This document shows, piece by piece, positions 1 to 61,593 of a DNA stretch of 61,593 bases. A program made the translations under genes and the position numbers. Numbering within the stretch: position 1 is the first letter of the stretch; the number at the start of each line of letters is the position of its first letter. Origin of the DNA: Pseudobdellovibrionaceae bacterium. Lineage in GTDB: Bacteria > Bdellovibrionota > Bdellovibrionia > Bdellovibrionales > Bdellovibrionaceae. Where the stretch lies: NCBI GenBank assembly GCA_016785955.1, contig JAEUWH010000102.1:1-61593 (forward strand), read 5' to 3'. The notes beneath the pieces were generated by a model. That model ran no database searches. It was given only the letters and a program-made list of their open reading frames with translations, and was not told the DNA's origin.

Positions 1-1
1 A

Positions 2-187
2 GCAAAATACATACGATGTCAGCGAAAAGCTATCCCTTTATATAAATCCCATTTTACTGAAACAGAAAAATATGAGTCTAGAGACTTGGATAAGTTACGG
101 CGCTTACCCTTTACGATTGTTAGCAAAGACAAGTCTGTAAAAGCATACAGTAACATTGTTCCGATCTATGTCCTAGCTCGTGTGTGA
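2..187 (+). CDS. C-terminal end of an unidentified protein (5' truncated)
   Basis: A reading frame is open from the left edge of the window for 61 codons and ends at TGA, immediately followed by TAA. It reads like real protein (charged first half, then hydrophobic VPIYVLARV at the C-terminus), but I do not recognise the family and the start lies outside the window. A 12-bp palindrome (AAGATCGATCTT, 190-201) follows the stop and could help end the transcript; the next gene is on the opposite strand and convergent. Chance openness over 61 codons cannot be excluded. Confidence 0.45.
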   Translation, partial: AKYIRCQRKAIPLYKSHFTETEKYESRDLDKLRRLPFTIVSKDKSVKAYSNIVPIYVLARV

Positions 188-246
188 TAAAGATCGATCT
201 TGATATTTTGGCAAGGACAGGTTTTGCGCAACATCATGTTTTCATA

Positions 247-1029
247 TTAGTAGCTACGGGCTAATAGTTGCACGGAGTAAAGGGTTGCTGGCCAAGCGCT
301 TATCCAGATCCAAAAAAAGCGATTGAGGCCGAATACAAAATAGATTGTCGCATGGAAAGCCAGGGCCAGTGCAAAGTAGATAGTCGCGAATGTTGGAAAA
401 AATATTAGCAGAAATGCAGCGATTTCGAAAAGTATGGTGCTGGTGCCTAAGAATTTTTGCAGCGATCTGTGTTTTTCTAACCAGTCTCCGAATTGATGAA
501 TGTCTAGGAATTGGCTTCGCCTTAAAAATACGGGAAGAGCCTTGCCTGTCCACCATTCTTTGAACCGAGCTTTAGCGATGCCGGCTTTGAAATAGGAATA
601 CAGTGTGTGAATGGCAATATAGATCAAGCCTAGTTTTGTCTGTCCCAAAAAAGCGATGAATAGTCCGGTCAGTACAACGAATGTCATCATGTCGCTGCCG
701 CCGTTGAAATTTCCGCGAAAACGAATGCAAATAAACAAGTGGGTAAAAAATAATATAACTAAGAAACTAATGTGGGGATAAATCAAACACAGGCTAGCAG
801 TGACAATTTGTATGATAAGAGTAGTGCGAAAAAGTGTTTCAGAGAAAAGCCATGCAATCCAGTTGGCTTTCAGTGGCAGCCCACGGACAAGATCGGCGTG
901 CAGGTTTCGGTAGCTCCAAACGGTTTGAAAGCGGACTTGCCGAGATAAGTAAATGAACTCGACGGCTTGAATCAGCATGGCGAAGCCAAGTAGGCGGGCG
1001 CTGAAAAACATTGAGAATGTCAGACTCAC
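247..1029 (-). CDS. HTTM-like multi-pass membrane protein
   Basis: A 260-residue protein with about six hydrophobic segments. The motif RFRGNFNGGSDMM in the middle and the arrangement of aromatic-rich helices resemble the HTTM (gamma-carboxylase-like transmembrane) proteins of predatory and environmental bacteria. No enzymatic activity can be assigned. It starts at GTG and overlaps the stop of the upstream 148-residue gene by 4 bases (GTGA), so the two are translationally coupled. Alternative reading: a DoxX-like membrane protein. The reading frame is secure; the family is moderately so. Confidence 0.6.
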   Translation of the reverse strand: MSLTFSMFFSARLLGFAMLIQAVEFIYLSRQVRFQTVWSYRNLHADLVRGLPLKANWIAWLFSETLFRTTLIIQIVTASLCLIYPHISFLVILFFTHLFICIRFRGNFNGGSDMMTFVVLTGLFIAFLGQTKLGLIYIAIHTLYSYFKAGIAKARFKEWWTGKALPVFLRRSQFLDIHQFGDWLEKHRSLQKFLGTSTILFEIAAFLLIFFPTFATIYFALALAFHATIYFVFGLNRFFWIWISAWPATLYSVQLLARSY

Positions 1030-1472
1030 AGTGACTCCACCGCTATCGTATCGGAAGCATAGATTTGAATGGCGTCGCTTTGGTTGCGTGCGATAATTTT
1101 AAACTGCACCGAGTGATAGCCAGGATATTCATGCAAGAGTTTAGCTTTTAAAACTGCGCACAAAAGACGAAATGATGTGAGTTGTTGCACGTCGTTCTGA
1201 TTTTGTACGTCATGTGCAAACTGCTCTACGATGCCATACAGAGCTAAGGCTTCATTCAAAGCGGGATTAAAGATCAAGCATGCTTTTTTGTGGTCTTGGA
1301 TAAAAGAAAAGTATTCCCACGATAAGGATTGCGGTGCCTTAAAATACAATTCAAAAGCAAAGCCAGTTTGATCAAAAAAGTCCCATCGTGGAAATAACGC
1401 ACGTATGAGATGTAGGAACAGTTTTATGCTAAATTTCTTAGCCAACGATTCTGACGTCCTTGTCATAGCCAT
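1026..1472 (-). CDS. Unknown protein coupled to the HTTM-like gene
   Basis: A 148-residue soluble protein with no signal peptide and no motif I recognise. The central part (FPRWDFFDQTGFAFEL) and the C-terminal beta-rich part (YHSVQFKIIARNQ) look like a compact alpha/beta domain. It is first in a two-gene minus-strand unit, with its stop inside the start of the HTTM-like membrane gene, which suggests a shared job. It is divergent from ftsB. An alternative ATG lies two codons downstream. Confidence 0.6.
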   Translation of the reverse strand: MAMTRTSESLAKKFSIKLFLHLIRALFPRWDFFDQTGFAFELYFKAPQSLSWEYFSFIQDHKKACLIFNPALNEALALYGIVEQFAHDVQNQNDVQQLTSFRLLCAVLKAKLLHEYPGYHSVQFKIIARNQSDAIQIYASDTIAVESL

Positions 1473-1495
1473 ATCGATTTGAGGATCTCATTGGG

Positions 1496-1510
1496 TATCT
1501 ATTATAGATA
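1496..1510. promoter_or_regulatory. 15-bp dyad between divergent genes
   Basis: TATCTAT and ATAGATA arms flank a single T in the gap between the minus-strand pair and ftsB. The one-base centre makes an RNA hairpin unlikely, so it fits a DNA operator better. It lies 24 bases upstream of the minus-strand start. No regulator can be named. Confidence 0.3.
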
Positions 1511-1589
1511 GAAAAAAAGGTGATTGGTCGTCTGACATAGGTCTAGTCTAAATATGTTTTTTACTTATCTGGGCATAAACTAGAGGGAT

Positions 1590-1904
1590 ATGTTTATAAA
1601 AAAACCTTTTGCGTGGACTCGGAATTTGATTAGTCGCCCCTTAGTAATGCTGTATCTTTGTGCGGCTTTTGCATTTTTAAACTTTGTTGTTAACGGTAAT
1701 ATTTACAGACTTTGGAACCTGAATAATGAATATCAAAAGATGTTACAAAGAATGGAAAAAAACCAAAAGGTGATTGCGCAGTTGAATCAGGATATTGCTA
1801 AAATGAAGGATCCACTTTATATTGAACGGCAAGCTATCGAAAAATTGGATTTGGTCGAAGAAAACGACTTAATTTTTGTGTTTCCTACAGAGCAGATAAA
1901 TTAA
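1590..1904 (+). CDS. ftsB: FtsB/DivIC-type septum formation protein
   Basis: A 104-residue bitopic membrane protein: a short cytoplasmic N-terminus, one membrane segment at about residues 17-35, then a coiled coil (about 40-75) and a short periplasmic tail containing DPLYIERQAIEKLDLV. That match to the conserved 'YIE..AR..L.....E' end of FtsB/DivIC is the main evidence. FtsB works with FtsL and FtsQ in the divisome to activate septal peptidoglycan synthesis. A GAGGG lies unusually close to the ATG. A small HTH gene and polA follow on the same strand. Confidence 0.85.
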   Translation: MFIKKPFAWTRNLISRPLVMLYLCAAFAFLNFVVNGNIYRLWNLNNEYQKMLQRMEKNQKVIAQLNQDIAKMKDPLYIERQAIEKLDLVEENDLIFVFPTEQIN

Positions 1905-1942
1905 GGTTTCCTTTGAATTTACAAGGGCTTTGCCTGTTGATC

Positions 1943-1973
1943 TGTAACAGTATCTTAACGATAAGATGTTACA
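1943..1973 (+). other. Bulged hairpin downstream of ftsB
   Basis: TGTAAC pairs with GTTACA and ATCTTA with TAAGAT around an ACGA loop, with a 3-base bulge in the left arm. It lies about 40 bases after the ftsB stop. No T-tract follows, so it is more a processing/stability hairpin than a standard terminator. Confidence 0.4.
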
Positions 1974-2032
1974 AATGTGATTCGGTTTTGATAGGCAGCG
2001 AGATAGTCTTTAAGTGAAGTTTTGTCACAGAT

Positions 2033-2060
2033 TTGACTGGACATTTGAGACTTTAAAAAT
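2033..2060 (+). promoter_or_regulatory. Candidate sigma-70 promoter for the HTH gene
   Basis: TTGACT, 16 bases, then AAAAAT (4 of 6 matches to TATAAT). Transcription from it would begin near 2067, downstream of the ATG at 2014 but upstream of the GTG at 2089, which supports the shorter HTH protein. Confidence 0.4.
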
Positions 2061-2088
2061 TAGATATATTACTCTAGCGGGGGATTTC

Positions 2089-2379
2089 GTGAAAAATGAA
2101 AAATCTCAGTTTGAATGGACTGCGAATCGAATTCACTCTTTACGTTTACGTTTAGGATGGAGTCGTAGTGATTTAGCTCGAAGGTTGGATTGCAACATCG
2201 AAACTGTTAATGCTTGGGAGTTAAGTCAGATGAGACCTAATCCAGAGCAAGTGCCTATGTTAGAATTTATTGAGAAGCAGGCGGAATATATTTCTCTTGA
2301 AGTTCACGTGTGCCCAATCGCGGAAACTCAACTGGAAAAATCGTCTCGTTCTCAGATCCCTTTAGACGAGCTTATATAG
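2089..2379 (+). CDS. Small helix-turn-helix (XRE-like) protein
   Basis: A 96-residue protein from a GTG preceded by a G-rich Shine-Dalgarno (GGGGGA). The frame is open further upstream to an ATG at 2014, but that part lies before the likely promoter and has no domain character. The HTH spans roughly residues 15-60: RLRLGWSRSDLARRLDC followed by NIETVNAWE, the classical XRE helices 2-3. The C-terminal 35 residues are low in structure. It would act as a DNA-binding regulator; the target is unknown. It sits just upstream of polA, separated by a strong hairpin. Confidence 0.7.
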   Translation: MKNEKSQFEWTANRIHSLRLRLGWSRSDLARRLDCNIETVNAWELSQMRPNPEQVPMLEFIEKQAEYISLEVHVCPIAETQLEKSSRSQIPLDELI

Positions 2380-2398
2380 ATAATTGAGTTAATTTTTT

Positions 2399-2462
2399 AA
2401 TAACCTTTGGATTAACTTCAGCACTCGATTCAACGATCGCTGAAGTTAATCCAAAGGTTATT
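2399..2462 (+). terminator. 24-bp perfect hairpin between the HTH gene and polA
   Basis: Arms 2399-2422 and 2439-2462 are perfect reverse complements (24 bp) around a 16-base loop. A T-rich run (TTTCTATTTTTCCCTTT) covers the right edge. It starts 20 bases after the HTH stop, so it probably terminates that transcript, although the stem is much longer than a usual intrinsic terminator. It may also shield the 5' end of a polA read-through message. Confidence 0.65.
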
Positions 2463-2511
2463 TCTATTTTTCCCTTTACTTCGTTAGGTGTTCTACTATT
2501 CTGTGCGCCGA

Positions 2512-5073
2512 ATGAAACGCTTATTTTTAGTTGATTCCAGTTCATTATTTTTTCGTGCATTTTATGCGATTAGACCTTTGTCGTCTCCGTCAGGATTGCC
2601 TGTCAATGCGATCTACGGTTACCTGTCGATGATTCTTAAACTTATCAAAGACGAGCGTCCTGATTATTTAGCATTTTGTTATGATTTAAAGGAACCTAGT
2701 TTTAGAAAAGAGATATACGCCGAATACAAAAGTAATCGAACTGAAATGCCAGAGGATTTGGTCAAGCAAATGCCTCATATTCGCAAGGTTTCAGAGCTTC
2801 TGGGGATTAAAAGTTACGAGCAAGTGGGACTGGAAGCGGATGATTTGATTGGCTGTTTAAGCGAATGGGGACAAAAAGAAAATTTAGCTGTCTACATTGT
2901 CAGCGGCGACAAAGACTTTGCACAGCTTGTAAAAGAAAATGTCTATCTGTACGACACTATGAAGGACCTGACAATTGATGTTAAAGGTGTCGTTGAAAAG
3001 TGGGGAGTCGCGCCGGAAAAGTTTATCGATTATTTATCGATTGTGGGCGATTCTTCGGACAATGTTCCTGGGGTTTTGGGTGTTGGTCCCAAAGGTGCGA
3101 TTAAGTTGTTAAATGATTTTGGATCATTAGAAAGTATTTACGAAAACATTGATAAAATTGAAGGTAAACTGAAAGACAAGCTGACTAACAGTAAAGACAA
3201 TGCCTTCGTATCTAAAAAATTGGTTACGATTAAAACCGATTGCATGACGAACATTCAGTTAAATGATTTGCAATATAAAATGATGGTGACTCCTGAATTG
3301 GAAGCCTGGTTGGATGAGTTGAATTTTAAGACATTTAAAAAGACGATCGGTGAATTGTCTGCGACGGACTTTTCGTCGTCCCTAAAGCCATCTTCAGCTA
3401 AAATGGTGTCGTTACCAACCAAAGCTGAACTTGAAAAATTGCCAGAGCATCCCCATCAGACAAAATTAAATTTGGATTCTATTAAAGGTCTTGACTCGGT
3501 TTCTTCTGTTGATCGACAGAACAGTTTTTTCTTTCCATGGGAAGACGAAGTGTACGTGATCGTTGGAGGAAAAGAATTATTTCAATTGAATTCATCCGCG
3601 TCTTGGGCGGGGCAATTTCAGCAATGGACTTGGTCGGGATTTGATTTAAAATCTGTTTGGAAAAAATTGAATCTTGAGCTTAATCAAGTCCAAATTATAT
3701 CGGATATAATGGTGGACGCTAATGTTTTGACATCTAAAGACTGTTCCACCTATTTGAAAACATTAAAAGCGATGGGCTTGCCTGAAATTGGTGATGATGC
3801 TCCTATGGTGGATGTGTGCGACTCGATGGCAAATTTGCGAAATGCGGTGATCGAGCGGTTAAAAACAGAAGATTTTTCCAAAGTCATAGATGAGGTCGAG
3901 TACCCATTGATTTCTATTTTATACAAGATTGAAAAGGCAGGATTTGTTGTCGATTCAAACATACTTCTTGCATACAGCGGTGAGCTTGAAAAACAAATTT
4001 TGGTATTAGAAAAAGAAATTTATAAAGTTGCGGGTCAAGAATTCAACATTGGAAGTCCAAAACAACTGAGTCAAGTGTTGTTTCAAACTATGGGTTTGGA
4101 GTCGTCAAAGAAAACTAAAACTGGGTTTTCCACGGACAATGAGGTTTTAGAAAAACTTAATCATCCCATTGCGCCATTAATTTTAGAGTATCGAGAAATT
4201 ACCAAACTGAAATCAACCTACGTGGACTCGCTGCCAGAGCAAGTTAATCCTATTGATCACCGAATTCACACCACTTTCAGTCAAGCGCTAACGGCCACTG
4301 GACGACTTTCCAGTAATAATCCGAATTTACAAAATATTCCAATCAAAACAGAGCGTGGTCGTAAGGTACGTCAAGCCTTTATCGCTGCTCCAGGAAATAA
4401 GATTTTGTCGGTGGATTACTCACAAATTGAGTTACGAATACTAGCTCACTACAGTAATGATAAAGGTTTAATCCAGGCATTTGAAAGCGATTTGGATATT
4501 CACGCGGCGACGGCCAGTGAAGTGTTTAATGTTTCATTGAAAGACGTGACTAGTGATTTACGACGGATTGCCAAAGCGATTAATTTTGGCATTGCATACG
4601 GCCAAGGCGTTTTTGGGTTGAGTGAAACTTTGGGTATTCCTCGTGCGGACGCAACAAAAATTATTGCGGATTATTTTAAAAAATTTGGTGGGGTTCGTGC
4701 TTATATTGACGACACCATAAAATTTGCTCATGAGAATGGATTTGTAAAAACTATTTTAGGACGCAAGCGTATTATTGACGAGCTTAAATCTAAAAATCCG
4801 GCATTGAAAAAATTTGGAGAGCGTGCGGCGATTAATGCGCCCATTCAAGGTTCGGCGAGTGATATTGTGAAGCTAGCAATGATTAAACTTGATCAAAAAA
4901 TTAAATCCAAGATGATTCTACAGGTTCATGATGAATTATTATTTGAAAGTGATGAGGAGACTCTTCGTAGAGAACTGCCCTTAATACAGGATGTGATGGA
5001 AAATGTAATTTCTTTGAAAGTGCCATTGAAGGTGAACTCTCAGATTGCGTTAAACTGGGATGAGGCACACTAG
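2512..5073 (+). CDS. polA: DNA polymerase I
   Basis: An 853-residue family A polymerase for Okazaki fragment maturation and repair. The FEN-type 5'-3' nuclease (about 1-290) begins right at MKRLFLVDSSSLFFRAFYAIR, so ATG 2512 is preferred to the in-frame GTG at 2488. The polymerase domain has motif A (VDYSQIELR, Asp near 635), motif B (RRIAKAINFGIAYGQ, from 684) and motif C (QVHDELLFE, Asp near 807). The middle domain (about 300-480) lacks a recognisable D-x-E exonuclease I motif, so proofreading is probably lost, as in many Pol I proteins. No clear Shine-Dalgarno precedes the ATG. Confidence 0.95.
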   Translation: MKRLFLVDSSSLFFRAFYAIRPLSSPSGLPVNAIYGYLSMILKLIKDERPDYLAFCYDLKEPSFRKEIYAEYKSNRTEMPEDLVKQMPHIRKVSELLGIKSYEQVGLEADDLIGCLSEWGQKENLAVYIVSGDKDFAQLVKENVYLYDTMKDLTIDVKGVVEKWGVAPEKFIDYLSIVGDSSDNVPGVLGVGPKGAIKLLNDFGSLESIYENIDKIEGKLKDKLTNSKDNAFVSKKLVTIKTDCMTNIQLNDLQYKMMVTPELEAWLDELNFKTFKKTIGELSATDFSSSLKPSSAKMVSLPTKAELEKLPEHPHQTKLNLDSIKGLDSVSSVDRQNSFFFPWEDEVYVIVGGKELFQLNSSASWAGQFQQWTWSGFDLKSVWKKLNLELNQVQIISDIMVDANVLTSKDCSTYLKTLKAMGLPEIGDDAPMVDVCDSMANLRNAVIERLKTEDFSKVIDEVEYPLISILYKIEKAGFVVDSNILLAYSGELEKQILVLEKEIYKVAGQEFNIGSPKQLSQVLFQTMGLESSKKTKTGFSTDNEVLEKLNHPIAPLILEYREITKLKSTYVDSLPEQVNPIDHRIHTTFSQALTATGRLSSNNPNLQNIPIKTERGRKVRQAFIAAPGNKILSVDYSQIELRILAHYSNDKGLIQAFESDLDIHAATASEVFNVSLKDVTSDLRRIAKAINFGIAYGQGVFGLSETLGIPRADATKIIADYFKKFGGVRAYIDDTIKFAHENGFVKTILGRKRIIDELKSKNPALKKFGERAAINAPIQGSASDIVKLAMIKLDQKIKSKMILQVHDELLFESDEETLRRELPLIQDVMENVISLKVPLKVNSQIALNWDEAH

Positions 5074-5109
5074 AAAGTCATTGTGATGACGTTGATTTTT
5101 GGTAAGTCC

Positions 5110-5128
5110 AACTAAAAATCTTTTAGTT
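5110..5128 (+). terminator. Weak hairpin after polA
   Basis: AACTAAAA and TTTTAGTT pair around a 3-base loop 37 bases after the polA stop. The stem is A/T-only apart from one C-G pair and only TTC follows, so termination would be weak. The remaining 5074-5266 gap shows no other element I can name. Confidence 0.3.
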
Positions 5129-5266
5129 TCAATTCAAAACACTGAGTAATTTATAGTCAAATTAAAGTAAATTTTTTTTTTAAAGCCAATTGCTTGTGCT
5201 TAAAACCGGATATAAAAGGGTCCATTTTCAAGTCGTCCGCTGCAAAACCGAAAAATAGTTAAAGCC

Positions 5267-5803
5267 ATGTTCATAAATAACAGTCTTAGGATGTGGCCTT
5301 TGTTAGTTTTTAAAGTAGGGAGGCCTGTGCAGTCTAGTCGTCAACATTATAAATTACCCGTTCAAACTAAAATCGTTTTTACCTTTATCCTTGTGTTAAC
5401 AGTTTCCCTGGTTTTCAAGTGGGGTTATTATGCGTTCTTTAATATTAATAAGGCGTCTCAAATCGAGCAAAAATTTTCAGGGATCAAACTGCAAGTTAAT
5501 GACATCTGTTTAAATGAAGAAAAAAAGAGTGTAAAAGTCACATCGGAATCGACAGAAGAAGATTTGGATTGGGTGCATTTTCGTGCTCCCGAGTATTGTC
5601 GCTGCGTTTCTAGTCGTTTAATTTCACATTGGGGCGAGAAAGACAAGCTAGAGCAAATCAATCAGTTTAAAACTCAAATTTTAAGCGAGTTTATTGTCAC
5701 GGAACTGAAAGGTGAAGAGTCAAAAATCTTTGTCGATTTCTGCTTATCGAAAGCACAAAAAAGTTCTGGAAGAAAAATCACGGCCAGTGCGGTGAAGAAT
5801 TAG
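5267..5803 (+). CDS. Unknown single-pass membrane protein
   Basis: 178 residues. A basic N-terminus is followed by one membrane segment (about residues 36-54, TKIVFTFILVLTVSLVFKW) and a ~120-residue domain outside the membrane with four Cys (ICLN, YCRCVS, FCLS) that could form two disulfides. I recognise no family. The start is uncertain: ATG 5291 (MWPLLVFK) is also possible and neither has a convincing Shine-Dalgarno. It faces a convergent lipoprotein gene 9 bases away. Confidence 0.6.
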   Translation: MFINNSLRMWPLLVFKVGRPVQSSRQHYKLPVQTKIVFTFILVLTVSLVFKWGYYAFFNINKASQIEQKFSGIKLQVNDICLNEEKKSVKVTSESTEEDLDWVHFRAPEYCRCVSSRLISHWGEKDKLEQINQFKTQILSEFIVTELKGEESKIFVDFCLSKAQKSSGRKITASAVKN

Positions 5804-5812
5804 TATACGGAG

Positions 5813-6355
5813 CTACTCGGTTTCCCAACCTACCACGCGTCCGCCTTCAAAATAGACGATGCGTTTTTCTTGTTTGAAGCCGTCCGGGGTCGAGACTGTT
5901 CGTGAATAGCGCCACTTTTCATTTTTATAAAGTACGTTTCCCGACGTCTCGACATTCAATGGATCACCCCAACTGCGTTTCACGATTTCATTGGGCATAC
6001 CAATCGCAATATCTTGGCTGTCAATCAATCGCTTATAACGTGAAGCCAGTTCGGAAGAACGATTCAGAATTTTTGATTTAATGACCCATTTTTGCTTTTC
6101 TTCATAGTCGGAATTTCTTAAAAAACTAAGTTTTTCTTCGTCCGAATGAAACCAAGGCAGAAGTTTAGAATATAGAGCTTTATCTTGTTGCGTGACGAGG
6201 CCTTTTTCAAGATCACGTACTTTGTGTTTACTGAGCATTGGAGACGTCTCGGCAGAAACATCAAGCTGGGTTGTTTCCATTTGCTGCCGACGTTCAATGT
6301 GTGAACACCCATTAACTAGACCTACAATAGTAAAAAATATAAAAATGTTTCTCAT
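5813..6355 (-). CDS. Lipoprotein with a SmpA/OmlA (BamE)-like C-terminus
   Basis: 180 residues. A signal peptide ends in the lipobox VNGC (Cys 17). The C-terminal half contains IAIGMPNEIVKRSWGDP, a Gly-Asn turn (ETSGN) and YFEGGRVVGWE. This 'G-M-....V..-W-G-x-P' pattern, with a final strand that echoes the gene product back, is typical of SmpA/OmlA/BamE-like domains that bind envelope proteins. The N-terminal half is alpha-helical and unfamiliar. Whether it is the true BamE of this organism cannot be decided here: it is longer than BamE (about 110 residues) and stands alone on the minus strand. Confidence 0.7.
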   Translation of the reverse strand: MRNIFIFFTIVGLVNGCSHIERRQQMETTQLDVSAETSPMLSKHKVRDLEKGLVTQQDKALYSKLLPWFHSDEEKLSFLRNSDYEEKQKWVIKSKILNRSSELASRYKRLIDSQDIAIGMPNEIVKRSWGDPLNVETSGNVLYKNEKWRYSRTVSTPDGFKQEKRIVYFEGGRVVGWETE

Positions 6356-6423
6356 GTTTCCATTCTAGCCGATTCATCAAAAAACTTGCAGACTAGAGTT
6401 TGATTCTCGTACAATGGTCAAGA

Positions 6424-7308
6424 ATGAGTGAGTCAAAAACCGACGACAAAGATCAAGCCTCGATCGAATTGCTGGAAAAATCTATTCAAGACAATAGTCC
6501 AGAGTTTTTGCAAGAATTAGAGTCAATTTCCGAGATTGGTAATGAAAATCTAGACATTGAGTTGGTCGATATTGATCAAATCATCGCGCAGCAAAAAGCC
6601 AATAGTTTGAAAGCTCGAGCTCGCAGATTATGGAGTGCTTTAAATCAGTTAGCAGTGAAGGTGTTTTATTTTGTTAAAGCGCAGTTGATTACCTTTGGTA
6701 AAGAAACACTACCTTATTTGCTTAAAAAATTAGTCGCTGGTCTAAAGTCTACAGCCGCAGATCTGAGCAAAGCATTAGGTAAAATTAGAACTCTAAGTAA
6801 AATTCAAAAAGTGGCTCTGCTGGTAATGATTTTTGGGACAGGTGCTTTATTTTTGGTAGTTTTCAAAGCAACAACGACTGGATTGATTAAGGATGATGAA
6901 AAACTTTTTGTTCGCACCATGGAAGAGTTGTCGACACAAAAGTTCATTTACGAAAACAAAGATTTAGAAGACTTTTATAATTCTCCACGCGTGAATCAAA
7001 ATATGATGTCGCTTCGCAGGATTGTTGTGAATATTCAGAAATCCAAAAATTCTGGTGTGAATCCAATGGGAGCATTTGAGTTTTTTATTCAGGGAAACTC
7101 TTCAGATGTTATGGTTGAAATTAACGATCGTGAAGCCGAGTTATTAGATTTGTTTCAAAATCACATTCGGGAATTTTCCTACGACGAGTTAGACACAGTC
7201 GAAGGAAAACGCCGAATGCTAGAGAAGCTGACACGGGCGATAAACGAAGAACTCACCAAGGGTAAAATCATGCAAATTTACTTTAAGAACTTGGTACTAA
7301 AAAAGTAA
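6424..7308 (+). CDS. Membrane protein with a FliL-like C-terminal domain
   Basis: 294 residues from ATG 6424 (MSESKTDD); the frame runs upstream only to a TTG. Residues 1-60 are acidic, 65-130 basic and amphipathic, and a membrane helix lies near 138-158 (VALLVMIFGTGALFLVVF). The periplasmic end contains REAELLDLFQNHIREFSYDEL, then EGKRRMLEKLTRAINEEL and IMQIYFKNLVL. That is the order found in FliL: 'R..I...L....f.dL.s.eGk..L..el...iN..L..g.v..vyF..fvi'. FliL proteins stabilise stators of the flagellar motor. A FliL-like protein near TolQ/TolR motor clusters may serve them instead; that is inference. Its stop lies one base from the stop of the convergent activator gene. Confidence 0.65.
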   Translation: MSESKTDDKDQASIELLEKSIQDNSPEFLQELESISEIGNENLDIELVDIDQIIAQQKANSLKARARRLWSALNQLAVKVFYFVKAQLITFGKETLPYLLKKLVAGLKSTAADLSKALGKIRTLSKIQKVALLVMIFGTGALFLVVFKATTTGLIKDDEKLFVRTMEELSTQKFIYENKDLEDFYNSPRVNQNMMSLRRIVVNIQKSKNSGVNPMGAFEFFIQGNSSDVMVEINDREAELLDLFQNHIREFSYDELDTVEGKRRMLEKLTRAINEELTKGKIMQIYFKNLVLKK

Positions 7309-7309
7309 T

Positions 7310-8560
7310 TTATGCCGGTTTCTGCTTAAAATGAGTGACATCAATATTGTAGTACTTGAGTCGGTCATGCAGAGTACTTTTTGGCATGCCTAATTCAATA
7401 GCCGTCAGCTTTTGATTGCCCTTATTGGCGGTTAAACGTTTTACAATCATCTGTTTTTCAATTTCTTTGATAATCGGTAGTTGCTGACCGTTGCGTTGTG
7501 ATGACAGGTCGCCTTCTAAAGAAGATTCGGAAACACTTTTATCTAGCAAACGATGAATATGTACTTCGTCAATCAGTTGGTGTGGATAAAGAGCGCTGGC
7601 TCGGGACACCAGGTTTTTAAGTTCGCGAATATTTCCAGGCCATTTATATTTTTTCAATTCGCTGAGTGCTGAAAAAGAAAAACGTACACGAAAGTTTTTG
7701 CAAAATTCACCAATCAACATATCAAAATCTTCCATGCGATGAGCTAGGTCTGGAGGCGAAACTTGAATGACGTTCAGTCGATAGTAAAGGTCCAAGCGAA
7801 AGGAGCCTTGATTGATTTTTTCTGCTAAGTTTTTGTGAGTCGCCGCTAAGATTCGTACATCTGTTTGTATCGTTCTATCAGAACCGACAGGCCTGATCTC
7901 ACTATTTTCAAGGGCTCTTAAAAGTTTAGCCTGAATCGAATATGGAAGGTCCCCGATTTCGTCTAGAAATAATGTGCCACCACGAGCGGATTCAAAAGCG
8001 CCTTTACGATCTGCGATGGCGCCGGTGAAACTGCCCTTGATATGTCCAAAGAGTTCAGACTCTACCAGTGTTTCGGTGAGTGCCGAGCAATTCACGCAAA
8101 CAAGAGGTCCTTGATTGCGTCTAGAGCTTTCATGGATAGCTTTTGCCAGAACTTCTTTTCCTGTGCCGGACGAGCCAAGCATCAAGATGGGAAAATCAGA
8201 TCGTGACCCATGCACTAGGCTGTTGAGTTCTTCGTTCCATATTATATTTTTACTTTGCAGTGGAAATTGGGTTTTTTCATCGGGGGTTACAATTTGAAAC
8301 TCTAAATCGCCGATGCGGAGAATGTCGCCAAATTGAAGAGGGGATTCTGAAATTTTTTCGTTGTTTAGGAAAGTTCCATTTAGACTGCGCATATCTTTGG
8401 CGAAAAGCACCCCGTCTCGATACTCAAGGCGTGTGTGACGATCACTGACGTCGGGGGAACTGACGGGGTACTGGCAATTTTTATCACTTCCGATGGTCAT
8501 AAAATCAGAAATTACGATGGCGACTCCGGGACTAGACAGTGGTTTAATCAAATAATTCAT
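7310..8560 (-). CDS. FHA-domain sigma-54-dependent transcriptional activator
   Basis: 416 residues from ATG 8560, which has a perfect Shine-Dalgarno (AAAGGAG, 7 bases upstream); the longer frame to 8620 has none. Order: FHA domain (about 20-90) with [16 protein letters not shown] and [12 protein letters not shown], i.e. the phosphothreonine-binding residues; AAA+ domain with Walker A (GSSGTGKE), the sigma-54-contacting loop as GSFTGA (Ser for the usual Ala) and Walker B ([11 protein letters not shown]); Fis-type HTH at the C-terminus ([12 protein letters not shown]). There is no receiver domain, so the signal is probably Thr phosphorylation of a partner read by the FHA domain. It is predicted to drive RpoN promoters; rpoN is at 26.8 kb. 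Confidence 0.92.
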
Positions 8561-8739
8561 AGAAACTCCTTTGCTAGGGTCAGGCATTTCAAAGACGACG
8601 CCAAACATGGAGACGCCCATTTAGAATTTAAATGCTTGCGGTGGGGTGGGGTTGATTTCAATTCTCAGATTTAAGAAAAACGCCTTGTGTGCTGAGTACC
8701 GATAAGTTATGAAGGAGAATCGCCTTTTTTAGGAATATT

Positions 8740-9318
8740 ATGACATTTGTGAAATATATTAAAAGTGCTGTTTTAGCTAAAGATTATCCTATAACTGAGT
8801 TTTCAGAAGTAGCGTTTGTTGGTCGATCTAATGCCGGTAAATCGTCATTGATTAATTCTATTGCCAATCAAAAAATTGCTCATGTCAGTGGTACTCCGGG
8901 AAAGACGCGTCTGCTTAGTTTTTTTAACTTTAATAACGAGTTTGTGCTTGTTGACATGCCTGGATATGGCTTTGCAGAGCGCAGTCAAACAGAACAAGAA
9001 GACTGGAAACTTATGATTGAAAGTTATTTAAAGTCTTCCCAGAAACTGCGGTGCATGGTTTTGGTGATGGATATCCGTCGTTCTTGGGCTGACGAAGAAC
9101 AAATGATAAAAGAGTTTTCAGAGCATTTGGGAGTGCCATTGATCGTGGTTTTCACGAAGGTCGACAAATTATCCCGCTCGCAGATCACGAAAAGATTGAA
9201 AGACTTGAATGCAGAAGTAGATTTAAAATACAAATTTCCCGTTTCGTCGTTAAAAAAAGACGGTGTCGAAGATTTAAAGAAACAATTATATAAGTTTCTT
9301 AAGAAAAGGAGTTCTTGA
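8740..9318 (+). CDS. engB: Ribosome biogenesis GTPase EngB/YsxC
   Basis: 192 residues, the normal length. G1 (GRSNAGKSS, 28-36), G2/switch (HVSGTPGKTR), G3 (DMPGYGFA) and G4 (TKVDK) identify the YihA/YsxC/EngB family, which helps mature the 50S subunit. AGGA precedes the ATG. It starts a plus-strand operon with kdsB (2-base gap) and pyrG. The 179 bases between it and the divergent FHA activator hold a poor promoter match (TTGTGT-17-TATGAA). Confidence 0.95.
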   Translation: MTFVKYIKSAVLAKDYPITEFSEVAFVGRSNAGKSSLINSIANQKIAHVSGTPGKTRLLSFFNFNNEFVLVDMPGYGFAERSQTEQEDWKLMIESYLKSSQKLRCMVLVMDIRRSWADEEQMIKEFSEHLGVPLIVVFTKVDKLSRSQITKRLKDLNAEVDLKYKFPVSSLKKDGVEDLKKQLYKFLKKRSS

Positions 9319-9320
9319 GT

Positions 9321-10073
9321 ATGTTGCGTGTGGGAGTCATTCCGTCAAGATTGAAAGCCACTCGGTTTCCTCATAAACCTCTAGCCCAAATTGCGGGAAA
9401 ATCGTTGATTCGTTGGGTTGCGGAGCGTGCGTTGAAGAGTCAGAAGCTTGATCGTGTCATCGTGGCAACGGATAGTTCTTTGATTGCGGACCAGGTTAAA
9501 GATTTAGACTGTCAGATTGTAATGACGGACCCAGAATTACCCTCGGGAACGGATCGAATGTACGCGGCAATTAAGGATTTGAACGTCGATATCGCGATTA
9601 ATATTCAAGGGGATGAACCGATGATTCATTTTGAAGTGATCGATCAAGTGGTATCGGCTTTAGAGGATAATCAGCAACTGGATTTAGTAACTTTGGGGCA
9701 AGATTTCAAATCTGTGGACGAGTTTCAATCTCCGAATAATGTCAAAGTTATTTTGAATGAAAAGTCAGAAGCGATCTATTTTAGTCGTTTACCGATCCCA
9801 TTTTCACGAGTACCGGTGACTCTGGATACCTTTCCTAGTCCTATCTGTCTGAAACATATTGGACTTTATGGATTTAGAAGCTCGTTTTTAGAGACTTTCT
9901 GTCAAACCCCGGTCTCAGTTTTAGAAAAAAGTGAATCTTTGGAGCAACTCAGAGCGATGAGTCTAGGGGCTCGAATTAAGGTGATCAAAACCCATCATTT
10001 TTTTCAAGGAATCGACGTTCCAGAGGATATACAAAAAGTCGAAAATTGGATAACTTTAAATCATGAAAACTAA
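9321..10073 (+). CDS. kdsB: CMP-KDO synthetase (3-deoxy-manno-octulosonate cytidylyltransferase)
   Basis: 250 residues. Activates KDO with CTP for lipid A/core LPS assembly in the cytoplasm. Evidence: [16 protein letters not shown] at the N-terminus (nucleotide-binding loop), [21 protein letters not shown] (metal-binding Asp) and the C-terminal ..GIDVPEDI... signature. ATG 9321 fits an AAGGAG nine bases upstream better than the in-frame TTG 9315, which would overlap engB. The last 11 bases overlap the longest pyrG frame. Confidence 0.95.
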
Positions 10074-11823
10074 TCAATTTGTCATCTCTACTAAAAAATC
10101 TGTTAAAAAACCTATGAAACAAAAATATATCTTCGTTACGGGCGGGGTCGTTTCGTCAATTGGTAAAGGTTTGGCGGCGGCCAGCCTGGGCGCTTTGCTT
10201 GAGGCCAGAGGTTTTAAAGTTACAATTATGAAATTTGATCCGTATATCAATGTGGATCCAGGAACGATGTCACCTTTTCAGCATGGCGAAGTGTATGTCA
10301 CGGAAGATGGTGCCGAGACAGATTTGGATCTGGGGCATTATGAGCGATTCACATCAGCCATCATGACTCGCGCTAATTCAGTTTCCACGGGTCAGATTTA
10401 CGATACGGTTATTCAGCGCGAGCGTCGTGGCGATTTTTTGGGGGGAACGGTTCAAGTTATTCCTCATATCACAGATGAAATTAAACAACGTGTGTACCAT
10501 GCGGCTCAGGGAAATGAAATTATTATTGTAGAAATTGGTGGAACGGTTGGGGATATCGAAAGCTTGCCATTTTTGGAAGCTGTTCGGCAATTACGAACCG
10601 AATTAGGAGCCGATGGCTCTGTCCTTATGCATGTGACGTATGTTCCTTATATTGCGGCTGCGGGCGAGTTAAAAAGTAAACCAACGCAACATTCTGTTAA
10701 GGAGTTGCAACAAATTGGTATGCAACCAGACTTCCTGATTTGTCGTTCAGAAAAAGCTATCGATTTCAGCTTAAAGAAAAAAATTGGATTGTTTTGTTCT
10801 TTGCCTGCCGAAAATGTGATTGCGGCTCAAGATTCTTCGACAATTTACGAAGTACCAATGAATTTGCATAAAGAAAAACTAGATGATTTGGTAATTAAAA
10901 AACTGGGTTTAAAATCGACTCGATTTGACTTCTCGGGTTGGTCACAAATCGTATCGGCAATTAAAGCCCCCAAATTTAAAACGACCATCGCGGTTGTTGG
11001 AAAGTATGTTGATTTAAAAGAGTCTTATAAATCTCTTAACGAAGCAATTATTCATGGTGGGATTGCCAATAATTCCGCTGTAGAAATTGTTTATGTAGAT
11101 TCTGAAAAGTTAAATGAAAAAAATGTTCATCATCATTTGATGGGTGTCAACGGCGTGCTTGTCCCTGGTGGATTTGGCTCTCGCGGGGTGGAAGGCAAGC
11201 TGGCGGCGATTAAGTACGCCCGCGAAAATTCGATTCCTTATTTTGGAATCTGTTTTGGTATGCAGCTTGCGACCATTGAATTTGCACGCAATGTTTGCGG
11301 CATCAAAGACGCAACATCGCGAGAATTTGTGGGTGAAAAAGAAAGAAAGGGTCAATTTGTTATCGATTTTATGACCGAGCAAAAAGATTTGATGCAAAAA
11401 GGTGGGACGATGCGGTTGGGAGCGTTCCCTTGTGATATCAGTAAAAATACACGGGCGTTTGATGTTTACCGAAACGAGCGTATTTTTGAACGCCATCGCC
11501 ATCGTTATGAGTTTAATAATCAATTCAAGGATCTTTTAGAGAAAAAGGGTTTACGTGCATCCGGGATTTGTAAAGAAAGAAATTTGGTAGAAATTATTGA
11601 GCTTCCAGACCATCCATGGTTTGTGGCTGTTCAATTTCATCCCGAATTTAAATCCACGCCGCTTAAACCACATCCTTTATTTCGAAGTTTTATTGAGGCC
11701 ACGTTAGGTAAGAAGGCTAGAAAGACAAACTCGGATGTGACGTCTAAGGTAGCGACAAAACAGAATACAAAAAAGATAAAGAGTTTAAAATTAGAGAAAA
11801 ATCATGCAAGAACGCATTCTTGA
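10063..11823 (+). CDS. pyrG: CTP synthase
   Basis: 586 residues as drawn. Makes CTP from UTP, ATP and glutamine. The amidoligase domain begins at [20 protein letters not shown]; a later ATG (10114, MKQKYIFV) would give a conventional N-terminus and avoid the overlap with kdsB. The glutaminase domain carries the nucleophile in [10 protein letters not shown] (Cys near 397) and the His/Glu pair in [10 protein letters not shown]. The C-terminus has an extra ~40 Lys-rich residues beyond the last conserved block. Placing pyrG next to kdsB makes sense because KdsB consumes CTP. The end overlaps kdsD by 20 bases. Confidence 0.96.
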
Positions 11824-12787
11824 TCAAGCTAAAAAAGTATTAGAAATAGAGTCCAAAGCCGTTATTGATTGTGTTCGCTTTTTGAATGCGGACTTTGTGA
11901 AAGCGGCAGAATGGATTTTCCAATGTAAGGGGAAATTGGTCGTCTCGGGTATTGGTAAGTCTGGACAGATCGCGCGTAAATTAGCGAGTACATTTTCTTC
12001 GACGGGAACTCCGGCTATCTATTTACATCCTGCCGAAAGTTCGCATGGTGACTTAGGAATTGTGTCGGAAAGTGATGTTATTTTAGCTCTTTCGTATGGT
12101 GGTGAAAGTTACGAATTGAATTCCATCATGGCATTCGCCGCTCGCAAAGGTATTCGCTTGATCGCAATGACCGGAAACTTGAACAGCTCACTGGCTAAAG
12201 CCGCCCAAGCTGTTATTCAAGTGCATGTCGACAAAGAGGCATGTCCATTGAACCTGGCGCCGACGGCCTCTACGACGGCGACTTTGGCTATGGGGGATGC
12301 TTTGGCAATGTCGGTTTTGATGTTAAAGGGATTTACGACCGAAGACTTTGCCGCCTATCATCCCGGAGGCAGCTTAGGGTTTAAATTGCTGACACGAGTA
12401 AAAGATCTTATGCATGTTGGAGACGGACTACCTTTAGTAAATTTGGACACCGAGATTCGTGCTGTTTTATCGATCATGACTCATCGGGATGTTCGTGGTT
12501 GTGCCGGTGTTGTTGATGCGCACGGTGATCTAACGGGTGTCGTAACGGATGGTGATATTCGCCGACGCTTGGAGAAAAATCAAAACCCACTGGATGGTAA
12601 AGCAAAAGATTTAATGACATTGAATCCTCGTACGATTGATGCCTCAGAATTGGCAGAAAAAGCTTTATTTATGATGGAAGAATTTAGAATTCAGATGCTG
12701 TTTGTCTTAGATCGCCATTCAGCAACGCCAAAGAAACCAATCGGTTTGTTACACCTGCAAGACCTTATCAAGGCGAAAATTAAATAG
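11804..12787 (+). CDS. kdsD: Arabinose-5-phosphate isomerase
   Basis: 327 residues. Converts ribulose-5-phosphate to arabinose-5-phosphate, the first step of KDO synthesis. An N-terminal SIS domain (about 40-170: [34 protein letters not shown]) is followed by the AYHPGGSLG linker motif and two CBS domains (about 205-327). Length and order match the KdsD/GutQ family; the neighbouring kdsB and kdsC make KdsD the better name. Followed by a 374-bp gap before kdsC. Confidence 0.95.
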
Positions 12788-12928
12788 GCACTTCACGGTT
12801 CGGCAGTTCCGAGTACACTTGAAAAAATACTAAAATAGATAATTTAGACGAACACTGAATTAAATAGTGGCTGCGAACACCTTCGTTGAAACTGAAATCG
12901 TGTGAGCGATGGTTATTGATACAAAGAA

Positions 12929-12958
12929 TTGACATAAAAAATATAGGCCAATCAGAAT
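12929..12958 (+). promoter_or_regulatory. Candidate sigma-70 promoter upstream of kdsC
   Basis: Perfect TTGACA, 18 bases, CAGAAT (4 of 6). Predicted start near 12965 gives a ~197-base leader before the kdsC GTG. Confidence 0.45.
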
Positions 12959-12977
12959 GATTTTTTTCACTATAAGG

Positions 12978-13069
12978 CCTCGAAAGTTTTTTGCAATTTT
13001 AGGGTATATTTGCAAACTTGAAAGTTAGGGCCGGTACTTGGTCCAGAGAATACGTAAAATTGGTCGAGG
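12978..13069 (+). ncRNA. Possible structured 5' leader of kdsC
   Basis: CCTCGA (12978-12983) can pair with TCGAGG (13064-13069), enclosing an 11-bp stem: AAGTT + TTGCAA region (12984-12996) against TTGCA + AACTT (13010-13019), with a 3-base bulge and a ~13-base loop. No known riboswitch class is recognised. Found by eye; pairing could be coincidental. Confidence 0.3.
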
Positions 13070-13161
13070 GGCTAGTCCTGTATCAAAGTGATTTGTTGCC
13101 CTCATGAAGTTATTTTTTCAGAATAAAAATAATAAGTTGCAAAAAAAAAGGATAACCACCA

Positions 13162-13671
13162 GTGCTAGAAATTCATAAAAAAATGAATTCAATTAAACTC
13201 TTAGCTTTCGATGTCGACGGTGTGTTGACGGATAACCACGTTTGGATGAACGAGGTAGGGCAGTGGCGCCGTATGTTTTCAGTGCGTGATGGTTATGGGT
13301 TGCAGATGCTCAGAGAAAGCGGATATCAGTTGGCTTTGATCACAGGCAGCTTCAGTGACGATGTTCGTGAGCGCGCACGTGTCTTGAAAATGAACTTTTT
13401 CTATGAAGGCAGTCTGGATAAATTGCCGGCATATGAAGATATTAAATCTAAGACTGGATTTGGTGATAGTGAAATACTGTACATGGGCGATGATCTTTTC
13501 GACTTGCCCGTGATCGAGCGCGCCGGTGTTGGCGTGACAGTCCCAGAAGCGGTTGAAAAGATAAAACTGAAATCTGATTTTGTGACGACCCAGTCGGGTG
13601 GCAAAGGTGCAGTTCGCGAAATCTGTGAAATGGTTCTGAGTCACGGGTTTTATAGAGGGAAAACAAAATGA
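13162..13671 (+). CDS. kdsC: KDO-8-phosphate phosphatase
   Basis: 169 residues, the usual KdsC size. HAD-type C0 phosphatase that releases KDO from KDO-8-P. Motif I is FDVDGVLTD, motif II LITGS, motif III/IV YMGDDLFDLPV. GTG 13162 has AAGGA nine bases upstream; an internal ATG at 13183 (MNSIKLLAFD) has none. Its stop overlaps the ATG of the first barrel gene of cluster A (ATGA), so cluster A is translationally coupled to a lipopolysaccharide gene. Confidence 0.95.
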   Translation: MLEIHKKMNSIKLLAFDVDGVLTDNHVWMNEVGQWRRMFSVRDGYGLQMLRESGYQLALITGSFSDDVRERARVLKMNFFYEGSLDKLPAYEDIKSKTGFGDSEILYMGDDLFDLPVIERAGVGVTVPEAVEKIKLKSDFVTTQSGGKGAVREICEMVLSHGFYRGKTK

Positions 13672-14417
13672 AAAACACATTCATCTGCCTGGCTGCAGTT
13701 ATTCTTCTTAGTACAACGGTGTTTGCGAAAGAGTTAATTCAGCTTCCACTGGAAGAACTGGCCAGAGAAAGCGTTTCTCCGGTTTTTGATATCAATGACT
13801 CTGTTCGAAATCGTAATATTGTGACGCAGAAAAAATATGAGGGATCGGTTTTTTATGGTTGGTCTTTAACCGAGCCTATTGCCAACGTAAGTAAAATTGG
13901 CTTATCGGGATATTATCATCCCTCCGAAGATGATGCTTACGGTCTGATGTTTATTAAAAATTTTTCGGGAGTTTCTTACTATGCGAAGCAGCTTTTCGAT
14001 CAATACAAGTTAGACTTCACTCGTGCGCCTAGTCCCGAAGCCAGCTTATTTTTTGATTACAATTTGAAAGCCTTTTACGGAAAGATGAGCTTGTCTAAAA
14101 ATACGGTAACCAACTATCACTTCTTTGGATCATTAGCTGGTGGAATTATCAAATATTCTCACAAGACTTATCCGGCAATTGCGACAGGTTTGGGACAGAA
14201 ATTCTATTTTAATAAAAAATTATCATTTCGTTTTGATTTCAGAATTTTCTTAAATCAAGCGCCAATTCCGTTTTTAAAATGCGAGCCAGGAAAACATGAA
14301 GGTATTAAAAACTCGACGGCGGATTCTTGTAACGAGCCGGCTCCCAAATTTTCGGATTTTGATGAAAGATTTACGATCACGTCGGTCATTGATTTAGGCA
14401 TAAGTTACTTATTTTAA
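13668..14417 (+). CDS. Outer-membrane beta-barrel protein, Glt-like cluster A (first)
   Basis: 249 residues with a signal peptide cut near VFAKE. The rest alternates hydrophobic and polar residues and ends in an aromatic (SYLF), as outer-membrane barrels do. DYNLKAFYGKMSL followed by a Gly-rich strand resembles the (W/F)-x-P-x-YGK segment of the two other barrels in the window, so the three are probably one family. Myxobacterial gliding clusters encode similar small barrels (GltA/GltB/GltH type). Expected role: outer-membrane part of a trans-envelope motor complex. Start is fixed by the ATGA overlap with kdsC. Confidence 0.75.
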   Translation: MKNTFICLAAVILLSTTVFAKELIQLPLEELARESVSPVFDINDSVRNRNIVTQKKYEGSVFYGWSLTEPIANVSKIGLSGYYHPSEDDAYGLMFIKNFSGVSYYAKQLFDQYKLDFTRAPSPEASLFFDYNLKAFYGKMSLSKNTVTNYHFFGSLAGGIIKYSHKTYPAIATGLGQKFYFNKKLSFRFDFRIFLNQAPIPFLKCEPGKHEGIKNSTADSCNEPAPKFSDFDERFTITSVIDLGISYLF

Positions 14418-14425
14418 GGATGTAT

Positions 14426-15193
14426 ATGAAAAAGTTGAGCATCATTCTTATTAGCTGGCTTCTTGTTTCGGTGTCTTGGGCCCAAGATACCGAAAACGAG
14501 GATTTGGATATTATCGAGCTAGAGTTAGAGAAAGCAAGACCCAAGCCTAGACCCAAAAATACAGCCGCTCCGGTGCAAATGGAAAATCGGGAGAATAATT
14601 TTTCAGATTTGGCAAATTTGGTTCCTTTTTCCGAGGTGTCCGTATTGCAAAAACGATTTTTGCCTAAAACAGGCCGTGGGCAAATATTTGGAGGCCTATC
14701 TTTAACGACGAACGATCCATTTTATAACACGGTCGGAGCCACGATTAAAGGTAGTTATTTTTTTAGCGAAATGTGGGGATTGGAATTGCAATATTACAAT
14801 TTAAGTTCATCCGAGGCTAAAGCGACCAAGGAATTGTATGATGTGCAAAATATTGGAACAGATAGTTTGAGTTATACTAAAGAATATTTAGGAGTGAACC
14901 TTTTGTGGGTTCCTATCTATGGAAAACTAACTTGGTTTAATCGAAAAATCGTTCCTTTTGATTTCTATTTTGGCGTGGGTGGTGGGCAAACACGAACACA
15001 TTTAAAAAGTGGTATTGGAACCTTCCAACTGACATCAGGACAGATTTTTGCCATTAGCAAAAGTTTTGCTATTCGTTGGGATTTCAGCTGGAACTTCTTT
15101 AGTGCCAAAGCAATGAATGAAGAGGGGTCTATCAACAACCTGTTCTTCTCGGCTGGGGCTAGTTTCTTTTTTCCGGAGGCTAAATACCGATGA
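14426..15193 (+). CDS. Outer-membrane beta-barrel protein, Glt-like cluster A (second)
   Basis: 255 residues from ATG 14426; the ATG six bases earlier sits directly against the Shine-Dalgarno AAGG and is unlikely. Signal peptide ends near SWAQ. Residues 25-60 are charged, with a KARPKPRPK stretch, then a barrel begins with FGGLSL and includes GVNLLWVPIYGKLTWF. That block matches NWTPVYGKDSWG in the cluster B barrel, indicating paralogy. Ends FFFPEAKYR, without a terminal aromatic. Stop overlaps the next TPR gene (ATGA). Confidence 0.75.
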   Translation: MKKLSIILISWLLVSVSWAQDTENEDLDIIELELEKARPKPRPKNTAAPVQMENRENNFSDLANLVPFSEVSVLQKRFLPKTGRGQIFGGLSLTTNDPFYNTVGATIKGSYFFSEMWGLELQYYNLSSSEAKATKELYDVQNIGTDSLSYTKEYLGVNLLWVPIYGKLTWFNRKIVPFDFYFGVGGGQTRTHLKSGIGTFQLTSGQIFAISKSFAIRWDFSWNFFSAKAMNEEGSINNLFFSAGASFFFPEAKYR

Positions 15194-16749
15194 GAAATTT
15201 AAAACTTCTTTTAGCTTTTTGTTTTGCTATAGTAACGGCTTCGTCTGAAGCCAGAACGACACGTAAAGTGACTCAGGGAAGAACTTCGGTTGGCATCAAG
15301 GATACCTCTCTTCGCCAGCAACTATCTAATGCGTTGGCGCTAGCGCAATCTGGACAATATCAACCTGCCGCTCAGGCTTTATTTAATTTGGTTAAGCGAC
15401 CAGAAGTTCAAAGTGAGCGTCCGCAAATTAAATATATATTAGGAAAAATGCTTGTGGCGATGGGGTATTCTCAGGTTGCAGCTTATCAGTTTGTCGATGT
15501 CATTCGTTCGGACAGTAATAAGTATCTAAAAAAATCGATTGAAGAGCTGTCCATCGTCGCCGACAGTTTAGGTGATGATACTTTGTTGAACTATGCAGTT
15601 TCAAAGGTCGATGTGAATGATTTTCCTGATAAAAATAAAGATATGATCTATTTCCGTATTGGTGAAATTAAACTTAAAAATAAAAATTTCGAAGACGCCG
15701 TGCAAGCATTTAATCGCGTGAATGTTGGCAGCCCTTATAACAATCAAGCATTATATTTGAAGGCATTGGCCTATCTAGAATTGAAGAAGCCAGACCCTGC
15801 CGTATCCATTTTTCAACAGCTCTTAGAACATCGAAAGGGCAGTGGTGCCACAGATACGAATCGTGTTTCAGCATTGATAGGAATCGCCCGAGCACTCTAT
15901 CAAAAGCAAGATTGGGATTCTTCAATCGAAGCCTATTCCGTGGTTCCGCGAGATAGTTTTTATTGGCATGATGCTTTGTTTGAACAGTCTTGGGCCATGC
16001 TTCGAGGCGCGCGTTTTCGATCAGCGCTTTCAAATTTTCAGTCATTGCATTCGGCCTACTATGAAGATTTCTATATTCCCGAATCATTGCTGTTAAGGGC
16101 CATCGTATATCTTTATATTTGTAAGTATGACGAGATGGAAAAGGTTCTTTCGCTGTATAATTCTATATACGAGCCAGTTCGTTTGAAAATTAGTCAGTTT
16201 ATAAATAGCAATCCAGAACCAGCAAATTTCTATATGGAATTTGAAAAAGTAATTGGGGCGAAGCAGAAGGACAACAATACGACTTATAAAATCCCGTATA
16301 TGGTTTTAAGAAGTATTCGTGAAGAAGGTGATGTTAAGAGAAGTCTCAGCTATCTCAAGCGGGTTCAAGATGAAAAGAATAAAATTGAAACCAGTGGATC
16401 ATTTCGTGTTTCAGGCTTGGGGCAATATTCAATTCGGGTACTTAACACGCGAATCAAAAATACTAAAATTTTGATTGGTGAGATGGTTAAAGTTCATCTT
16501 CAGAATATGAATGATGAATTGAAAGATTTGTCAGAACAAGCCAGCTTTATTAACTACGAGCGTTTAAGTTCCAAAAAGGATTCTGCTAAAAAGAAAATTG
16601 CGGGCAAAGATTTACCTCAAATGATCGACTCTGGTGTGGATCGCGAGTTTTACGTTCAAAATGGCTACGAGTTTTATCCATTCAAGGGTGAGTTTTGGCT
16701 GGATGAGGTTGGCAACTATCACTATTTAGGAACTCAAAGTTGTGAATAA
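15190..16749 (+). CDS. Periplasmic TPR protein, cluster A (paralogue of the gene at 30716)
   Basis: 519 residues. Signal peptide (cut near SSEA), then degenerate TPR repeats through most of the chain (for example GEIKLKNKNFEDAVQAFNRV and ALYLKALAYLELKKPDPAV). The last ~30 residues read GYEFYPFKGEFWLDEVGNYHYLG and closely parallel the end of the cluster B protein (GFELWPAGDAEEWLDEIGSHVYIG), which shows the two are paralogues. TPR proteins of this sort scaffold Glt-type gliding complexes in the periplasm. Overlaps the next gene by 8 bases. Confidence 0.8.
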   Translation: MRNLKLLLAFCFAIVTASSEARTTRKVTQGRTSVGIKDTSLRQQLSNALALAQSGQYQPAAQALFNLVKRPEVQSERPQIKYILGKMLVAMGYSQVAAYQFVDVIRSDSNKYLKKSIEELSIVADSLGDDTLLNYAVSKVDVNDFPDKNKDMIYFRIGEIKLKNKNFEDAVQAFNRVNVGSPYNNQALYLKALAYLELKKPDPAVSIFQQLLEHRKGSGATDTNRVSALIGIARALYQKQDWDSSIEAYSVVPRDSFYWHDALFEQSWAMLRGARFRSALSNFQSLHSAYYEDFYIPESLLLRAIVYLYICKYDEMEKVLSLYNSIYEPVRLKISQFINSNPEPANFYMEFEKVIGAKQKDNNTTYKIPYMVLRSIREEGDVKRSLSYLKRVQDEKNKIETSGSFRVSGLGQYSIRVLNTRIKNTKILIGEMVKVHLQNMNDELKDLSEQASFINYERLSSKKDSAKKKIAGKDLPQMIDSGVDREFYVQNGYEFYPFKGEFWLDEVGNYHYLGTQSCE

Positions 16750-19700
16750 AATAAGTGTTTTAACATCATTATTCATATTTACAATTGCGCCGCAAGTCTT
16801 TGCAAAGAAAACTGTCGGACAATTGCTTTCAAATGTTGGACTAGAAAATCGCGGGGCTAAGATCGGCGCTGGAAACAAAGGCGCCTATAAAATTCCGTCA
16901 CCCAGTGAGTTGCGGTTTGAGAATCGCACACAGCATAATTTGGATGCGATTAAGCCCACTAAATCATACGAAATCATGAACTCGCAAAATCTTGATGAAA
17001 TTGTGGCTTATGAAAAAATTTTGGACGAGCAGATTTCCGAGCTTTTTAAATTAACTAAAAAATTCCAAAATTCTGATAAACGTGGCGAACTGTGGGTTCG
17101 TTTGGCAGAGTTGTATGTGGAAAAGGGATCATTGGTAGACTATCGACGTCAGAAGGATTTTGATACTCGATTGCAGCATTTTAATAGTGGAAAAAGCAAA
17201 GTAAAGCCCGTGCTTAACAACGAAGAGGCACGGTCTTTTTTTAAAAAGTCTGTGCAGCTTTATGAATGGTTTCAGAAAGATTTTCCTAACGATCCGAAAA
17301 TTCCTCAAGCGCTTTATTTCTTGGGGTTTAATTATTTTGAATTGAATGATCCTAAACGGGGTGAAAAGTATTACTCGGAGCTTGCGGAAAAACATCCGCA
17401 AAGTCCCTTTGTCGATGAGGCTAATTTTGCTTTAGGTGAGTACAATTTCGAGAATGAAAATTGGAAGGAAGCATATAAACGATATTCGCCAGTAATCAAA
17501 AATAAGAAACATAACTTGAATGCCATGGCGACGTATAAAGGAGCATGGTGCTTATATCGATTGGGTAGGCATCAAGAAGCCTTGAAGTATATGGAGCATA
17601 TTATTCGTTTGAATAAACAGGCGGGGGATCGGGACTCTCGTAAACAGCTGAAGGCAAAACTGGAAGCTGAGGCACTGCGGGATATTGTCGTATTCTACGC
17701 TGCCGCCGGAGATTCTGAAAAGTCGGCCGAGTATTTTAATGCGATGGTGGGCGAGAAAACTAACGACTATTTAGAGAAACTGGCATACTACTATCTGGAC
17801 AAAGGCTATAAAGATGCCGCCCATAAAACGTTTAAATATTTAATTGATCAAAGACCTAACGATCCAAAAGCATTTGAATTTCAGTATCAAATTGTTCAAG
17901 TCTATTTCTATGCAAGAAATTCGCAGACGTTCAAAAATGAACTCTATCGATGGATACGCGACTATGGCCCTTCTTCTTCGTGGTACAAAGCCAATCAGGG
18001 AAATGCAGAGCTTATGGATAATTCCGTTAAGCTGCGAGAGAAAACTTTAAGAAATTGGACACTTCAGCAGCATCAAACGGCACAAAATTCGAGAACAAGT
18101 AATTCTCAGAAGGTCGCCGCAGAAGGCTATCAATTGTACTTAAATGAATTCACTAATTCCCCACAAACCGCGGATATGCATTTCTACTATGGTGAATTAT
18201 TATATGATAGTAAGCGTTTTGATGAAGCGGGCGTGCAGTATAAGTGGATTGTCGATAATGCTCCAGAAAGTAAATTTTATGAAAGTGCAGCTACGAATTT
18301 GTTGATTGCCGTCGAAAAAAGTTTACCTGGCGAGAAAGATTTGGTCCAGAGAAATACCAACAGTCTAGAGCCGGTTCCTTTGACGCCGACAGTAGAGCGA
18401 TTTTTGAAAGCTTCGACTTGGTACTTGGAAAAACTTCCGAATTCAAAAAAGGCACCTGAAATTAAGTTCCGCCAGGGCCGGTTGATGTACCAATTCAATT
18501 ATTTCGAAGACGCAGCCAAGATTTTTCGAGAAATCGTGCAAAAATATCCAAAGACAAAGTATGCCGAATATTCTGCAAACTTGTTGCTGGATATTTTTAA
18601 TCTGAAGAAGGACTACAGTGGCTTGGAAATGGCCGCTGGTGAGCTTTTGAAAAATGAATCTTTGGCTGGTACTAAAGCGGGTCAAGAGATCAAAGAAGTT
18701 TTGGAAAAAGCCAGTTTCAAGAAGGGGCAAGACTTAGAACAAGAGAAAAAGTATAAAGAAAGTGCAGACGTATTTATGGCTTTTGCCCAGCAAAATGCTA
18801 AGTCAAACTTGGCAATTACTGCTTATTTCAATGCTGGGGTAAATTTTGAAAAAGCAAATGAAAATGAAAAGGCTAAAAATGCCTATTTGCAAGTTTTGCA
18901 GTCGCCTCAGGACAACAAAGACTTGAAGGCCAAATCGAAACTGTTTGTCGCAAAATTGTATCAAGAATCGGCTCTTTTCGACGAGTCGATTAAATTGTAT
19001 AAGCAGTTAATTAATGAAACTCAGAAAAAGGAAACTGCACGAAATTATTTGTTCAACATTGCAGTCATGAAAGAAGCAATGGGACAATATCAATCCGCAA
19101 TTAAGGACTATGAAGAGTATGCGGGAATGATTAACTCAAACAAAGAAAAACTCGAAATTGTTTTTCTGCAAGCAGAGTTGCTGCGAAAAACAGAGCAATG
19201 GACGAAGGCGCAAGAAAAGTATATCGAGTATACGGACAAAGCAGCGGCCAGCGAAACATATGTGGAGGCGCTATACTGGGTTGCTTATATTCATAATCGT
19301 AAAGGCTCAAGCCAAGCTTATTCCTATGAGGATAAACTGGTGGCCATGCAAAAAAGAATTTCGGGAAGTAAATCGGCGAAGTGGGCAGCTATTGTCAAAT
19401 TGAAGCGTGCAAAAGAAACGTACAGTGATTTTGTGGAAATCAAGATTCCGAGCAACCCCGAAAAACAGAAAAAAGCGGTTGATGATAAAGTGGGTTTGTT
19501 AAACAAGCTCAACAAGGAATTGAATGATGTAGTTAAGCTGAATCATCCGGATTCTATAATTAGCTCATTGGCACTGTTGGGCGAGGCAAATGATCATATG
19601 TCGAATTCAATTTTGAAGTCACCGTTGCCAAAAGGGCTAGATGCGGAAACGGAAAAACAATACAAAGAAGGTTTACCTAAGCTGGCGGAGCCGTTCCGTC

Positions 19701-19873
19701 TGCGGGCGATCGACAGCTATAAATTGGCGTTGCAACGGGCTTGGGAGTTTGAAACCTACAATGAAGACTATTTGAAAGCATTAAGGTATATGAATATCGT
19801 TGATCCCGTGAAATATTATTACGCGGACGAGATCAAGCAAGATGTTCGGTTTATTAATTGGATGGCGTTATGA
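16742..19873 (+). CDS. Giant periplasmic TPR protein, cluster A (paralogue of the gene at 31891)
   Basis: 1043 residues, GTG start, signal peptide cut after VFA (residues 1-21). The chain is a long series of TPR units: PQALYFLGFNYFELNDPKRG, ATYKGAWCLYRLGRHQEAL, ADMHFYYGELLYDSKRFDEA and AEYSANLLLDIF are examples. The 1019-residue protein of cluster B has the same length class, position and layout. Large TPR proteins of myxobacterial gliding clusters (GltD/GltI type) are the closest functional analogy. Final residues INWMAL; the stop overlaps the next ATG. Confidence 0.8.
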   Translation: MNKISVLTSLFIFTIAPQVFAKKTVGQLLSNVGLENRGAKIGAGNKGAYKIPSPSELRFENRTQHNLDAIKPTKSYEIMNSQNLDEIVAYEKILDEQISELFKLTKKFQNSDKRGELWVRLAELYVEKGSLVDYRRQKDFDTRLQHFNSGKSKVKPVLNNEEARSFFKKSVQLYEWFQKDFPNDPKIPQALYFLGFNYFELNDPKRGEKYYSELAEKHPQSPFVDEANFALGEYNFENENWKEAYKRYSPVIKNKKHNLNAMATYKGAWCLYRLGRHQEALKYMEHIIRLNKQAGDRDSRKQLKAKLEAEALRDIVVFYAAAGDSEKSAEYFNAMVGEKTNDYLEKLAYYYLDKGYKDAAHKTFKYLIDQRPNDPKAFEFQYQIVQVYFYARNSQTFKNELYRWIRDYGPSSSWYKANQGNAELMDNSVKLREKTLRNWTLQQHQTAQNSRTSNSQKVAAEGYQLYLNEFTNSPQTADMHFYYGELLYDSKRFDEAGVQYKWIVDNAPESKFYESAATNLLIAVEKSLPGEKDLVQRNTNSLEPVPLTPTVERFLKASTWYLEKLPNSKKAPEIKFRQGRLMYQFNYFEDAAKIFREIVQKYPKTKYAEYSANLLLDIFNLKKDYSGLEMAAGELLKNESLAGTKAGQEIKEVLEKASFKKGQDLEQEKKYKESADVFMAFAQQNAKSNLAITAYFNAGVNFEKANENEKAKNAYLQVLQSPQDNKDLKAKSKLFVAKLYQESALFDESIKLYKQLINETQKKETARNYLFNIAVMKEAMGQYQSAIKDYEEYAGMINSNKEKLEIVFLQAELLRKTEQWTKAQEKYIEYTDKAAASETYVEALYWVAYIHNRKGSSQAYSYEDKLVAMQKRISGSKSAKWAAIVKLKRAKETYSDFVEIKIPSNPEKQKKAVDDKVGLLNKLNKELNDVVKLNHPDSIISSLALLGEANDHMSNSILKSPLPKGLDAETEKQYKEGLPKLAEPFRLRAIDSYKLALQRAWEFETYNEDYLKALRYMNIVDPVKYYYADEIKQDVRFINWMAL

Positions 19874-20769
19874 AAAATAGAGCTATAATTATTTTAGTCG
19901 CTACCATGTCTCTTATTTTAGTTCATTGTTCTAGTAAAAATAAATCCAGCGGAAACGCCAATGTTGATGCTTCGACCGAAGTTCCTGGCACAATAATCGA
20001 AGAAAGTACTTCGCAAAGTCAACGAACCGTGAAACGAGCATCACAGCAGCCAAACCCGGCGCCGGTTACGGCAATTGCAAATACACAAAGGTCATCAACA
20101 CCCAGTAGCAATGCCTATGGAGCATTAAATCAACACATTAAAAATCAAGACGAAGAAAGTATCTTGAAAGAGGGCTCTTCATTATTGATGAAGAATCCAA
20201 ATGATACGAAGGCTATAAATGCTATGGCCATGTCATATTATAAAAGGGGACAGTATCCTTTAGCTAAAAACTTGCTTTTGCGAGCGTTGAAAATTGACGG
20301 TAGTGCCTATGAGGTTCACTCAAACTTGGGAGTTGTTCAGCTGGCTGTCGGTGAAAAAAATGAAGCGTTAAAGAGTTTTAAAAAAGCCATCGAATTAAAT
20401 CCAAACGATTACGTGAGTGCGAGTAATGCCGGTTCACTTTATGTAGTCGAGCAAGATTTCGATAAGGCGTCCGTCGTTTTGGAAATTGCCTATAGCAAAG
20501 GTTATAGAAATACCAAAGTGCTAAGCAATTATGCAATTGCGCTGACGGCGACAGGTAAGTATGACAAAGCCGATAAAATTTATCGTGAAGCCTTAAAAGA
20601 AAACTCGAATAACAAAGAAGTTTTATTTAATCACGCTATTTTATTGATACATTTTTTAAAAAGAAATGAAGAGGGCTTAGAGATTGTTAAGAAGTTAAAG
20701 TTTCTAGGTGTGCCTGAAGAGGGACGCCGTCGTCTTCAAGAGTTAGAAAAAATAGCGGAGAAAAAGTGA
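19870..20769 (+). CDS. TPR lipoprotein, cluster A only
   Basis: 299 residues from ATG 19870, which overlaps the preceding stop (ATGA). Signal peptide with lipobox LVHC followed by Ser-Ser, then a ~60-residue Ser/Thr/Pro-rich linker and three to four regular TPRs: KAINAMAMSYYKRGQYPLA, YEVHSNLGVVQLAVGEKNEA, YVSASNAGSLYVVEQDFDKA. Lipid anchoring without a +2 Asp suggests the outer membrane. It resembles AglT/GltE of Myxococcus in architecture. Cluster B has no counterpart, so either it serves both complexes or cluster B does without it. Confidence 0.8.
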   Translation: MKNRAIIILVATMSLILVHCSSKNKSSGNANVDASTEVPGTIIEESTSQSQRTVKRASQQPNPAPVTAIANTQRSSTPSSNAYGALNQHIKNQDEESILKEGSSLLMKNPNDTKAINAMAMSYYKRGQYPLAKNLLLRALKIDGSAYEVHSNLGVVQLAVGEKNEALKSFKKAIELNPNDYVSASNAGSLYVVEQDFDKASVVLEIAYSKGYRNTKVLSNYAIALTATGKYDKADKIYREALKENSNNKEVLFNHAILLIHFLKRNEEGLEIVKKLKFLGVPEEGRRRLQELEKIAEKK

Positions 20770-21065
20770 TGAAAATTTTTATTACACTACTTATGTTTCT
20801 GGCTTTTATAGTTGGACCTTCGTTTAGCTTCGCACAAAGCTCGAGCGTGACTAATAGATCTAACAGTGTAAAAATCAAAGATAAAAAGGCAACCTTGAAT
20901 TTCGAAGATGAACTTGTTGAGGGTTCAACTCAAAAGCCAGAGTTGTTTTATTTGTTTCAGAAAAAGAATTTTAACTATAAAAGGCTGATCAAGTTGAGAG
21001 AAAATTTTCTTCCTGAACTCAGGAATAACGCTGAGAATGTACAGAGGGTGAGGGGATCTAATTGA
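20769..21065 (+). CDS. Small secreted protein with an L-(N/D)-FE-x-E motif, cluster A
   Basis: 98 residues from ATG 20769 (TGATG overlap with the previous stop; GTG 20766 is the alternative). Signal peptide ends near SFAQ. The mature part contains ATLNFEDELVEG...KPELFYLFQKK and matches the cluster B protein at 34947: shared pattern L-(N/D)-F-E-x-E-(L/V)-(V/I)-E-G-x4-P-(E/D)-L-F. I know no named family. It always sits just before the FHA/AgmX gene, so it is probably a periplasmic partner of that protein's C-terminal domain; a GltF-like role is conceivable but unproven. Confidence 0.7.
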   Translation: MKIFITLLMFLAFIVGPSFSFAQSSSVTNRSNSVKIKDKKATLNFEDELVEGSTQKPELFYLFQKKNFNYKRLIKLRENFLPELRNNAENVQRVRGSN

Positions 21066-23158
21066 GCCAACCCATTATTCTTAGAGTATTTAAATCGAAC
21101 CAGCTTAAAGAAGTTAAGCAATTTGATATTGATCAAGTTGTTGTTGGTAGCAACCAAGACTCGCAATTAAACTTGGTAGATGAAGGTGTTTCGCCTATTC
21201 ATTGTTTAATCGAAAAACGAGATGCGGGCTATTACATTTGTGATTTGGGATCTAAAAGTGGAACATTCAAAAATGGTCAGGCCATTTTGGATGAACCAAT
21301 TTCTTCGGGGGATGAACTAATTATTGGTCCCTTCAAAGTCGTATTTTCTGTGGGAGTGCCTAAACCCGTCGGGCAGCCTAAAGAGATAGACAGTGCTGTT
21401 GCTGTAAAGGCTGCCGAGAAGCCCATGGCGGCACCGTCTCGAGATGACAAAACTCTAGCTTCTGAGAAAGTCATTGACGATGATAAAACTCAAAACAGTC
21501 AAAAATTTCAGGATAAATCGTCGGCCGTACCGTCTTTGTCTCAAATAAAAAAACCAGAGATTGTAGGTAAAGGATTTCAGCGGCCCACGACAAAGAAGAA
21601 AAAATATTCTTTTGCGCCGACCGGTGAAATTAAAGATTTAAAATCTTATTTAACACCAACGCGTGGGAGTCTAGTTGAAGTGAATGTCGCTTGGAATGAG
21701 AGAATCATTCAAACGTATCACTATCGCAACAAAGGTGTCTTTAGAACTAGCCTGTCTCAAGAGAGTGGGTTGAACTTGCCGACACCATCTATTCCAGCGA
21801 ACTGGCCATTGGTGGAATTTGGGGCGCAGTTAAAAATACTGGTTCCATCCGGTTCGGAAATTGAAATTATTACGTCTAAAGCATCTACTAAAGAAGATGT
21901 GTTAGTTGGAACGGGTAAAGCCATTCGTATGGCTCAGGGTACACAAGTTCGAGTCGATCAGAACGAACTGTTGTGGGTACGTCTTCCAGATAAAAACTTA
22001 ACTTTGTATGTTCGATTTGTTGAGTCGACGCCATTGGTTCCATTTGCTCCGTTGTTACTGTCTAGTTCGGAGTTAGGTAGCTTATTGATTGCTGTGGTCA
22101 TTTCTGGAATGTTGGCATTTTATGTGGCGACGATGACGTCTAAATTTCAACCTCCCCAAGAAGAGGAGAAATCCACCTATACGGCGCAGGTACTGTTTAA
22201 CGAAACAAAAGTGAAAGAGGAAAAGATTCCACCGCCGCCGCCGAAACCTCCGATTGAACCTGATAAGCAAAACCCACCACCACCGGAGCCACCAAAAGTG
22301 GTGAAAATGGCGGAAGAGAAAAAAGAAGCGACTCAAAAAGGGGACGTTAACGTTAAAAATAAAGGTCAGCAAAATCAGGTTGCCAAACGGGCTGTGGAAG
22401 TTGCTCCTAATCCTAATACACAAAATCGTCCTAAGAAATTCACGTCGGTCAAGCAAGGTGGCGCTGTTAAGATTGGTCAAGCGGCTGGTGGAAACGCACA
22501 AAGTGCTCAGCCTAAAGATGTTAACAAAATGGGGTTGTTCAGTGCATTTGGCTCGGGTGGAGTAAGATCAAAATTGGATCAAGCGTACCAAGGAGCCGGC
22601 GATATTTTAGGAAATGCCGACAAGGCCACGGGCTCTACAGGTATGGGTGAAAATAGAGACGGTGATGACTTGGGTTCTCGATTTAAGGACACCGGCGCGG
22701 GAGGAAAAGGCACGGCTACAGAAGGTATTGCCGGCATCGGAACCAAGGGACGTGCTGGTGGAACTACAAGTTATGGAAGTACCGAAGGCTTTGGCGATAA
22801 GACTTCAGTGGCGATTGTAACGGGTGGTTCGGAAGAGGCATTTCAGGGTTCGATTGATAAAGAAGCTGTTCGTAGACGGATCAAGCATAATATCAATTTA
22901 ATTCGCGGGTGTTATAATCAAGAGCTGAATCGATTAGACAAAGGTGGTCGGCGCTTACTTGAAGGAAAAATCGTTTTGAAGTGGGAAATTGTGGATAACG
23001 GGGTGGCGAAAAACGTTCGCGTAGCAAGTTCGACATTAAACAATCAGGCAATTGAAAAATGTATTGCCGAGCGTTTAGCGACGATTGTTTTCCCTGATCC
23101 GCCGAAGGATACAACAGCAGAAGTGTCGTATCCGTTCGTGTTTAAGAATGAACAATAA
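21062..23158 (+). CDS. FHA and TonB/AgmX-like inner-membrane protein, cluster A (GltG-like)
   Basis: 698 residues; TTG start overlapping the previous stop (TTGA) after a G-rich Shine-Dalgarno. Order: N-terminal cytoplasmic FHA domain (about 20-95; VVGSNQD, SPIHCLIEK, DLGSKSGTFKNGQ), a second folded region to about 330, one membrane helix (338-360), a proline-rich stretch (PPPPPKPPIEP, PPPPEPPK), a Gly-rich region, and a C-terminal AgmX/PglI-type TonB-like domain (about 598-698; IRGCYNQELNR, GKIVLKWEI, FPDPP). This matches GltG/GltJ-type gliding proteins that link cytoplasm to periplasm. The FHA domain keeps the Ser-x-x-His and Ser-x-x-Gly-Thr elements but lacks the usual Arg after the first Gly. 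Confidence 0.85.
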   Translation: MSQPIILRVFKSNQLKEVKQFDIDQVVVGSNQDSQLNLVDEGVSPIHCLIEKRDAGYYICDLGSKSGTFKNGQAILDEPISSGDELIIGPFKVVFSVGVPKPVGQPKEIDSAVAVKAAEKPMAAPSRDDKTLASEKVIDDDKTQNSQKFQDKSSAVPSLSQIKKPEIVGKGFQRPTTKKKKYSFAPTGEIKDLKSYLTPTRGSLVEVNVAWNERIIQTYHYRNKGVFRTSLSQESGLNLPTPSIPANWPLVEFGAQLKILVPSGSEIEIITSKASTKEDVLVGTGKAIRMAQGTQVRVDQNELLWVRLPDKNLTLYVRFVESTPLVPFAPLLLSSSELGSLLIAVVISGMLAFYVATMTSKFQPPQEEEKSTYTAQVLFNETKVKEEKIPPPPPKPPIEPDKQNPPPPEPPKVVKMAEEKKEATQKGDVNVKNKGQQNQVAKRAVEVAPNPNTQNRPKKFTSVKQGGAVKIGQAAGGNAQSAQPKDVNKMGLFSAFGSGGVRSKLDQAYQGAGDILGNADKATGSTGMGENRDGDDLGSRFKDTGAGGKGTATEGIAGIGTKGRAGGTTSYGSTEGFGDKTSVAIVTGGSEEAFQGSIDKEAVRRRIKHNINLIRGCYNQELNRLDKGGRRLLEGKIVLKWEIVDNGVAKNVRVASSTLNNQAIEKCIAERLATIVFPDPPKDTTAEVSYPFVFKNEQ

Positions 23159-23187
23159 ATTTTTTATATAATTTTAAGGAGGATACC

Positions 23188-23853
23188 TTGAACCCTATAC
23201 AACAATGTGACCCAAATAATTTTATTGCCCGTGCTTTCTGTGAGGGTGGATGGGTAATGTACGTGATTGCCGTATTTGCAATTTTAACCGTTATTTTGGT
23301 CGTCGAGCGTATGATGAAGTTGAACACGCTTTTGGTAAATAAAAAAGACTTTGCCGATGTCATCTATCGTATGGTGATCAGTGGCGATATTCGTCAAGCG
23401 ATTGCCTACTGTGATCAACGGCCATCGCCCATAACTAATACGGTAAAAGCCGGATTAGTTCAGGCGTTGAACAAGCGTCCCGATGAAGAAGTGCAAGTGG
23501 CTATGGATGCTGCAGTACTGCGGGAAATGCCAAAGGTTGAAGGTTGGACTGCATTTTTGGCGGTGTTTGGAAACGTGGCCGTGTTGGCCGGACTTTTGGG
23601 TACGATCATTGGTATGATCGGTTCATTCCGTGCGGTTTCAGAAGCGGATAATGCCACCAAAGCCCAATTGTTATCGCAAGGTATTTCGCACGCATTAAAT
23701 TGTACGGCATTTGGACTTCTGGTAGCGATTGTAGCGATTGTTTCTTACGGTATTTTCCAACATCAAATTCAAAAAACTGAAAATGAAGTTGTGGAGACGA
23801 GCATGTCTCTTTTAAATTTAGTGGTCGCTAATCGAGACAAAATAAAGGATTAA
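23188..23853 (+). CDS. TolQ/ExbB/MotA-family motor protein, cluster A (AglR-like)
   Basis: 221 residues from TTG 23188, with an excellent Shine-Dalgarno (AAGGAGG, 5-base spacing). Three membrane helices (about 18-40, 120-142, 160-182). The helix 2-3 signature is FGNVAVLAGLLGTIIGMIGSF and ...LLSQGISHALNCTAFGLLVAI. Forms the proton channel stator with TolR-type partners; two follow directly, as in AglRQS of Myxococcus. Paralogue: the TolQ-type gene at 29097. The first ~15 residues contain two Cys (QQCDP, FCEGG), unusual for the family. Confidence 0.9.
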   Translation: MNPIQQCDPNNFIARAFCEGGWVMYVIAVFAILTVILVVERMMKLNTLLVNKKDFADVIYRMVISGDIRQAIAYCDQRPSPITNTVKAGLVQALNKRPDEEVQVAMDAAVLREMPKVEGWTAFLAVFGNVAVLAGLLGTIIGMIGSFRAVSEADNATKAQLLSQGISHALNCTAFGLLVAIVAIVSYGIFQHQIQKTENEVVETSMSLLNLVVANRDKIKD

Positions 23854-23854
23854 A

Positions 23855-24331
23855 ATGGCTCAAATTGATGGTGGCTCGGGTCGAGGTCGAGCGGTCAGTG
23901 TAGAATTGAATCTGGTACCGTTCATCGATTTGATGAGTGTGTTGATTACATTTCTATTAATTACGGCCGTGTGGACTCAGGTTTCGATGATTCAAATTGG
24001 AAGTTCACTTTATGCCAAAAAAGATGACTCCCAGCAGGCACCTCAATTGACTCCCAATTCGGATATTGCTTTGAAAGTTGACGTAAAACAGGATGGATAT
24101 GTTTTAACGGTGGGCACTCAAATCATTTCATTGCCTAAAGCAAATGGCAGCTATGACTATCAGGGTTTGGTTGCTCAGCTACAACGAATAAAACAGCTTT
24201 ACCCAGAAAAAGTTGATGGAATTGTAAGTATGTCCGATGATGTCCCTTATGAAAATTTAATCAATACAATGGATCAATTTTTAGTGGCTGGTTTTCCCAA
24301 TATTTCAATTGCGACAGGGGGGCCTAATTAA
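23855..24331 (+). CDS. TolR/ExbD-family motor protein, cluster A (first)
   Basis: 158 residues. One membrane helix at about 22-42 with the proton-carrying Asp 25 (VPFIDLMSVLITFLL); periplasmic domain to the C-terminus. AAAGGA precedes the ATG, one base after the TolQ stop. The next gene starts inside its stop codon (TAATG). Corresponds to AglQ/AglS in position. Confidence 0.9.
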   Translation: MAQIDGGSGRGRAVSVELNLVPFIDLMSVLITFLLITAVWTQVSMIQIGSSLYAKKDDSQQAPQLTPNSDIALKVDVKQDGYVLTVGTQIISLPKANGSYDYQGLVAQLQRIKQLYPEKVDGIVSMSDDVPYENLINTMDQFLVAGFPNISIATGGPN

Positions 24332-24921
24332 TGCCAATTCGTAAACCCGGCGAGCGTTTTCGTTATCATAGAATTTTAAGTCGAAAAAAAGGTAAGCGTT
24401 CGGTGACAGCCTTGTTGTCGCTGACGGCCATGGTTGATATGTTTACGGTTTTGGCGATTTTTCTTTTGCAAAATTATAACGTTAAAGATTTTATCGTTTA
24501 TACACCAAAAGAAGTTGTGTTGCCGAAAGCGCAATCAACTAAGGAATTAAAACCCGCATTCGTTATAACGATTTCGAGCAAAGAAATATTGTTGGATAAG
24601 ACTCCGGTAGCTAGCTTCGACGAAGTCAAAGGCCAAACGGAATGGTTGATTCAAGCACTGTACGATCAACTTCAGCAAGGGTTGGTTAAATCTAAACAAG
24701 AATATGAAAGTAAGCTTCAAAGCCAGTTGAAAAATGTTGTTGATAATGCGCGGGGCGAAAAAGAAGATGATCCATTTGCTTGGAAGAAAATCACAATCCA
24801 ATCAGATAAGGATATTGATTTTCTAACTGTAAAAAAAGTCATGTACACCGTGTCTGAAGCTGGCGCGGGTGAAATTAACTTTGCGGTTGTGAAGAAGACT
24901 GATAAAGAAATAGCGAAGTAG
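24331..24921 (+). CDS. TolR/ExbD-family motor protein, cluster A (second)
   Basis: 196 residues with a longer basic N-terminus (residues 1-23) than its partner, one helix with Asp 36 (AMVDMFTVLAIFLLQNY), and a periplasmic domain of ~150 residues containing a Lys/Gln-rich insertion (about 110-150). Two TolR proteins per TolQ follow the AglRQS arrangement of a hetero-oligomeric stator. Last gene of cluster A; lptC starts 57 bases on. Confidence 0.88.
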   Translation: MPIRKPGERFRYHRILSRKKGKRSVTALLSLTAMVDMFTVLAIFLLQNYNVKDFIVYTPKEVVLPKAQSTKELKPAFVITISSKEILLDKTPVASFDEVKGQTEWLIQALYDQLQQGLVKSKQEYESKLQSQLKNVVDNARGEKEDDPFAWKKITIQSDKDIDFLTVKKVMYTVSEAGAGEINFAVVKKTDKEIAK

Positions 24922-24978
24922 GTTTGTAAGCTCATTTCCGCTAGTAGTTAAATTGAGAACTCTTGCTAATTTTCCTGT

Positions 24979-25935
24979 ATGAAAAAAACACGAACGATTC
25001 TATTTTCTTTATTGCTGCTTTTTATTCTTGTCGAAGTCATATTTATTTTTCCTCAACAAATCGAAAAAATGGATCGTGAAGCCTATGAAACTACGACCGA
25101 GCAGAAAAAGGAACGCGTCGAGCAGAAAATGGATGGTGTTCATTTAGTCGAAACGCAAAAGGGTTCTCGTGATTGGGAACTATTTGCAGAGAAAGCCAGA
25201 GGATATCAAGATGGTGGCGACTGGTTTTTAAACAAGGTTAAAGTTCAATTTTATAATTTAGAAGCTAATGATTTCACCGTAACTGGGAATGAAGGTGAAA
25301 TTGACGGTCATACGAAGAATATTAAAATTAAAGGTAACGTGGTAACTAAGTCGGCAAATGGCTATACGTTTTTTACCGATGAGATATTCTATAATTCTCA
25401 GCTGCGTAAAATCATTTCCCCAGGGAAAATTAAAATGTTGGGTCCTTCCGATGATCAAGGAGAGGGTTTAAAGTTAGACGGCTATAATATGCATATTTTA
25501 GTTGATATCAATGAGATGAAAATTTTCAAGGATATTACGGCGATCAAAAATATGAAATCCAATCAGAACCTTAAAATCACTAGTGAAATGGCTACATTTA
25601 GCGGTAAAAGCAAAGAGGCTCATTTTGAAAACAATGTGATGCTTAACTATGGCAGCATGTTGATTAGGGGGCCAGATTGTTTTTTTATTTATTCCTCTAA
25701 TATGCGTAGTTTAGAACGTATCAATGTTAAAGGTGGCGTCGAGTTAACGGATAAAAAACGTCGGGCCACCAGTCAAGATCTAGTCGTTGATCTATACAAG
25801 ACGACATTAAGATTCACCGGTAATCCCAAGATTTACCAGGATCAGGATGAGATCAGCGGCGAAGAAATCCTTTTGTTGGATGGTGGGAAGCGTTTGAAAA
25901 TACAAAAAGTGAAAGCGAATACGGATTCCATATAG
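24979..25935 (+). CDS. lptC: LPS export protein LptC with LptA-like extension
   Basis: 318 residues; usual LptC is about 190. An N-terminal membrane anchor (about 7-25) precedes a beta-jellyroll of the LptC type (GSRDWELFAEKARGY, VKVQFYNLEANDFTVTGNEG). The second half continues with OstA/LptA-like strands (LKITSEMATFSGKSKEAHF, RATSQDLVVDLYKTTLRF). No separate lptA lies between it and lptB, so this protein may do the work of both or extend the periplasmic bridge. Placed by context with lptB 69 bases downstream. No good Shine-Dalgarno. Confidence 0.85.
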   Translation: MKKTRTILFSLLLLFILVEVIFIFPQQIEKMDREAYETTTEQKKERVEQKMDGVHLVETQKGSRDWELFAEKARGYQDGGDWFLNKVKVQFYNLEANDFTVTGNEGEIDGHTKNIKIKGNVVTKSANGYTFFTDEIFYNSQLRKIISPGKIKMLGPSDDQGEGLKLDGYNMHILVDINEMKIFKDITAIKNMKSNQNLKITSEMATFSGKSKEAHFENNVMLNYGSMLIRGPDCFFIYSSNMRSLERINVKGGVELTDKKRRATSQDLVVDLYKTTLRFTGNPKIYQDQDEISGEEILLLDGGKRLKIQKVKANTDSI

Positions 25936-25968
25936 GGCCGTCCCAATTCTCCCCAATTTGCGCAAAAA

Positions 25969-25996
25969 TTGACTTAGTTGGGGTTTCAATCATAAA
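25969..25996 (+). promoter_or_regulatory. Candidate sigma-70 promoter for lptB-rpoN
   Basis: TTGACT, 16 bases, CATAAA (4 of 6). The predicted start near 26003 is almost at the lptB ATG (26005). A CAATTT/AAATTG inverted repeat overlaps its upstream side. Confidence 0.35.
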
Positions 25997-26004
25997 ATTT
26001 GAAT

Positions 26005-26727
26005 ATGAGTGTTCTAAAAATTGAGGGACTTTCTAAAGCCTACAAAAAACGTAAGGTCGTCGATGATGTTTCTTTTACGATAGCATCTGGTCAGGTCGTT
26101 GGCCTGTTAGGTCCAAATGGCGCGGGAAAAACGACTTCATTTTACATGGTAGTCGGGATTGTGGCCCCAGATAAGGGAAGTATCACTTTGGACGATCTCG
26201 CTATTACGAAAGATCCTATGTATAAACGCGCACGAGTGGGTTTAAGTTATTTGGCTCAGGAGCCAAGTATTTTTAGAAAACTTTCCGTTGAAGAGAATAT
26301 TCAAGTGGCTTTGGAAGCGCATGGTTTGGATTCGGTGAAGCGCCAAGAGCGTCTTGAAGGGTTGTTGAGCGAGTTTCGTATTCAGCACATTCGCTCGAGT
26401 TTTGGGTTTTCACTTTCAGGGGGCGAGCGTCGCCGCGTTGAAATCGCCCGCGCCCTGGCTGGAAGTCCTAAATTTATATTGTTAGACGAGCCGTTCGCAG
26501 GCATTGATCCGATTGCGGTCAATGACATTCAAAATATTATTCGTGAACTCAAAGCCAAAGGCATTGGAGTCCTGATTACCGATCATAATGTACGAGAAAC
26601 CTTGGGGATTTGCGATTTTGCCTATATACTCAAAGACGGTAGGATCCAAGTAAGCGGGTCTACCGACGAGATTACGAAAAGTGAAATTGCTCGTAAGTTC
26701 TACTTAGGTGAAAATTTTAAACTGTAG
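26005..26727 (+). CDS. lptB: LPS export ABC transporter ATPase
   Basis: 240 residues from ATG 26005 (TTG 25999 is the in-frame alternative). Powers extraction of LPS from the inner membrane with LptF/LptG. Walker [15 protein letters not shown]-loop AQEPSIF, signature [16 protein letters not shown], Walker [14 protein letters not shown], and H-loop TDHNVRET, a sequence very characteristic of LptB. Conserved order lptC-lptB-rpoN. Confidence 0.96.
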
Positions 26728-26787
26728 TTGAAGTTTGTTTTTTTAAAAAAGTGTTTTTTAGGTGTTAATAAGTGTTAAGGAGAAGTA

Positions 26788-28224
26788 ATGGCTCTTAAGC
26801 AGACCATGAGTTTGGGGCAAAATTTAGTTATCACGCCGCAGTTGCAACAGGCGATTAAATTGCTTCAAATGTCTCGTTTAGAATTGGAAGCCAATGTTCG
26901 TTCCGAGTTAGAAGAAAATCCTATTTTAGAAGAATCTGAAATTTTGAAAGGTGAAGATCTACAGCGGGCAAAAGAGGTCGCAGAGACGATGGAAAGTCGT
27001 GAGGCTGAAACTGTCGAGGCGAGCAGCACGCAGGACCCTCAAAAACAAGATGAATTTGAGTGGGAAAGTTATTTTGAGGCAAATCAGAAGCCGCCTCAAT
27101 CAGGGATGAGTGGTTCTGAAGAGATCATGAACTATGAGAACGTCATCCGTGCTTACGACACGTTACATGACTATTTATACTGGCAAGTTAAAATGGGGGG
27201 ATTCGCAGAGCATGAAGAACGAGCTGCGGATGCCTTGATTAGCTATGTGGATGACGATGGATATATTAAAACCTCGCTAGAGCAAATTGCAGCAGAGGAA
27301 AATCTGCCTATTGAAGATTTGCAAGATACGTTAGATTTAATTCACGAGTTTGATCCGCCCGGCGTAGGGGCACGTGATTTGAAAGAATGTATGTTGATTC
27401 AAGCAAAACATTTGGAAGAAGATACTACCGATTTGGTTTTTCTAATTAATAATCATTTGAAAGATTTAGAGAAAAAAAATTTTGATGGCATCGCAAAAGC
27501 GTTGAATAAAGACGTACGCGAAGTGATTGAAATGTGTAAAATTATTTATTCAATGGAGCCTAAACCAGGGCGCGCATATGCTCCTCAGGATACTCACTAT
27601 GTTACTCCGGATGTGTATGTATACAAAGTGGGTGATGATTACACGGTGTCTTTGAATGAAGATGGTTTGCCTCGTCTAAAGATTTCCAATTTTTACAAAA
27701 ATTTGCTTAAAGATGGATCAAACAAAAAAGATAATGAGTACATCCAAGAAAAGTTGAAGTCGGCGATTTGGTTAATAAAATCCATTCATCAACGCCAAAG
27801 AACGATTTATAAGGTATCAGAAAGCATCGTAAAACATCAGCGTGATTTTTTTGATAAAGGTGCTGGGTTTTTGAAGCCGATGATTTTGCGTGATATTGCC
27901 AATGATATCGGTATGCACGAGTCAACGGTTAGTCGTGTGACAACGGCCAAGTATATGCATACCCCGCAAGGTATTTACGAATTGAAATACTTTTTTAATT
28001 CTGGAATTTCTAGTACATCTGGCGGAGAAGCATTGGCCAGTGAATCGGTGAAATTGAAAATTAAGGATTTAGTTGGGAAGGAAAATCCTAAAAATCCACT
28101 GTCTGATCAAAAAATTGCCCAGTTGTTAGAAAAAGATGGAATTCAAATTGCGCGAAGAACTGTGGCAAAATACAGAGAAATTCTAAAAATTCTTCCCTCG
28201 AGCCAACGAAAAAAAATATACTAG
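26788..28224 (+). CDS. rpoN: RNA polymerase sigma-54 factor
   Basis: 478 residues with TAAGGAG six bases before the ATG. Region I (LKQTMSLGQNLVITPQLQQA) is the activator-interacting part, followed by an acidic region II, the core-binding domain (about 120-290), an HTH (HESTVSRVTTAKYM) and the RpoN box near the end (ARRTVAKYREILKI), which reads the -24 element. All regions are intact. The FHA activator at 7310 is one probable partner. Position after lptB is the common proteobacterial order. Confidence 0.97.
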   Translation: MALKQTMSLGQNLVITPQLQQAIKLLQMSRLELEANVRSELEENPILEESEILKGEDLQRAKEVAETMESREAETVEASSTQDPQKQDEFEWESYFEANQKPPQSGMSGSEEIMNYENVIRAYDTLHDYLYWQVKMGGFAEHEERAADALISYVDDDGYIKTSLEQIAAEENLPIEDLQDTLDLIHEFDPPGVGARDLKECMLIQAKHLEEDTTDLVFLINNHLKDLEKKNFDGIAKALNKDVREVIEMCKIIYSMEPKPGRAYAPQDTHYVTPDVYVYKVGDDYTVSLNEDGLPRLKISNFYKNLLKDGSNKKDNEYIQEKLKSAIWLIKSIHQRQRTIYKVSESIVKHQRDFFDKGAGFLKPMILRDIANDIGMHESTVSRVTTAKYMHTPQGIYELKYFFNSGISSTSGGEALASESVKLKIKDLVGKENPKNPLSDQKIAQLLEKDGIQIARRTVAKYREILKILPSSQRKKIY

Positions 28225-28266
28225 AAGTTTTGCTAGTCATTGCTCTAGTTGATATCGTTACAACAT

Positions 28267-28295
28267 GTGCCGAATTGAAATTCAATACCCGGCAC
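28267..28295 (+). terminator. Hairpin after rpoN
   Basis: GTGCCG and CGGCAC close a stem with a second inner pairing ATTG/CAAT, starting 43 bases after the rpoN stop. No T-run follows, so intrinsic termination is uncertain; it may be a 3'-end stabilising hairpin. Confidence 0.4.
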
Positions 28296-28358
28296 TAGTC
28301 TAGGCAAATGAATTAATCTCTAAAAAAAAAATTAAATCTCGGTCAAAATAAAAAGATC

Positions 28359-29081
28359 ATGATAACCATCAAATATGTTTTACTATTTTTGAGTTTGTCT
28401 TTTTTTGTACAGGCGCAAGCTCCGATACAATCACCCAACGTTGATAGCAAAGAAAAGAAAAGAGTTTCGTTAGATCGTTCGCTTGAACCGTCGGTTTCAG
28501 AGGAGATTAGTTCTTTGTTTGAAAACGTTGTGGCGGTACAAAGAAAAGCGAAAGTGAAATCGGGAAAATTTTTGTTTGCTCCGTATTTGTCATTCGATTT
28601 TTCGGATTCGCCGCAAACGATGTATGCAATGAATTTAAATTTGGGATATGCGGCCGGCGAGTTTTGGGAAATCTATTTCAACTATGTGCCTTCCTATATA
28701 AACAACGAGCGAAGTATTGCAAAAAAAGTCAGATTGTTGCCCGCATATCCTGACGGAACGGTGCCATTTTTATATGTCGAAAAAGCAAAAAATTCATATG
28801 GTATTGAAGTTAATTGGACTCCTGTTTACGGAAAAGACTCTTGGGGGCCGTATGGTATCATTCGATCTGATACGTTCCTAAATATTGGCATAAGCCGAAT
28901 TAACTATGAGGTGCATAGCGCTTATAAAACGAAATTAGCTATGGGGAAAACATTTTTTCTTTCAGATTATTGGAATTTACGGCTTCAAGCCGGTGGGTCT
29001 TTCTTAGAGACTTACAACCAAGAAAAGAAAGAAATGATTGTGATTGGCTTACTTGAAGGTGGATTTGTTTATTATTTTTAA
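28359..29081 (+). CDS. Outer-membrane beta-barrel protein, Glt-like cluster B
   Basis: 240 residues, signal peptide cut near VQAQA. After a ~40-residue polar N-terminus the chain has barrel-like strands and ends in an aromatic (GGFVYYF). NWTPVYGKDSWG aligns with LWVPIYGKLTWF of the second cluster A barrel. No Shine-Dalgarno is visible. It opens cluster B, whereas cluster A opens with two barrels. Confidence 0.75.
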   Translation: MITIKYVLLFLSLSFFVQAQAPIQSPNVDSKEKKRVSLDRSLEPSVSEEISSLFENVVAVQRKAKVKSGKFLFAPYLSFDFSDSPQTMYAMNLNLGYAAGEFWEIYFNYVPSYINNERSIAKKVRLLPAYPDGTVPFLYVEKAKNSYGIEVNWTPVYGKDSWGPYGIIRSDTFLNIGISRINYEVHSAYKTKLAMGKTFFLSDYWNLRLQAGGSFLETYNQEKKEMIVIGLLEGGFVYYF

Positions 29082-29096
29082 TAAGGAGTTTTTTCA

Positions 29097-29735
29097 ATGT
29101 TTATATTTAGTTCTTTAGAGGTTCTGTTCAAAGAGGGTGGTCTGACGGCATTTTTCATTGTCGGCAGTGGATTGGCATTAATTATTTTGGCTATCACCAA
29201 AATTAACTATTTATATTTTCGTCTTCGTCCGGCCGGCGACAATAATTTGAAAGAAATCAGTAAATTGGTTCTAAAGAAAGAGTACACAACGGCAATACAA
29301 GTATGTAATGGCGCTAGAAATGTTCCAGAATTTGATGTTATCAAATCGGGATTAATGGCTGTTGATGGTGGTCGTGAAGCGATGAAATCATCTTTAGGTT
29401 CTGCCGTTGTGGAAGTAATGAAAAATGCCGAGAAAGGAATTCAATTTATTTCTTTGATTGCCAGTGTGGCGACGTTGTTAGGTCTTTTGGGTACAATTTC
29501 GGGTCTTATGAAAACATTCGCGGCCCTAAAAGATATCGATCCTGCAAAGAAAGCCGAGTTGCTGGGTACAGGTATCTCGGAAGCTATGATCGCAACGGCA
29601 GCGGGTTTAATTGTCGGTATTTCGGCCATGGTGGTGCATACCCTATGCACGCAAAAAATAGATCAAATCGTTGGTCAGTCTAAAAAGACAGGTTTTGATT
29701 TGATTACTTTAGTTGAGCAAAGCGAAAGGTCATGA
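29097..29735 (+). CDS. TolQ/ExbB/MotA-family motor protein, cluster B (AglR-like)
   Basis: 212 residues, Shine-Dalgarno AAGGAG. Three membrane helices; the family signature is IASVATLLGLLGTISGLMKTF and GISEAMIATAAGLIVGISAM. Paralogue of the TolQ-type gene at 23188, with the same LLGTI block, but here the TolQ-TolR-TolR trio precedes the TPR genes instead of ending the cluster. Stop overlaps the next ATG (ATGA). Confidence 0.9.
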   Translation: MFIFSSLEVLFKEGGLTAFFIVGSGLALIILAITKINYLYFRLRPAGDNNLKEISKLVLKKEYTTAIQVCNGARNVPEFDVIKSGLMAVDGGREAMKSSLGSAVVEVMKNAEKGIQFISLIASVATLLGLLGTISGLMKTFAALKDIDPAKKAELLGTGISEAMIATAAGLIVGISAMVVHTLCTQKIDQIVGQSKKTGFDLITLVEQSERS

Positions 29736-30256
29736 GTTTAGAATTTGCAGAACTGCATCGCAGACACACTCCCGAGCCAGAGCTGGTGCCAATTTTGGAT
29801 GCCTTGACGTGTATTATATTTTTCTTGATGTACACGACAACGTTTATGGAATTAACCAGCTTAACATTGCCCCCATCAGCCGTCAGTGTTGTGTCGAAAA
29901 GTGATTCAAGCGCCGGTGTTCCCTTGATTCCGAAATTGTTTATCGATATTAAGGATCAGACATTGGTCCTTAAGTTAAAATGGATGGGACAGGCTCCAGG
30001 CAACGTGGTTCGCAAACTCGAAAGAACAAAACCTGAACGTTATTCTGCCGAGCTAGAAAAAACAGTTAATGAAATAGTCACAGAATTTGCAAAACGCTTT
30101 CCAAGCGAGAAGTCATTACAAATAGCGATTGCTGATCGTGGCACATATCAAGAACTTATCTCTATAATGGATGGAATAACCAAATCAATTCCAGATGTGG
30201 TGCTACTTTCTCCTGATGACGTAAAAAACATGAATGAGGAAGACAATGGATCTTGA
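29732..30256 (+). CDS. TolR/ExbD-family motor protein, cluster B (first)
   Basis: 174 residues. Single helix with Asp 23 (VPILDALTCIIFFLMY). The periplasmic domain of about 130 residues ends in a run of charged residues. Fixed by ATGA overlap with the TolQ gene. The end overlaps the next gene by 11 bases. Confidence 0.88.
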   Translation: MSLEFAELHRRHTPEPELVPILDALTCIIFFLMYTTTFMELTSLTLPPSAVSVVSKSDSSAGVPLIPKLFIDIKDQTLVLKLKWMGQAPGNVVRKLERTKPERYSAELEKTVNEIVTEFAKRFPSEKSLQIAIADRGTYQELISIMDGITKSIPDVVLLSPDDVKNMNEEDNGS

Positions 30257-30719
30257 GGCGATAGAGAATCAGCGAAGATATCCGTTAACTCTGCAATTGG
30301 CTCCCATGATTGATATTTTTGTATTGATCATCGTATTTCTTTTGAAATCAACAATCGTTGCGGATGTGTCGATTGTATTTCCGCGAGAGATGCATCCCCC
30401 CATGAGTAAAAGTAGAGAAGGCTTAGAAACTTTCCCAGAAGTCGTGGTCACGGAAACAGAGCTTATTGTTGGTATTATTCACGAGAACATTGGTTTAACG
30501 GATATTGATCGCATGAGTGAAGATAAGGTTGTTGATCTTAAAGCAAAAGTGGAAGCCTACGTGAAATCTAAAGATGAAGCGGTTCGATCTCAGGCGACCC
30601 ATGTTAATTTGATTACATTCCGTGGAAACAACTATAAAAATGTTTTCACCGCTGTTAAGTTTTTAAGGCGCATTGGATTTCAATCTGTCGCTTTTATTGC
30701 CGAGGGAGAGGGTTCATGA
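30246..30719 (+). CDS. TolR/ExbD-family motor protein, cluster B (second)
   Basis: 157 residues from ATG 30246, which has GAGGA five bases upstream; the ATG at 30234 has no Shine-Dalgarno. Helix with Asp 23 (APMIDIFVLIIVFLLKS). Periplasmic domain to the end. Both TolR proteins of each cluster keep the helix Asp, so both stators should be able to conduct ions. Confidence 0.88.
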   Translation: MDLEAIENQRRYPLTLQLAPMIDIFVLIIVFLLKSTIVADVSIVFPREMHPPMSKSREGLETFPEVVVTETELIVGIIHENIGLTDIDRMSEDKVVDLKAKVEAYVKSKDEAVRSQATHVNLITFRGNNYKNVFTAVKFLRRIGFQSVAFIAEGEGS

Positions 30720-31894
30720 GCTTTCGTTGGCTCTTAAAAAGCGCTGTTATTCTGACTATTTTTTTAGTGTCGGGCCATGTGAAAGCGCAAAGTCTGCTTA
30801 AGACAATAGAAACTTTAGAGAAAAACTCGGACGATGTTGCCATTCGTATTTTGATAAGAAAGAACTTTAAGCGAAAACTAACGGTTAAAGAATGGTTTGA
30901 GATTCGAAAAATTTTGATTCGAAGACCTAAAGTTGGATTTGATGCGATCGCGGCATGGGATCGTCAATTGTCTTTGAAGGCTACGGCCTTAGAGAAAGAG
31001 TCTGATACCGTATTTAAATTTTTAGAGAAAGCTGATGAAATGGCACTGAATCGGGACTTTGAGAAAAGTTTTGAAATGTATCAGCGGGCAGCCAAATATT
31101 TGAGAACATCTAATAAAGGTCGTATCCCAAAAGGAAATCAGCAAATATACCTAAATATATTACATCAAATGGCACGGACCTTATATGCACAAAAACGATT
31201 TCGAGAAGCCGTCGATGTATACACTTGGATTCCGCCTCTTTATCCACAAATTCGTCAGGTACTATTTGAAAAAATGTGGGCTTCATTCCGTGCGGGCAAA
31301 TACGATATGGCATTGGGGGCCATTGCTTCGCAGCAATCAGGATTCTTTTCCGAGTTTTTACATCCCGAAAGTTACTTATTAAAAATATATATCTTCAAAC
31401 GTTTGTGTCGTAAGCGAGACCTCGCATTTACAATTGAGGCGATTAAAAATTATTTAGCTAGCTTAAAGAGTGGAAAGTTTAACTATTTGGAATGGGCTCG
31501 CTCTGATCTTTACTATATGTCTTTAGCTCAGCTAGTAGAATCAGAAAAAAATAACTCGAAAGCGCAATTGCAATTTGTAAGTCAAAAGGAACGTGATGAA
31601 GAAATTAGACGTGTCACGGATTCCTTGAAAATTCGCTTTAAAAACTATCGGCCGACACTTCAGGCACAGTTAGAGCGAGTCTACGGCTACGCTTCTTTAG
31701 CCTTGAGCAATGATCAGGAGTTTTTGAAGCCACTTTCAGATTTGCCGGAGCCAAAAGTTTTAGAGAAGAAAGGTTTTGAGTTATGGCCGGCTGGCGATGC
31801 CGAGGAATGGTTAGATGAAATTGGTAGTCATGTCTATATTGGGTCGTCGGAATGCAAAAATGAAAAAATACCAAGCGAGACTATAAAACAATGA
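30716..31894 (+). CDS. Periplasmic TPR protein, cluster B (paralogue of the gene at 15190)
   Basis: 392 residues, 127 shorter than its cluster A paralogue. Signal peptide ends near VKAQ. TPR-like helices (LNILHQMARTLYAQKRFREAV, FEKMWASFRAGKYDMALG) lead to the shared C-terminal block (KGFELWPAGDAEEWLDEIG, then YIGSSEC). The conserved end carries the signature W-L-D-E-(V/I)-G and probably docks a common partner. ATGA overlaps on both sides. Confidence 0.8.
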   Translation: MSFRWLLKSAVILTIFLVSGHVKAQSLLKTIETLEKNSDDVAIRILIRKNFKRKLTVKEWFEIRKILIRRPKVGFDAIAAWDRQLSLKATALEKESDTVFKFLEKADEMALNRDFEKSFEMYQRAAKYLRTSNKGRIPKGNQQIYLNILHQMARTLYAQKRFREAVDVYTWIPPLYPQIRQVLFEKMWASFRAGKYDMALGAIASQQSGFFSEFLHPESYLLKIYIFKRLCRKRDLAFTIEAIKNYLASLKSGKFNYLEWARSDLYYMSLAQLVESEKNNSKAQLQFVSQKERDEEIRRVTDSLKIRFKNYRPTLQAQLERVYGYASLALSNDQEFLKPLSDLPEPKVLEKKGFELWPAGDAEEWLDEIGSHVYIGSSECKNEKIPSETIKQ

Positions 31895-34800
31895 GCAATA
31901 TAGAGAAATTTTTATTTAAAATTTCTTTCGGTCTATTGTTGACCCCGTCATTATTTGCTCAAACGCAAATGCCGTCCTCCAGTACGCCGAATCCAGCAGC
32001 CTCTAAGCGTTTAGACAGTGCTGGTCTTAAGGGCTCTGATAACTTGAAAAAACCTGACGAACTGAAGGCCTCTAATCCAAAATCAAAAAAAGAGACGTTA
32101 ACTTCGACGGAACTAAGTAATGAGGATCCGTCCAAATTAGAAAAGCAGATTAAGGCGATTCAATTGATTCTTCGTAATGAAAAGGATCGAAATAAGAAAA
32201 TTAATTTGTACTTACGACTTAGCTATCTGCATGTATCGATTGCTAAAAAATATGGTGTTAAGCGTGTTAAAGGCGAAAAAATCAGTTCAGTAGAAGCAAA
32301 GCATTTAGATGAAGCTGAAAAAATCCTGTCGTTTTTGCTAAAGAATGTTGAAAATAATAAGCGAATGCTTTCAACGTTATATAATATCAAGGGACTTGTT
32401 TCTTATGAGTTAGACCAGCCAGAAAAAACCGTAGAAAATTTTTTGAAATCAATTGAGTTGAACCCTAAAAATAGCCAAGCCGAGGTTATGTCAATTTTTA
32501 TTGGGGAGTACTATTTTGAAATAGAAAAATACGACGATGCGATTAAATTCTATCAAATGTTTTATGTGCGTATGAATAAAACTCAAAAAGCACTAAGTGA
32601 CTATAAAGTCGCCTGGTCCTATTTGAATAAGAAAGAAATCGACAAAGCCGAATTACAATTTATCAAAATTATTAAGGAACAGCATGATCGTGGTATTGCG
32701 GAAGACTCTTTCAAAGATTTAGCATTTATCCTGACTCAAAACAAAGATGAATCCGTATTAATTAGTAAAGTAAACGGTTTTTTGACTCATCCGGGTCTTA
32801 AAGGTCGCTTGTATTATTATTGTCTATTGTTCTATTTGCAAAACTCAAAAGGAGAGCCCAAAGACTTGCTTTTTAAAGAAGTTCTGGGAATTCAAAAAGA
32901 TCCTTTGGAAGTTTTAAAGATTATGAGTTTGAAAGTGAGCTTTGAAAAGAAAGACATTCCATCGCCCAGTATGGTGAATGCGGTTTTCAGTCTTGATAAG
33001 CGGCTTAGTGTGGTAAAAAAGGAAGTCAAAGAAGAGTTTTTTAAGAAAGAGGCTTTTCAGCTTGAAGAGGATTCTGAGTTTAATATTCGAACTCATATTG
33101 ATGCTTATGCTGGACGCCTAAAAACAGAAGATAATATTCCCAAATTGCAACTAGGGGAGTTGGCGGTTAGATTGATCGGGATTCACATGACGTGGTTTCC
33201 GCAATCCAAGCGTCGCGTGTTATTGTATCACTTGTGGATTGATACGTGTGTAGATTTGAAGAACTCATCATGCCTGTTTAATTTGGAGACACGATTTAAG
33301 AACGAAAAGGAAACATCAGAGACTCGCGAGTTCTTGAAGAAAATCCAAATCGAAATTTTGGCTTTATACGATGAAGCCTATGAAAAAGATAAGGTCAAAC
33401 ATCAGGCCGCCTTTGTGGGCAGGTTGAAAACATTTATTCAGTCTTTCCCGAACGACCCACTGTCATTGAAAAGTCAGAAGCGACTTTTTGGTATTTTGTA
33501 TACAGAAAAGAAGTATGCAGAAGCTTTACCAATTGGAGAAGCCATATTTAATGAAGAGAAAACAGTGGATAATGTGCAAAAAATTCTGCTGATTTTCTTT
33601 GAATTACAGCGCTACAGCGATGTTCAAAGCCATCCTGTGTATTCGGGATTTATTTCTGCAGAAATTACTGAAATCAAGCGGGAAGCCAGTTTGAAGTCGG
33701 CCATGCTCAATTCCAATGCCGGAAATTTTCAAAACTATGAAAACGACATTAAAGCTTATTTAAAGACCAATCCATCAGAAGAAAAATCTGCGGTGGTCTA
33801 TTCGGACTACTTTAAAAAATTAGTCGAGCTGGGGCAGTTTGCAAAGTTAGAGCAAGAATGGAAGGGTTTGGCCCCGACGATCAAAACCCGTCCCGCATTT
33901 GCGTCGATACGATCTCAGTTTTTTGATCAGTCATTGAATACAGGTGACCTGTATCATTTTCCTGAATTTTGGGTCTATGGAAATGATAAGAATGCAAATT
34001 ACCAAATTTTGATCAATCGGACTATTCATAATCAAAAATTGACAACTGGAGATCTGGCCGAATTAGAAAAACAAGAGCAAGATAAGCGGCTTTATTTGCT
34101 AAATATTGTTTCGTATACAGATCCTGAAATGGTTTATTCATATCTTTACACTCGTCCCAAACTTTCTAGCGAAGAAAAACGCCTTGCATACTCTTCTTTA
34201 CTGTTAGCCAGCAAGCAATTGAGCCCAATATTCAGTGCTGATCAAATAAAACCATTCAAGGAGCTGGTCTCGGACACTTTATTGGAAGATAAAGAGGTTC
34301 CAATCGAGAAGAATTTTAAAAACGTCATTTTCCCAAATTCGAAAATGAGTGCAAAAACGTATGAATCATATGTTGTGAACAACGTCGACAATGTTAAGTT
34401 TCTTAGGAACAAAGTTTTGAAAGCTGTAACATCGGCGACTGCAAAACAGAAAGTGCGACTTCTTGAAAAGATGGCAGAAACCGAGGCGAAGATGGCCGAC
34501 TCAATCAGAAACTCGCCGCCTCCGGCAGGACTTTCGTCGGCCCAGTTAGCTGAATATCAAAATGGCTTAGGCGAGATGGCCAAAGAGTACGATAATCAGT
34601 CGGGAAACTTTAAAAAAGCAAAAGTAGAAATAGAGACAAAACTCAGCAAAGACGCGGAAGAGGAAAAAAGTAGATTGTTGCCATTGAAGACGGCTGAAGG
34701 TTGGACGGTGAATCATAATGAGAATTTCAAAAAGCTGAAAGATATTTACGAGAAACTTTCGGTAAAAGCGAGTATCATATATTTAGATAATCTACTTTCT

Positions 34801-34950
34801 AGCAAGAAAATTGATCCAGTGGAATACTACAGCTTAAAAACCTGGGTGCTGTTTAAGTTTGGTATGTCGGACGCGCACAGAAAAATATATCGTTCGGAAC
34901 TTGAGTCCATGGGGCAGCAGTCATTGGTCGATAAATGGAAGGCATTATGA
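31891..34950 (+). CDS. Giant periplasmic TPR protein, cluster B (paralogue of the gene at 16742)
   Basis: 1019 residues. Signal peptide (cut near LFAQ), a Ser/Lys-rich linker (25-70), then TPR repeats that become degenerate in the second half (examples: TLYNIKGLVSYELDQPEKTV, IFIGEYYFEIEKYDDAIKF, SDYKVAWSYLNKKEIDKAE). The C-terminal region has RNSPPPAGLSSAQLAEYQNG, comparable to LKSPLPKGLDAETEKQYKEG in cluster A. That shared segment is good evidence of common descent. Stop overlaps the next ATG. Confidence 0.8.
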   Translation: MSNIEKFLFKISFGLLLTPSLFAQTQMPSSSTPNPAASKRLDSAGLKGSDNLKKPDELKASNPKSKKETLTSTELSNEDPSKLEKQIKAIQLILRNEKDRNKKINLYLRLSYLHVSIAKKYGVKRVKGEKISSVEAKHLDEAEKILSFLLKNVENNKRMLSTLYNIKGLVSYELDQPEKTVENFLKSIELNPKNSQAEVMSIFIGEYYFEIEKYDDAIKFYQMFYVRMNKTQKALSDYKVAWSYLNKKEIDKAELQFIKIIKEQHDRGIAEDSFKDLAFILTQNKDESVLISKVNGFLTHPGLKGRLYYYCLLFYLQNSKGEPKDLLFKEVLGIQKDPLEVLKIMSLKVSFEKKDIPSPSMVNAVFSLDKRLSVVKKEVKEEFFKKEAFQLEEDSEFNIRTHIDAYAGRLKTEDNIPKLQLGELAVRLIGIHMTWFPQSKRRVLLYHLWIDTCVDLKNSSCLFNLETRFKNEKETSETREFLKKIQIEILALYDEAYEKDKVKHQAAFVGRLKTFIQSFPNDPLSLKSQKRLFGILYTEKKYAEALPIGEAIFNEEKTVDNVQKILLIFFELQRYSDVQSHPVYSGFISAEITEIKREASLKSAMLNSNAGNFQNYENDIKAYLKTNPSEEKSAVVYSDYFKKLVELGQFAKLEQEWKGLAPTIKTRPAFASIRSQFFDQSLNTGDLYHFPEFWVYGNDKNANYQILINRTIHNQKLTTGDLAELEKQEQDKRLYLLNIVSYTDPEMVYSYLYTRPKLSSEEKRLAYSSLLLASKQLSPIFSADQIKPFKELVSDTLLEDKEVPIEKNFKNVIFPNSKMSAKTYESYVVNNVDNVKFLRNKVLKAVTSATAKQKVRLLEKMAETEAKMADSIRNSPPPAGLSSAQLAEYQNGLGEMAKEYDNQSGNFKKAKVEIETKLSKDAEEEKSRLLPLKTAEGWTVNHNENFKKLKDIYEKLSVKASIIYLDNLLSSKKIDPVEYYSLKTWVLFKFGMSDAHRKIYRSELESMGQQSLVDKWKAL

Positions 34951-35348
34951 AAATCGTATTAGTGGGGCTTTTTATTTTGCTAGGCACGCTCAGATCTTTG
35001 GCTCAAGAGACTGATAATCTGGAGAGCTTAACTGTTCCCGAGGATTTGAAGCCGGCAGCGCAAAGAAAGGCGGAAACAGATTTGTCGTTACCGTCAGAAA
35101 AAACGGCATCGGCAACGATCGTAAAATCAAATAGCAGTGACTCAAAAAAAGCGGCGAAAGAGAATGTGGGAGCTATTCTAGATTTCGAAGGCGAAGTGAT
35201 TGAAGGAGAACGACGCCGTCCAGATTTGTTCCTTCAAATTTCAATTGATAATATTAAGTTTGATTCGTTGATCTATAACCGGGACGATTTCAACGACTAT
35301 TTAGAAGTCGATAGAAAAAGTCGCACACGATTTTTAAAGATGAAATAA
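34947..35348 (+). CDS. Small secreted protein with an L-(N/D)-FE-x-E motif, cluster B
   Basis: 133 residues from ATG 34947 (ATGA overlap). Signal peptide to about SLAQ, a low-complexity linker (30-75), then the same ~45-residue end domain as the cluster A protein: AILDFEGEVIEG, RRRPDLFLQI, ending in a basic tail. Located directly before the FHA/AgmX gene in both clusters. Function unknown. Confidence 0.7.
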   Translation: MKIVLVGLFILLGTLRSLAQETDNLESLTVPEDLKPAAQRKAETDLSLPSEKTASATIVKSNSSDSKKAAKENVGAILDFEGEVIEGERRRPDLFLQISIDNIKFDSLIYNRDDFNDYLEVDRKSRTRFLKMK

Positions 35349-35349
35349 T

Positions 35350-37224
35350 ATGAAAGTAATTCTGTTTAAGAAAAATCAAATAGAAATTGGTCGATTGATT
35401 CCAGATAAACGAACGATGCTGGTCGGACGTGCTCCTGTTTGTGATTTGGTCATTCGGAAAAAGGATTTAAAGCCGATCCACTTTATCATTGAATGGATGG
35501 GTGAAGGAAGTTTTGATCCTTATGTTGGTTTTTGGTCGATTATTGATATTTCTTATACCGACGTAAATGTAAAACGAGATTCTTACAGCGGGGAAGCCTC
35601 GATCTTGACTGAGACTCCGATTATAATTGGTGATTTTCAAGTTTCAATCGAAGACGAAAAGCTGGCTGCTTCGCCCATCTCTAAGGGAACGCTGACGCGT
35701 TCGTTAGATATCGAGAATGCCGAATCAGGTACGGTTAAGCCAGAGATGGATCGTGTTCTTGAATTGGTAACTTACAATACAGAAATTGATGTTGTCACAT
35801 CTGTAAATCATTTCCCAAAGGACCTTTTGCAAAAGGGAATTAAAATTAGTTCCTTACCTAAAGTGAATTTTTCCTATTCGGCTCAGGCGGCAAATCTGTT
35901 AACCATTGAAAACATGGGTGATGAAAATGTATTGGATCTTTATAACCGCGCTGATCGAATCATTGAAAAGTTCAAAAATGTTAATGATAAAATCACAGTC
36001 GATGAAGATGATTTCTATCTTCTGTATTCTCCGGAAAATGCTTATTACATCCGCTGGGTAAACAAGCATGAGGTGCATACTCCACCGTCCGCATGGAAAA
36101 AAGACCCGGTTGTTGTTACCTTAATTATCGTGACTATTTTTATGTTTTTCCTAGGTATTGGGATTAAGTTTATTGATAGGCCAATAACAACAGAAATTCC
36201 TAAACCTCAGCGCGTTGCCAAAGTTGAAGTCCTTGATTTTGCCCCCAGACCGGAAGAGGCGCCGCCATTGCCAGTTTACGAGCAAGAAGTGAAAAAGGAA
36301 GAAATTAAAACTCCACCCATTGAGAAGCCAGAGGAGATGAAAGCGGCTAAACCGGTAGAAAACCCCGAGGAGGCTCCGCAAAAATCTTCTACGAAAGATG
36401 CTGATAAAACAGCCGCCCAGAATCAGAAAGTGATTCAGCAGCAGGGTAAGCGGGCCACCATAAAAAACATTGATGAAAATCTTGAACTTGCTCAAGGCTT
36501 GAATCAAAAAGGTGAGATCAAAAATGTAAATTCAGTAGGGCTACTTGGAAAGTTGGGGGGCGCAAAAAAAATCGGTTCTGGTCTGAGTGCAGAGGCTGTA
36601 ATTGCTAAGGTTAAGCCGGCAGATTCTGCTTCGGGAGAAGCGGGTAAGGTTCAAGTTTTGCAGCCGCCAACAGGCAAAGTTAATCTAACCAACACGGGGC
36701 GCACTCAGGCAGACGATGACGATGGCGCCGGTTTATCAGCCGCTTCGACAACATTAAAGATGGACAACGTGGCAAAAGGAACAAAAATTTCGGGATTGGC
36801 TTCGTCTAAAGCTACTGGCAGTGTCGGAACGGCAGCCTTCGGGGGTAGTCAAAAAGAAGGTGGATCTGATTCGATCCAATCGCTTGGAGGCTCGGTATCC
36901 TTGGAAACTAAGGCGATGGAAGTTCAGGGTGGTTTAACCAAAGAACAGGTTCGACAGGCCATTTCTGATAACAAGCGTGCGCTCAGAAACTGTCACGAGC
37001 AATTCCTTACTTTTAAAAAAGATTTGGGTGGGCGTATTGTATTGCGCTGGAAAATCAATGGTGAGGGCCCGGTAGACACGATCAGCACACAAGCGTCGAA
37101 CACGGGGTATCCTAATTTTGACTCATGTGTAAACGACATCATCAAAAAAATCGTTTTTCCAAAAGCACCAAACGGGAATTCTACAATCGTTATTTATCCG
37201 TTCTTATTTCAACCAAAAAAATAG
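35350..37224 (+). CDS. FHA-like and TonB/AgmX-like inner-membrane protein, cluster B (GltG-like)
   Basis: 624 residues. The N-terminal domain has the FHA layout (MLVGRAPVCDLVI, KPIHFIIEW) and keeps Gly-Arg, but replaces the Ser of SxxH with Lys and lacks the S-x-x-G-T and N-G elements, so phosphothreonine binding is doubtful. One membrane helix lies near 254-275 (VVVTLIIVTIFMFFLGIG). The periplasmic part is Pro/Lys/Glu-rich, then Gly-rich, and ends in the AgmX-like domain (about 530-624: QAISDNKRALRNCHEQF, GGRIVLRWKI, FPKAP). Paralogue of 21062; last gene of cluster B. Confidence 0.85.
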   Translation: MKVILFKKNQIEIGRLIPDKRTMLVGRAPVCDLVIRKKDLKPIHFIIEWMGEGSFDPYVGFWSIIDISYTDVNVKRDSYSGEASILTETPIIIGDFQVSIEDEKLAASPISKGTLTRSLDIENAESGTVKPEMDRVLELVTYNTEIDVVTSVNHFPKDLLQKGIKISSLPKVNFSYSAQAANLLTIENMGDENVLDLYNRADRIIEKFKNVNDKITVDEDDFYLLYSPENAYYIRWVNKHEVHTPPSAWKKDPVVVTLIIVTIFMFFLGIGIKFIDRPITTEIPKPQRVAKVEVLDFAPRPEEAPPLPVYEQEVKKEEIKTPPIEKPEEMKAAKPVENPEEAPQKSSTKDADKTAAQNQKVIQQQGKRATIKNIDENLELAQGLNQKGEIKNVNSVGLLGKLGGAKKIGSGLSAEAVIAKVKPADSASGEAGKVQVLQPPTGKVNLTNTGRTQADDDDGAGLSAASTTLKMDNVAKGTKISGLASSKATGSVGTAAFGGSQKEGGSDSIQSLGGSVSLETKAMEVQGGLTKEQVRQAISDNKRALRNCHEQFLTFKKDLGGRIVLRWKINGEGPVDTISTQASNTGYPNFDSCVNDIIKKIVFPKAPNGNSTIVIYPFLFQPKK

Positions 37225-37246
37225 TTGCTAGTGTTTTATTCCATTT

Positions 37247-37278
37247 TAGTTCGGAGGCTGTCATACGGCTCCGAACTA
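37247..37278. terminator. Hairpin between convergent genes
   Basis: TAGTTCGGAG (37247-37256) pairs with CTCCGAACTA (37269-37278) around a 12-base loop. It lies between the stop of the cluster B FHA/AgmX gene and the stop of the convergent GYF-PilZ gene, so it can serve both strands. Flanks are A/T-rich but have no long T-run. Confidence 0.6.
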
Positions 37279-37301
37279 TATAAAATTAAAAATCTAGAAA
37301 T

Positions 37302-38633
37302 CTAGGCGGCCGAAATTTTTGCCAGGTCGTCCAGCCATTGACTCAGTTTTAGTAAGTTCCTTTCGTCTGCTTTGGCAAAGGAAAATCGGCAAGGATTTTT
37401 CATGTCGCCGACCGGATGACATCTGAAAAGAATGCTTTTTTTGCCGGTGGGATCGGACAAATAGACTTCGATTTCAGAGTTTAAGATATCTTGAGGGATT
37501 GTATTTTCGACATAAATTCCCCCTAGCGAGATATCTTTGGTAAATGTCATGAACGCTTTTGATTTATTTGTAATGATTGTTCTTAGTCGACCTTTGATGC
37601 GAGGATAGCGACGATTGTGGCGCTTGGTTGCGGTGTCTTGGTTTTGTTGTTGAGCTGTGGCTTCGTTGGGGACCTGTGGGGTCAGTTCGGGTGGAAGTGG
37701 TGTTTTGGTTTTTGTCGTTGCCATGTTGACCGCAGGGGGTTGGGTGTGGGCAGCTCCAGTGAGTGTGATTTCCTCAGAGGGCGAGGTGGTCTTTGCTGTT
37801 TGGTCAAACGAAGGTCCTGTTGTGGCCGTAACTGTATTTTCGGTCGATAGTGCAGTTGTAGAGGTTCGCGTTTGATCAAAATCACGCCCCGACGTATCGA
37901 TTTTGGCGGTGCGATCGGATGGAAATGGAGCCGCAGAGGTTATGGTTTTATCAAAATCTGGTGAGGGTGGCGAGTTTATAAGCGTCTTGTCTGCAACATT
38001 TGGTGCGTGTACCGTGACGGTTTTTTCAAAGTCCTCAGTCGACGTGTCAATGATAGCAGTTTTGTCAGAAATTAACTGAGTATTGCCTGCGACGGTTTTG
38101 TCGAAATCATTTGCGGATGTATCGACGCGCACAGTATTTTCAAATTTGTTATGAGCTGCTGTGGCTGTTTTATCTATATCATCAATTTTTGTTTGTTCGG
38201 AAATAATTTTAAAATCTGACGATGTTCCGTTCATGTGTTTATTTTTAATGGATTCATCAAAATCAAAAACTTGCCCAGAGAAATTAGAAATTACGAATTC
38301 AGTTTTAATAGGCTCAGCATCATTTGGTAATGGCGGCGGAGTCAGGGGTGGTGTCTCGGTATATTCTAGAACTTCAAAATCGTTTTTGCCTTTTTCGCGT
38401 TTTGTGAACAAATCTTGCCATGGAGGCATTGGCTGATCGTCGGTCCAAGGAATAGCCATCCATTCTTTGATTTCAAGGGCTTGGCTGACTTGCTTCCATT
38501 GAGCTAACCCTGGATACCAGCAGAACCAATTATGTAAGTCATGAGCATGCTTCAATTTATGTACCATTTCTAATCGTGAAAGATTAAAAAAAGTTGCTTT
38601 TGAATCTGTATGGACTAAGTGATATTTGGACAT
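37302..38633 (-). CDS. GYF-domain and PilZ-domain protein with a Thr-repeat linker
   Basis: 443 residues, no signal peptide; AAAGGGA precedes the ATG. Residues 1-60 match a GYF_2-type domain (LHNWFCWYPGLAQWKQVSQ). Residues 340-437 are a PilZ domain with the c-di-GMP motifs RYPRIKGR (R-x-x-x-R) and DISLGG ((D/N)-x-S-x-x-G). The long middle (about 95-335) is disordered and carries 11 evenly spaced acidic-x-Thr motifs. GYF domains also occur in AgmX/GltJ of myxobacterial gliding. Adjacent and convergent to cluster B, it could couple c-di-GMP to the motor. No function has been shown for it. Confidence 0.85.
   Translation of the reverse strand: MSKYHLVHTDSKATFFNLSRLEMVHKLKHAHDLHNWFCWYPGLAQWKQVSQALEIKEWMAIPWTDDQPMPPWQDLFTKREKGKNDFEVLEYTETPPLTPPPLPNDAEPIKTEFVISNFSGQVFDFDESIKNKHMNGTSSDFKIISEQTKIDDIDKTATAAHNKFENTVRVDTSANDFDKTVAGNTQLISDKTAIIDTSTEDFEKTVTVHAPNVADKTLINSPPSPDFDKTITSAAPFPSDRTAKIDTSGRDFDQTRTSTTALSTENTVTATTGPSFDQTAKTTSPSEEITLTGAAHTQPPAVNMATTKTKTPLPPELTPQVPNEATAQQQNQDTATKRHNRRYPRIKGRLRTIITNKSKAFMTFTKDISLGGIYVENTIPQDILNSEIEVYLSDPTGKKSILFRCHPVGDMKNPCRFSFAKADERNLLKLSQWLDDLAKISAA
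37797..38174 (-). repeat. 12-13-residue Thr-motif repeat (25-residue double unit) inside the GYF-PilZ gene
   Basis: Residues 154-279 contain Thr at 156, 167, 180, 192, 205, 217, 230, 242, 255, 267 and 279, each preceded by an acidic residue two positions before (DKT, ENT, EKT, DRT, DQT). Alternate copies begin F-(D/E). Four 25-residue double units (176-275) are nearly in register. The regular spacing is seen directly; the idea that these are phosphorylation/FHA sites is inference. Confidence 0.85.
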
Positions 38634-38754
38634 AATTTCCCTTTTGTTTCTATACTTGGTTTATATCGGCGGGCTGAAATAAGTCTTAAATTTACAAGTG
38701 TTTCAGGTGACAAGGACCTTGAATTTAGGTCGAAAGTCTTATAGACCATGGTCC

Positions 38755-39252
38755 ATGGATTTAAATCAATTTATTCGAACCGTTCCCGACTTCCCTACGC
38801 GTGGGGTGTATTTTAAAGACATTTCTCCCCTGCTCGCCAATGGTCTGGCTCTTCAGCAAACAATAGATGGAATGTTGGAAAAAATTGATCTTTTGGAAGT
38901 TGATGCGTTTGTGGGGTTGGAATCACGCGGATTTATTTTTGCAAGCATGATGGCGGCTAAAACGAACAAAGGCTTTATTCCATTTCGTAAACAGGGCAAG
39001 TTGCCGCCACCGATTGTTTCAGAGTCTTATCAATTAGAGTATGGTTCTGCGACGCTCGAGGCTCAATCGGGCAAAGGACGAGTAGTGATTGTCGATGATG
39101 TATTGGCGACTGGTGGCACGCTTCAGGCAGGAATGGCTTTAGCTGAAAAAGCTGGATATTTCGTTGCCGACATTATTGTTCTTATTGATCTAACATTTTT
39201 AAATCAGTTTAAGTTTAAAGATCAAAAAGTTAAATCTTTGATCACCTATTAA
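38755..39252 (+). CDS. apt: Adenine phosphoribosyltransferase
   Basis: 165 residues from ATG 38755. The frame extends to GTG 38698, but the family starts at MDLNQFIRTVPDFPTRGVYF. The PRPP loop is VVIVDDVLATGGTLQAG; FKDISPLL, GLESRGFIF and FRKQGKLP are family blocks. Salvages adenine to AMP. The next gene may make that adenine from MTA/SAH, and metK follows, so the group looks like a SAM by-product recycling set. No strong Shine-Dalgarno. Confidence 0.93.
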   Translation: MDLNQFIRTVPDFPTRGVYFKDISPLLANGLALQQTIDGMLEKIDLLEVDAFVGLESRGFIFASMMAAKTNKGFIPFRKQGKLPPPIVSESYQLEYGSATLEAQSGKGRVVIVDDVLATGGTLQAGMALAEKAGYFVADIIVLIDLTFLNQFKFKDQKVKSLITY

Positions 39253-39253
39253 A

Positions 39254-39808
39254 ATGTATTTTTTAATTGCGGCTCTTAAAGATGAAGTCACCGAGTTAGT
39301 CGTATCAGAAAAAAATCATCTTATTTTGTCGGGTGTTGGAAAACTTAAAACTATAGTGACGTTATCGGATTTGTTTTATCAGCAAAGCCAGCCCATGTCT
39401 TGTTTGATTAACTTGGGAACTGTGGGCAGCGAGCGAATTCCTGCGGGGCAGTTGGTTGAAGTAACACGGTCTTTTCAGCGAGACACCACTTTTTTTTCAG
39501 AGCCCATTTCGTTGCCGAAACTCACTCAGCTGCCTGCCGTTGCTTGTGGGAGTGCCGATCGGGTGTGGCCATGTGAAGCGCAGGACCCTTGGGATGTTGT
39601 CGACATGGAGCTGTATGCATTGGCTTTTTTCTGCCGCGAGAAGGAAATTCCGCTTGTCTCAATTAAGTACGTCACAGATCAAAATGACGTATCTGTATAC
39701 AAAGAATGGAAAAAACAATTACCCATGGCCAGTCAAATGCTTTCTCATTTTTGGAATACACAGAAAGAGGCCATTTTAGAAAAAATTTTATCAAATACAC
39801 GCTCATGA
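39254..39808 (+). CDS. MTA/SAH nucleosidase-like protein (short)
   Basis: 184 residues versus about 230 in typical MtnN. The phosphorylase/hydrolase fold is recognised by IAALKDEV (with the catalytic-type Glu 11), LSGVGKLKTIV, INLGTVGSERIPAGQLVEV, and DVVDMELYALAFFCREKEIP followed by KYVTDQND (Glu of D-M-E and the proton-donating Asp retained). The middle substrate loop is shortened. It would release adenine from methylthioadenosine or S-adenosylhomocysteine; adjacent apt can recycle the adenine. One base after apt. Confidence 0.75.
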   Translation: MYFLIAALKDEVTELVVSEKNHLILSGVGKLKTIVTLSDLFYQQSQPMSCLINLGTVGSERIPAGQLVEVTRSFQRDTTFFSEPISLPKLTQLPAVACGSADRVWPCEAQDPWDVVDMELYALAFFCREKEIPLVSIKYVTDQNDVSVYKEWKKQLPMASQMLSHFWNTQKEAILEKILSNTRS

Positions 39809-39836
39809 AGGGTTTCTGGTCTTCCGATTGGTAGTG

Positions 39837-39860
39837 AATAGAATCTAGGATTCTATTTTT
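39837..39860 (+). terminator. Hairpin with short T-run before hpf
   Basis: AATAGAATC (39837-39845) and GATTCTATT (39849-39857) form a 9-bp stem with a TAG loop, then TTT. It separates the nucleosidase gene from hpf and could terminate or attenuate; the hpf Shine-Dalgarno (TAGGAGG) follows within 10 bases. Confidence 0.55.
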
Positions 39861-39874
39861 CTGTAGGAGGCTCC

Positions 39875-40246
39875 ATGAAGTTGAATTTTGACTTTAAACA
39901 TCTGGATTATTCAAAAAGCTTAGAGTTGTACATCCAAGAATGCGTCGATAAAATTTCCCATCTGATGTTAAAACAAAATGGTGGTACCGTATTTATAAGC
40001 AAAGTAAAGGGACAGTTTTGGGTGGAAATTAATGTCCAGTCGCCTTTACGCTATTTTAGGTCTAAGTCTAGCCATTATGATGTGTATTCGGCGGCTGATT
40101 TGGCGATCACTAAATTAGAAACTCAAGCTTTAAAGGTTCGCAAAATGAATCAGGATCATAAAAAAGTAGAGTTATCTAAACGCGGAAAGATGGATCAACT
40201 CAATCCTCGATTTGAGTATAAGACCAAATACCGCAAAGCTGCATAG
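39875..40246 (+). CDS. hpf: Ribosome hibernation promoting factor family protein
   Basis: 123 residues, TAGGAGG Shine-Dalgarno. The HPF/RaiA (sigma-54 modulation) fold is shown by FKHLDYSKSLELYIQE at the start and YDVYSAADLAITKLETQALK..N in the second half. Slightly longer than short HPF (about 95), with a basic tail, but without the long-HPF dimerisation domain. Binds 30S and blocks tRNA/mRNA sites in starved cells. It normally lies just after rpoN; here 11.6 kb separates them. Confidence 0.85.
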   Translation: MKLNFDFKHLDYSKSLELYIQECVDKISHLMLKQNGGTVFISKVKGQFWVEINVQSPLRYFRSKSSHYDVYSAADLAITKLETQALKVRKMNQDHKKVELSKRGKMDQLNPRFEYKTKYRKAA

Positions 40247-40279
40247 GCGCTTGGCGCCTATGATGTTTTTTTAAACATC
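40243..40279 (+). terminator. Tandem-hairpin intrinsic terminator after hpf
   Basis: ATAGGCGC-TTG-GCGCCTAT (40243-40261), whose left arm includes the hpf stop codon, is followed by GATG and seven T. A second hairpin (GATGTTT/AAACATC, loop TTTT) ends at 40279. Confidence 0.8.
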
Positions 40280-40290
40280 ATTCTATTGTA

Positions 40291-40319
40291 TTGACCCTCT
40301 TTTTGCGCAGTGCTAGTTT
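40291..40319 (+). promoter_or_regulatory. Candidate sigma-70 promoter for metK
   Basis: TTGACC, exactly 17 bases, TAGTTT, just downstream of the hpf terminator. Start near 40326 gives a leader of about 168 bases. Confidence 0.5.
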
Positions 40320-40369
40320 GGCTTGTTTTATACAAGGATATGTTTGCAAAAGTGTTATCTGTGTTGTCG

Positions 40370-40426
40370 ATCCCTTAAAAACATTCCGCGAAGGAATATT
40401 AAATATTCTTGTGGGGATTTTTTAAG
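40370..40426 (+). ncRNA. Possible attenuator/riboswitch-like leader of metK
   Basis: Competing pairings are visible: ATCCC (40370-40374) with GGGAT ending at 40418 and followed by six T, a terminator-like arrangement; or CTTAAAAA (40374-40381) with TTTTTAAG (40419-40426). Inside, ATTCC/GGAAT and GAATAT/ATATTC are mutually exclusive small hairpins. It does not resemble the SAM-I, SAM-II or SAH aptamers I know. Location before metK suggests control by methionine/SAM, but this is a by-eye proposal. Confidence 0.4.
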
Positions 40427-40493
40427 ATTTGCACGTTGGTAAAGTCATTTTTCTGCATTTCCAAAGCTAAACAGTCAAAAGAGGGATCATAGA

Positions 40494-41654
40494 GTGAAAA
40501 ATTATTTATTTACTAGTGAGTCTGTGTCTGAAGGACATCCGGATAAAATGGCCGATCAAATTTCTGATGCGGTATTGGATTCAATTCTTTCACAGGACTC
40601 TAAAGCACGTGTCGCCTGCGAAACGATGTTAACAACGGGTCTAATCGTTGTTGCTGGTGAAGTTACCACGGCCGCCAAGGTGGATATTTCTCAAATTGCT
40701 CGGCAAACCGTTAAAAAAATTGGTTATGATCATTCCGATAAAGGTTTTGATTATAATACATGTGGAGTCATTGTATCTTTGGGGCAGCAAAGCCCTGATA
40801 TTAGCCAAGGTGTAAAAGAAACGGGCAGTGACGAGCAGGGTGCTGGTGATCAGGGTTTAATGTTTGGTTATGCGGTTAACGAAACACCCGAAATGATGCC
40901 TCTTTCGATCGCGATGTCTCACAAGCTAGTTAAAGATTTGGCGGATCTTAGGAAAAAAAATGTTGTTAGTTGGTTACGTCCGGATGCTAAATCTCAAGTC
41001 ACTGTTCAGTACGAAAACGGTGTCGCTAAAAGAATCGACACGGTAGTGATTTCTACCCAACATGCGGATTCGGCCAATCTTCCTGAAATTAAAGATTTTA
41101 TTTTGAATCAATTAGTAAAAAAATCAATTCCCGCTCAATGGTTGGATAGCAAAACTAAATTTCATATCAACCCAACTGGTCGTTTTGTAACGGGTGGTCC
41201 TATGGGTGATGCAGGATTAACAGGCCGTAAAATCATCGTTGATACTTATGGTGGTCACGGTGCTCATGGTGGCGGTGCCTTTTCTGGCAAAGATCCAAGT
41301 AAAGTGGATCGTTCAGCGGCCTATGCTTCTCGTCATATTGCTAAAAACCTTGTGGCTGCGGGCCTAGCTAAGCGTTGCCTTGTGCAAGTGGCCTACGCAA
41401 TCGGTGTGGCTGAGCCGGTCAGTATCACTGTGAATGATTATGGAACAAGCGATCTGGGACCAGAAAAATTAGAAAAAATAGTTCGGGAATGCTGGAGCTT
41501 GAAGCCTGCACATATTGTAAAGGAGTTTGATCTTCTTAAACCAATTTACTCTCAAACTGCGGCGTATGGTCACTTTGGACGAGCGGAAGAGTCATTCACT
41601 TGGGAAAAGTTGAATAAAGTCGAGCAAGTGCAAAAAGTGGCAAAAAGCGTATAG
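40494..41654 (+). CDS. metK: S-adenosylmethionine synthetase
   Basis: 386 residues from GTG 40494 (GAGGG nine bases upstream). Makes SAM from methionine and ATP. Family motifs: [20 protein letters not shown] at the start, [31 protein letters not shown]. Length is normal. A structured leader precedes it. lepA starts three bases after its stop. Confidence 0.97.
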
Positions 41655-41657
41655 ACG

Positions 41658-43457
41658 ATGGATCCTAAATTTATAAGAAACTTTTCTATTATTGCTCACA
41701 TCGATCACGGAAAGTCGACATTAGCAGATGCTTTGTTGAACGCGACGGGTGCGCTGTCTCAACGAGAAGAAAAAGCTCAGTTCCTTGATAATATGGAACT
41801 CGAGCGAGAACGTGGGATCACCATCAAAGCACAAACTGTTTGTTTAGATTTTAAATCCAAAGATGGTAATAACTATCAAATTAATCTGATCGATACTCCG
41901 GGGCACGTTGACTTTAGCTATGAAGTGTCTCGTTCTTTGGCGGCTTGTGAAGGAGCCATTCTGGTAGTGGATGCTGCTCAGGGAGTAGAGGCCCAGACCT
42001 TAGCGAACGTTTATTTGGCGATAAACAACAATTTGGAAATTATTCCTGTTTTGAATAAAATCGATCTTCCTTCGGCGGACCCTGAGGGGGTTAAAAAGCA
42101 AATTGAAGACACGGTTGGCTTAGATTGCTCCGAAATTATTCATGCATCCGCGAAAGAGCGTATTGGAGTGACCGAGATTTTAGAGGCGATCGTGGCCAAG
42201 GTGCCACCGCCAAAGGCCGATCGTACGGTGCCTTTGCGTGCGTTGATTTTTGACTCTTGGTTTGATGTCTACCAAGGGGTTGTGGTTCTCGTCCGCGCGA
42301 TGGATGGGACGGTCAAAGTGGGCGATCGTATTCGTTTCATGGCGACAGATAAAAATTACGAAGTTCTACGTATGGGGAAATACGCGCCGTTTCCGGTGGC
42401 TATTAAACAGCTAGATGCCGGAGAGGTGGGTTTTGTTATTTGCGGCATCAAGGACATTCGGGATGTCAAAGTCGGCGATACGGTAACGATGTTAAAACAT
42501 GGTGCGACCGAGCCATTGCCTGGTTTTCAACGAATTAAGCCAATGGTCTTTGCTGGTATTTTCCCCATTGATGCCACTGACTATGAAAACTTAAAGGATG
42601 CTCTTGATAAATTGGCATTGAATGATTCCAGCTTAACATTTGAAGTCGAGAAATCGGCAGCGCTTGGGTTTGGCTACCGTTGTGGTTTCTTGGGCTTGTT
42701 GCATATGGAAATCGTTCAAGAACGTCTAGAGCGTGAATTTAATTTAAATCTTATCACGACGGCGCCGACAGTTGTGTATCGAATTCATTATACCAATGGC
42801 GATATCAAAGAGCTTGATAACCCATCGCAGATTCCAGATGAGTCAAAAATTTTAAAAATGGAAGAGCCATTCGTTAAGGTCACGATTCATACACCAACAG
42901 AGTATATCGGCGGTATTTTAAAACTATGCGAAGACAAGCGTGGTCAGCAAATAAAAATGGATTACGTTAACGAAACCAAAGTGATCATTGAATATCGTTT
43001 GCCGATGAATGAAATGGTCATGGATTTCTATGATCGTTTAAAATCAATCTCTAAAGGCTATGCGTCTCTTGAGTATGAAATGATGGACTTCGCTGAATCA
43101 GATTTGGTGAAGCTTGATGTTCTTATTAATAGTGAACCCATTGATGCGCTCAGTTTAATTGTCCATCGTGCAAAAAGTATCAATCGAGGGCGCGCGTTGG
43201 TTGAAAAAATGCGCGAATTGATTCCACGGCAACAGTACCAAGTGGCGATTCAGGCTGCTATCGGTGCAAAAATCGTAGCGCGAGAAACTCTTTCTGCGAT
43301 TCGCAAAGACGTAACTGCTAAGTGTTACGGAGGCGATATTTCGCGTAAACGTAAGTTACTCGAAAAGCAAAAAGAGGGTAAGAAGCGAATGAAGCAAGTG
43401 GGACATGTTGAGGTCCCTCAGGAAGCCTTCTTGGCAATTTTGAAGGTCGAAGACTAA
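41658..43457 (+). CDS. lepA: Elongation factor 4 (LepA)
   Basis: 599 residues. Translational GTPase that back-translocates stalled ribosomes. G1 is [10 protein letters not shown]3 [13 protein letters not shown]4 NKIDLP; the LepA-specific C-terminal domain ends with KAKCYGG-type residues ([19 protein letters not shown]) and GKKRMKQVG. All complete. Classically followed by lepB, as here. Confidence 0.97.
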
Positions 43458-43474
43458 GAAAAGTCTCCATTGTG

Positions 43475-43493
43475 GGCTCGGCTCTGACGAGCC
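43475..43493 (+). other. Hairpin in the lepA-lepB gap
   Basis: GGCTCG and CGAGCC pair around a 7-base loop 18 bases after the lepA stop. No T-tract, so read-through into the signal peptidase genes is likely. Confidence 0.4.
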
Positions 43494-43651
43494 TAAACTT
43501 CAAAGAGCCTCTGACAAGTCGAAGATTTGTAGAGACCATCAAAAAGTCCAATCTGTTTTGCATCCCTGCGTTATGGGAGGACAAGTGCTCGGCTTTGTTT
43601 ATAGAATTAGGAAGTTTAGCATTATCAGTTTTTTATTCAAGCGGGGTCCTT

Positions 43652-44446
43652 ATGGGAGAATCACAGCAGTCGAAAGTGCAGCCTAAGGCTGAGTCTTCAT
43701 ATAATATTTTTGCTAAGACGTTTTGGACGGAAGGGTGGGGATCGATTGGTACGGCGGTGATGATCGCCTTGTTTATCCGTTGGGCTTTTTTTGAAGCCTA
43801 TGTAATTCCATCAGGCAGTATGTTGCCTTCGCTTTTGATTCACGATCATATTTTTGTAAACAAATTTGTTTATGGGCTTCGTGTTCCGTTCAGTGAAAAG
43901 TGGTTGGTCGAGTTTAATCCGATTGCTAAAGGCGACGTGATTGTTTTTAAGTACCCCGAGGATATGAACACATTTTATATCAAGCGGGTAATTGGTTTGC
44001 CTGGTGATAAAATTGAATATGACAATGGTGTTTTGTATATCAACGACAAAGTCGTGGATAAAAACGTTCCTATCAGTGAAGAGGATTGGAATTGGTTGCG
44101 AGAGGAAGATTTTGAGCGTGGCCATGTGGGCTTAGGCAGTCGAGATCAATTTTCACATTTTACAGAAATTTTAGCGGATAAAAAACACAGTATCATTATG
44201 CAAAAGTCGCGTGTCTATGATGGCAAATTTGGTCCCGTGACGGTGCCGGAAAATCATCTATTCGTGATGGGTGATAATCGAGATAATTCACGAGACTCTC
44301 GATATTGGGGATTTTTACCAAAAGAAAATATTTTAGGACGAGCGATGTTTGTATGGCTTAGTTGCGAAGAGACATTAAATCGTCTGCCATTTTTATGTGA
44401 TCCTACGACGATTCGCTGGAAGCGTTTTTATCATCAAGTGAACTAA
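43652..44446 (+). CDS. lepB: Signal peptidase I (first of three)
   Basis: 264 residues from ATG 43652. The frame continues 60 codons upstream to 43472 but that part shows no family character. N-terminal membrane helix (about 27-50), catalytic Ser in IPSGSMLPSLL, catalytic Lys in TFYIKRVIGLPGDKIEY, and box E MGDNRDNSRDSRYWGF. Removes signal peptides from exported proteins at the periplasmic face. The 195-base gap upstream holds a hairpin but no gene. Confidence 0.93.
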   Translation: MGESQQSKVQPKAESSYNIFAKTFWTEGWGSIGTAVMIALFIRWAFFEAYVIPSGSMLPSLLIHDHIFVNKFVYGLRVPFSEKWLVEFNPIAKGDVIVFKYPEDMNTFYIKRVIGLPGDKIEYDNGVLYINDKVVDKNVPISEEDWNWLREEDFERGHVGLGSRDQFSHFTEILADKKHSIIMQKSRVYDGKFGPVTVPENHLFVMGDNRDNSRDSRYWGFLPKENILGRAMFVWLSCEETLNRLPFLCDPTTIRWKRFYHQVN

Positions 44447-44460
44447 ACTGGTAGGTTTTG

Positions 44461-45129
44461 GTGGCATCAAAAAAAGGAACTTGGACGCAGGCATGGGTTA
44501 CCTTCTTGAGTCCGCTGATTCTGATTCTGTGTTTACGGTGGGCCATTGTAGAGCCATTTGTTATTCCCTCTGAGAGCATGGTTCCCAATCTTTTGGTTCA
44601 TGACCATATTTTAGTAAAAAAGTTTTCATTTGGATTGAAAGTTCCGTTCGTGGATCAATGGTTAGTTCGATGGGGCGCTCCTCAACCGGGAGACATCGTT
44701 GTGTTTAAATACCCACCTAACCCAAGTGTATATTACGTCAAACGCCTGGTGGGTTTGCCTGGTGACAAGATTGAAGTGCGGAGTGGTCGAATTTTGCGAA
44801 ATGGGCAGATGTTTTCATACACGCCAACCCCAGATAAAGAATTTCATTTTCAAGAGCATAATGGATTGCGGGATTACACGGTTCTTGTTCACTCCGAGTC
44901 TGATGATCAAGAAGGAACCGTTTACGAAGTTCCGGAAAACCAATATTTTGTGATGGGCGATAATCGCGATAATTCCAGCGATTCACGGGTCTGGGGTTTT
45001 GTTTCGGCACAGTTTTTAGTTGGCAAAAGTTGGATGATTTGGTTGAGTTGCCAAGAAACGCTTGAGGATGCGCGTTTTATCTGTGATCCTTTGAAGATGA
45101 GATGGAATAGGATGTTTAATTTTCTATGA
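44461..45129 (+). CDS. Signal peptidase I (second of three)
   Basis: 222 residues from GTG 44461 (an adjacent TTG 44458 is possible). One N-terminal helix; IPSESMVPNLLVHDH (Ser), YYVKRLVGLPGDKIEV (Lys), MGDNRDNSSDSRVWGF. The catalytic pair is intact and the sequence is close to the first enzyme (for example LIHDHIFVNKF / LVHDHILVKKF), indicating a local duplication. Gap to the previous gene is 14 bases; stop overlaps the next ATG. Confidence 0.92.
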   Translation: MASKKGTWTQAWVTFLSPLILILCLRWAIVEPFVIPSESMVPNLLVHDHILVKKFSFGLKVPFVDQWLVRWGAPQPGDIVVFKYPPNPSVYYVKRLVGLPGDKIEVRSGRILRNGQMFSYTPTPDKEFHFQEHNGLRDYTVLVHSESDDQEGTVYEVPENQYFVMGDNRDNSSDSRVWGFVSAQFLVGKSWMIWLSCQETLEDARFICDPLKMRWNRMFNFL

Positions 45130-45794
45130 CCGTCAGAACGACTTCTCAGTATCTGACGCTTGTCAGTCTATCGGTGGCTTTTGCTCTATTTTTAAAATGG
45201 TCATTGATTTCAGTTTATCGCATTCCTTCGAAGTCCATGTCGCCCACTTTGATTCCTGGTGATTTTGTTATAGTCAACAAAGCGGCCTATGGTTTTAAGT
45301 TTACGCCTGTGTCCTCACCTATTGTGGCGACAACACCTGAATATGGGGATATTGTTTTGATGAAATTAAATGAAAATTCGGGTACTTACTATATAAAACG
45401 AGTGATCGGTAAAGCCGGTGACATTGTTGAGATAAAAAGTGGTCAATTGATCGTCAGTGGCAAAGAGTTTCACGCCAAAAAACAGGATGTATCTTCTGCT
45501 CAAAACACGAGCTTGTTTGAAGTTTTCAACGAGGGCTTTGAGGGTAAAAATTGGTCAATTTTAAGAAGCCAAGACTATTCTAAAAAGAACTTTGGTCCTT
45601 TTACGGTACCGGCCGGGCATTATTTCGTTTTGGGGGATAATCGGGATTCTTCAGAGGACTCTCGCCAGTGGGGGGCTATTGCTCTGAGCTTAATTAAAGG
45701 GCGTGTGAGTCTAGTTGGTTTGTCCGTTGATTGGCAGGACTCGGAAGGGCGCGGTCGCATGAAGTGGGATCGATTCCTTAGCGTTCCTAAATAG
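45126..45794 (+). CDS. Signal peptidase I (third of three, divergent)
   Basis: 222 residues. Ser in IPSKSMSPTLIPGDF, Lys in TYYIKRVIGKAGDIVEI, box LGDNRDSSEDSRQWGA. Complete catalytic residues but more distant from the other two (K-V-x-x-F replaced by AAYGFKFTPV). Different substrate range is likely. ATGA overlap with the previous gene. Confidence 0.92.
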   Translation: MTVRTTSQYLTLVSLSVAFALFLKWSLISVYRIPSKSMSPTLIPGDFVIVNKAAYGFKFTPVSSPIVATTPEYGDIVLMKLNENSGTYYIKRVIGKAGDIVEIKSGQLIVSGKEFHAKKQDVSSAQNTSLFEVFNEGFEGKNWSILRSQDYSKKNFGPFTVPAGHYFVLGDNRDSSEDSRQWGAIALSLIKGRVSLVGLSVDWQDSEGRGRMKWDRFLSVPK

Positions 45795-45834
45795 AGTTGC
45801 ACGAGCATTAGCTCTTTTCGAAGGGCATGTGTTA

Positions 45835-46770
45835 ATGCCAGAAAGTCTTTTGACAGGGCTTTCGGAGCAAGTTAGTTTTTTCATGATGTCTTTCGTATCG
45901 ATCTCTGACCTTTCTCTTCAGCAAGTCGAGTCCATCTTTATAAACTCCGACTTTTTTAAAACTAAAAATGCGAATCCTCTTCTTTCTGATGTGGTTGTAG
46001 CCAATGTTTTTTTCGAACCCAGCACACGCACGCGTATGAGTTTTGAAATGGCAGCACTGCGCTTGGGGGCAAAGTCGATTTTGTTTAACGGTAAAATCGG
46101 CTCTAGTCTGGAAAAAGAAGAAACGTATATAGATACGGTTCTGAATATCGCGGCCATGAAACCGGACATGATGGTGATCCGTTCTAATGATGAATTAAGT
46201 TTTACAGATTTGAAAGACCAAATCGACGTTCCTGTAATTAATGCGGGTTGGGGAACGAAAGGACATCCGACGCAAGCGCTACTGGACATCGCGACGTTGC
46301 GGGCGAAGAATCGCCCTATTGCGCGCGAAAAAATTCTGTTCATCGGAGACATTAAGCATTCTCGGGTGGTGTCTTCGCATTTGGAGCTGGCAAAAATTTT
46401 AAATTATGAAGTGGCCTTTTGTGGACCAGAGACTTTTTTGCCGCCGAATACATCGGTTAAAGTTTTTAGTAGTTTAAAAGACGGACTGGCGTGGGCGACT
46501 GCTGCCATTTTTTTAAGATTTCAGAAAGAGCGTCATCAGCCAAATTCTGGCGCGCCGGTGGCGACCAGTCCGTATCAGCTGAATGTGGAAACTTTAAAAC
46601 TCGTAAAAAATGAGTGTGTGATTATGCATCCCGGCCCGGTGAATTGGGGAGTCGAGATGACAGAAGATGTGTTGAAGGATCCACGATGTTTAATTTTGGA
46701 TCAAGTCAATCAGGGTGTTTATGTACGAATGGCGCTTATTTATTTAGTCGCTAAACGAGAGCTAGTTTAA
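45835..46770 (+). CDS. pyrB: Aspartate carbamoyltransferase catalytic chain
   Basis: 311 residues from ATG 45835 (AAGGG nine bases upstream); ATG 45883 (MMSFVSISDLSL) would give a more standard N-terminus. Carbamoyl-phosphate loop FFEPSTRTRMSFE, the 80s loop with GSSLEKEETYIDT, NAGWGTKGHPTQALLD, and HPGPVNWGVEM near the end. Commits carbamoyl phosphate to pyrimidine synthesis. No regulatory chain (pyrI) follows; carA starts 23 bases on. Confidence 0.94.
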   Translation: MPESLLTGLSEQVSFFMMSFVSISDLSLQQVESIFINSDFFKTKNANPLLSDVVVANVFFEPSTRTRMSFEMAALRLGAKSILFNGKIGSSLEKEETYIDTVLNIAAMKPDMMVIRSNDELSFTDLKDQIDVPVINAGWGTKGHPTQALLDIATLRAKNRPIAREKILFIGDIKHSRVVSSHLELAKILNYEVAFCGPETFLPPNTSVKVFSSLKDGLAWATAAIFLRFQKERHQPNSGAPVATSPYQLNVETLKLVKNECVIMHPGPVNWGVEMTEDVLKDPRCLILDQVNQGVYVRMALIYLVAKRELV

Positions 46771-46793
46771 CAAGAATACGAATGAGGTAGACA

Positions 46794-47897
46794 GTGAAAG
46801 GTTACTTGGTGCTTGAGTCCGGCGAAATGTACGAAGGAACACTTCTTAATTCAGCTCATGCCGGATCGACGAACTTTGAAAGAGCCGGCGAAGTGGTATT
46901 TAATACATCGAATACCGGTTACGAGGAAATTGCGACGGACCCGTCTTATTTTTCTCAGATTATTGTGATGACGGCGCCTCAACAAGGTAACTATGGTATT
47001 TCGAAAAGTTTTTGGGAATCAAATCAGATTCATATACAGGGATTTGTGGCTTTAGAAATTCAGAATTCTAAGCGTGAAAGTAGCTGGGTGGATCAGCTGG
47101 GAAACCATGGTGTTCCTTTGTTGTCAGGAATTGATACGCGTCATCTGACCATGCGTTTGCGGAGCGGCGGTACGCCTTGGGGGGCCATCGTTGCTGCTCA
47201 AAATCCCGCGCAGGCCAAAACCAAAGCTGATAAATTGATTCAAGAAAAACGCGTCATCGAGAAAGATTGGGTTTACGCGGTCAGTGCCAAAGATAGCCAA
47301 ATTTTAAAAGGCGAAAATGCTTCGGGCCCTCGGGTGGCGTTGTTGGATTTTGGAACCAAACAAAACATTGTGCGTCTGGCGCAAAAGTACGCGAAAGAAA
47401 TCAAAATCTTTAACAGTCGAGCTTCGTTCGAGGAAATCAGTTCTTACAATCCACAAGCGATATTATTAACGAACGGTCCTGGGGACCCCGCTGATGTAAA
47501 GATAGCCGTGGAAACGACTCGAGGTTTTATTGGCCGACGACCAATTTATGGGATTTGCATGGGTCATCAGATTCTGTGTTTGGCCTTGGGGGCGAAAACG
47601 TATAAGTTAAAATTTGGTCATCGTGGCAGCAACCATCCGATTAGGGATGAGGTCTTGAACGAAATTTATGTTTCTAGTCAGAATCATGGCTATGCTGTTG
47701 ATCCAAAAACACTACCGGCGGAGGTTAAGATCACCCACACTAATTTAAATGATCAGAGTGTGGCCGGTATTTACTGGAAAGAAAAAAGTATTTTAGGCAT
47801 TCAATACCATCCAGAGGCGTGTCCAGGGCCGCATGATGCGCAGGGATTGTTTCGTTTCTTTTTTGATGAAATGGTTGCCAGTTACAAATATGAGTAG
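46794..47897 (+). CDS. carA: Carbamoyl-phosphate synthase small chain
   Basis: 367 residues, GTG start with GAGG upstream. N-terminal CarA domain (VFNTSNTGYEEIATDPSYF, GIDTRHLTMRLR), C-terminal glutaminase with the nucleophile in IYGICMGHQIL (Met where most have Leu), and HHxx-type His in IQYHPEACPGPHDA. Supplies ammonia to CarB. Confidence 0.96.
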   Translation: MKGYLVLESGEMYEGTLLNSAHAGSTNFERAGEVVFNTSNTGYEEIATDPSYFSQIIVMTAPQQGNYGISKSFWESNQIHIQGFVALEIQNSKRESSWVDQLGNHGVPLLSGIDTRHLTMRLRSGGTPWGAIVAAQNPAQAKTKADKLIQEKRVIEKDWVYAVSAKDSQILKGENASGPRVALLDFGTKQNIVRLAQKYAKEIKIFNSRASFEEISSYNPQAILLTNGPGDPADVKIAVETTRGFIGRRPIYGICMGHQILCLALGAKTYKLKFGHRGSNHPIRDEVLNEIYVSSQNHGYAVDPKTLPAEVKITHTNLNDQSVAGIYWKEKSILGIQYHPEACPGPHDAQGLFRFFFDEMVASYKYE

Positions 47898-47915
47898 GCT
47901 AAAGGGAGCGATGTT

Positions 47916-48557
47916 ATGAATGATATCGAAAAACTAATAGAAAAGATTCTAAGCCATTTTGCCGGCAAAGATTTTGTGGATGAATTGGAAATGGCGAAGA
48001 AGGAATTTTTTGATCATGTGATTATGGATCCTGATCGCAATGACCAATATGAATTGCGGATGAATCAGTTTTTTGATTGGTATTTTTTCTCGCGCAAGTT
48101 ATCGAATTTTGGGCAAACGCCGCTTGAAGCATGTTTGCTGGTGCGCGAGTTACGATTTGTCGATTCTGAATTGGCACTGTTAAATGTCCTCAAGAAGAAT
48201 GTTCACTCGCTTTTCGAATTTGCAAAAATCAAAGGCAAGGATGTCTATATTCAGGACATTATCAAGAACAACAAAATTGTCGTCAAAGACTCAAATGTTT
48301 TGTTTGGATTTAATGAGGAAGAGATTTTTGAAGCCAGGCTGGTGCAATTCGATGGAAAGTGGATATTCCTAAAGGGATTTTGTTTTCACCCGTTTTCGGT
48401 CAAAAAAATTATTTTAACCGAAGTGAAGAAATTTAGAAAAAATACAGATTTAGATCCGGAGAGTTTTATCTTTCGCTTGATGAAAATGCGATACAAGTTT
48501 GAACAGTATAAGCACGTCAAGCCAGAGATGATTTATTCTCAGGAAGTTTTAGCTTAA
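47916..48557 (+). CDS. Unknown protein inside the carA-carB operon
   Basis: 213 residues, soluble, rich in Lys/Phe and without a signal peptide. It begins with an amphipathic helix (NDIEKLIEKILSHFAGKDF) and contains FFDWYFFSRKL and LEACLLVRELRF. The second half has a beta-rich part (EEEIFEARLVQFDGKWIFLKG). I recognise no family. It lies 18 bases after carA and 12 before carB, so it is co-transcribed with both subunits of one enzyme. A role tied to CPSase has no other support. Confidence 0.75.
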   Translation: MNDIEKLIEKILSHFAGKDFVDELEMAKKEFFDHVIMDPDRNDQYELRMNQFFDWYFFSRKLSNFGQTPLEACLLVRELRFVDSELALLNVLKKNVHSLFEFAKIKGKDVYIQDIIKNNKIVVKDSNVLFGFNEEEIFEARLVQFDGKWIFLKGFCFHPFSVKKIILTEVKKFRKNTDLDPESFIFRLMKMRYKFEQYKHVKPEMIYSQEVLA

Positions 48558-48569
48558 AGCGAGGAAAAG

Positions 48570-51500
48570 ATGCCAAAGAAGTCCAATCTGAAGAAAGTTT
48601 TAATCCTAGGCAGTGGTCCTATTGTGATTGGACAAGCCTGCGAGTTTGATTATTCGGGTACGCAGGCCTGCAAAGCGATCATGAAAGAAAACATCGATGT
48701 GGTTTTGGTGAACTCGAATCCTGCCACGATCATGACCGATCCCGAGATTGCGACGAAGACCTACATCGAACCTTTGAAAATTGAGTTTGTAGAAAAAATT
48801 ATTGAAAAAGAACGTCCCCAAGCGATTATTCCCACATTGGGCGGGCAGACCGCCCTGAACTTGGCGTTAGAGCTGCACGAAGCGGGCATATTGAAGAAAT
48901 GGAACGTCGAGCTGTTAGGCGCAACCCCGGACGTTATTAAAGCCGCAGAAGATCGTGAACTTTTTAGATCGATTTTAGATAAAGTGGGTGCCAAGTATCC
49001 CAAAAGTTATTTGGTTCGAACGTACGAGTACGGATTAGAAGTGGCCACGGAATTGGGGTATCCATTGATTTTGCGACCTAACTATACGTTGGGTGGTGGC
49101 GGTGGTGGGATCGCATATTCTCCGGAAGAATATCGTTCCATGATCATTAAAGCATTGCATGAGTCTCCGACCAGTGAGGTCTTGGTAGAAGAAAGTATTA
49201 TTGGTTGGAAAGAATACGAATTGGAAGTCATGCGTGATCACAAGGGAACATTTGTCGTGGTCTGTAATATCGAAAATTTGGATCCCTGTGGCGTTCACAC
49301 GGGGGACAGCATTACGATTGCCCCTCAGATGACATTGACGGATCAGCAGTATCAAGACATGCGCGATGAGGCGTACAAAATTATTAACCTTGTGGGCGTT
49401 CAAACAGGTGGCGCGAATATTCAATTTGCGGTGCATCCGACCACGGGTGAACGTGTCGTTATCGAAATGAATCCTCGGGTCAGTCGCTCGTCCGCTCTGG
49501 CCAGCAAAGCGACGGGATTTCCGATTGCGAAAATTGCGGCGTTATTGGCACTGGGATACTCGATGGATGAATTGAAGAATGATATCACGCGATCGACACC
49601 CTCCAGTTACGAACCAGCATTGGATTATGTAGTGACCAAGATTCCTAGGTTCGCGTTCGAAAAATTTCAAGGTTCAAAAGATTTACTGACCACGCAAATG
49701 AAAAGCGTGGGCGAAGTCATGGGGATTGGGCGTACCTTTAAAGAGTCTTTGATGAAGGCGTTGTTGTCATTAGAGTTCCATGCCGAAGGTATTCCAGATA
49801 TTGCGTACACCTCCGAGCAGCTTTCCTATCCCAACTCACAGCGGGTGTGGGCGTTGTTTCAAATCTTTCGTGATGGAAAATCGGTCGAAGAGGTCCAGGA
49901 TTTAACACAGATCAATCCTTGGTTCTTGGAGCAAATTCAAGAAATTGTGCAGTTTGAAAAACATTTTACAAAAAATTTTAAATTTGATGAAAGTAAAAAA
50001 GAAGAATCTGTGCAGGTGTTGTTGGATGCTAAACGTATGGGGTTTTCCGATGCTCGCATCGCCAAGTTATGTGGACGCAAGGAAAGTGAGATCTTGGCCT
50101 TGAGGCACAAGTGGGGGCTGCATCCCAAGTACAGTCGTGTCGATACGTGTGCCGCCGAGTTCGAATCAAATACTCCCTATTTATATTCTTCGTACTGGTC
50201 AATGAAGTCCGAGCTGCCTGCATTTGATAAGCCTGTGGCCATTATTGGCAGTGGACCGAATCGTATTGGGCAAGGCATCGAGTTTGACTACAGTTGCGTG
50301 CGTGGCGTGAAGGCTATTCAAAAGAATGGCATTCCGGTCATTATGATGAATTCAAATCCAGAAACGGTTTCAACGGACTATGACACCTCTGATTTATTAT
50401 TTTTTGAACCACTGACGGCCGAATGTGTATCCGAGGTTATGTGGGCGACGCAAGCGGCGGGATTTGTATCTCAGTTGGGGGGGCAGACGCCAATTAATAT
50501 AACGAAAAAACTTTTAAACAACGGTTTTCAGTTGCTAGGTTCAACGATGCGAACCATTGATTTAGCGGAAGATCGCGGTTTGTTCAGTGATATTTGCAAG
50601 CGCATCGGTTTGCAAATTCCAAAATCAGCGATGGTGGGTAGTTATTCAAAAGCGCTCGAGATGCAATCTCAAGTTGGCTTTCCGATGATTTGTCGGCCTA
50701 GTTTTGTTTTGGGTGGCCGTCGGATGGAAGTTTTAGAAAATCCCGATGAGTTAAAGTCTTATTTCGAGCGACATAAAGATTTTATATCTGATGATAAGCC
50801 GTGTTTGATGGACCAATTCTTGGACGGGGCGCTGGAAGTGGATGTGGATGTTGTTCGTGGTAAGGACTGGATTATTATCGGTGGAATCATCGAGCATATC
50901 GAGGCTGCGGGGGTTCATTCTGGGGACAGTATGGGGGTTATTCCGCCTCAGCGATTGAAAGACTCTACGTGTGACAAAATCGAAGAATTATCTCGCGTGC
51001 TTGCGAACGAACTAGAAATCGTTGGATTTATGAATTTACAAATGGCCATCAAAGACGATGTTATATACGTGTTAGAGGCAAATCCTCGTAGCTCGCGATC
51101 CGTTCCATTTATTGCCAAAGCCACGGGTATTCCATTGATTGATCTGGGTGTCGAAGCCATCTTGGGTAAATCAAAAAAAGAAATGCAATTAGATAAGTAC
51201 AATTGGCGAAATATCTCTAATGTGTGCGTGAAGGGTGTGGTGTTTCCATTTAAAAAATTTTCGGAGTCAGATTCTATTTTAGGTCCCGAAATGAAATCCA
51301 CAGGCGAGTCCATGGGGCGAGGCAGTGACTATTCCGAAGCGTTGATGAAGGCATTTCTTTCGAGTCACGTAAAACTGCCATCCAAAGGCGAAGTGTTTTT
51401 CTCGTTAAGAGAAAAAGACAAAGACTTTCTTATTCCCATTGCGCGTGAAATGCAAAAAATGGGTTACCAACTATCGGCAACGACGGGAACGGCGGCGTAT

Positions 51501-51764
51501 TTTAATGAAAATGGATTGGAGTGTATTTCGTTGAAGAAGGTCCATGAAGGGCGTCCACACTGTGTGGATCATATCCGCAAAGGGAACGTGTCATTGGTGA
51601 TTAACACGACGACGGGTCGACAGGCGATTGAGGCCAGTTTTGATATTCGTCGGGCGTGTATTGATTACAGTATTCCGTGCATTACCGAAAGTGATGCGGC
51701 GGTGGCATTTTTGATTGCTTTGAAAAAGCGTAATGAAGGCTCATTTGATGTTACAAATTTGTAG
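48570..51764 (+). CDS. carB: Carbamoyl-phosphate synthase large chain
   Basis: 1064 residues, the normal size, GAGGAAAAG Shine-Dalgarno. Two ATP-grasp halves: [17 protein letters not shown] near the start and [17 protein letters not shown] near residue 560; [15 protein letters not shown] in the first grasp domain, [13 protein letters not shown] in the second. The C-terminal allosteric MGS-like domain (about 935-1064) is present. Last 17 bases overlap the next gene's start. Confidence 0.97.
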
Positions 51765-52632
51765 AATATTCGTCGCATTTATTTTTTCGGTGGCTTTCGC
51801 TAGTGTTTTATATGCCACCGAACAACCGGAAGAAATTACGATCGGGGTCATTCCGGGAGGTAATCCTTCGTTGATAAAACAACAAGGGGTGGCCTTTGCG
51901 CAGGATCTTCAGCAAATCATCAAGATCAAAACCAATATTTATATTTCTAAAGATTACAATACGCTGATCGAAGCCATGAAGGAAAAGAAAGTCGATTTTG
52001 CTTTTTTAACGGCGTTGTCGTTTGTCTACGCGGAAAAAACAGCGCAGGCAAAGGTATTGCTTAAAAAGGTTTATCAAGAACCTTTTTATTATGCGGCGTT
52101 GGTGGTTCTAAGTAGCAGCAAAATAGAAAGATTTGTAGATCTCAAAGGTAAGAAGATCGCTTATGTCGACAGTAAATCCACGTCGGGTTATTTGTATCCA
52201 AAAGCTCATCTAAAGAAAATGAACTTTTTGGATACGGATTTCAAGCACGTGGTTTATTCGGGAAACCATTCCCAATCCGTACAAATGTTGGAAGAGGGAA
52301 AGGTCGATGTGATCGCCGTTTTTAGTGATGATGCCAAAGGCATCGCCGGGGCATGGACTAAATTTGGTAAATTAGACAAGAAAAAATACAAAGTTTTATG
52401 GGTCAGCGACCCCGTGCCATCGGATCCGTTGACGGTTCGTCAAGGTTTCTATGATCAATACCCGAATGTATCTCATATGGTCATGGTGGGGATTATTGAT
52501 ATTTTTGAAAAACCGGAAAACAAAGGTAAGTATTCCGAGATTTTAGGAAGTAAAAGTTTGATGCCGGCAACGAGCCGTCAATATGATCCTGTTCGGGATG
52601 TAATAAAAAATTTGAATATTCAAATCAATTAG
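51748..52632 (+). CDS. PhnD-like periplasmic substrate-binding protein
   Basis: 294 residues from ATG 51748 (AAGG eight bases upstream inside carB); ATG 51733 is the longer choice. Signal peptide ends near LYATEQ. Phosphate/phosphonate-binding family (PhnD/TauA-like): [64 protein letters not shown]. It would capture an anion-type ligand. Its neighbours are an ABC-2 type ATPase and permease, not an importer of the PhnCE kind, so ligand and partnership are open. Confidence 0.8.
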
Positions 52633-52639
52633 CTATAAT
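52612..52639 (+). promoter_or_regulatory. Candidate sigma-70 promoter for the ABC exporter genes
   Basis: TTGAAT, 16 bases, perfect TATAAT (52634-52639). The ATG follows six bases later with no Shine-Dalgarno, so the predicted transcript starts at or next to the ATG (leaderless). Confidence 0.5.
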
Positions 52640-52645
52640 TTTTTT

Positions 52646-53398
52646 ATGAGCGCTATTGAAAATGCAATTGAAGTAAAAAATTTAAACAAATCATTTAGAA
52701 AATCTGTTTTTGAAAAAAGTAAACATATTTTAAAAAATGTTTCGTTCGATATACCTAAAAATAAGACGACGGGATTTGTGGGGAACAACGGTTCGGGTAA
52801 GACCACAAGTATTAAATGTATTTTCGAATTTATTTTTAAAGACTCAGGCGATGTTAAATTTTTTAATCAGGAAATGGGGCCTGCCGTTCGTCGAAGAATT
52901 GGCTATTTGCCAGAGCGTCCGTATTTGTACGAGTTCTTAACAGCTGAAGAGTTTTTAAAATTTCATTTGAGCCTTAGCGGTATTCATTTGCAAGGAGCTG
53001 CGTTGAACGCGCTGATTGACGAAACTTTACACAAAGTTGGGTTGTTAGAGGCTAAAAAGAAGGCTTTACGTAGTTTTTCAAAAGGTATGCTGCAACGAGC
53101 CGGCTTGGCTCAAGCATTGATTCATAAGCCCGAAATTTTGATATTGGACGAGCCGATGTCGGGTTTAGACCCTGATGGGCGCTTGATGGTCAAAGATATC
53201 CTAAGGGAAGAAAAGAAAAAAGGTATTACAATTTTTTTCAGCAGTCACTTGCTACAGGATATGGAAGAGCTTTGTGATCACCTGGTCGCGATTCATGGCG
53301 GGGAAATAATTTACAATAGCGATTTGAAATCTTTTATGAGTCAGTTCCCATCGCTAGAAGAGGCCTTCCGTAGTAAGCAAAAGGAAGTGCAAAAATGA
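52646..53398 (+). CDS. ABC transporter ATP-binding protein (ABC-2/CcmA type)
   Basis: 250 residues. Walker A GNNGSGKTTSIK, signature LRSFSKGMLQRAGLAQAL, Walker B ILILDEPMSGLDPDG, H-loop FSSHLLQDMEE. YLPERPYLYEFLTAEEFL is the typical Q-loop area of ABC-2 (NosF/CcmA/drug exporter) ATPases. Overlaps the permease gene (ATGA). No Shine-Dalgarno ahead of the ATG. Confidence 0.9.
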   Translation: MSAIENAIEVKNLNKSFRKSVFEKSKHILKNVSFDIPKNKTTGFVGNNGSGKTTSIKCIFEFIFKDSGDVKFFNQEMGPAVRRRIGYLPERPYLYEFLTAEEFLKFHLSLSGIHLQGAALNALIDETLHKVGLLEAKKKALRSFSKGMLQRAGLAQALIHKPEILILDEPMSGLDPDGRLMVKDILREEKKKGITIFFSSHLLQDMEELCDHLVAIHGGEIIYNSDLKSFMSQFPSLEEAFRSKQKEVQK

Positions 53399-54156
53399 GA
53401 GCGATATATACTATTGCGCTAACAACACTTCGAGAGTTAATTCGTGAAAAATTATTTATCGTGATTTTCTTTTTAGCGATTGGGCTTCTGTTCATAAGCG
53501 TGGCGTTGAGTAATTTGTCGATCTGGGAATTTCAACGTATTCTGGCAGACTTGTCTTTATCCTCAATGGAATTCACGGCATTGGGAATCGCTTTGTTTTC
53601 GGGTTCTTACATGATTTACAAAGAAATTGAAAAGCAAACGTGTTTGCTTTTACTTTCTAAACCGATCAGTCGCCGACAATTTATTTTAGGAAAATTTTGT
53701 GGGTTGAGCCTGCTGCTGCTGCTTACATTGCTGGCGTTAACTGTTTTGATGAATATTATTTTACTTGAGCCCGAGTATATACTGAATTCATTTATGATCA
53801 TGCTGAATATTTATTTAAAGGTCTTAGTCATATTGGCATTAGTATTTTTATTGTCGGTATACATCAGACCCGTTATTAGTTTGTTATTTGGGTTCAGTTT
53901 TTATTTATATTCTCATGGTATTAACAGTGTTGAATTTTTAATAAAGAAAACCAATGACGACAATTTAATTGCTATTCACAAAGTTTTAGAAACAATTAGT
54001 CCTCAGTTTTTTCGATTTAACTGGAAGAATTATTATTTTCTTAAAGATGCGCCGGATATGAATAGTTTCGTCATTATGACTAGCTATTTTATTCTTTGGA
54101 TTGTATTTCTAATGATCTTTGCCGTTCGTGGGTTCAACAAACGAGATATTGTCTAG
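53395..54156 (+). CDS. ABC-2 type transporter permease
   Basis: 253 residues with about six membrane helices. TLRELIREKLFIVIFFLAIG at the N-terminus and EKQTCLLLLSKPISRRQFILGKF between helices 2 and 3 are typical of NosY/ABC-2 permeases. Works with the preceding ATPase, probably exporting or inserting a substrate across the inner membrane. Its stop shares CTAG with the stop of the convergent lipoprotein gene. Confidence 0.88.
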   Translation: MRAIYTIALTTLRELIREKLFIVIFFLAIGLLFISVALSNLSIWEFQRILADLSLSSMEFTALGIALFSGSYMIYKEIEKQTCLLLLSKPISRRQFILGKFCGLSLLLLLTLLALTVLMNIILLEPEYILNSFMIMLNIYLKVLVILALVFLLSVYIRPVISLLFGFSFYLYSHGINSVEFLIKKTNDDNLIAIHKVLETISPQFFRFNWKNYYFLKDAPDMNSFVIMTSYFILWIVFLMIFAVRGFNKRDIV

Positions 54157-54713
54157 TTTTGGTTAGAATCGCAAAAATTAAGGTTTTCATTTACGATTCC
54201 TTTGCATTTATTTGTTGCGCAGAGAGTGCCAGTTTTTTCGACAAAGGCCTTGCAGTCTTTGTTGTCGTTGCATTGGCTAGATTCCTGGTTGACTAGTGAA
54301 ATGCATACATTATTTGTACCACACTTTTCTGGAAGATTTGATATCAGAGCACGACAGATTTCATCCGGGCAAAGTTCTTCGCGTTCGGCAAGAATAGCTT
54401 TGCATGTCGGAGTTTCACATTGAAATTCTTGTTCTTTAAGCATAGCTGTGCAGTCTTTTGTTTTGCAGTGAATCGGATTCTGCTGAGCATAGCCTTTACA
54501 ATCTTGCGCGTCCATTCCACCAAATCCAGAATCTTTGATCAATTTATATTTTAGGTAGGTTTCTAACATTTTATTTGATGCTGAATTTGTTTTTTTTGAA
54601 AAAATAATTTTGCTAGTAATACTAGATGGCTCTCGCTGAATTTCAGAAGGTGTTCCAGCACAGGCCGTAAGAAATATGAGGGCAGTTAAAACACTAAATA
54701 AAATTAGTTTCAT
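54153..54713 (-). CDS. Lipoprotein with seven C-x10-C repeats
   Basis: 186 residues. Signal peptide with lipobox LTAC (Cys 18). After a ~50-residue linker, residues 72-181 contain 14 Cys in seven units of Cys-x10-Cys joined by 4-5 residues (Cys 72/83, 88/99, 104/115, 120/131, 137/148, 154/165, 170/181). Each unit is predicted helical (for example CKAILAEREELC), suggesting a stack of short disulfide-linked hairpins outside the cell membrane. I know no named family. It is divergent from pilD and convergent with the ABC permease. Confidence 0.75.
   Translation of the reverse strand: MKLILFSVLTALIFLTACAGTPSEIQREPSSITSKIIFSKKTNSASNKMLETYLKYKLIKDSGFGGMDAQDCKGYAQQNPIHCKTKDCTAMLKEQEFQCETPTCKAILAEREELCPDEICRALISNLPEKCGTNNVCISLVNQESSQCNDNKDCKAFVEKTGTLCATNKCKGIVNENLNFCDSNQN
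54171..54500 (-). repeat. Seven 16-17-residue Cys repeats in the lipoprotein
   Basis: The coding segment for residues 72-181 repeats a C-x10-C-x(4,5) pattern exactly seven times. Spacing inside each pair is invariant; only the joining loop varies (4 or 5 residues). Confidence 0.85.
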
Positions 54714-54738
54714 ATTTATTAGGATACATGCTTATAAT
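54709..54738 (+). promoter_or_regulatory. Candidate sigma-70 promoter for pilD
   Basis: TTCATA (4 of 6), 18 bases, perfect TATAAT (54733-54738). ATG 54745 follows six bases after the -10 box and has no Shine-Dalgarno, a leaderless arrangement identical to that of the ABC ATPase gene. Confidence 0.5.
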
Positions 54739-54744
54739 CTAAAA

Positions 54745-55548
54745 ATGATAAACGATATTATGGCCCTACCGACTGAAGTCCAGTATTTCTTCATTTTTCT
54801 TATCGGTGCGATTTTAGGAAGTTTTGCCAACGTTATAATATACAGAATGCCTCAAGATCTTTCGATCGTTAAGCCGGGTTCACATTGTTATCAATGTAAA
54901 AAACCAATTCTTTGGTATGACAATATTCCTATTTTTACTTGGTTTGTTTTGCGGGGTAAATGTCGAAACTGTGGTGCCAAATTTTCGTTGAGATACCCAT
55001 TCGTTGAATTTTTGACAGGCCTTTTGTTTTTACTTAGTTTTCATTTTATTGGATACAAGTGGTTCTTGCTTGAGGTTTTAATTTACCAATTTGGTATTGT
55101 TGTATGTAGTTTTATAGATTTTGATCACATGATTTTACCTGATGAGTTTACCATTGGTGGAACAATCATAGCCTTACTGGGGGCATGGTTAAATCCAGAA
55201 CGGCAATTTTTGGAAGCCTTGATAGGAATGATTTTTGGCGGCGGCTTTTTGTGGTTCATGGCATACGCATACTATTTAATTTCTAAGAATGAAGGTATGG
55301 GTGGTGGTGATATCAAATTACTTGCATGGATCGGAGCCTTGTTGGGATGGAAAGCGATTCCATTTGTAATTATGGTCTCTGCCATCAGTGGTTCCATGAT
55401 TGGAATTCTTATCGCGCTAAAAAGTAAAGATGGTCTTAAGACGGCAATTCCATTCGGTCCTTATCTGGCCTTTAGTGGGGTTTTATACATCTTTGGTGGT
55501 CATGAATGGGCAATTCAGTACTTTAATTTGTTTTTACCTGGATTTTGA
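54745..55548 (+). CDS. pilD: Prepilin peptidase / N-methyltransferase
   Basis: 267 residues from ATG 54745; ATG 54760 (MALPTEVQYF) is equally plausible, and the frame upstream overlaps the divergent lipoprotein gene. Cleaves and methylates type IV prepilins. Two CxxC pairs (HCYQCKK, GKCRNCG) bind zinc; the aspartyl protease sites are in FIDFDHMILPDEF and MGGGDIKLL (G-x-G-D). About seven to eight membrane helices. pilMNOPQ follow, although an extra promoter lies between. Confidence 0.92.
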   Translation: MINDIMALPTEVQYFFIFLIGAILGSFANVIIYRMPQDLSIVKPGSHCYQCKKPILWYDNIPIFTWFVLRGKCRNCGAKFSLRYPFVEFLTGLLFLLSFHFIGYKWFLLEVLIYQFGIVVCSFIDFDHMILPDEFTIGGTIIALLGAWLNPERQFLEALIGMIFGGGFLWFMAYAYYLISKNEGMGGGDIKLLAWIGALLGWKAIPFVIMVSAISGSMIGILIALKSKDGLKTAIPFGPYLAFSGVLYIFGGHEWAIQYFNLFLPGF

Positions 55549-55561
55549 ACCTGTAGGTGAT

Positions 55562-55590
55562 TTGACTCTTACATAAGGCCATTTAATATT
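55562..55590 (+). promoter_or_regulatory. Candidate promoter for pilMNOPQ
   Basis: TTGACT, then TAATAT at 16 bases or AATATT at 17 (each 4 of 6). Either predicts a start at 55596-55597, exactly where the long inverted repeat begins. Confidence 0.4.
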
Positions 55591-55596
55591 TAAACA

Positions 55597-55676
55597 AGAG
55601 CCTATCCTAATAAGTCGTGATCACTTGTTGTTTATCTCCAACGTACCGGGGTCGACGGCTTATTCGGATAGGTTCT
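55597..55676 (+). ncRNA. Long-stem structured leader of pilM
   Basis: The arms 55597-55614 and 55659-55676 pair over 18 positions with one mismatch and one G-U. The 44-base interior contains a GTTG/CAAC hairpin (55627-55642). The pilM Shine-Dalgarno (AAAAGG) starts right after the stem and the ATG is ten bases downstream. It may control translation or mRNA stability; a small transposon-like element with inverted ends is the alternative, though no target duplication is obvious. Confidence 0.5.
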
Positions 55677-55686
55677 AAAAGGTTAT

Positions 55687-56748
55687 ATGTTTTTTGGTTC
55701 AAAAAAATTAATAGGTCTCGATATTGGGACCAACTCTATCAAAATCGCTGAATTGGACATTTCCAAAAGTGGAACTGTCATGCAGAACTTTGGGTATATG
55801 CCAACGCCAGTTAACTCGATGGCTCCTGAAGAAATCAAAGACGTTTCAGCTTTAGGCTCAGCGATTTCTAATCTGGTTTCCGAGCTTCGCACAAAACGAA
55901 AAAATGTGTGTGCGGGATTAAGTGGAACTTCGGTGATCGTCAGAAAAATTACGATGCCCAAGCTTGATGGCAAGCTTCTAAAGGAGCAGATCAAGTTCGA
56001 AGCCGAGCAGTATATCCCATTTGATATCAATAACATTTCGTTAACTCATGTGGTGTTACCGTCATTAAGTCAGGGCAGTACGATGGATTTGCTTCTGATT
56101 GCGGCTCAGAACGAAATTATTACTCAGTACTTGGCGACAATTGAAAATGCAAACCTTAAATCGAATACATTTGATGTTACGGGCTTTGCACTTGCGAATG
56201 TGTTCGAGCACAATTACGGAAAGATTAAAGATCAAAATATTGGACTTTTTAATTTTGGTAGTTCGGTAACCAATTTTATCGTGATTAGCCAGGGCGATAT
56301 CGTTTTTTGTCGAGATATTTTAGTCGGTGGTGTCAACTACACGAGCGAAATTTCAAAAAACTTAGGTATTTCCTTTCCAGAAGCAGAGGCTTTAAAAATT
56401 TCGGCATCCTCAAAAAAGGATATTCCAGAAGACGTTGTTAATTTTATCAATTTCACAACAGAGTCGATCATCGAAGAGATTAAGAATTCATTGGATCTTT
56501 TGAATGTGTCGACTAATGGCTTAACTTTAAATCGTTGTTTTTATACCGGTGGCTCTTGCCAAACATTAGGTTTGATAGATTCGTTAGTTAAGAGTACCGG
56601 AATTCAATTTGAGGTCTTGAATCCATTTAAGCGTATTCAAGCCAACCCCAAAAAATTTTCGGCGGCCTATGTTAAACAAATAAGCAATATGGCACCCATC
56701 TCTTTGGGGTTGGCATTAAGAGAGGATTCTGATCATGATCCGAATTAA
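55687..56748 (+). CDS. pilM: Type IV pilus assembly ATPase-like protein PilM
   Basis: 353 residues. Actin-like fold: LIGLDIGTNSIKIAELD phosphate-binding strand-turn, QIKFEAEQYIPF, and a Gly-rich GGSCQTLGLIDSL near the C-terminus. Cytoplasmic ring that binds the PilN N-terminus. First gene of pilMNOPQ; overlaps pilN by 14 bases. Confidence 0.95.
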   Translation: MFFGSKKLIGLDIGTNSIKIAELDISKSGTVMQNFGYMPTPVNSMAPEEIKDVSALGSAISNLVSELRTKRKNVCAGLSGTSVIVRKITMPKLDGKLLKEQIKFEAEQYIPFDINNISLTHVVLPSLSQGSTMDLLLIAAQNEIITQYLATIENANLKSNTFDVTGFALANVFEHNYGKIKDQNIGLFNFGSSVTNFIVISQGDIVFCRDILVGGVNYTSEISKNLGISFPEAEALKISASSKKDIPEDVVNFINFTTESIIEEIKNSLDLLNVSTNGLTLNRCFYTGGSCQTLGLIDSLVKSTGIQFEVLNPFKRIQANPKKFSAAYVKQISNMAPISLGLALREDSDHDPN

Positions 56749-57373
56749 CCTCTTAAATCAAAAAATTAGATCACAGGTTAATCCACAGTTAACGACAATT
56801 GCCGTTAATGCAGATGTGGTTATGACTCGCGATGAGATTCAAAAGCAGGCTTTTTCCCGTATTGGGGTTATTGTTTTATTTCCGCTTCTTTTTTACATGT
56901 ATGATAATTATTATTATCAACACGAAGTGAACTCGTTATTTCCACCTTTAGAAGCGCGCATTGATGAACTAAGCAAATTTAACTCGGCAAAAGAAAAGTT
57001 TGTTAATGATATTAAGCAATTTGAAAAAGAAGGAAAAATTATTCAGGATAAAATTAATAAAATCAATTTCCTGGGTGCTCTTCGTGGATACGAAATTGAA
57101 ATTCATAAATTTTTTCAAAAAACTTTGCCACAGAAATTATGGTTTGACGAGCTAGTATATACATTTGATCAAAAATCGGATGTCGGGGTGAAGGGCGAAA
57201 TTAAAATTCGTGGGCTGTCATACAACCCTTCTGATATTCAAATGGTGCGTAAAGCAATTAAAGAAAATATTCTTTTTACAGAATGTGAAATCCAAAAGCA
57301 AAGTACCGTAGATTTTGAAGGTCAAAGAGTAGAAAGTTTTGAACTTATTGTTAAGATGGAGAAAAGACTGTGA
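56735..57373 (+). CDS. pilN: Type IV pilus assembly protein PilN
   Basis: 212 residues. The first residues are MIRINLLNQK, the PilM-binding motif (I-N-L-L). One membrane helix (about 46-63), then coiled coil and a periplasmic ferredoxin-like domain. Longer cytoplasmic part (about 40 residues) than in Pseudomonas PilN. Confidence 0.9.
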   Translation: MIRINLLNQKIRSQVNPQLTTIAVNADVVMTRDEIQKQAFSRIGVIVLFPLLFYMYDNYYYQHEVNSLFPPLEARIDELSKFNSAKEKFVNDIKQFEKEGKIIQDKINKINFLGALRGYEIEIHKFFQKTLPQKLWFDELVYTFDQKSDVGVKGEIKIRGLSYNPSDIQMVRKAIKENILFTECEIQKQSTVDFEGQRVESFELIVKMEKRL

Positions 57374-57963
57374 TTCAGATTCTAGCCAGAATCGTTGGTT
57401 TAGACTATCCCAAAGTTGTATTCATAGGTTTGTTCCTATGTGGGGTATACTATATTCTGTATTTTCAGGATGCGGCTACGCAACTAGATACAAAGCTAAA
57501 TAGATTGAAATCCACATTGAGCCAAGAAGAAGCAAAAGCGAAAGATACCAAAGAGACAGAGTCCCGTGCCGAAATTGTAAAAAAGAATGTTGCTGAACTC
57601 AGTAAAAACTTGGATACAGTACAAAAAAGACTACCTAGCAATATCACGACTTCTGACGTAATTTCGTTTATTGAGTTTTTTTCTCGAGAAACACAAATTC
57701 AAATTTCATCCAAGACGCCAATGAATCCAGTTCGTGAGGATATTACAGAAAAATTGCCGGTAAGTATTAGTTTTTCCACCTCCTATTCAAAATTGGGGCA
57801 ATTTTTTGTGGCGGCAGCTAACTATGATCGCATTACCACGATTCCAAAGTATTCTATTCGTCGCAGTGCGGATCGCGAGTCACAAACGTTACAGATTGAC
57901 ATGGAAATTAATGGGTATCGTGCATTTGAAACTAAAGAAGATGTTATAAAGGACCAAAGATGA
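57370..57963 (+). CDS. pilO: Type IV pilus assembly protein PilO
   Basis: 197 residues, GTG start overlapping the pilN stop (GTGA). One N-terminal helix (about 17-32), coiled coil (38-80) and periplasmic domain with the family pattern ..FFSRETQIQISSKTP... and SFSTSYSKLGQFFVAAANY. Heterodimer partner of PilN. Confidence 0.88.
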   Translation: MIQILARIVGLDYPKVVFIGLFLCGVYYILYFQDAATQLDTKLNRLKSTLSQEEAKAKDTKETESRAEIVKKNVAELSKNLDTVQKRLPSNITTSDVISFIEFFSRETQIQISSKTPMNPVREDITEKLPVSISFSTSYSKLGQFFVAAANYDRITTIPKYSIRRSADRESQTLQIDMEINGYRAFETKEDVIKDQR

Positions 57964-58532
57964 ATTTCATTTTTATCTTAATCCTTAACTCTCTATTTAT
58001 TCAAACTTCATATGGACAATCTCCGCCCGTGGAGCCAGAGACTCCACCGACGATGGAAGCGCATTCAGGCGAACCTTCGACGGCCGAGCCATTTCCAACA
58101 ACGATGACCGAAGAGTTGAATGATGCAAATGGAATTGTTTTAAAAAAAAATAATTTTATTTATGACGGGGCAGAAGGCAGAGATCCATTCAAAGTCTACA
58201 GGGAACTTCAGCTTTTTAATCCAACAGATGGCTCTAATCCGGCAGTAAAAGTTGGTCCAGTCATCGTGGAAAAAAGCATTCGAACGGCTGCTGTTCCTGG
58301 TGATATAGTTATCTTGGGCATTTTATATAAGAAAAATGATCCCATTGCGCTTGTAAAAGTCCGTGATGTAAAAGGATTGAACAAGTTAAGACTAAATTCC
58401 CCGGTGGGACGTAATGAAGGAAAAGTGATCGAAATTCACAAAGATAGAATTGTAATTGAACAGGTCAGAGATTTCGATGGACAGAAATTTACCGAAAAAG
58501 TGACTTTAAAAGTAAGAGAAAAAAAGAACTAA
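57960..58532 (+). CDS. pilP: Type IV pilus assembly protein PilP
   Basis: 190 residues. PilP-like C-terminus: EGRDPFKVYREL, IVILGILYKKNDPIALVKV, then a HQ-type beta domain. It has a signal-peptide-like N-terminus ending near SYGQ with no Cys, so it is not a lipoprotein, unlike typical PilP. The linker is Pro/Glu/Thr-rich. Connects the inner-membrane complex to PilQ. ATGA overlap with pilO. Confidence 0.85.
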   Translation: MNFIFILILNSLFIQTSYGQSPPVEPETPPTMEAHSGEPSTAEPFPTTMTEELNDANGIVLKKNNFIYDGAEGRDPFKVYRELQLFNPTDGSNPAVKVGPVIVEKSIRTAAVPGDIVILGILYKKNDPIALVKVRDVKGLNKLRLNSPVGRNEGKVIEIHKDRIVIEQVRDFDGQKFTEKVTLKVREKKN

Positions 58533-58550
58533 CTAAACGAGGTATTTTAC

Positions 58551-60638
58551 ATGGACGTAAAAAAAATCGCTTTATGCTTGTTGGCAGCTGTATTCATGTT
58601 AACGTCCTGCTCTAGCCAGCCGACAGAAGGCAATGAAGATTTTGCAGCGGCAGATGCGTCTGCGTCAACTGATGGCAGTGCTGACATCGCTAATGAAAAT
58701 TTAGATCAACCTCCATCAGACGAGTTTTCAGAAAACACGCCTCCTGCAACGGATGAATTGCCCGGTGAAACACCGACCGATCAAGGGCTTGTTGATAACC
58801 AAATGCCAGCCGATGATCTAAGTATGCAACAACCTGCGCAAGACTCGTTGGTTCCGCAGGAGGCGCCGCCAATGGAGGAAAATATTCAACAGCCAATGGC
58901 AGAGCAACCGACCCCAATGCCTGCTCCGACCATCGAGGAGCAGCCAGCCCCACCTGCAAATCAAATGGTTAGGATTACGAACGTTGAATTTAAAGGTAAC
59001 GAATCAGGTGGAACGCTGGTGATTTCAACATCGGGGGAATTTAAATATAATCAATCCAGAAACAGTTCTAGCAATCAATTGATTATTGAAATTCCAAATT
59101 CTACTTTAGATAAAAAAGCGTCTCGACCTCTTTTGCTTAAAGATTTTAAAGGAGGTATTGGTGCTGTTTCTACTTACTATTCGTCTAGTAACCAAACAAC
59201 CAGGATCGTTTTGGAGTTACGTGAAAATGCACCCGAAATTTTACTACAACCAGAGTTGAATTCTTTGTTAGTGGTAACTACAGAATCAGCAACGCAAACA
59301 GATCAAGTTGTTAATACGGATCATATGCAAACCCCGTCTGCGACCAGTTCTAACCACGATGTTTCTTCTCCTCGGGCCGGAAGTGTCTCGATTGCAGAGG
59401 CTTTTAATACTAAGAGTTTTGAAGGTGAAGAAATCGATTGTAACTTTAATGAAATTAGTACTAAGGAACTTTTATTGTTTATTGGCGAGCAGATTGGAGC
59501 CAATATCATCGTTGATGATATTCCCGAGTCAACTGTAGATATCAATATTCAGACAGTTCCTTGGGATCATTGCATGGCGGTTATTTTAAAGTTGAAAAAA
59601 TTGGGGTATTCAAAAATTGGAAATATCCTAAGAATATCGACGATGGATAATATTAAAAAGGAAAATGAAGAAGCTATCAAAAGCCTAAAAGACAGTGAAG
59701 AGCTGGCACCACTTAAAGTACGTCTTTTCCCAATCAGTTTTGCAGAGGGTAAAGATCTAGAAAAGTTAATATCTAGTTTCCTTACAAAAAATCGCGGTAA
59801 TGCCTCGTTTGATTCACGTACTAACTCGTTTATCGTTACAGATACTGACGAGGTTCTTCGGCAGATTGGAATCATGATCAAGAATCTAGATACGCCACCA
59901 CGTCAAGTTTTGATTGAAGGTAAAATTGTTGAAGCGAGTACAAACTTTAGTAAGCAAATGGGTATTAATTGGGGATTTTCGGGAGCTCCGGTTTCATTAG
60001 GAAGCAAGAAGACAACATTCACGCCAAATTTTTCAATTGGTTCAATCAAGGAATCAAGTGAAAATTCATTGGGATTCACAGTTGGAGTGGTTGATTTCAT
60101 TGGCAGCTTGACCGCCTCTTTAGCGCTTTTGGAAAAGGAAGATAAAGTCAAAGTGTTGTCGTCTCCGCGAATTGTTACAATCAACAACAATGCTGCAAAA
60201 ATTTCGACGACCGCCACGATCAAACCGGTATCCAAAGATAATACGGGTAAGTTTACCGAAGGAAGTGCGCTTGATTTGAGATTGAATCTTGATGTGACGC
60301 CTCAGGTGACTAACGATGGATCGGTAAAAATGAAAATTGACGTTAATCGTGATTTTTCGGGTATTGCTCCAGATCCGACGATTCCAGGTTCCGCTCCCAA
60401 GTACACTCGTCAAATTTCAACGAATGTACTTGTTAAGAACGGTCAGACATCGGTTATTGGCGGCGTGTTTCAAAACGATACATCAGAAGGTGAAGTGGGA
60501 TTGCCAGGTTTAAGAGACATTCCGATACTGGGATTCCTTTTTAGACAACGTCAGACAGCTAAAACAAACACTGAATTATTAGTATTCCTAACACCTAAGA
60601 TTTTAAGTTATAATGAAAACGGAGATACAACGAACTAA
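58551..60638 (+). CDS. pilQ: Type IV pilus secretin PilQ, lipidated
   Basis: 695 residues. Signal peptide with a lipobox (LTSC, Cys 20), then a ~115-residue Pro/Glu/Asp/Gln-rich linker, an AMIN domain (about 140-245), a secretin/TonB short N domain (about 285-365, EIDCNFNEISTKELLLFIGE), an N1/NolW-type domain (390-470), and the secretin pore domain to residue 690 (VLIEGKIVEAS, GGVFQNDTSEGEVGLPGL). Most PilQ proteins are not lipoproteins and need a pilotin. Forms the outer-membrane pore for the pilus. Confidence 0.95.
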   Translation: MDVKKIALCLLAAVFMLTSCSSQPTEGNEDFAAADASASTDGSADIANENLDQPPSDEFSENTPPATDELPGETPTDQGLVDNQMPADDLSMQQPAQDSLVPQEAPPMEENIQQPMAEQPTPMPAPTIEEQPAPPANQMVRITNVEFKGNESGGTLVISTSGEFKYNQSRNSSSNQLIIEIPNSTLDKKASRPLLLKDFKGGIGAVSTYYSSSNQTTRIVLELRENAPEILLQPELNSLLVVTTESATQTDQVVNTDHMQTPSATSSNHDVSSPRAGSVSIAEAFNTKSFEGEEIDCNFNEISTKELLLFIGEQIGANIIVDDIPESTVDINIQTVPWDHCMAVILKLKKLGYSKIGNILRISTMDNIKKENEEAIKSLKDSEELAPLKVRLFPISFAEGKDLEKLISSFLTKNRGNASFDSRTNSFIVTDTDEVLRQIGIMIKNLDTPPRQVLIEGKIVEASTNFSKQMGINWGFSGAPVSLGSKKTTFTPNFSIGSIKESSENSLGFTVGVVDFIGSLTASLALLEKEDKVKVLSSPRIVTINNNAAKISTTATIKPVSKDNTGKFTEGSALDLRLNLDVTPQVTNDGSVKMKIDVNRDFSGIAPDPTIPGSAPKYTRQISTNVLVKNGQTSVIGGVFQNDTSEGEVGLPGLRDIPILGFLFRQRQTAKTNTELLVFLTPKILSYNENGDTTN

Positions 60639-60650
60639 CTAAGGCTGGTT

Positions 60651-61334
60651 ATGAAAAGCGTATACAAAATTTTATTGGTGGTTATTTCATTTTGTTATCT
60701 GGGTTGTTCAAGTAACAAAGACGACGACCCGAGCGAAAACTTGACAATGGATATTGGATCAAGTGCTAGCATTTTAATTCCGTCACCCGCGTCGACCTTA
60801 AGCTGTGAGCAGATTTCCAAAGGTGAAACCACGGCGGGAGCCATCTCGGGCGCGTATTTTACTGTCCCTAATCCAAAAATTACTTGGAAAAATCCTGATA
60901 ATGTATCGGATGTAAGGATTGTCGTGCTGAAGTTGACTCTTAAATCACCTAAAGTAGGTGGCGAGTATTCATGTGTTTTTTCCGATTTAGCGCTCGGTTC
61001 TTTATTTTTCAGACGTGAAAACGTGGGCGAAAACTTGGTGGTAAACCTTTGGGATGCTCGATTGGGTCCCCGATCGCCCAATCGGATAAATTCCACGAGC
61101 GAGCTTCTGACTTCCAAAGTCGTAGATGGTAAAACTATAGGGCCTACTCATCTTTCATGCGATATCAAATGTGGCGGCGTTTCGATTGCCAAGAACTCTG
61201 GTCAATTTAGTGTTACAGGGACTTGGGAATTATTAGCTGTTCAAAAAAAGTATGCAAATGAATCGAGCGCGGATTATGAAGAGTTTCCTATTAAAGTCCT
61301 TGGGTCTTTTACGGTAGATAACGTTTTAAACTAA
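60651..61334 (+). CDS. Unknown lipoprotein at the end of the pil operon
   Basis: 227 residues. Signal peptide with a probable lipobox (YLGC, with a non-standard Tyr at -3) followed by SSNKDDD. The mature part is beta-rich and has conserved-looking Cys (LSCEQIS, YSCVFSD, LSCDIKCGG). No known family. Twelve bases after pilQ and before the terminator, so co-expressed with the pilus genes; a role with PilQ is inference only. Confidence 0.75.
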   Translation: MKSVYKILLVVISFCYLGCSSNKDDDPSENLTMDIGSSASILIPSPASTLSCEQISKGETTAGAISGAYFTVPNPKITWKNPDNVSDVRIVVLKLTLKSPKVGGEYSCVFSDLALGSLFFRRENVGENLVVNLWDARLGPRSPNRINSTSELLTSKVVDGKTIGPTHLSCDIKCGGVSIAKNSGQFSVTGTWELLAVQKKYANESSADYEEFPIKVLGSFTVDNVLN

Positions 61335-61340
61335 GAAACT

Positions 61341-61363
61341 GCGCCATTTGGTGGCGCGTTTTT
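61341..61363 (+). terminator. Intrinsic terminator of the pil operon
   Basis: GCGCCA-TTTGG-TGGCGC (61341-61357) followed by G and five T. A clean GC-rich stem and T-tract seven bases after the last stop codon. Confidence 0.9.
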
Positions 61364-61592
61364 AGATAAATTCGTATTTGTTATTTCTAGCGATGTACAA
61401 GTATATATTTCGCTCTAAGTTCTCGAAGATCTTTGTCGTACACCAAGATCTTCGGGTCATTCGCTTAATATGATCTCTAAACTTGGCAGCTCTCTGATTT
61501 ATTGGAAATAACGGATCAAACACTCTTTTTTCAAGGTTTGTGTATTTAAACTCCTTTCTCTTTTCCTTGTTCTTTCTTGCCACGAAAACTTC
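61362..61592 (-). CDS. C-terminal end of a transposase-like protein (truncated by the window)
   Basis: The frame is open to the right edge, so the start lies outside; a GTG at 61583 is internal. The C-terminal segment PLFPINQRAAKFRDHIKRM followed by TRRSWCTTKIFENLERNI resembles the ends of small DDE transposases of the IS1-like type (arginine-rich stretch, aromatic and K-x-x-E-x-L). No terminal repeats are visible in the window. Could instead be a host gene of unknown family. Overlaps the terminator region by two bases. Confidence 0.4.
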   Translation of the reverse strand, partial: EVFVARKNKEKRKEFKYTNLEKRVFDPLFPINQRAAKFRDHIKRMTRRSWCTTKIFENLERNIYLYIARNNKYEFI

Positions 61593-61593
61593 A

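Follow-up and report, generated by a model that had tools for sequence, protein, structure and literature searches.

In Bdellovibrio bacteriovorus, many PilZ receptors are served by few diguanylate cyclases, and the outputs of cyclic di-GMP (c-di-GMP) signalling are strikingly separate (PMC3271064). Hobley et al. present the PilZ gene Bd1482, located at the 5' end of a gliding operon of strain HD100, as a candidate c-di-GMP receptor for gliding (PMC3271064); the identity of the gliding receptor has so far been a proposal only. A further level of control is known for the c-di-GMP synthase DgcB (Bd0742), which harbours an E-K-Thr core in a disordered tail segment that is read by the FHA domain of the same protein (PMC6733907). 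This FHA domain was crystallised with the phosphopeptide NSDNLEK(pT)SIVASDT, in which the phosphothreonine is preceded by Glu at position -2 and Lys at -1 and followed by Val at +3; a hydrophobic residue (V/I) at +3 is important for binding, and the ordered ligand comprises eleven residues, corresponding to about 30 Å (PMC6733907). The kinase that phosphorylates DgcB is not known (PMC6733907). The DgcB tail has been compared with those of GarA and OdhI, where an acidic-x-Thr phosphosite is likewise bound by an FHA domain (PMC6733907).

A GYF domain within a gliding machinery occurs in GltJ/AgmX of Myxococcus xanthus, whose GYF domain (7z3c) also constitutes the best PDB profile match in the present analysis. 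GltJ, a component of the motor complex, contains a zinc-ribbon domain and is not known to have a PilZ domain. Moreover, the SDTD repeats of human MDC1 are bound by the FHA domain of NBS1, so that an acidic-Thr array serves as an FHA docking platform.

The present work concerns a GYF-PilZ protein whose two domains are connected by a linker with an array of threonine motifs. It is encoded in the window, i.e. the whole analysed stretch of 61,593 nucleotides from a Pseudobdellovibrionaceae bacterium (Table 1). Each of its components is of a known kind. With DgcB it shares the E-K-Thr core, the location in a disordered segment and the link to c-di-GMP signalling, but it possesses twelve sites instead of one, lacks an FHA domain of its own, and has its array joined to a predicted c-di-GMP receptor instead of a synthase. 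Bd1482 resembles it as a PilZ gene located at one end of a gliding-motility operon; compared by description, a linker and a GYF domain are not among the features given for Bd1482 in the available extract (PMC3271064). GarA and OdhI differ in that a single tail is bound by the protein's own FHA domain in the context of metabolic regulation, while MDC1/NBS1, which acts in eukaryotic DNA repair with another kinase and other partners and shares no homology, serves as an analogy only.

Table 1. Features of the GYF-PilZ locus, in window coordinates
Feature	Coordinates	Strand	Basis
Gliding-motor-like cluster: envelope protein, TolQ/TolR-like, TPR, FHA-TonB-like	28359..37224	plus	ORFs; adjacency in seven genera
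FHA-TonB-like membrane protein, FHA with K-P-x-H replacing S-R-x-H	35350..37224	plus	residue comparison with DgcB
GYF-PilZ protein, 443 aa	37302..38633	minus	ORF; same-genus orthologues
Divergent GYF_2-like domain, residues 1-60	38454..38633	minus	hhalign, family Pfam matches, AF2/Foldseek
Linker element FSGQVFDFDES...DFKII, residues 118-144	38202..38282	minus	aligned across same-genus orthologues
Array, twelve [DE]-x-Thr motifs, residues 153-293	37755..38177	minus	spacing, shuffle, codon and profile tests
PilZ domain, residues 338-443	37305..37622	minus	PF07238; motif check
RRYPR, residues 341-345	37599-37613	minus	PilZ RxxxR motif
DISLGG, residues 367-372	37518-37535	minus	PilZ [DN]xSxxG motif

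Domain architecture

Profile-profile comparison, the Pfam matches of family members and a confident small AF2 model point to a divergent GYF domain at the N-terminus of the protein. Since it yields no direct Pfam match, it was subjected to profile-profile comparison, in which it matched the GYF_2 domains of its own genome with an hhalign probability of 97%; in addition, PF14237 (GYF_2) is matched by 7 of the 13 proteins of the family. Among PDB profiles, the above-mentioned 7z3c comes first, although the match is weak (E 0.032). The AF2 model of the N-terminal domain reached a pLDDT of 83, and its top Foldseek matches are largely GYF domains (GIGYF1/2, GltJ, SMY2) but weak as well (E 0.1 or worse, Z 4-5). 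The GP[YF] signature is absent from the domain. Candidate GYF ligands, selected by sequence, are a PPPPPKPP stretch in the product of gene 21062 and the TPPPLP motif of the protein itself. For the full-length protein, a single-sequence AF2 prediction was unusable (pLDDT 35), and a PDB sequence search gave no match.

The C-terminus is a PilZ domain with an intact c-di-GMP motif, and by homology and motif it is predicted to bind c-di-GMP. PF07238 scores 20.7 bits in the protein scan, slightly under the cut-off of 22.5, but 24.3 bits and thus over the cut-off in the genome search, and both RRYPR and DISLGG are retained in the full-length homologues. The two domains named in an earlier, sequence-only reading of this DNA are supported at the level of sequence. 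By Pfam match, GYF_2 and PilZ are also combined in three further proteins of the same genome; the same holds for the C104 paralogue, whose linker contains LDKTAV and FEKTV. The recurrent combination (L051, L052, L053 and L057 on C7, C123, C105 and C104) includes one protein with two GYF_2 domains. In a literature search of incomplete coverage, no publication that names both a GYF domain and PilZ was found.

Gene neighbourhood

The gene is oriented convergently with the last gene of the gliding-motor-like cluster. Family members are located at the 3' end of the same cluster in the genera g1, g10, g7, g17 and g18, and at its 5' end in g3 (genome G034) and g5, so that the linkage is conserved in seven genera and in more than one arrangement. 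The linkage to the gliding cluster is supported by sequence, and since the neighbourhood is kept despite the change of position, a functional tie to the gliding cluster is suggested. As a check on orthology with Bd1482, PilZ genes at most 1.5 kb from TolQ-like genes were sought in four more distant genomes, and none was found there. The window comprises two gliding-motor-like clusters with TolQ/TolR-like, TPR and FHA-TonB-like genes near each other, at 15190-24921 and 28359-37224.

The threonine array of the linker

The linker carries twelve [DE]-x-Thr sites, whose threonines are residues 156, 167, 180, 192, 205, 217, 230, 242, 255, 267, 279 and 290, with gaps of 11, 13, 12, 13, 12, 13, 12, 13, 12, 12 and 11 residues, i.e. 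mostly an alternation of 12 and 13. Eleven evenly spaced threonines between residues 156 and 279 had already been reported, and these are found again at matching coordinates, residues 154-279 corresponding to 37797-38174, all of them with D/E at -2 and gaps of 11-13; T290 (EEITLTG) extends the series as a twelfth site. A DgcB-type ligand has an acidic residue at -2, a basic one at -1 and Thr at 0. In the linker, D/E occupies -2 in 12/12 sites and the described acidic-x-Thr context thus holds throughout, with the minor correction that K/R stands at -1 in 7 of the sites, the other five having N, Q or I. Phe is present at -3 in 6/12 and V/I/L/Ala at +1 in 11/12; V/I occurs at +3 in 4/12, and +2 is mostly Thr instead of V/I. 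The 25-residue double units that had been claimed are visible at residues 178-202, 203-227 and 228-252, though with a nucleotide identity of 37-52% between units. A tandem repeat at the DNA level was rejected, as the units are too diverged and TRF reports nothing at the array.

The array is real and exceptional within the genome sample. A chain of twelve sites at 11-13 spacing occurred in none of 20,000 composition-preserving shuffles of the linker, the maximum being 5, and no random placement out of 200,000 was as even as the observed gaps (SD 0.72). In a sample of 424 proteins from this genome, 365 of them encoded in 398 kb beyond the window and 59 called within it, the next longest [DE]-x-Thr chain has 3 sites, and elsewhere the motif as such occurs at background frequency without enrichment. 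N-terminal of the array, the linker contains a short conserved element, FSGQVFDFDES...DFKII.

Conservation and origin of the array

A search of 80 genomes detected homologues in 31, a count that includes the genome of the window itself. The five same-genus orthologues all have linkers enriched in [DE][KRNQH]T (shuffle p 0.0008-0.013), and the cadence exceeds chance only in G004, G005 and G001. G004 and G005 keep the series FENT-FEKT-TExT-FEHT with gaps of 13, 12 and 12, and compared with them the window protein has about three additional 25-residue units; the truncated protein of G001 keeps gaps of 13 and 12. G002 and G003 retain the motif enrichment and lack the cadence. Outside the genus, linkers are shorter and mostly contain 0-2 sites. 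Judged by the comparison with homologues proposed along with the earlier description, conservation of the array extends to the genus, with motif and cadence present in three orthologues, one of them truncated, and motif enrichment without cadence in G002 and G003. Because relatives outside the genus mostly have 0-2 sites, the array is not required for the core role of the family; from these alignments it is a genus-level expansion, enlarged in this species, and no family-wide feature. A relative from another genus (L016, genome G011) has a Thr-rich linker of its own (DEVTKTVEVTVTNFEVTEVTEVTAIG), perhaps an independent expansion.

Where two motifs share an amino acid, the codon is identical in 38% of cases, whereas the codon usage of the gene predicts 44%. 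Synonymous codons at the motifs are thus randomised, and the array is accordingly old and no product of a fresh DNA duplication. Its spacing is explained by duplication. The retention of the motif, with D/E at -2 and Thr at all twelve sites in spite of randomised codons, suggests selection.

Relation of the motif to kinases and FHA domains

On sequence grounds, the linker motif is best read as the threonine motif that is linked to kinases and FHA domains in this lineage, with looser FHA determinants at +2/+3. In the own genome, [DE][KR]T is found at most 60 residues from FHA domains six times, against 0.9 expected in this post hoc count. Because that pattern had been noticed before counting, a second test used 29 FHA proteins of the bacterial family, 26 of them from outside the genus. 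The motif flanks their FHA domains 19 times, against 2.2 expected and a maximum of 8 in 2000 shuffles, though these are not independent events, as many are orthologous and belong to two protein families (DgcB-like and double-FHA). Hanks kinases are present in 41/41 genomes searched. Their activation loop contains [DE]xT in 26/29 cases read from other genomes and 4/4 in the own genome, which may reflect simple inheritance inside one kinase subfamily. Many Hanks kinases of the family, moreover, carry [DE][KR]T(V/I)V in the juxtamembrane linker (DDKTVVT, SEDKTIVT, EDRTVVT and similar).

When a profile is built exclusively from sites that flank FHA domains or lie in kinase linkers of other genera, it ranks the twelve linker threonines at a median within the top 0.7% of the 6179 Thr of the genome sample, compared with 52% for the remaining Thr of the protein; this score is partly built in, since the training sites were picked by [DE][KR]T. 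The fairer test, restricted to positions +1 to +4, places the linker threonines at a modest median within the top 10%, and the twelve sites, being related repeats, do not represent independent tests. With regard to +3, the DgcB-like protein of the own genome has Ala at this position of its own site (NEKTMVASD). A Hanks kinase of the same genome (L037, C22:17097-17900 and downstream) is fused to a C-terminal PilZ domain; its activation loop, DEKTRIGT, matches the linker motif, and by its sequence the kinase is possibly subject to c-di-GMP control. A literature search of incomplete coverage found no phosphoproteome for Bdellovibrio.

As readers of the linker, the sequence-only reading had pointed to the neighbouring FHA proteins. 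This part of the argument is not supported: the three FHA domains of the window, encoded by genes 8309, 21062 and 35350, lack the Ser and Arg that hold the phosphate in DgcB, feature GS or K-P, S-P or S-D at the corresponding Arg/Ser contact positions, look unable to bind phosphate and were rejected as readers. The FHA-TonB-like protein at 21062-23158 contains DDKTLA and DDDKTQ directly after its FHA domain. For gene 35350, the loss of phosphate contacts is common to orthologues in several genera, and its FHA domain is read as a pseudo-FHA inside the gliding cluster. Canonical FHA domains are encoded elsewhere in the genome, including a DgcB-like FHA-GGDEF protein on contig C62, and an FHA domain of DgcB type is the likelier reader given that those of the window are devoid of phosphate-contacting residues. 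With this correction, the idea of a possible phospho-linker is better supported than when it was put forward; the sequences back the resemblance of the linker threonines to the lineage's kinase/FHA motif.

Proposed mechanism and alternatives

Building on the array, the domains, the motif conservation and the gene linkage, which are established at the level of sequence, we propose that the linker serves as a multisite phosphothreonine array and give this reading slightly less than an even chance. Once phosphorylated by a Hanks-type kinase of the lineage, the [DE]-[KRNQ]-Thr sites would be docked on by an FHA domain, either one of DgcB type or another canonical one encoded in the own genome. Through its GYF domain, the protein would be tethered to a proline-rich component of the gliding machinery, and its PilZ domain would read c-di-GMP, whereby the kinase input and the c-di-GMP input would be combined at the gliding motor. 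Possibly, an FHA-GGDEF synthase as the source of c-di-GMP would be brought beside the PilZ effector as its sink. In this scheme, phosphorylation, FHA docking and c-di-GMP binding are predictions based on homology and matching motifs; how the motor is affected and which partner the GYF domain binds are matters of speculation. As the DgcB ligand spans eleven residues, a spacing of 12-13 would be near the tightest that seats one FHA domain per site. The narrower version, in which the multivalent array recruits a DgcB-type FHA-GGDEF protein to the receptor and translates kinase input into local c-di-GMP at the motor, is an unlikely elaboration by our estimate.

Phosphorylation might also act without any FHA reader, the bulk charge of the array altering the distance between GYF and PilZ domains or masking one of them. 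A kinase-type context that is strong at -2/-1, FHA determinants that are loose at +2/+3, and kinases in every genome searched would fit such a role; the same motif is, however, tied to FHA domains across genera, and bulk charge has no need for an even spacing of 12-13; we regard this explanation as rather improbable. We place on the same low level a nearly neutral growth of repeats, in which a 75-nt unit was duplicated in a disordered linker and subsequently drifted. Copy number does differ strongly among species, the window protein having about three more 25-aa units than its orthologues in G004/G005. The cadence is absent from G002 and G003, and sites are few or missing in most other genera. 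Nevertheless, all 12 sites keep Thr as well as D/E at -2 despite a DNA identity of 37-52% between units and randomised motif codons, the motif is enriched in all same-genus orthologues, and the linker matches an FHA/kinase motif that was derived independently.

Somewhat less probable still is that F-[DE]-K-T-hydrophobic repeats act unphosphorylated, as short linear motifs that dock a non-FHA motor or scaffold partner multivalently. Phe at -3 in 6 of the 12 sites and V/I/L/Ala at +1 in all but one would suit a docking peptide, but the invariance of Thr at position 0 (12/12) and the recurrence of the motif beside FHA and kinase domains argue against it.

Implications for c-di-GMP signalling

The finding supplies a candidate gliding receptor that adjoins motor genes. 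With a threonine motif that is common to the kinases and FHA proteins of the lineage, the GYF-PilZ protein is one protein where both inputs, phosphorylation and c-di-GMP, could meet. If the phosphothreonine array proposed here is true, physical docking would be a source of specificity in c-di-GMP signalling.
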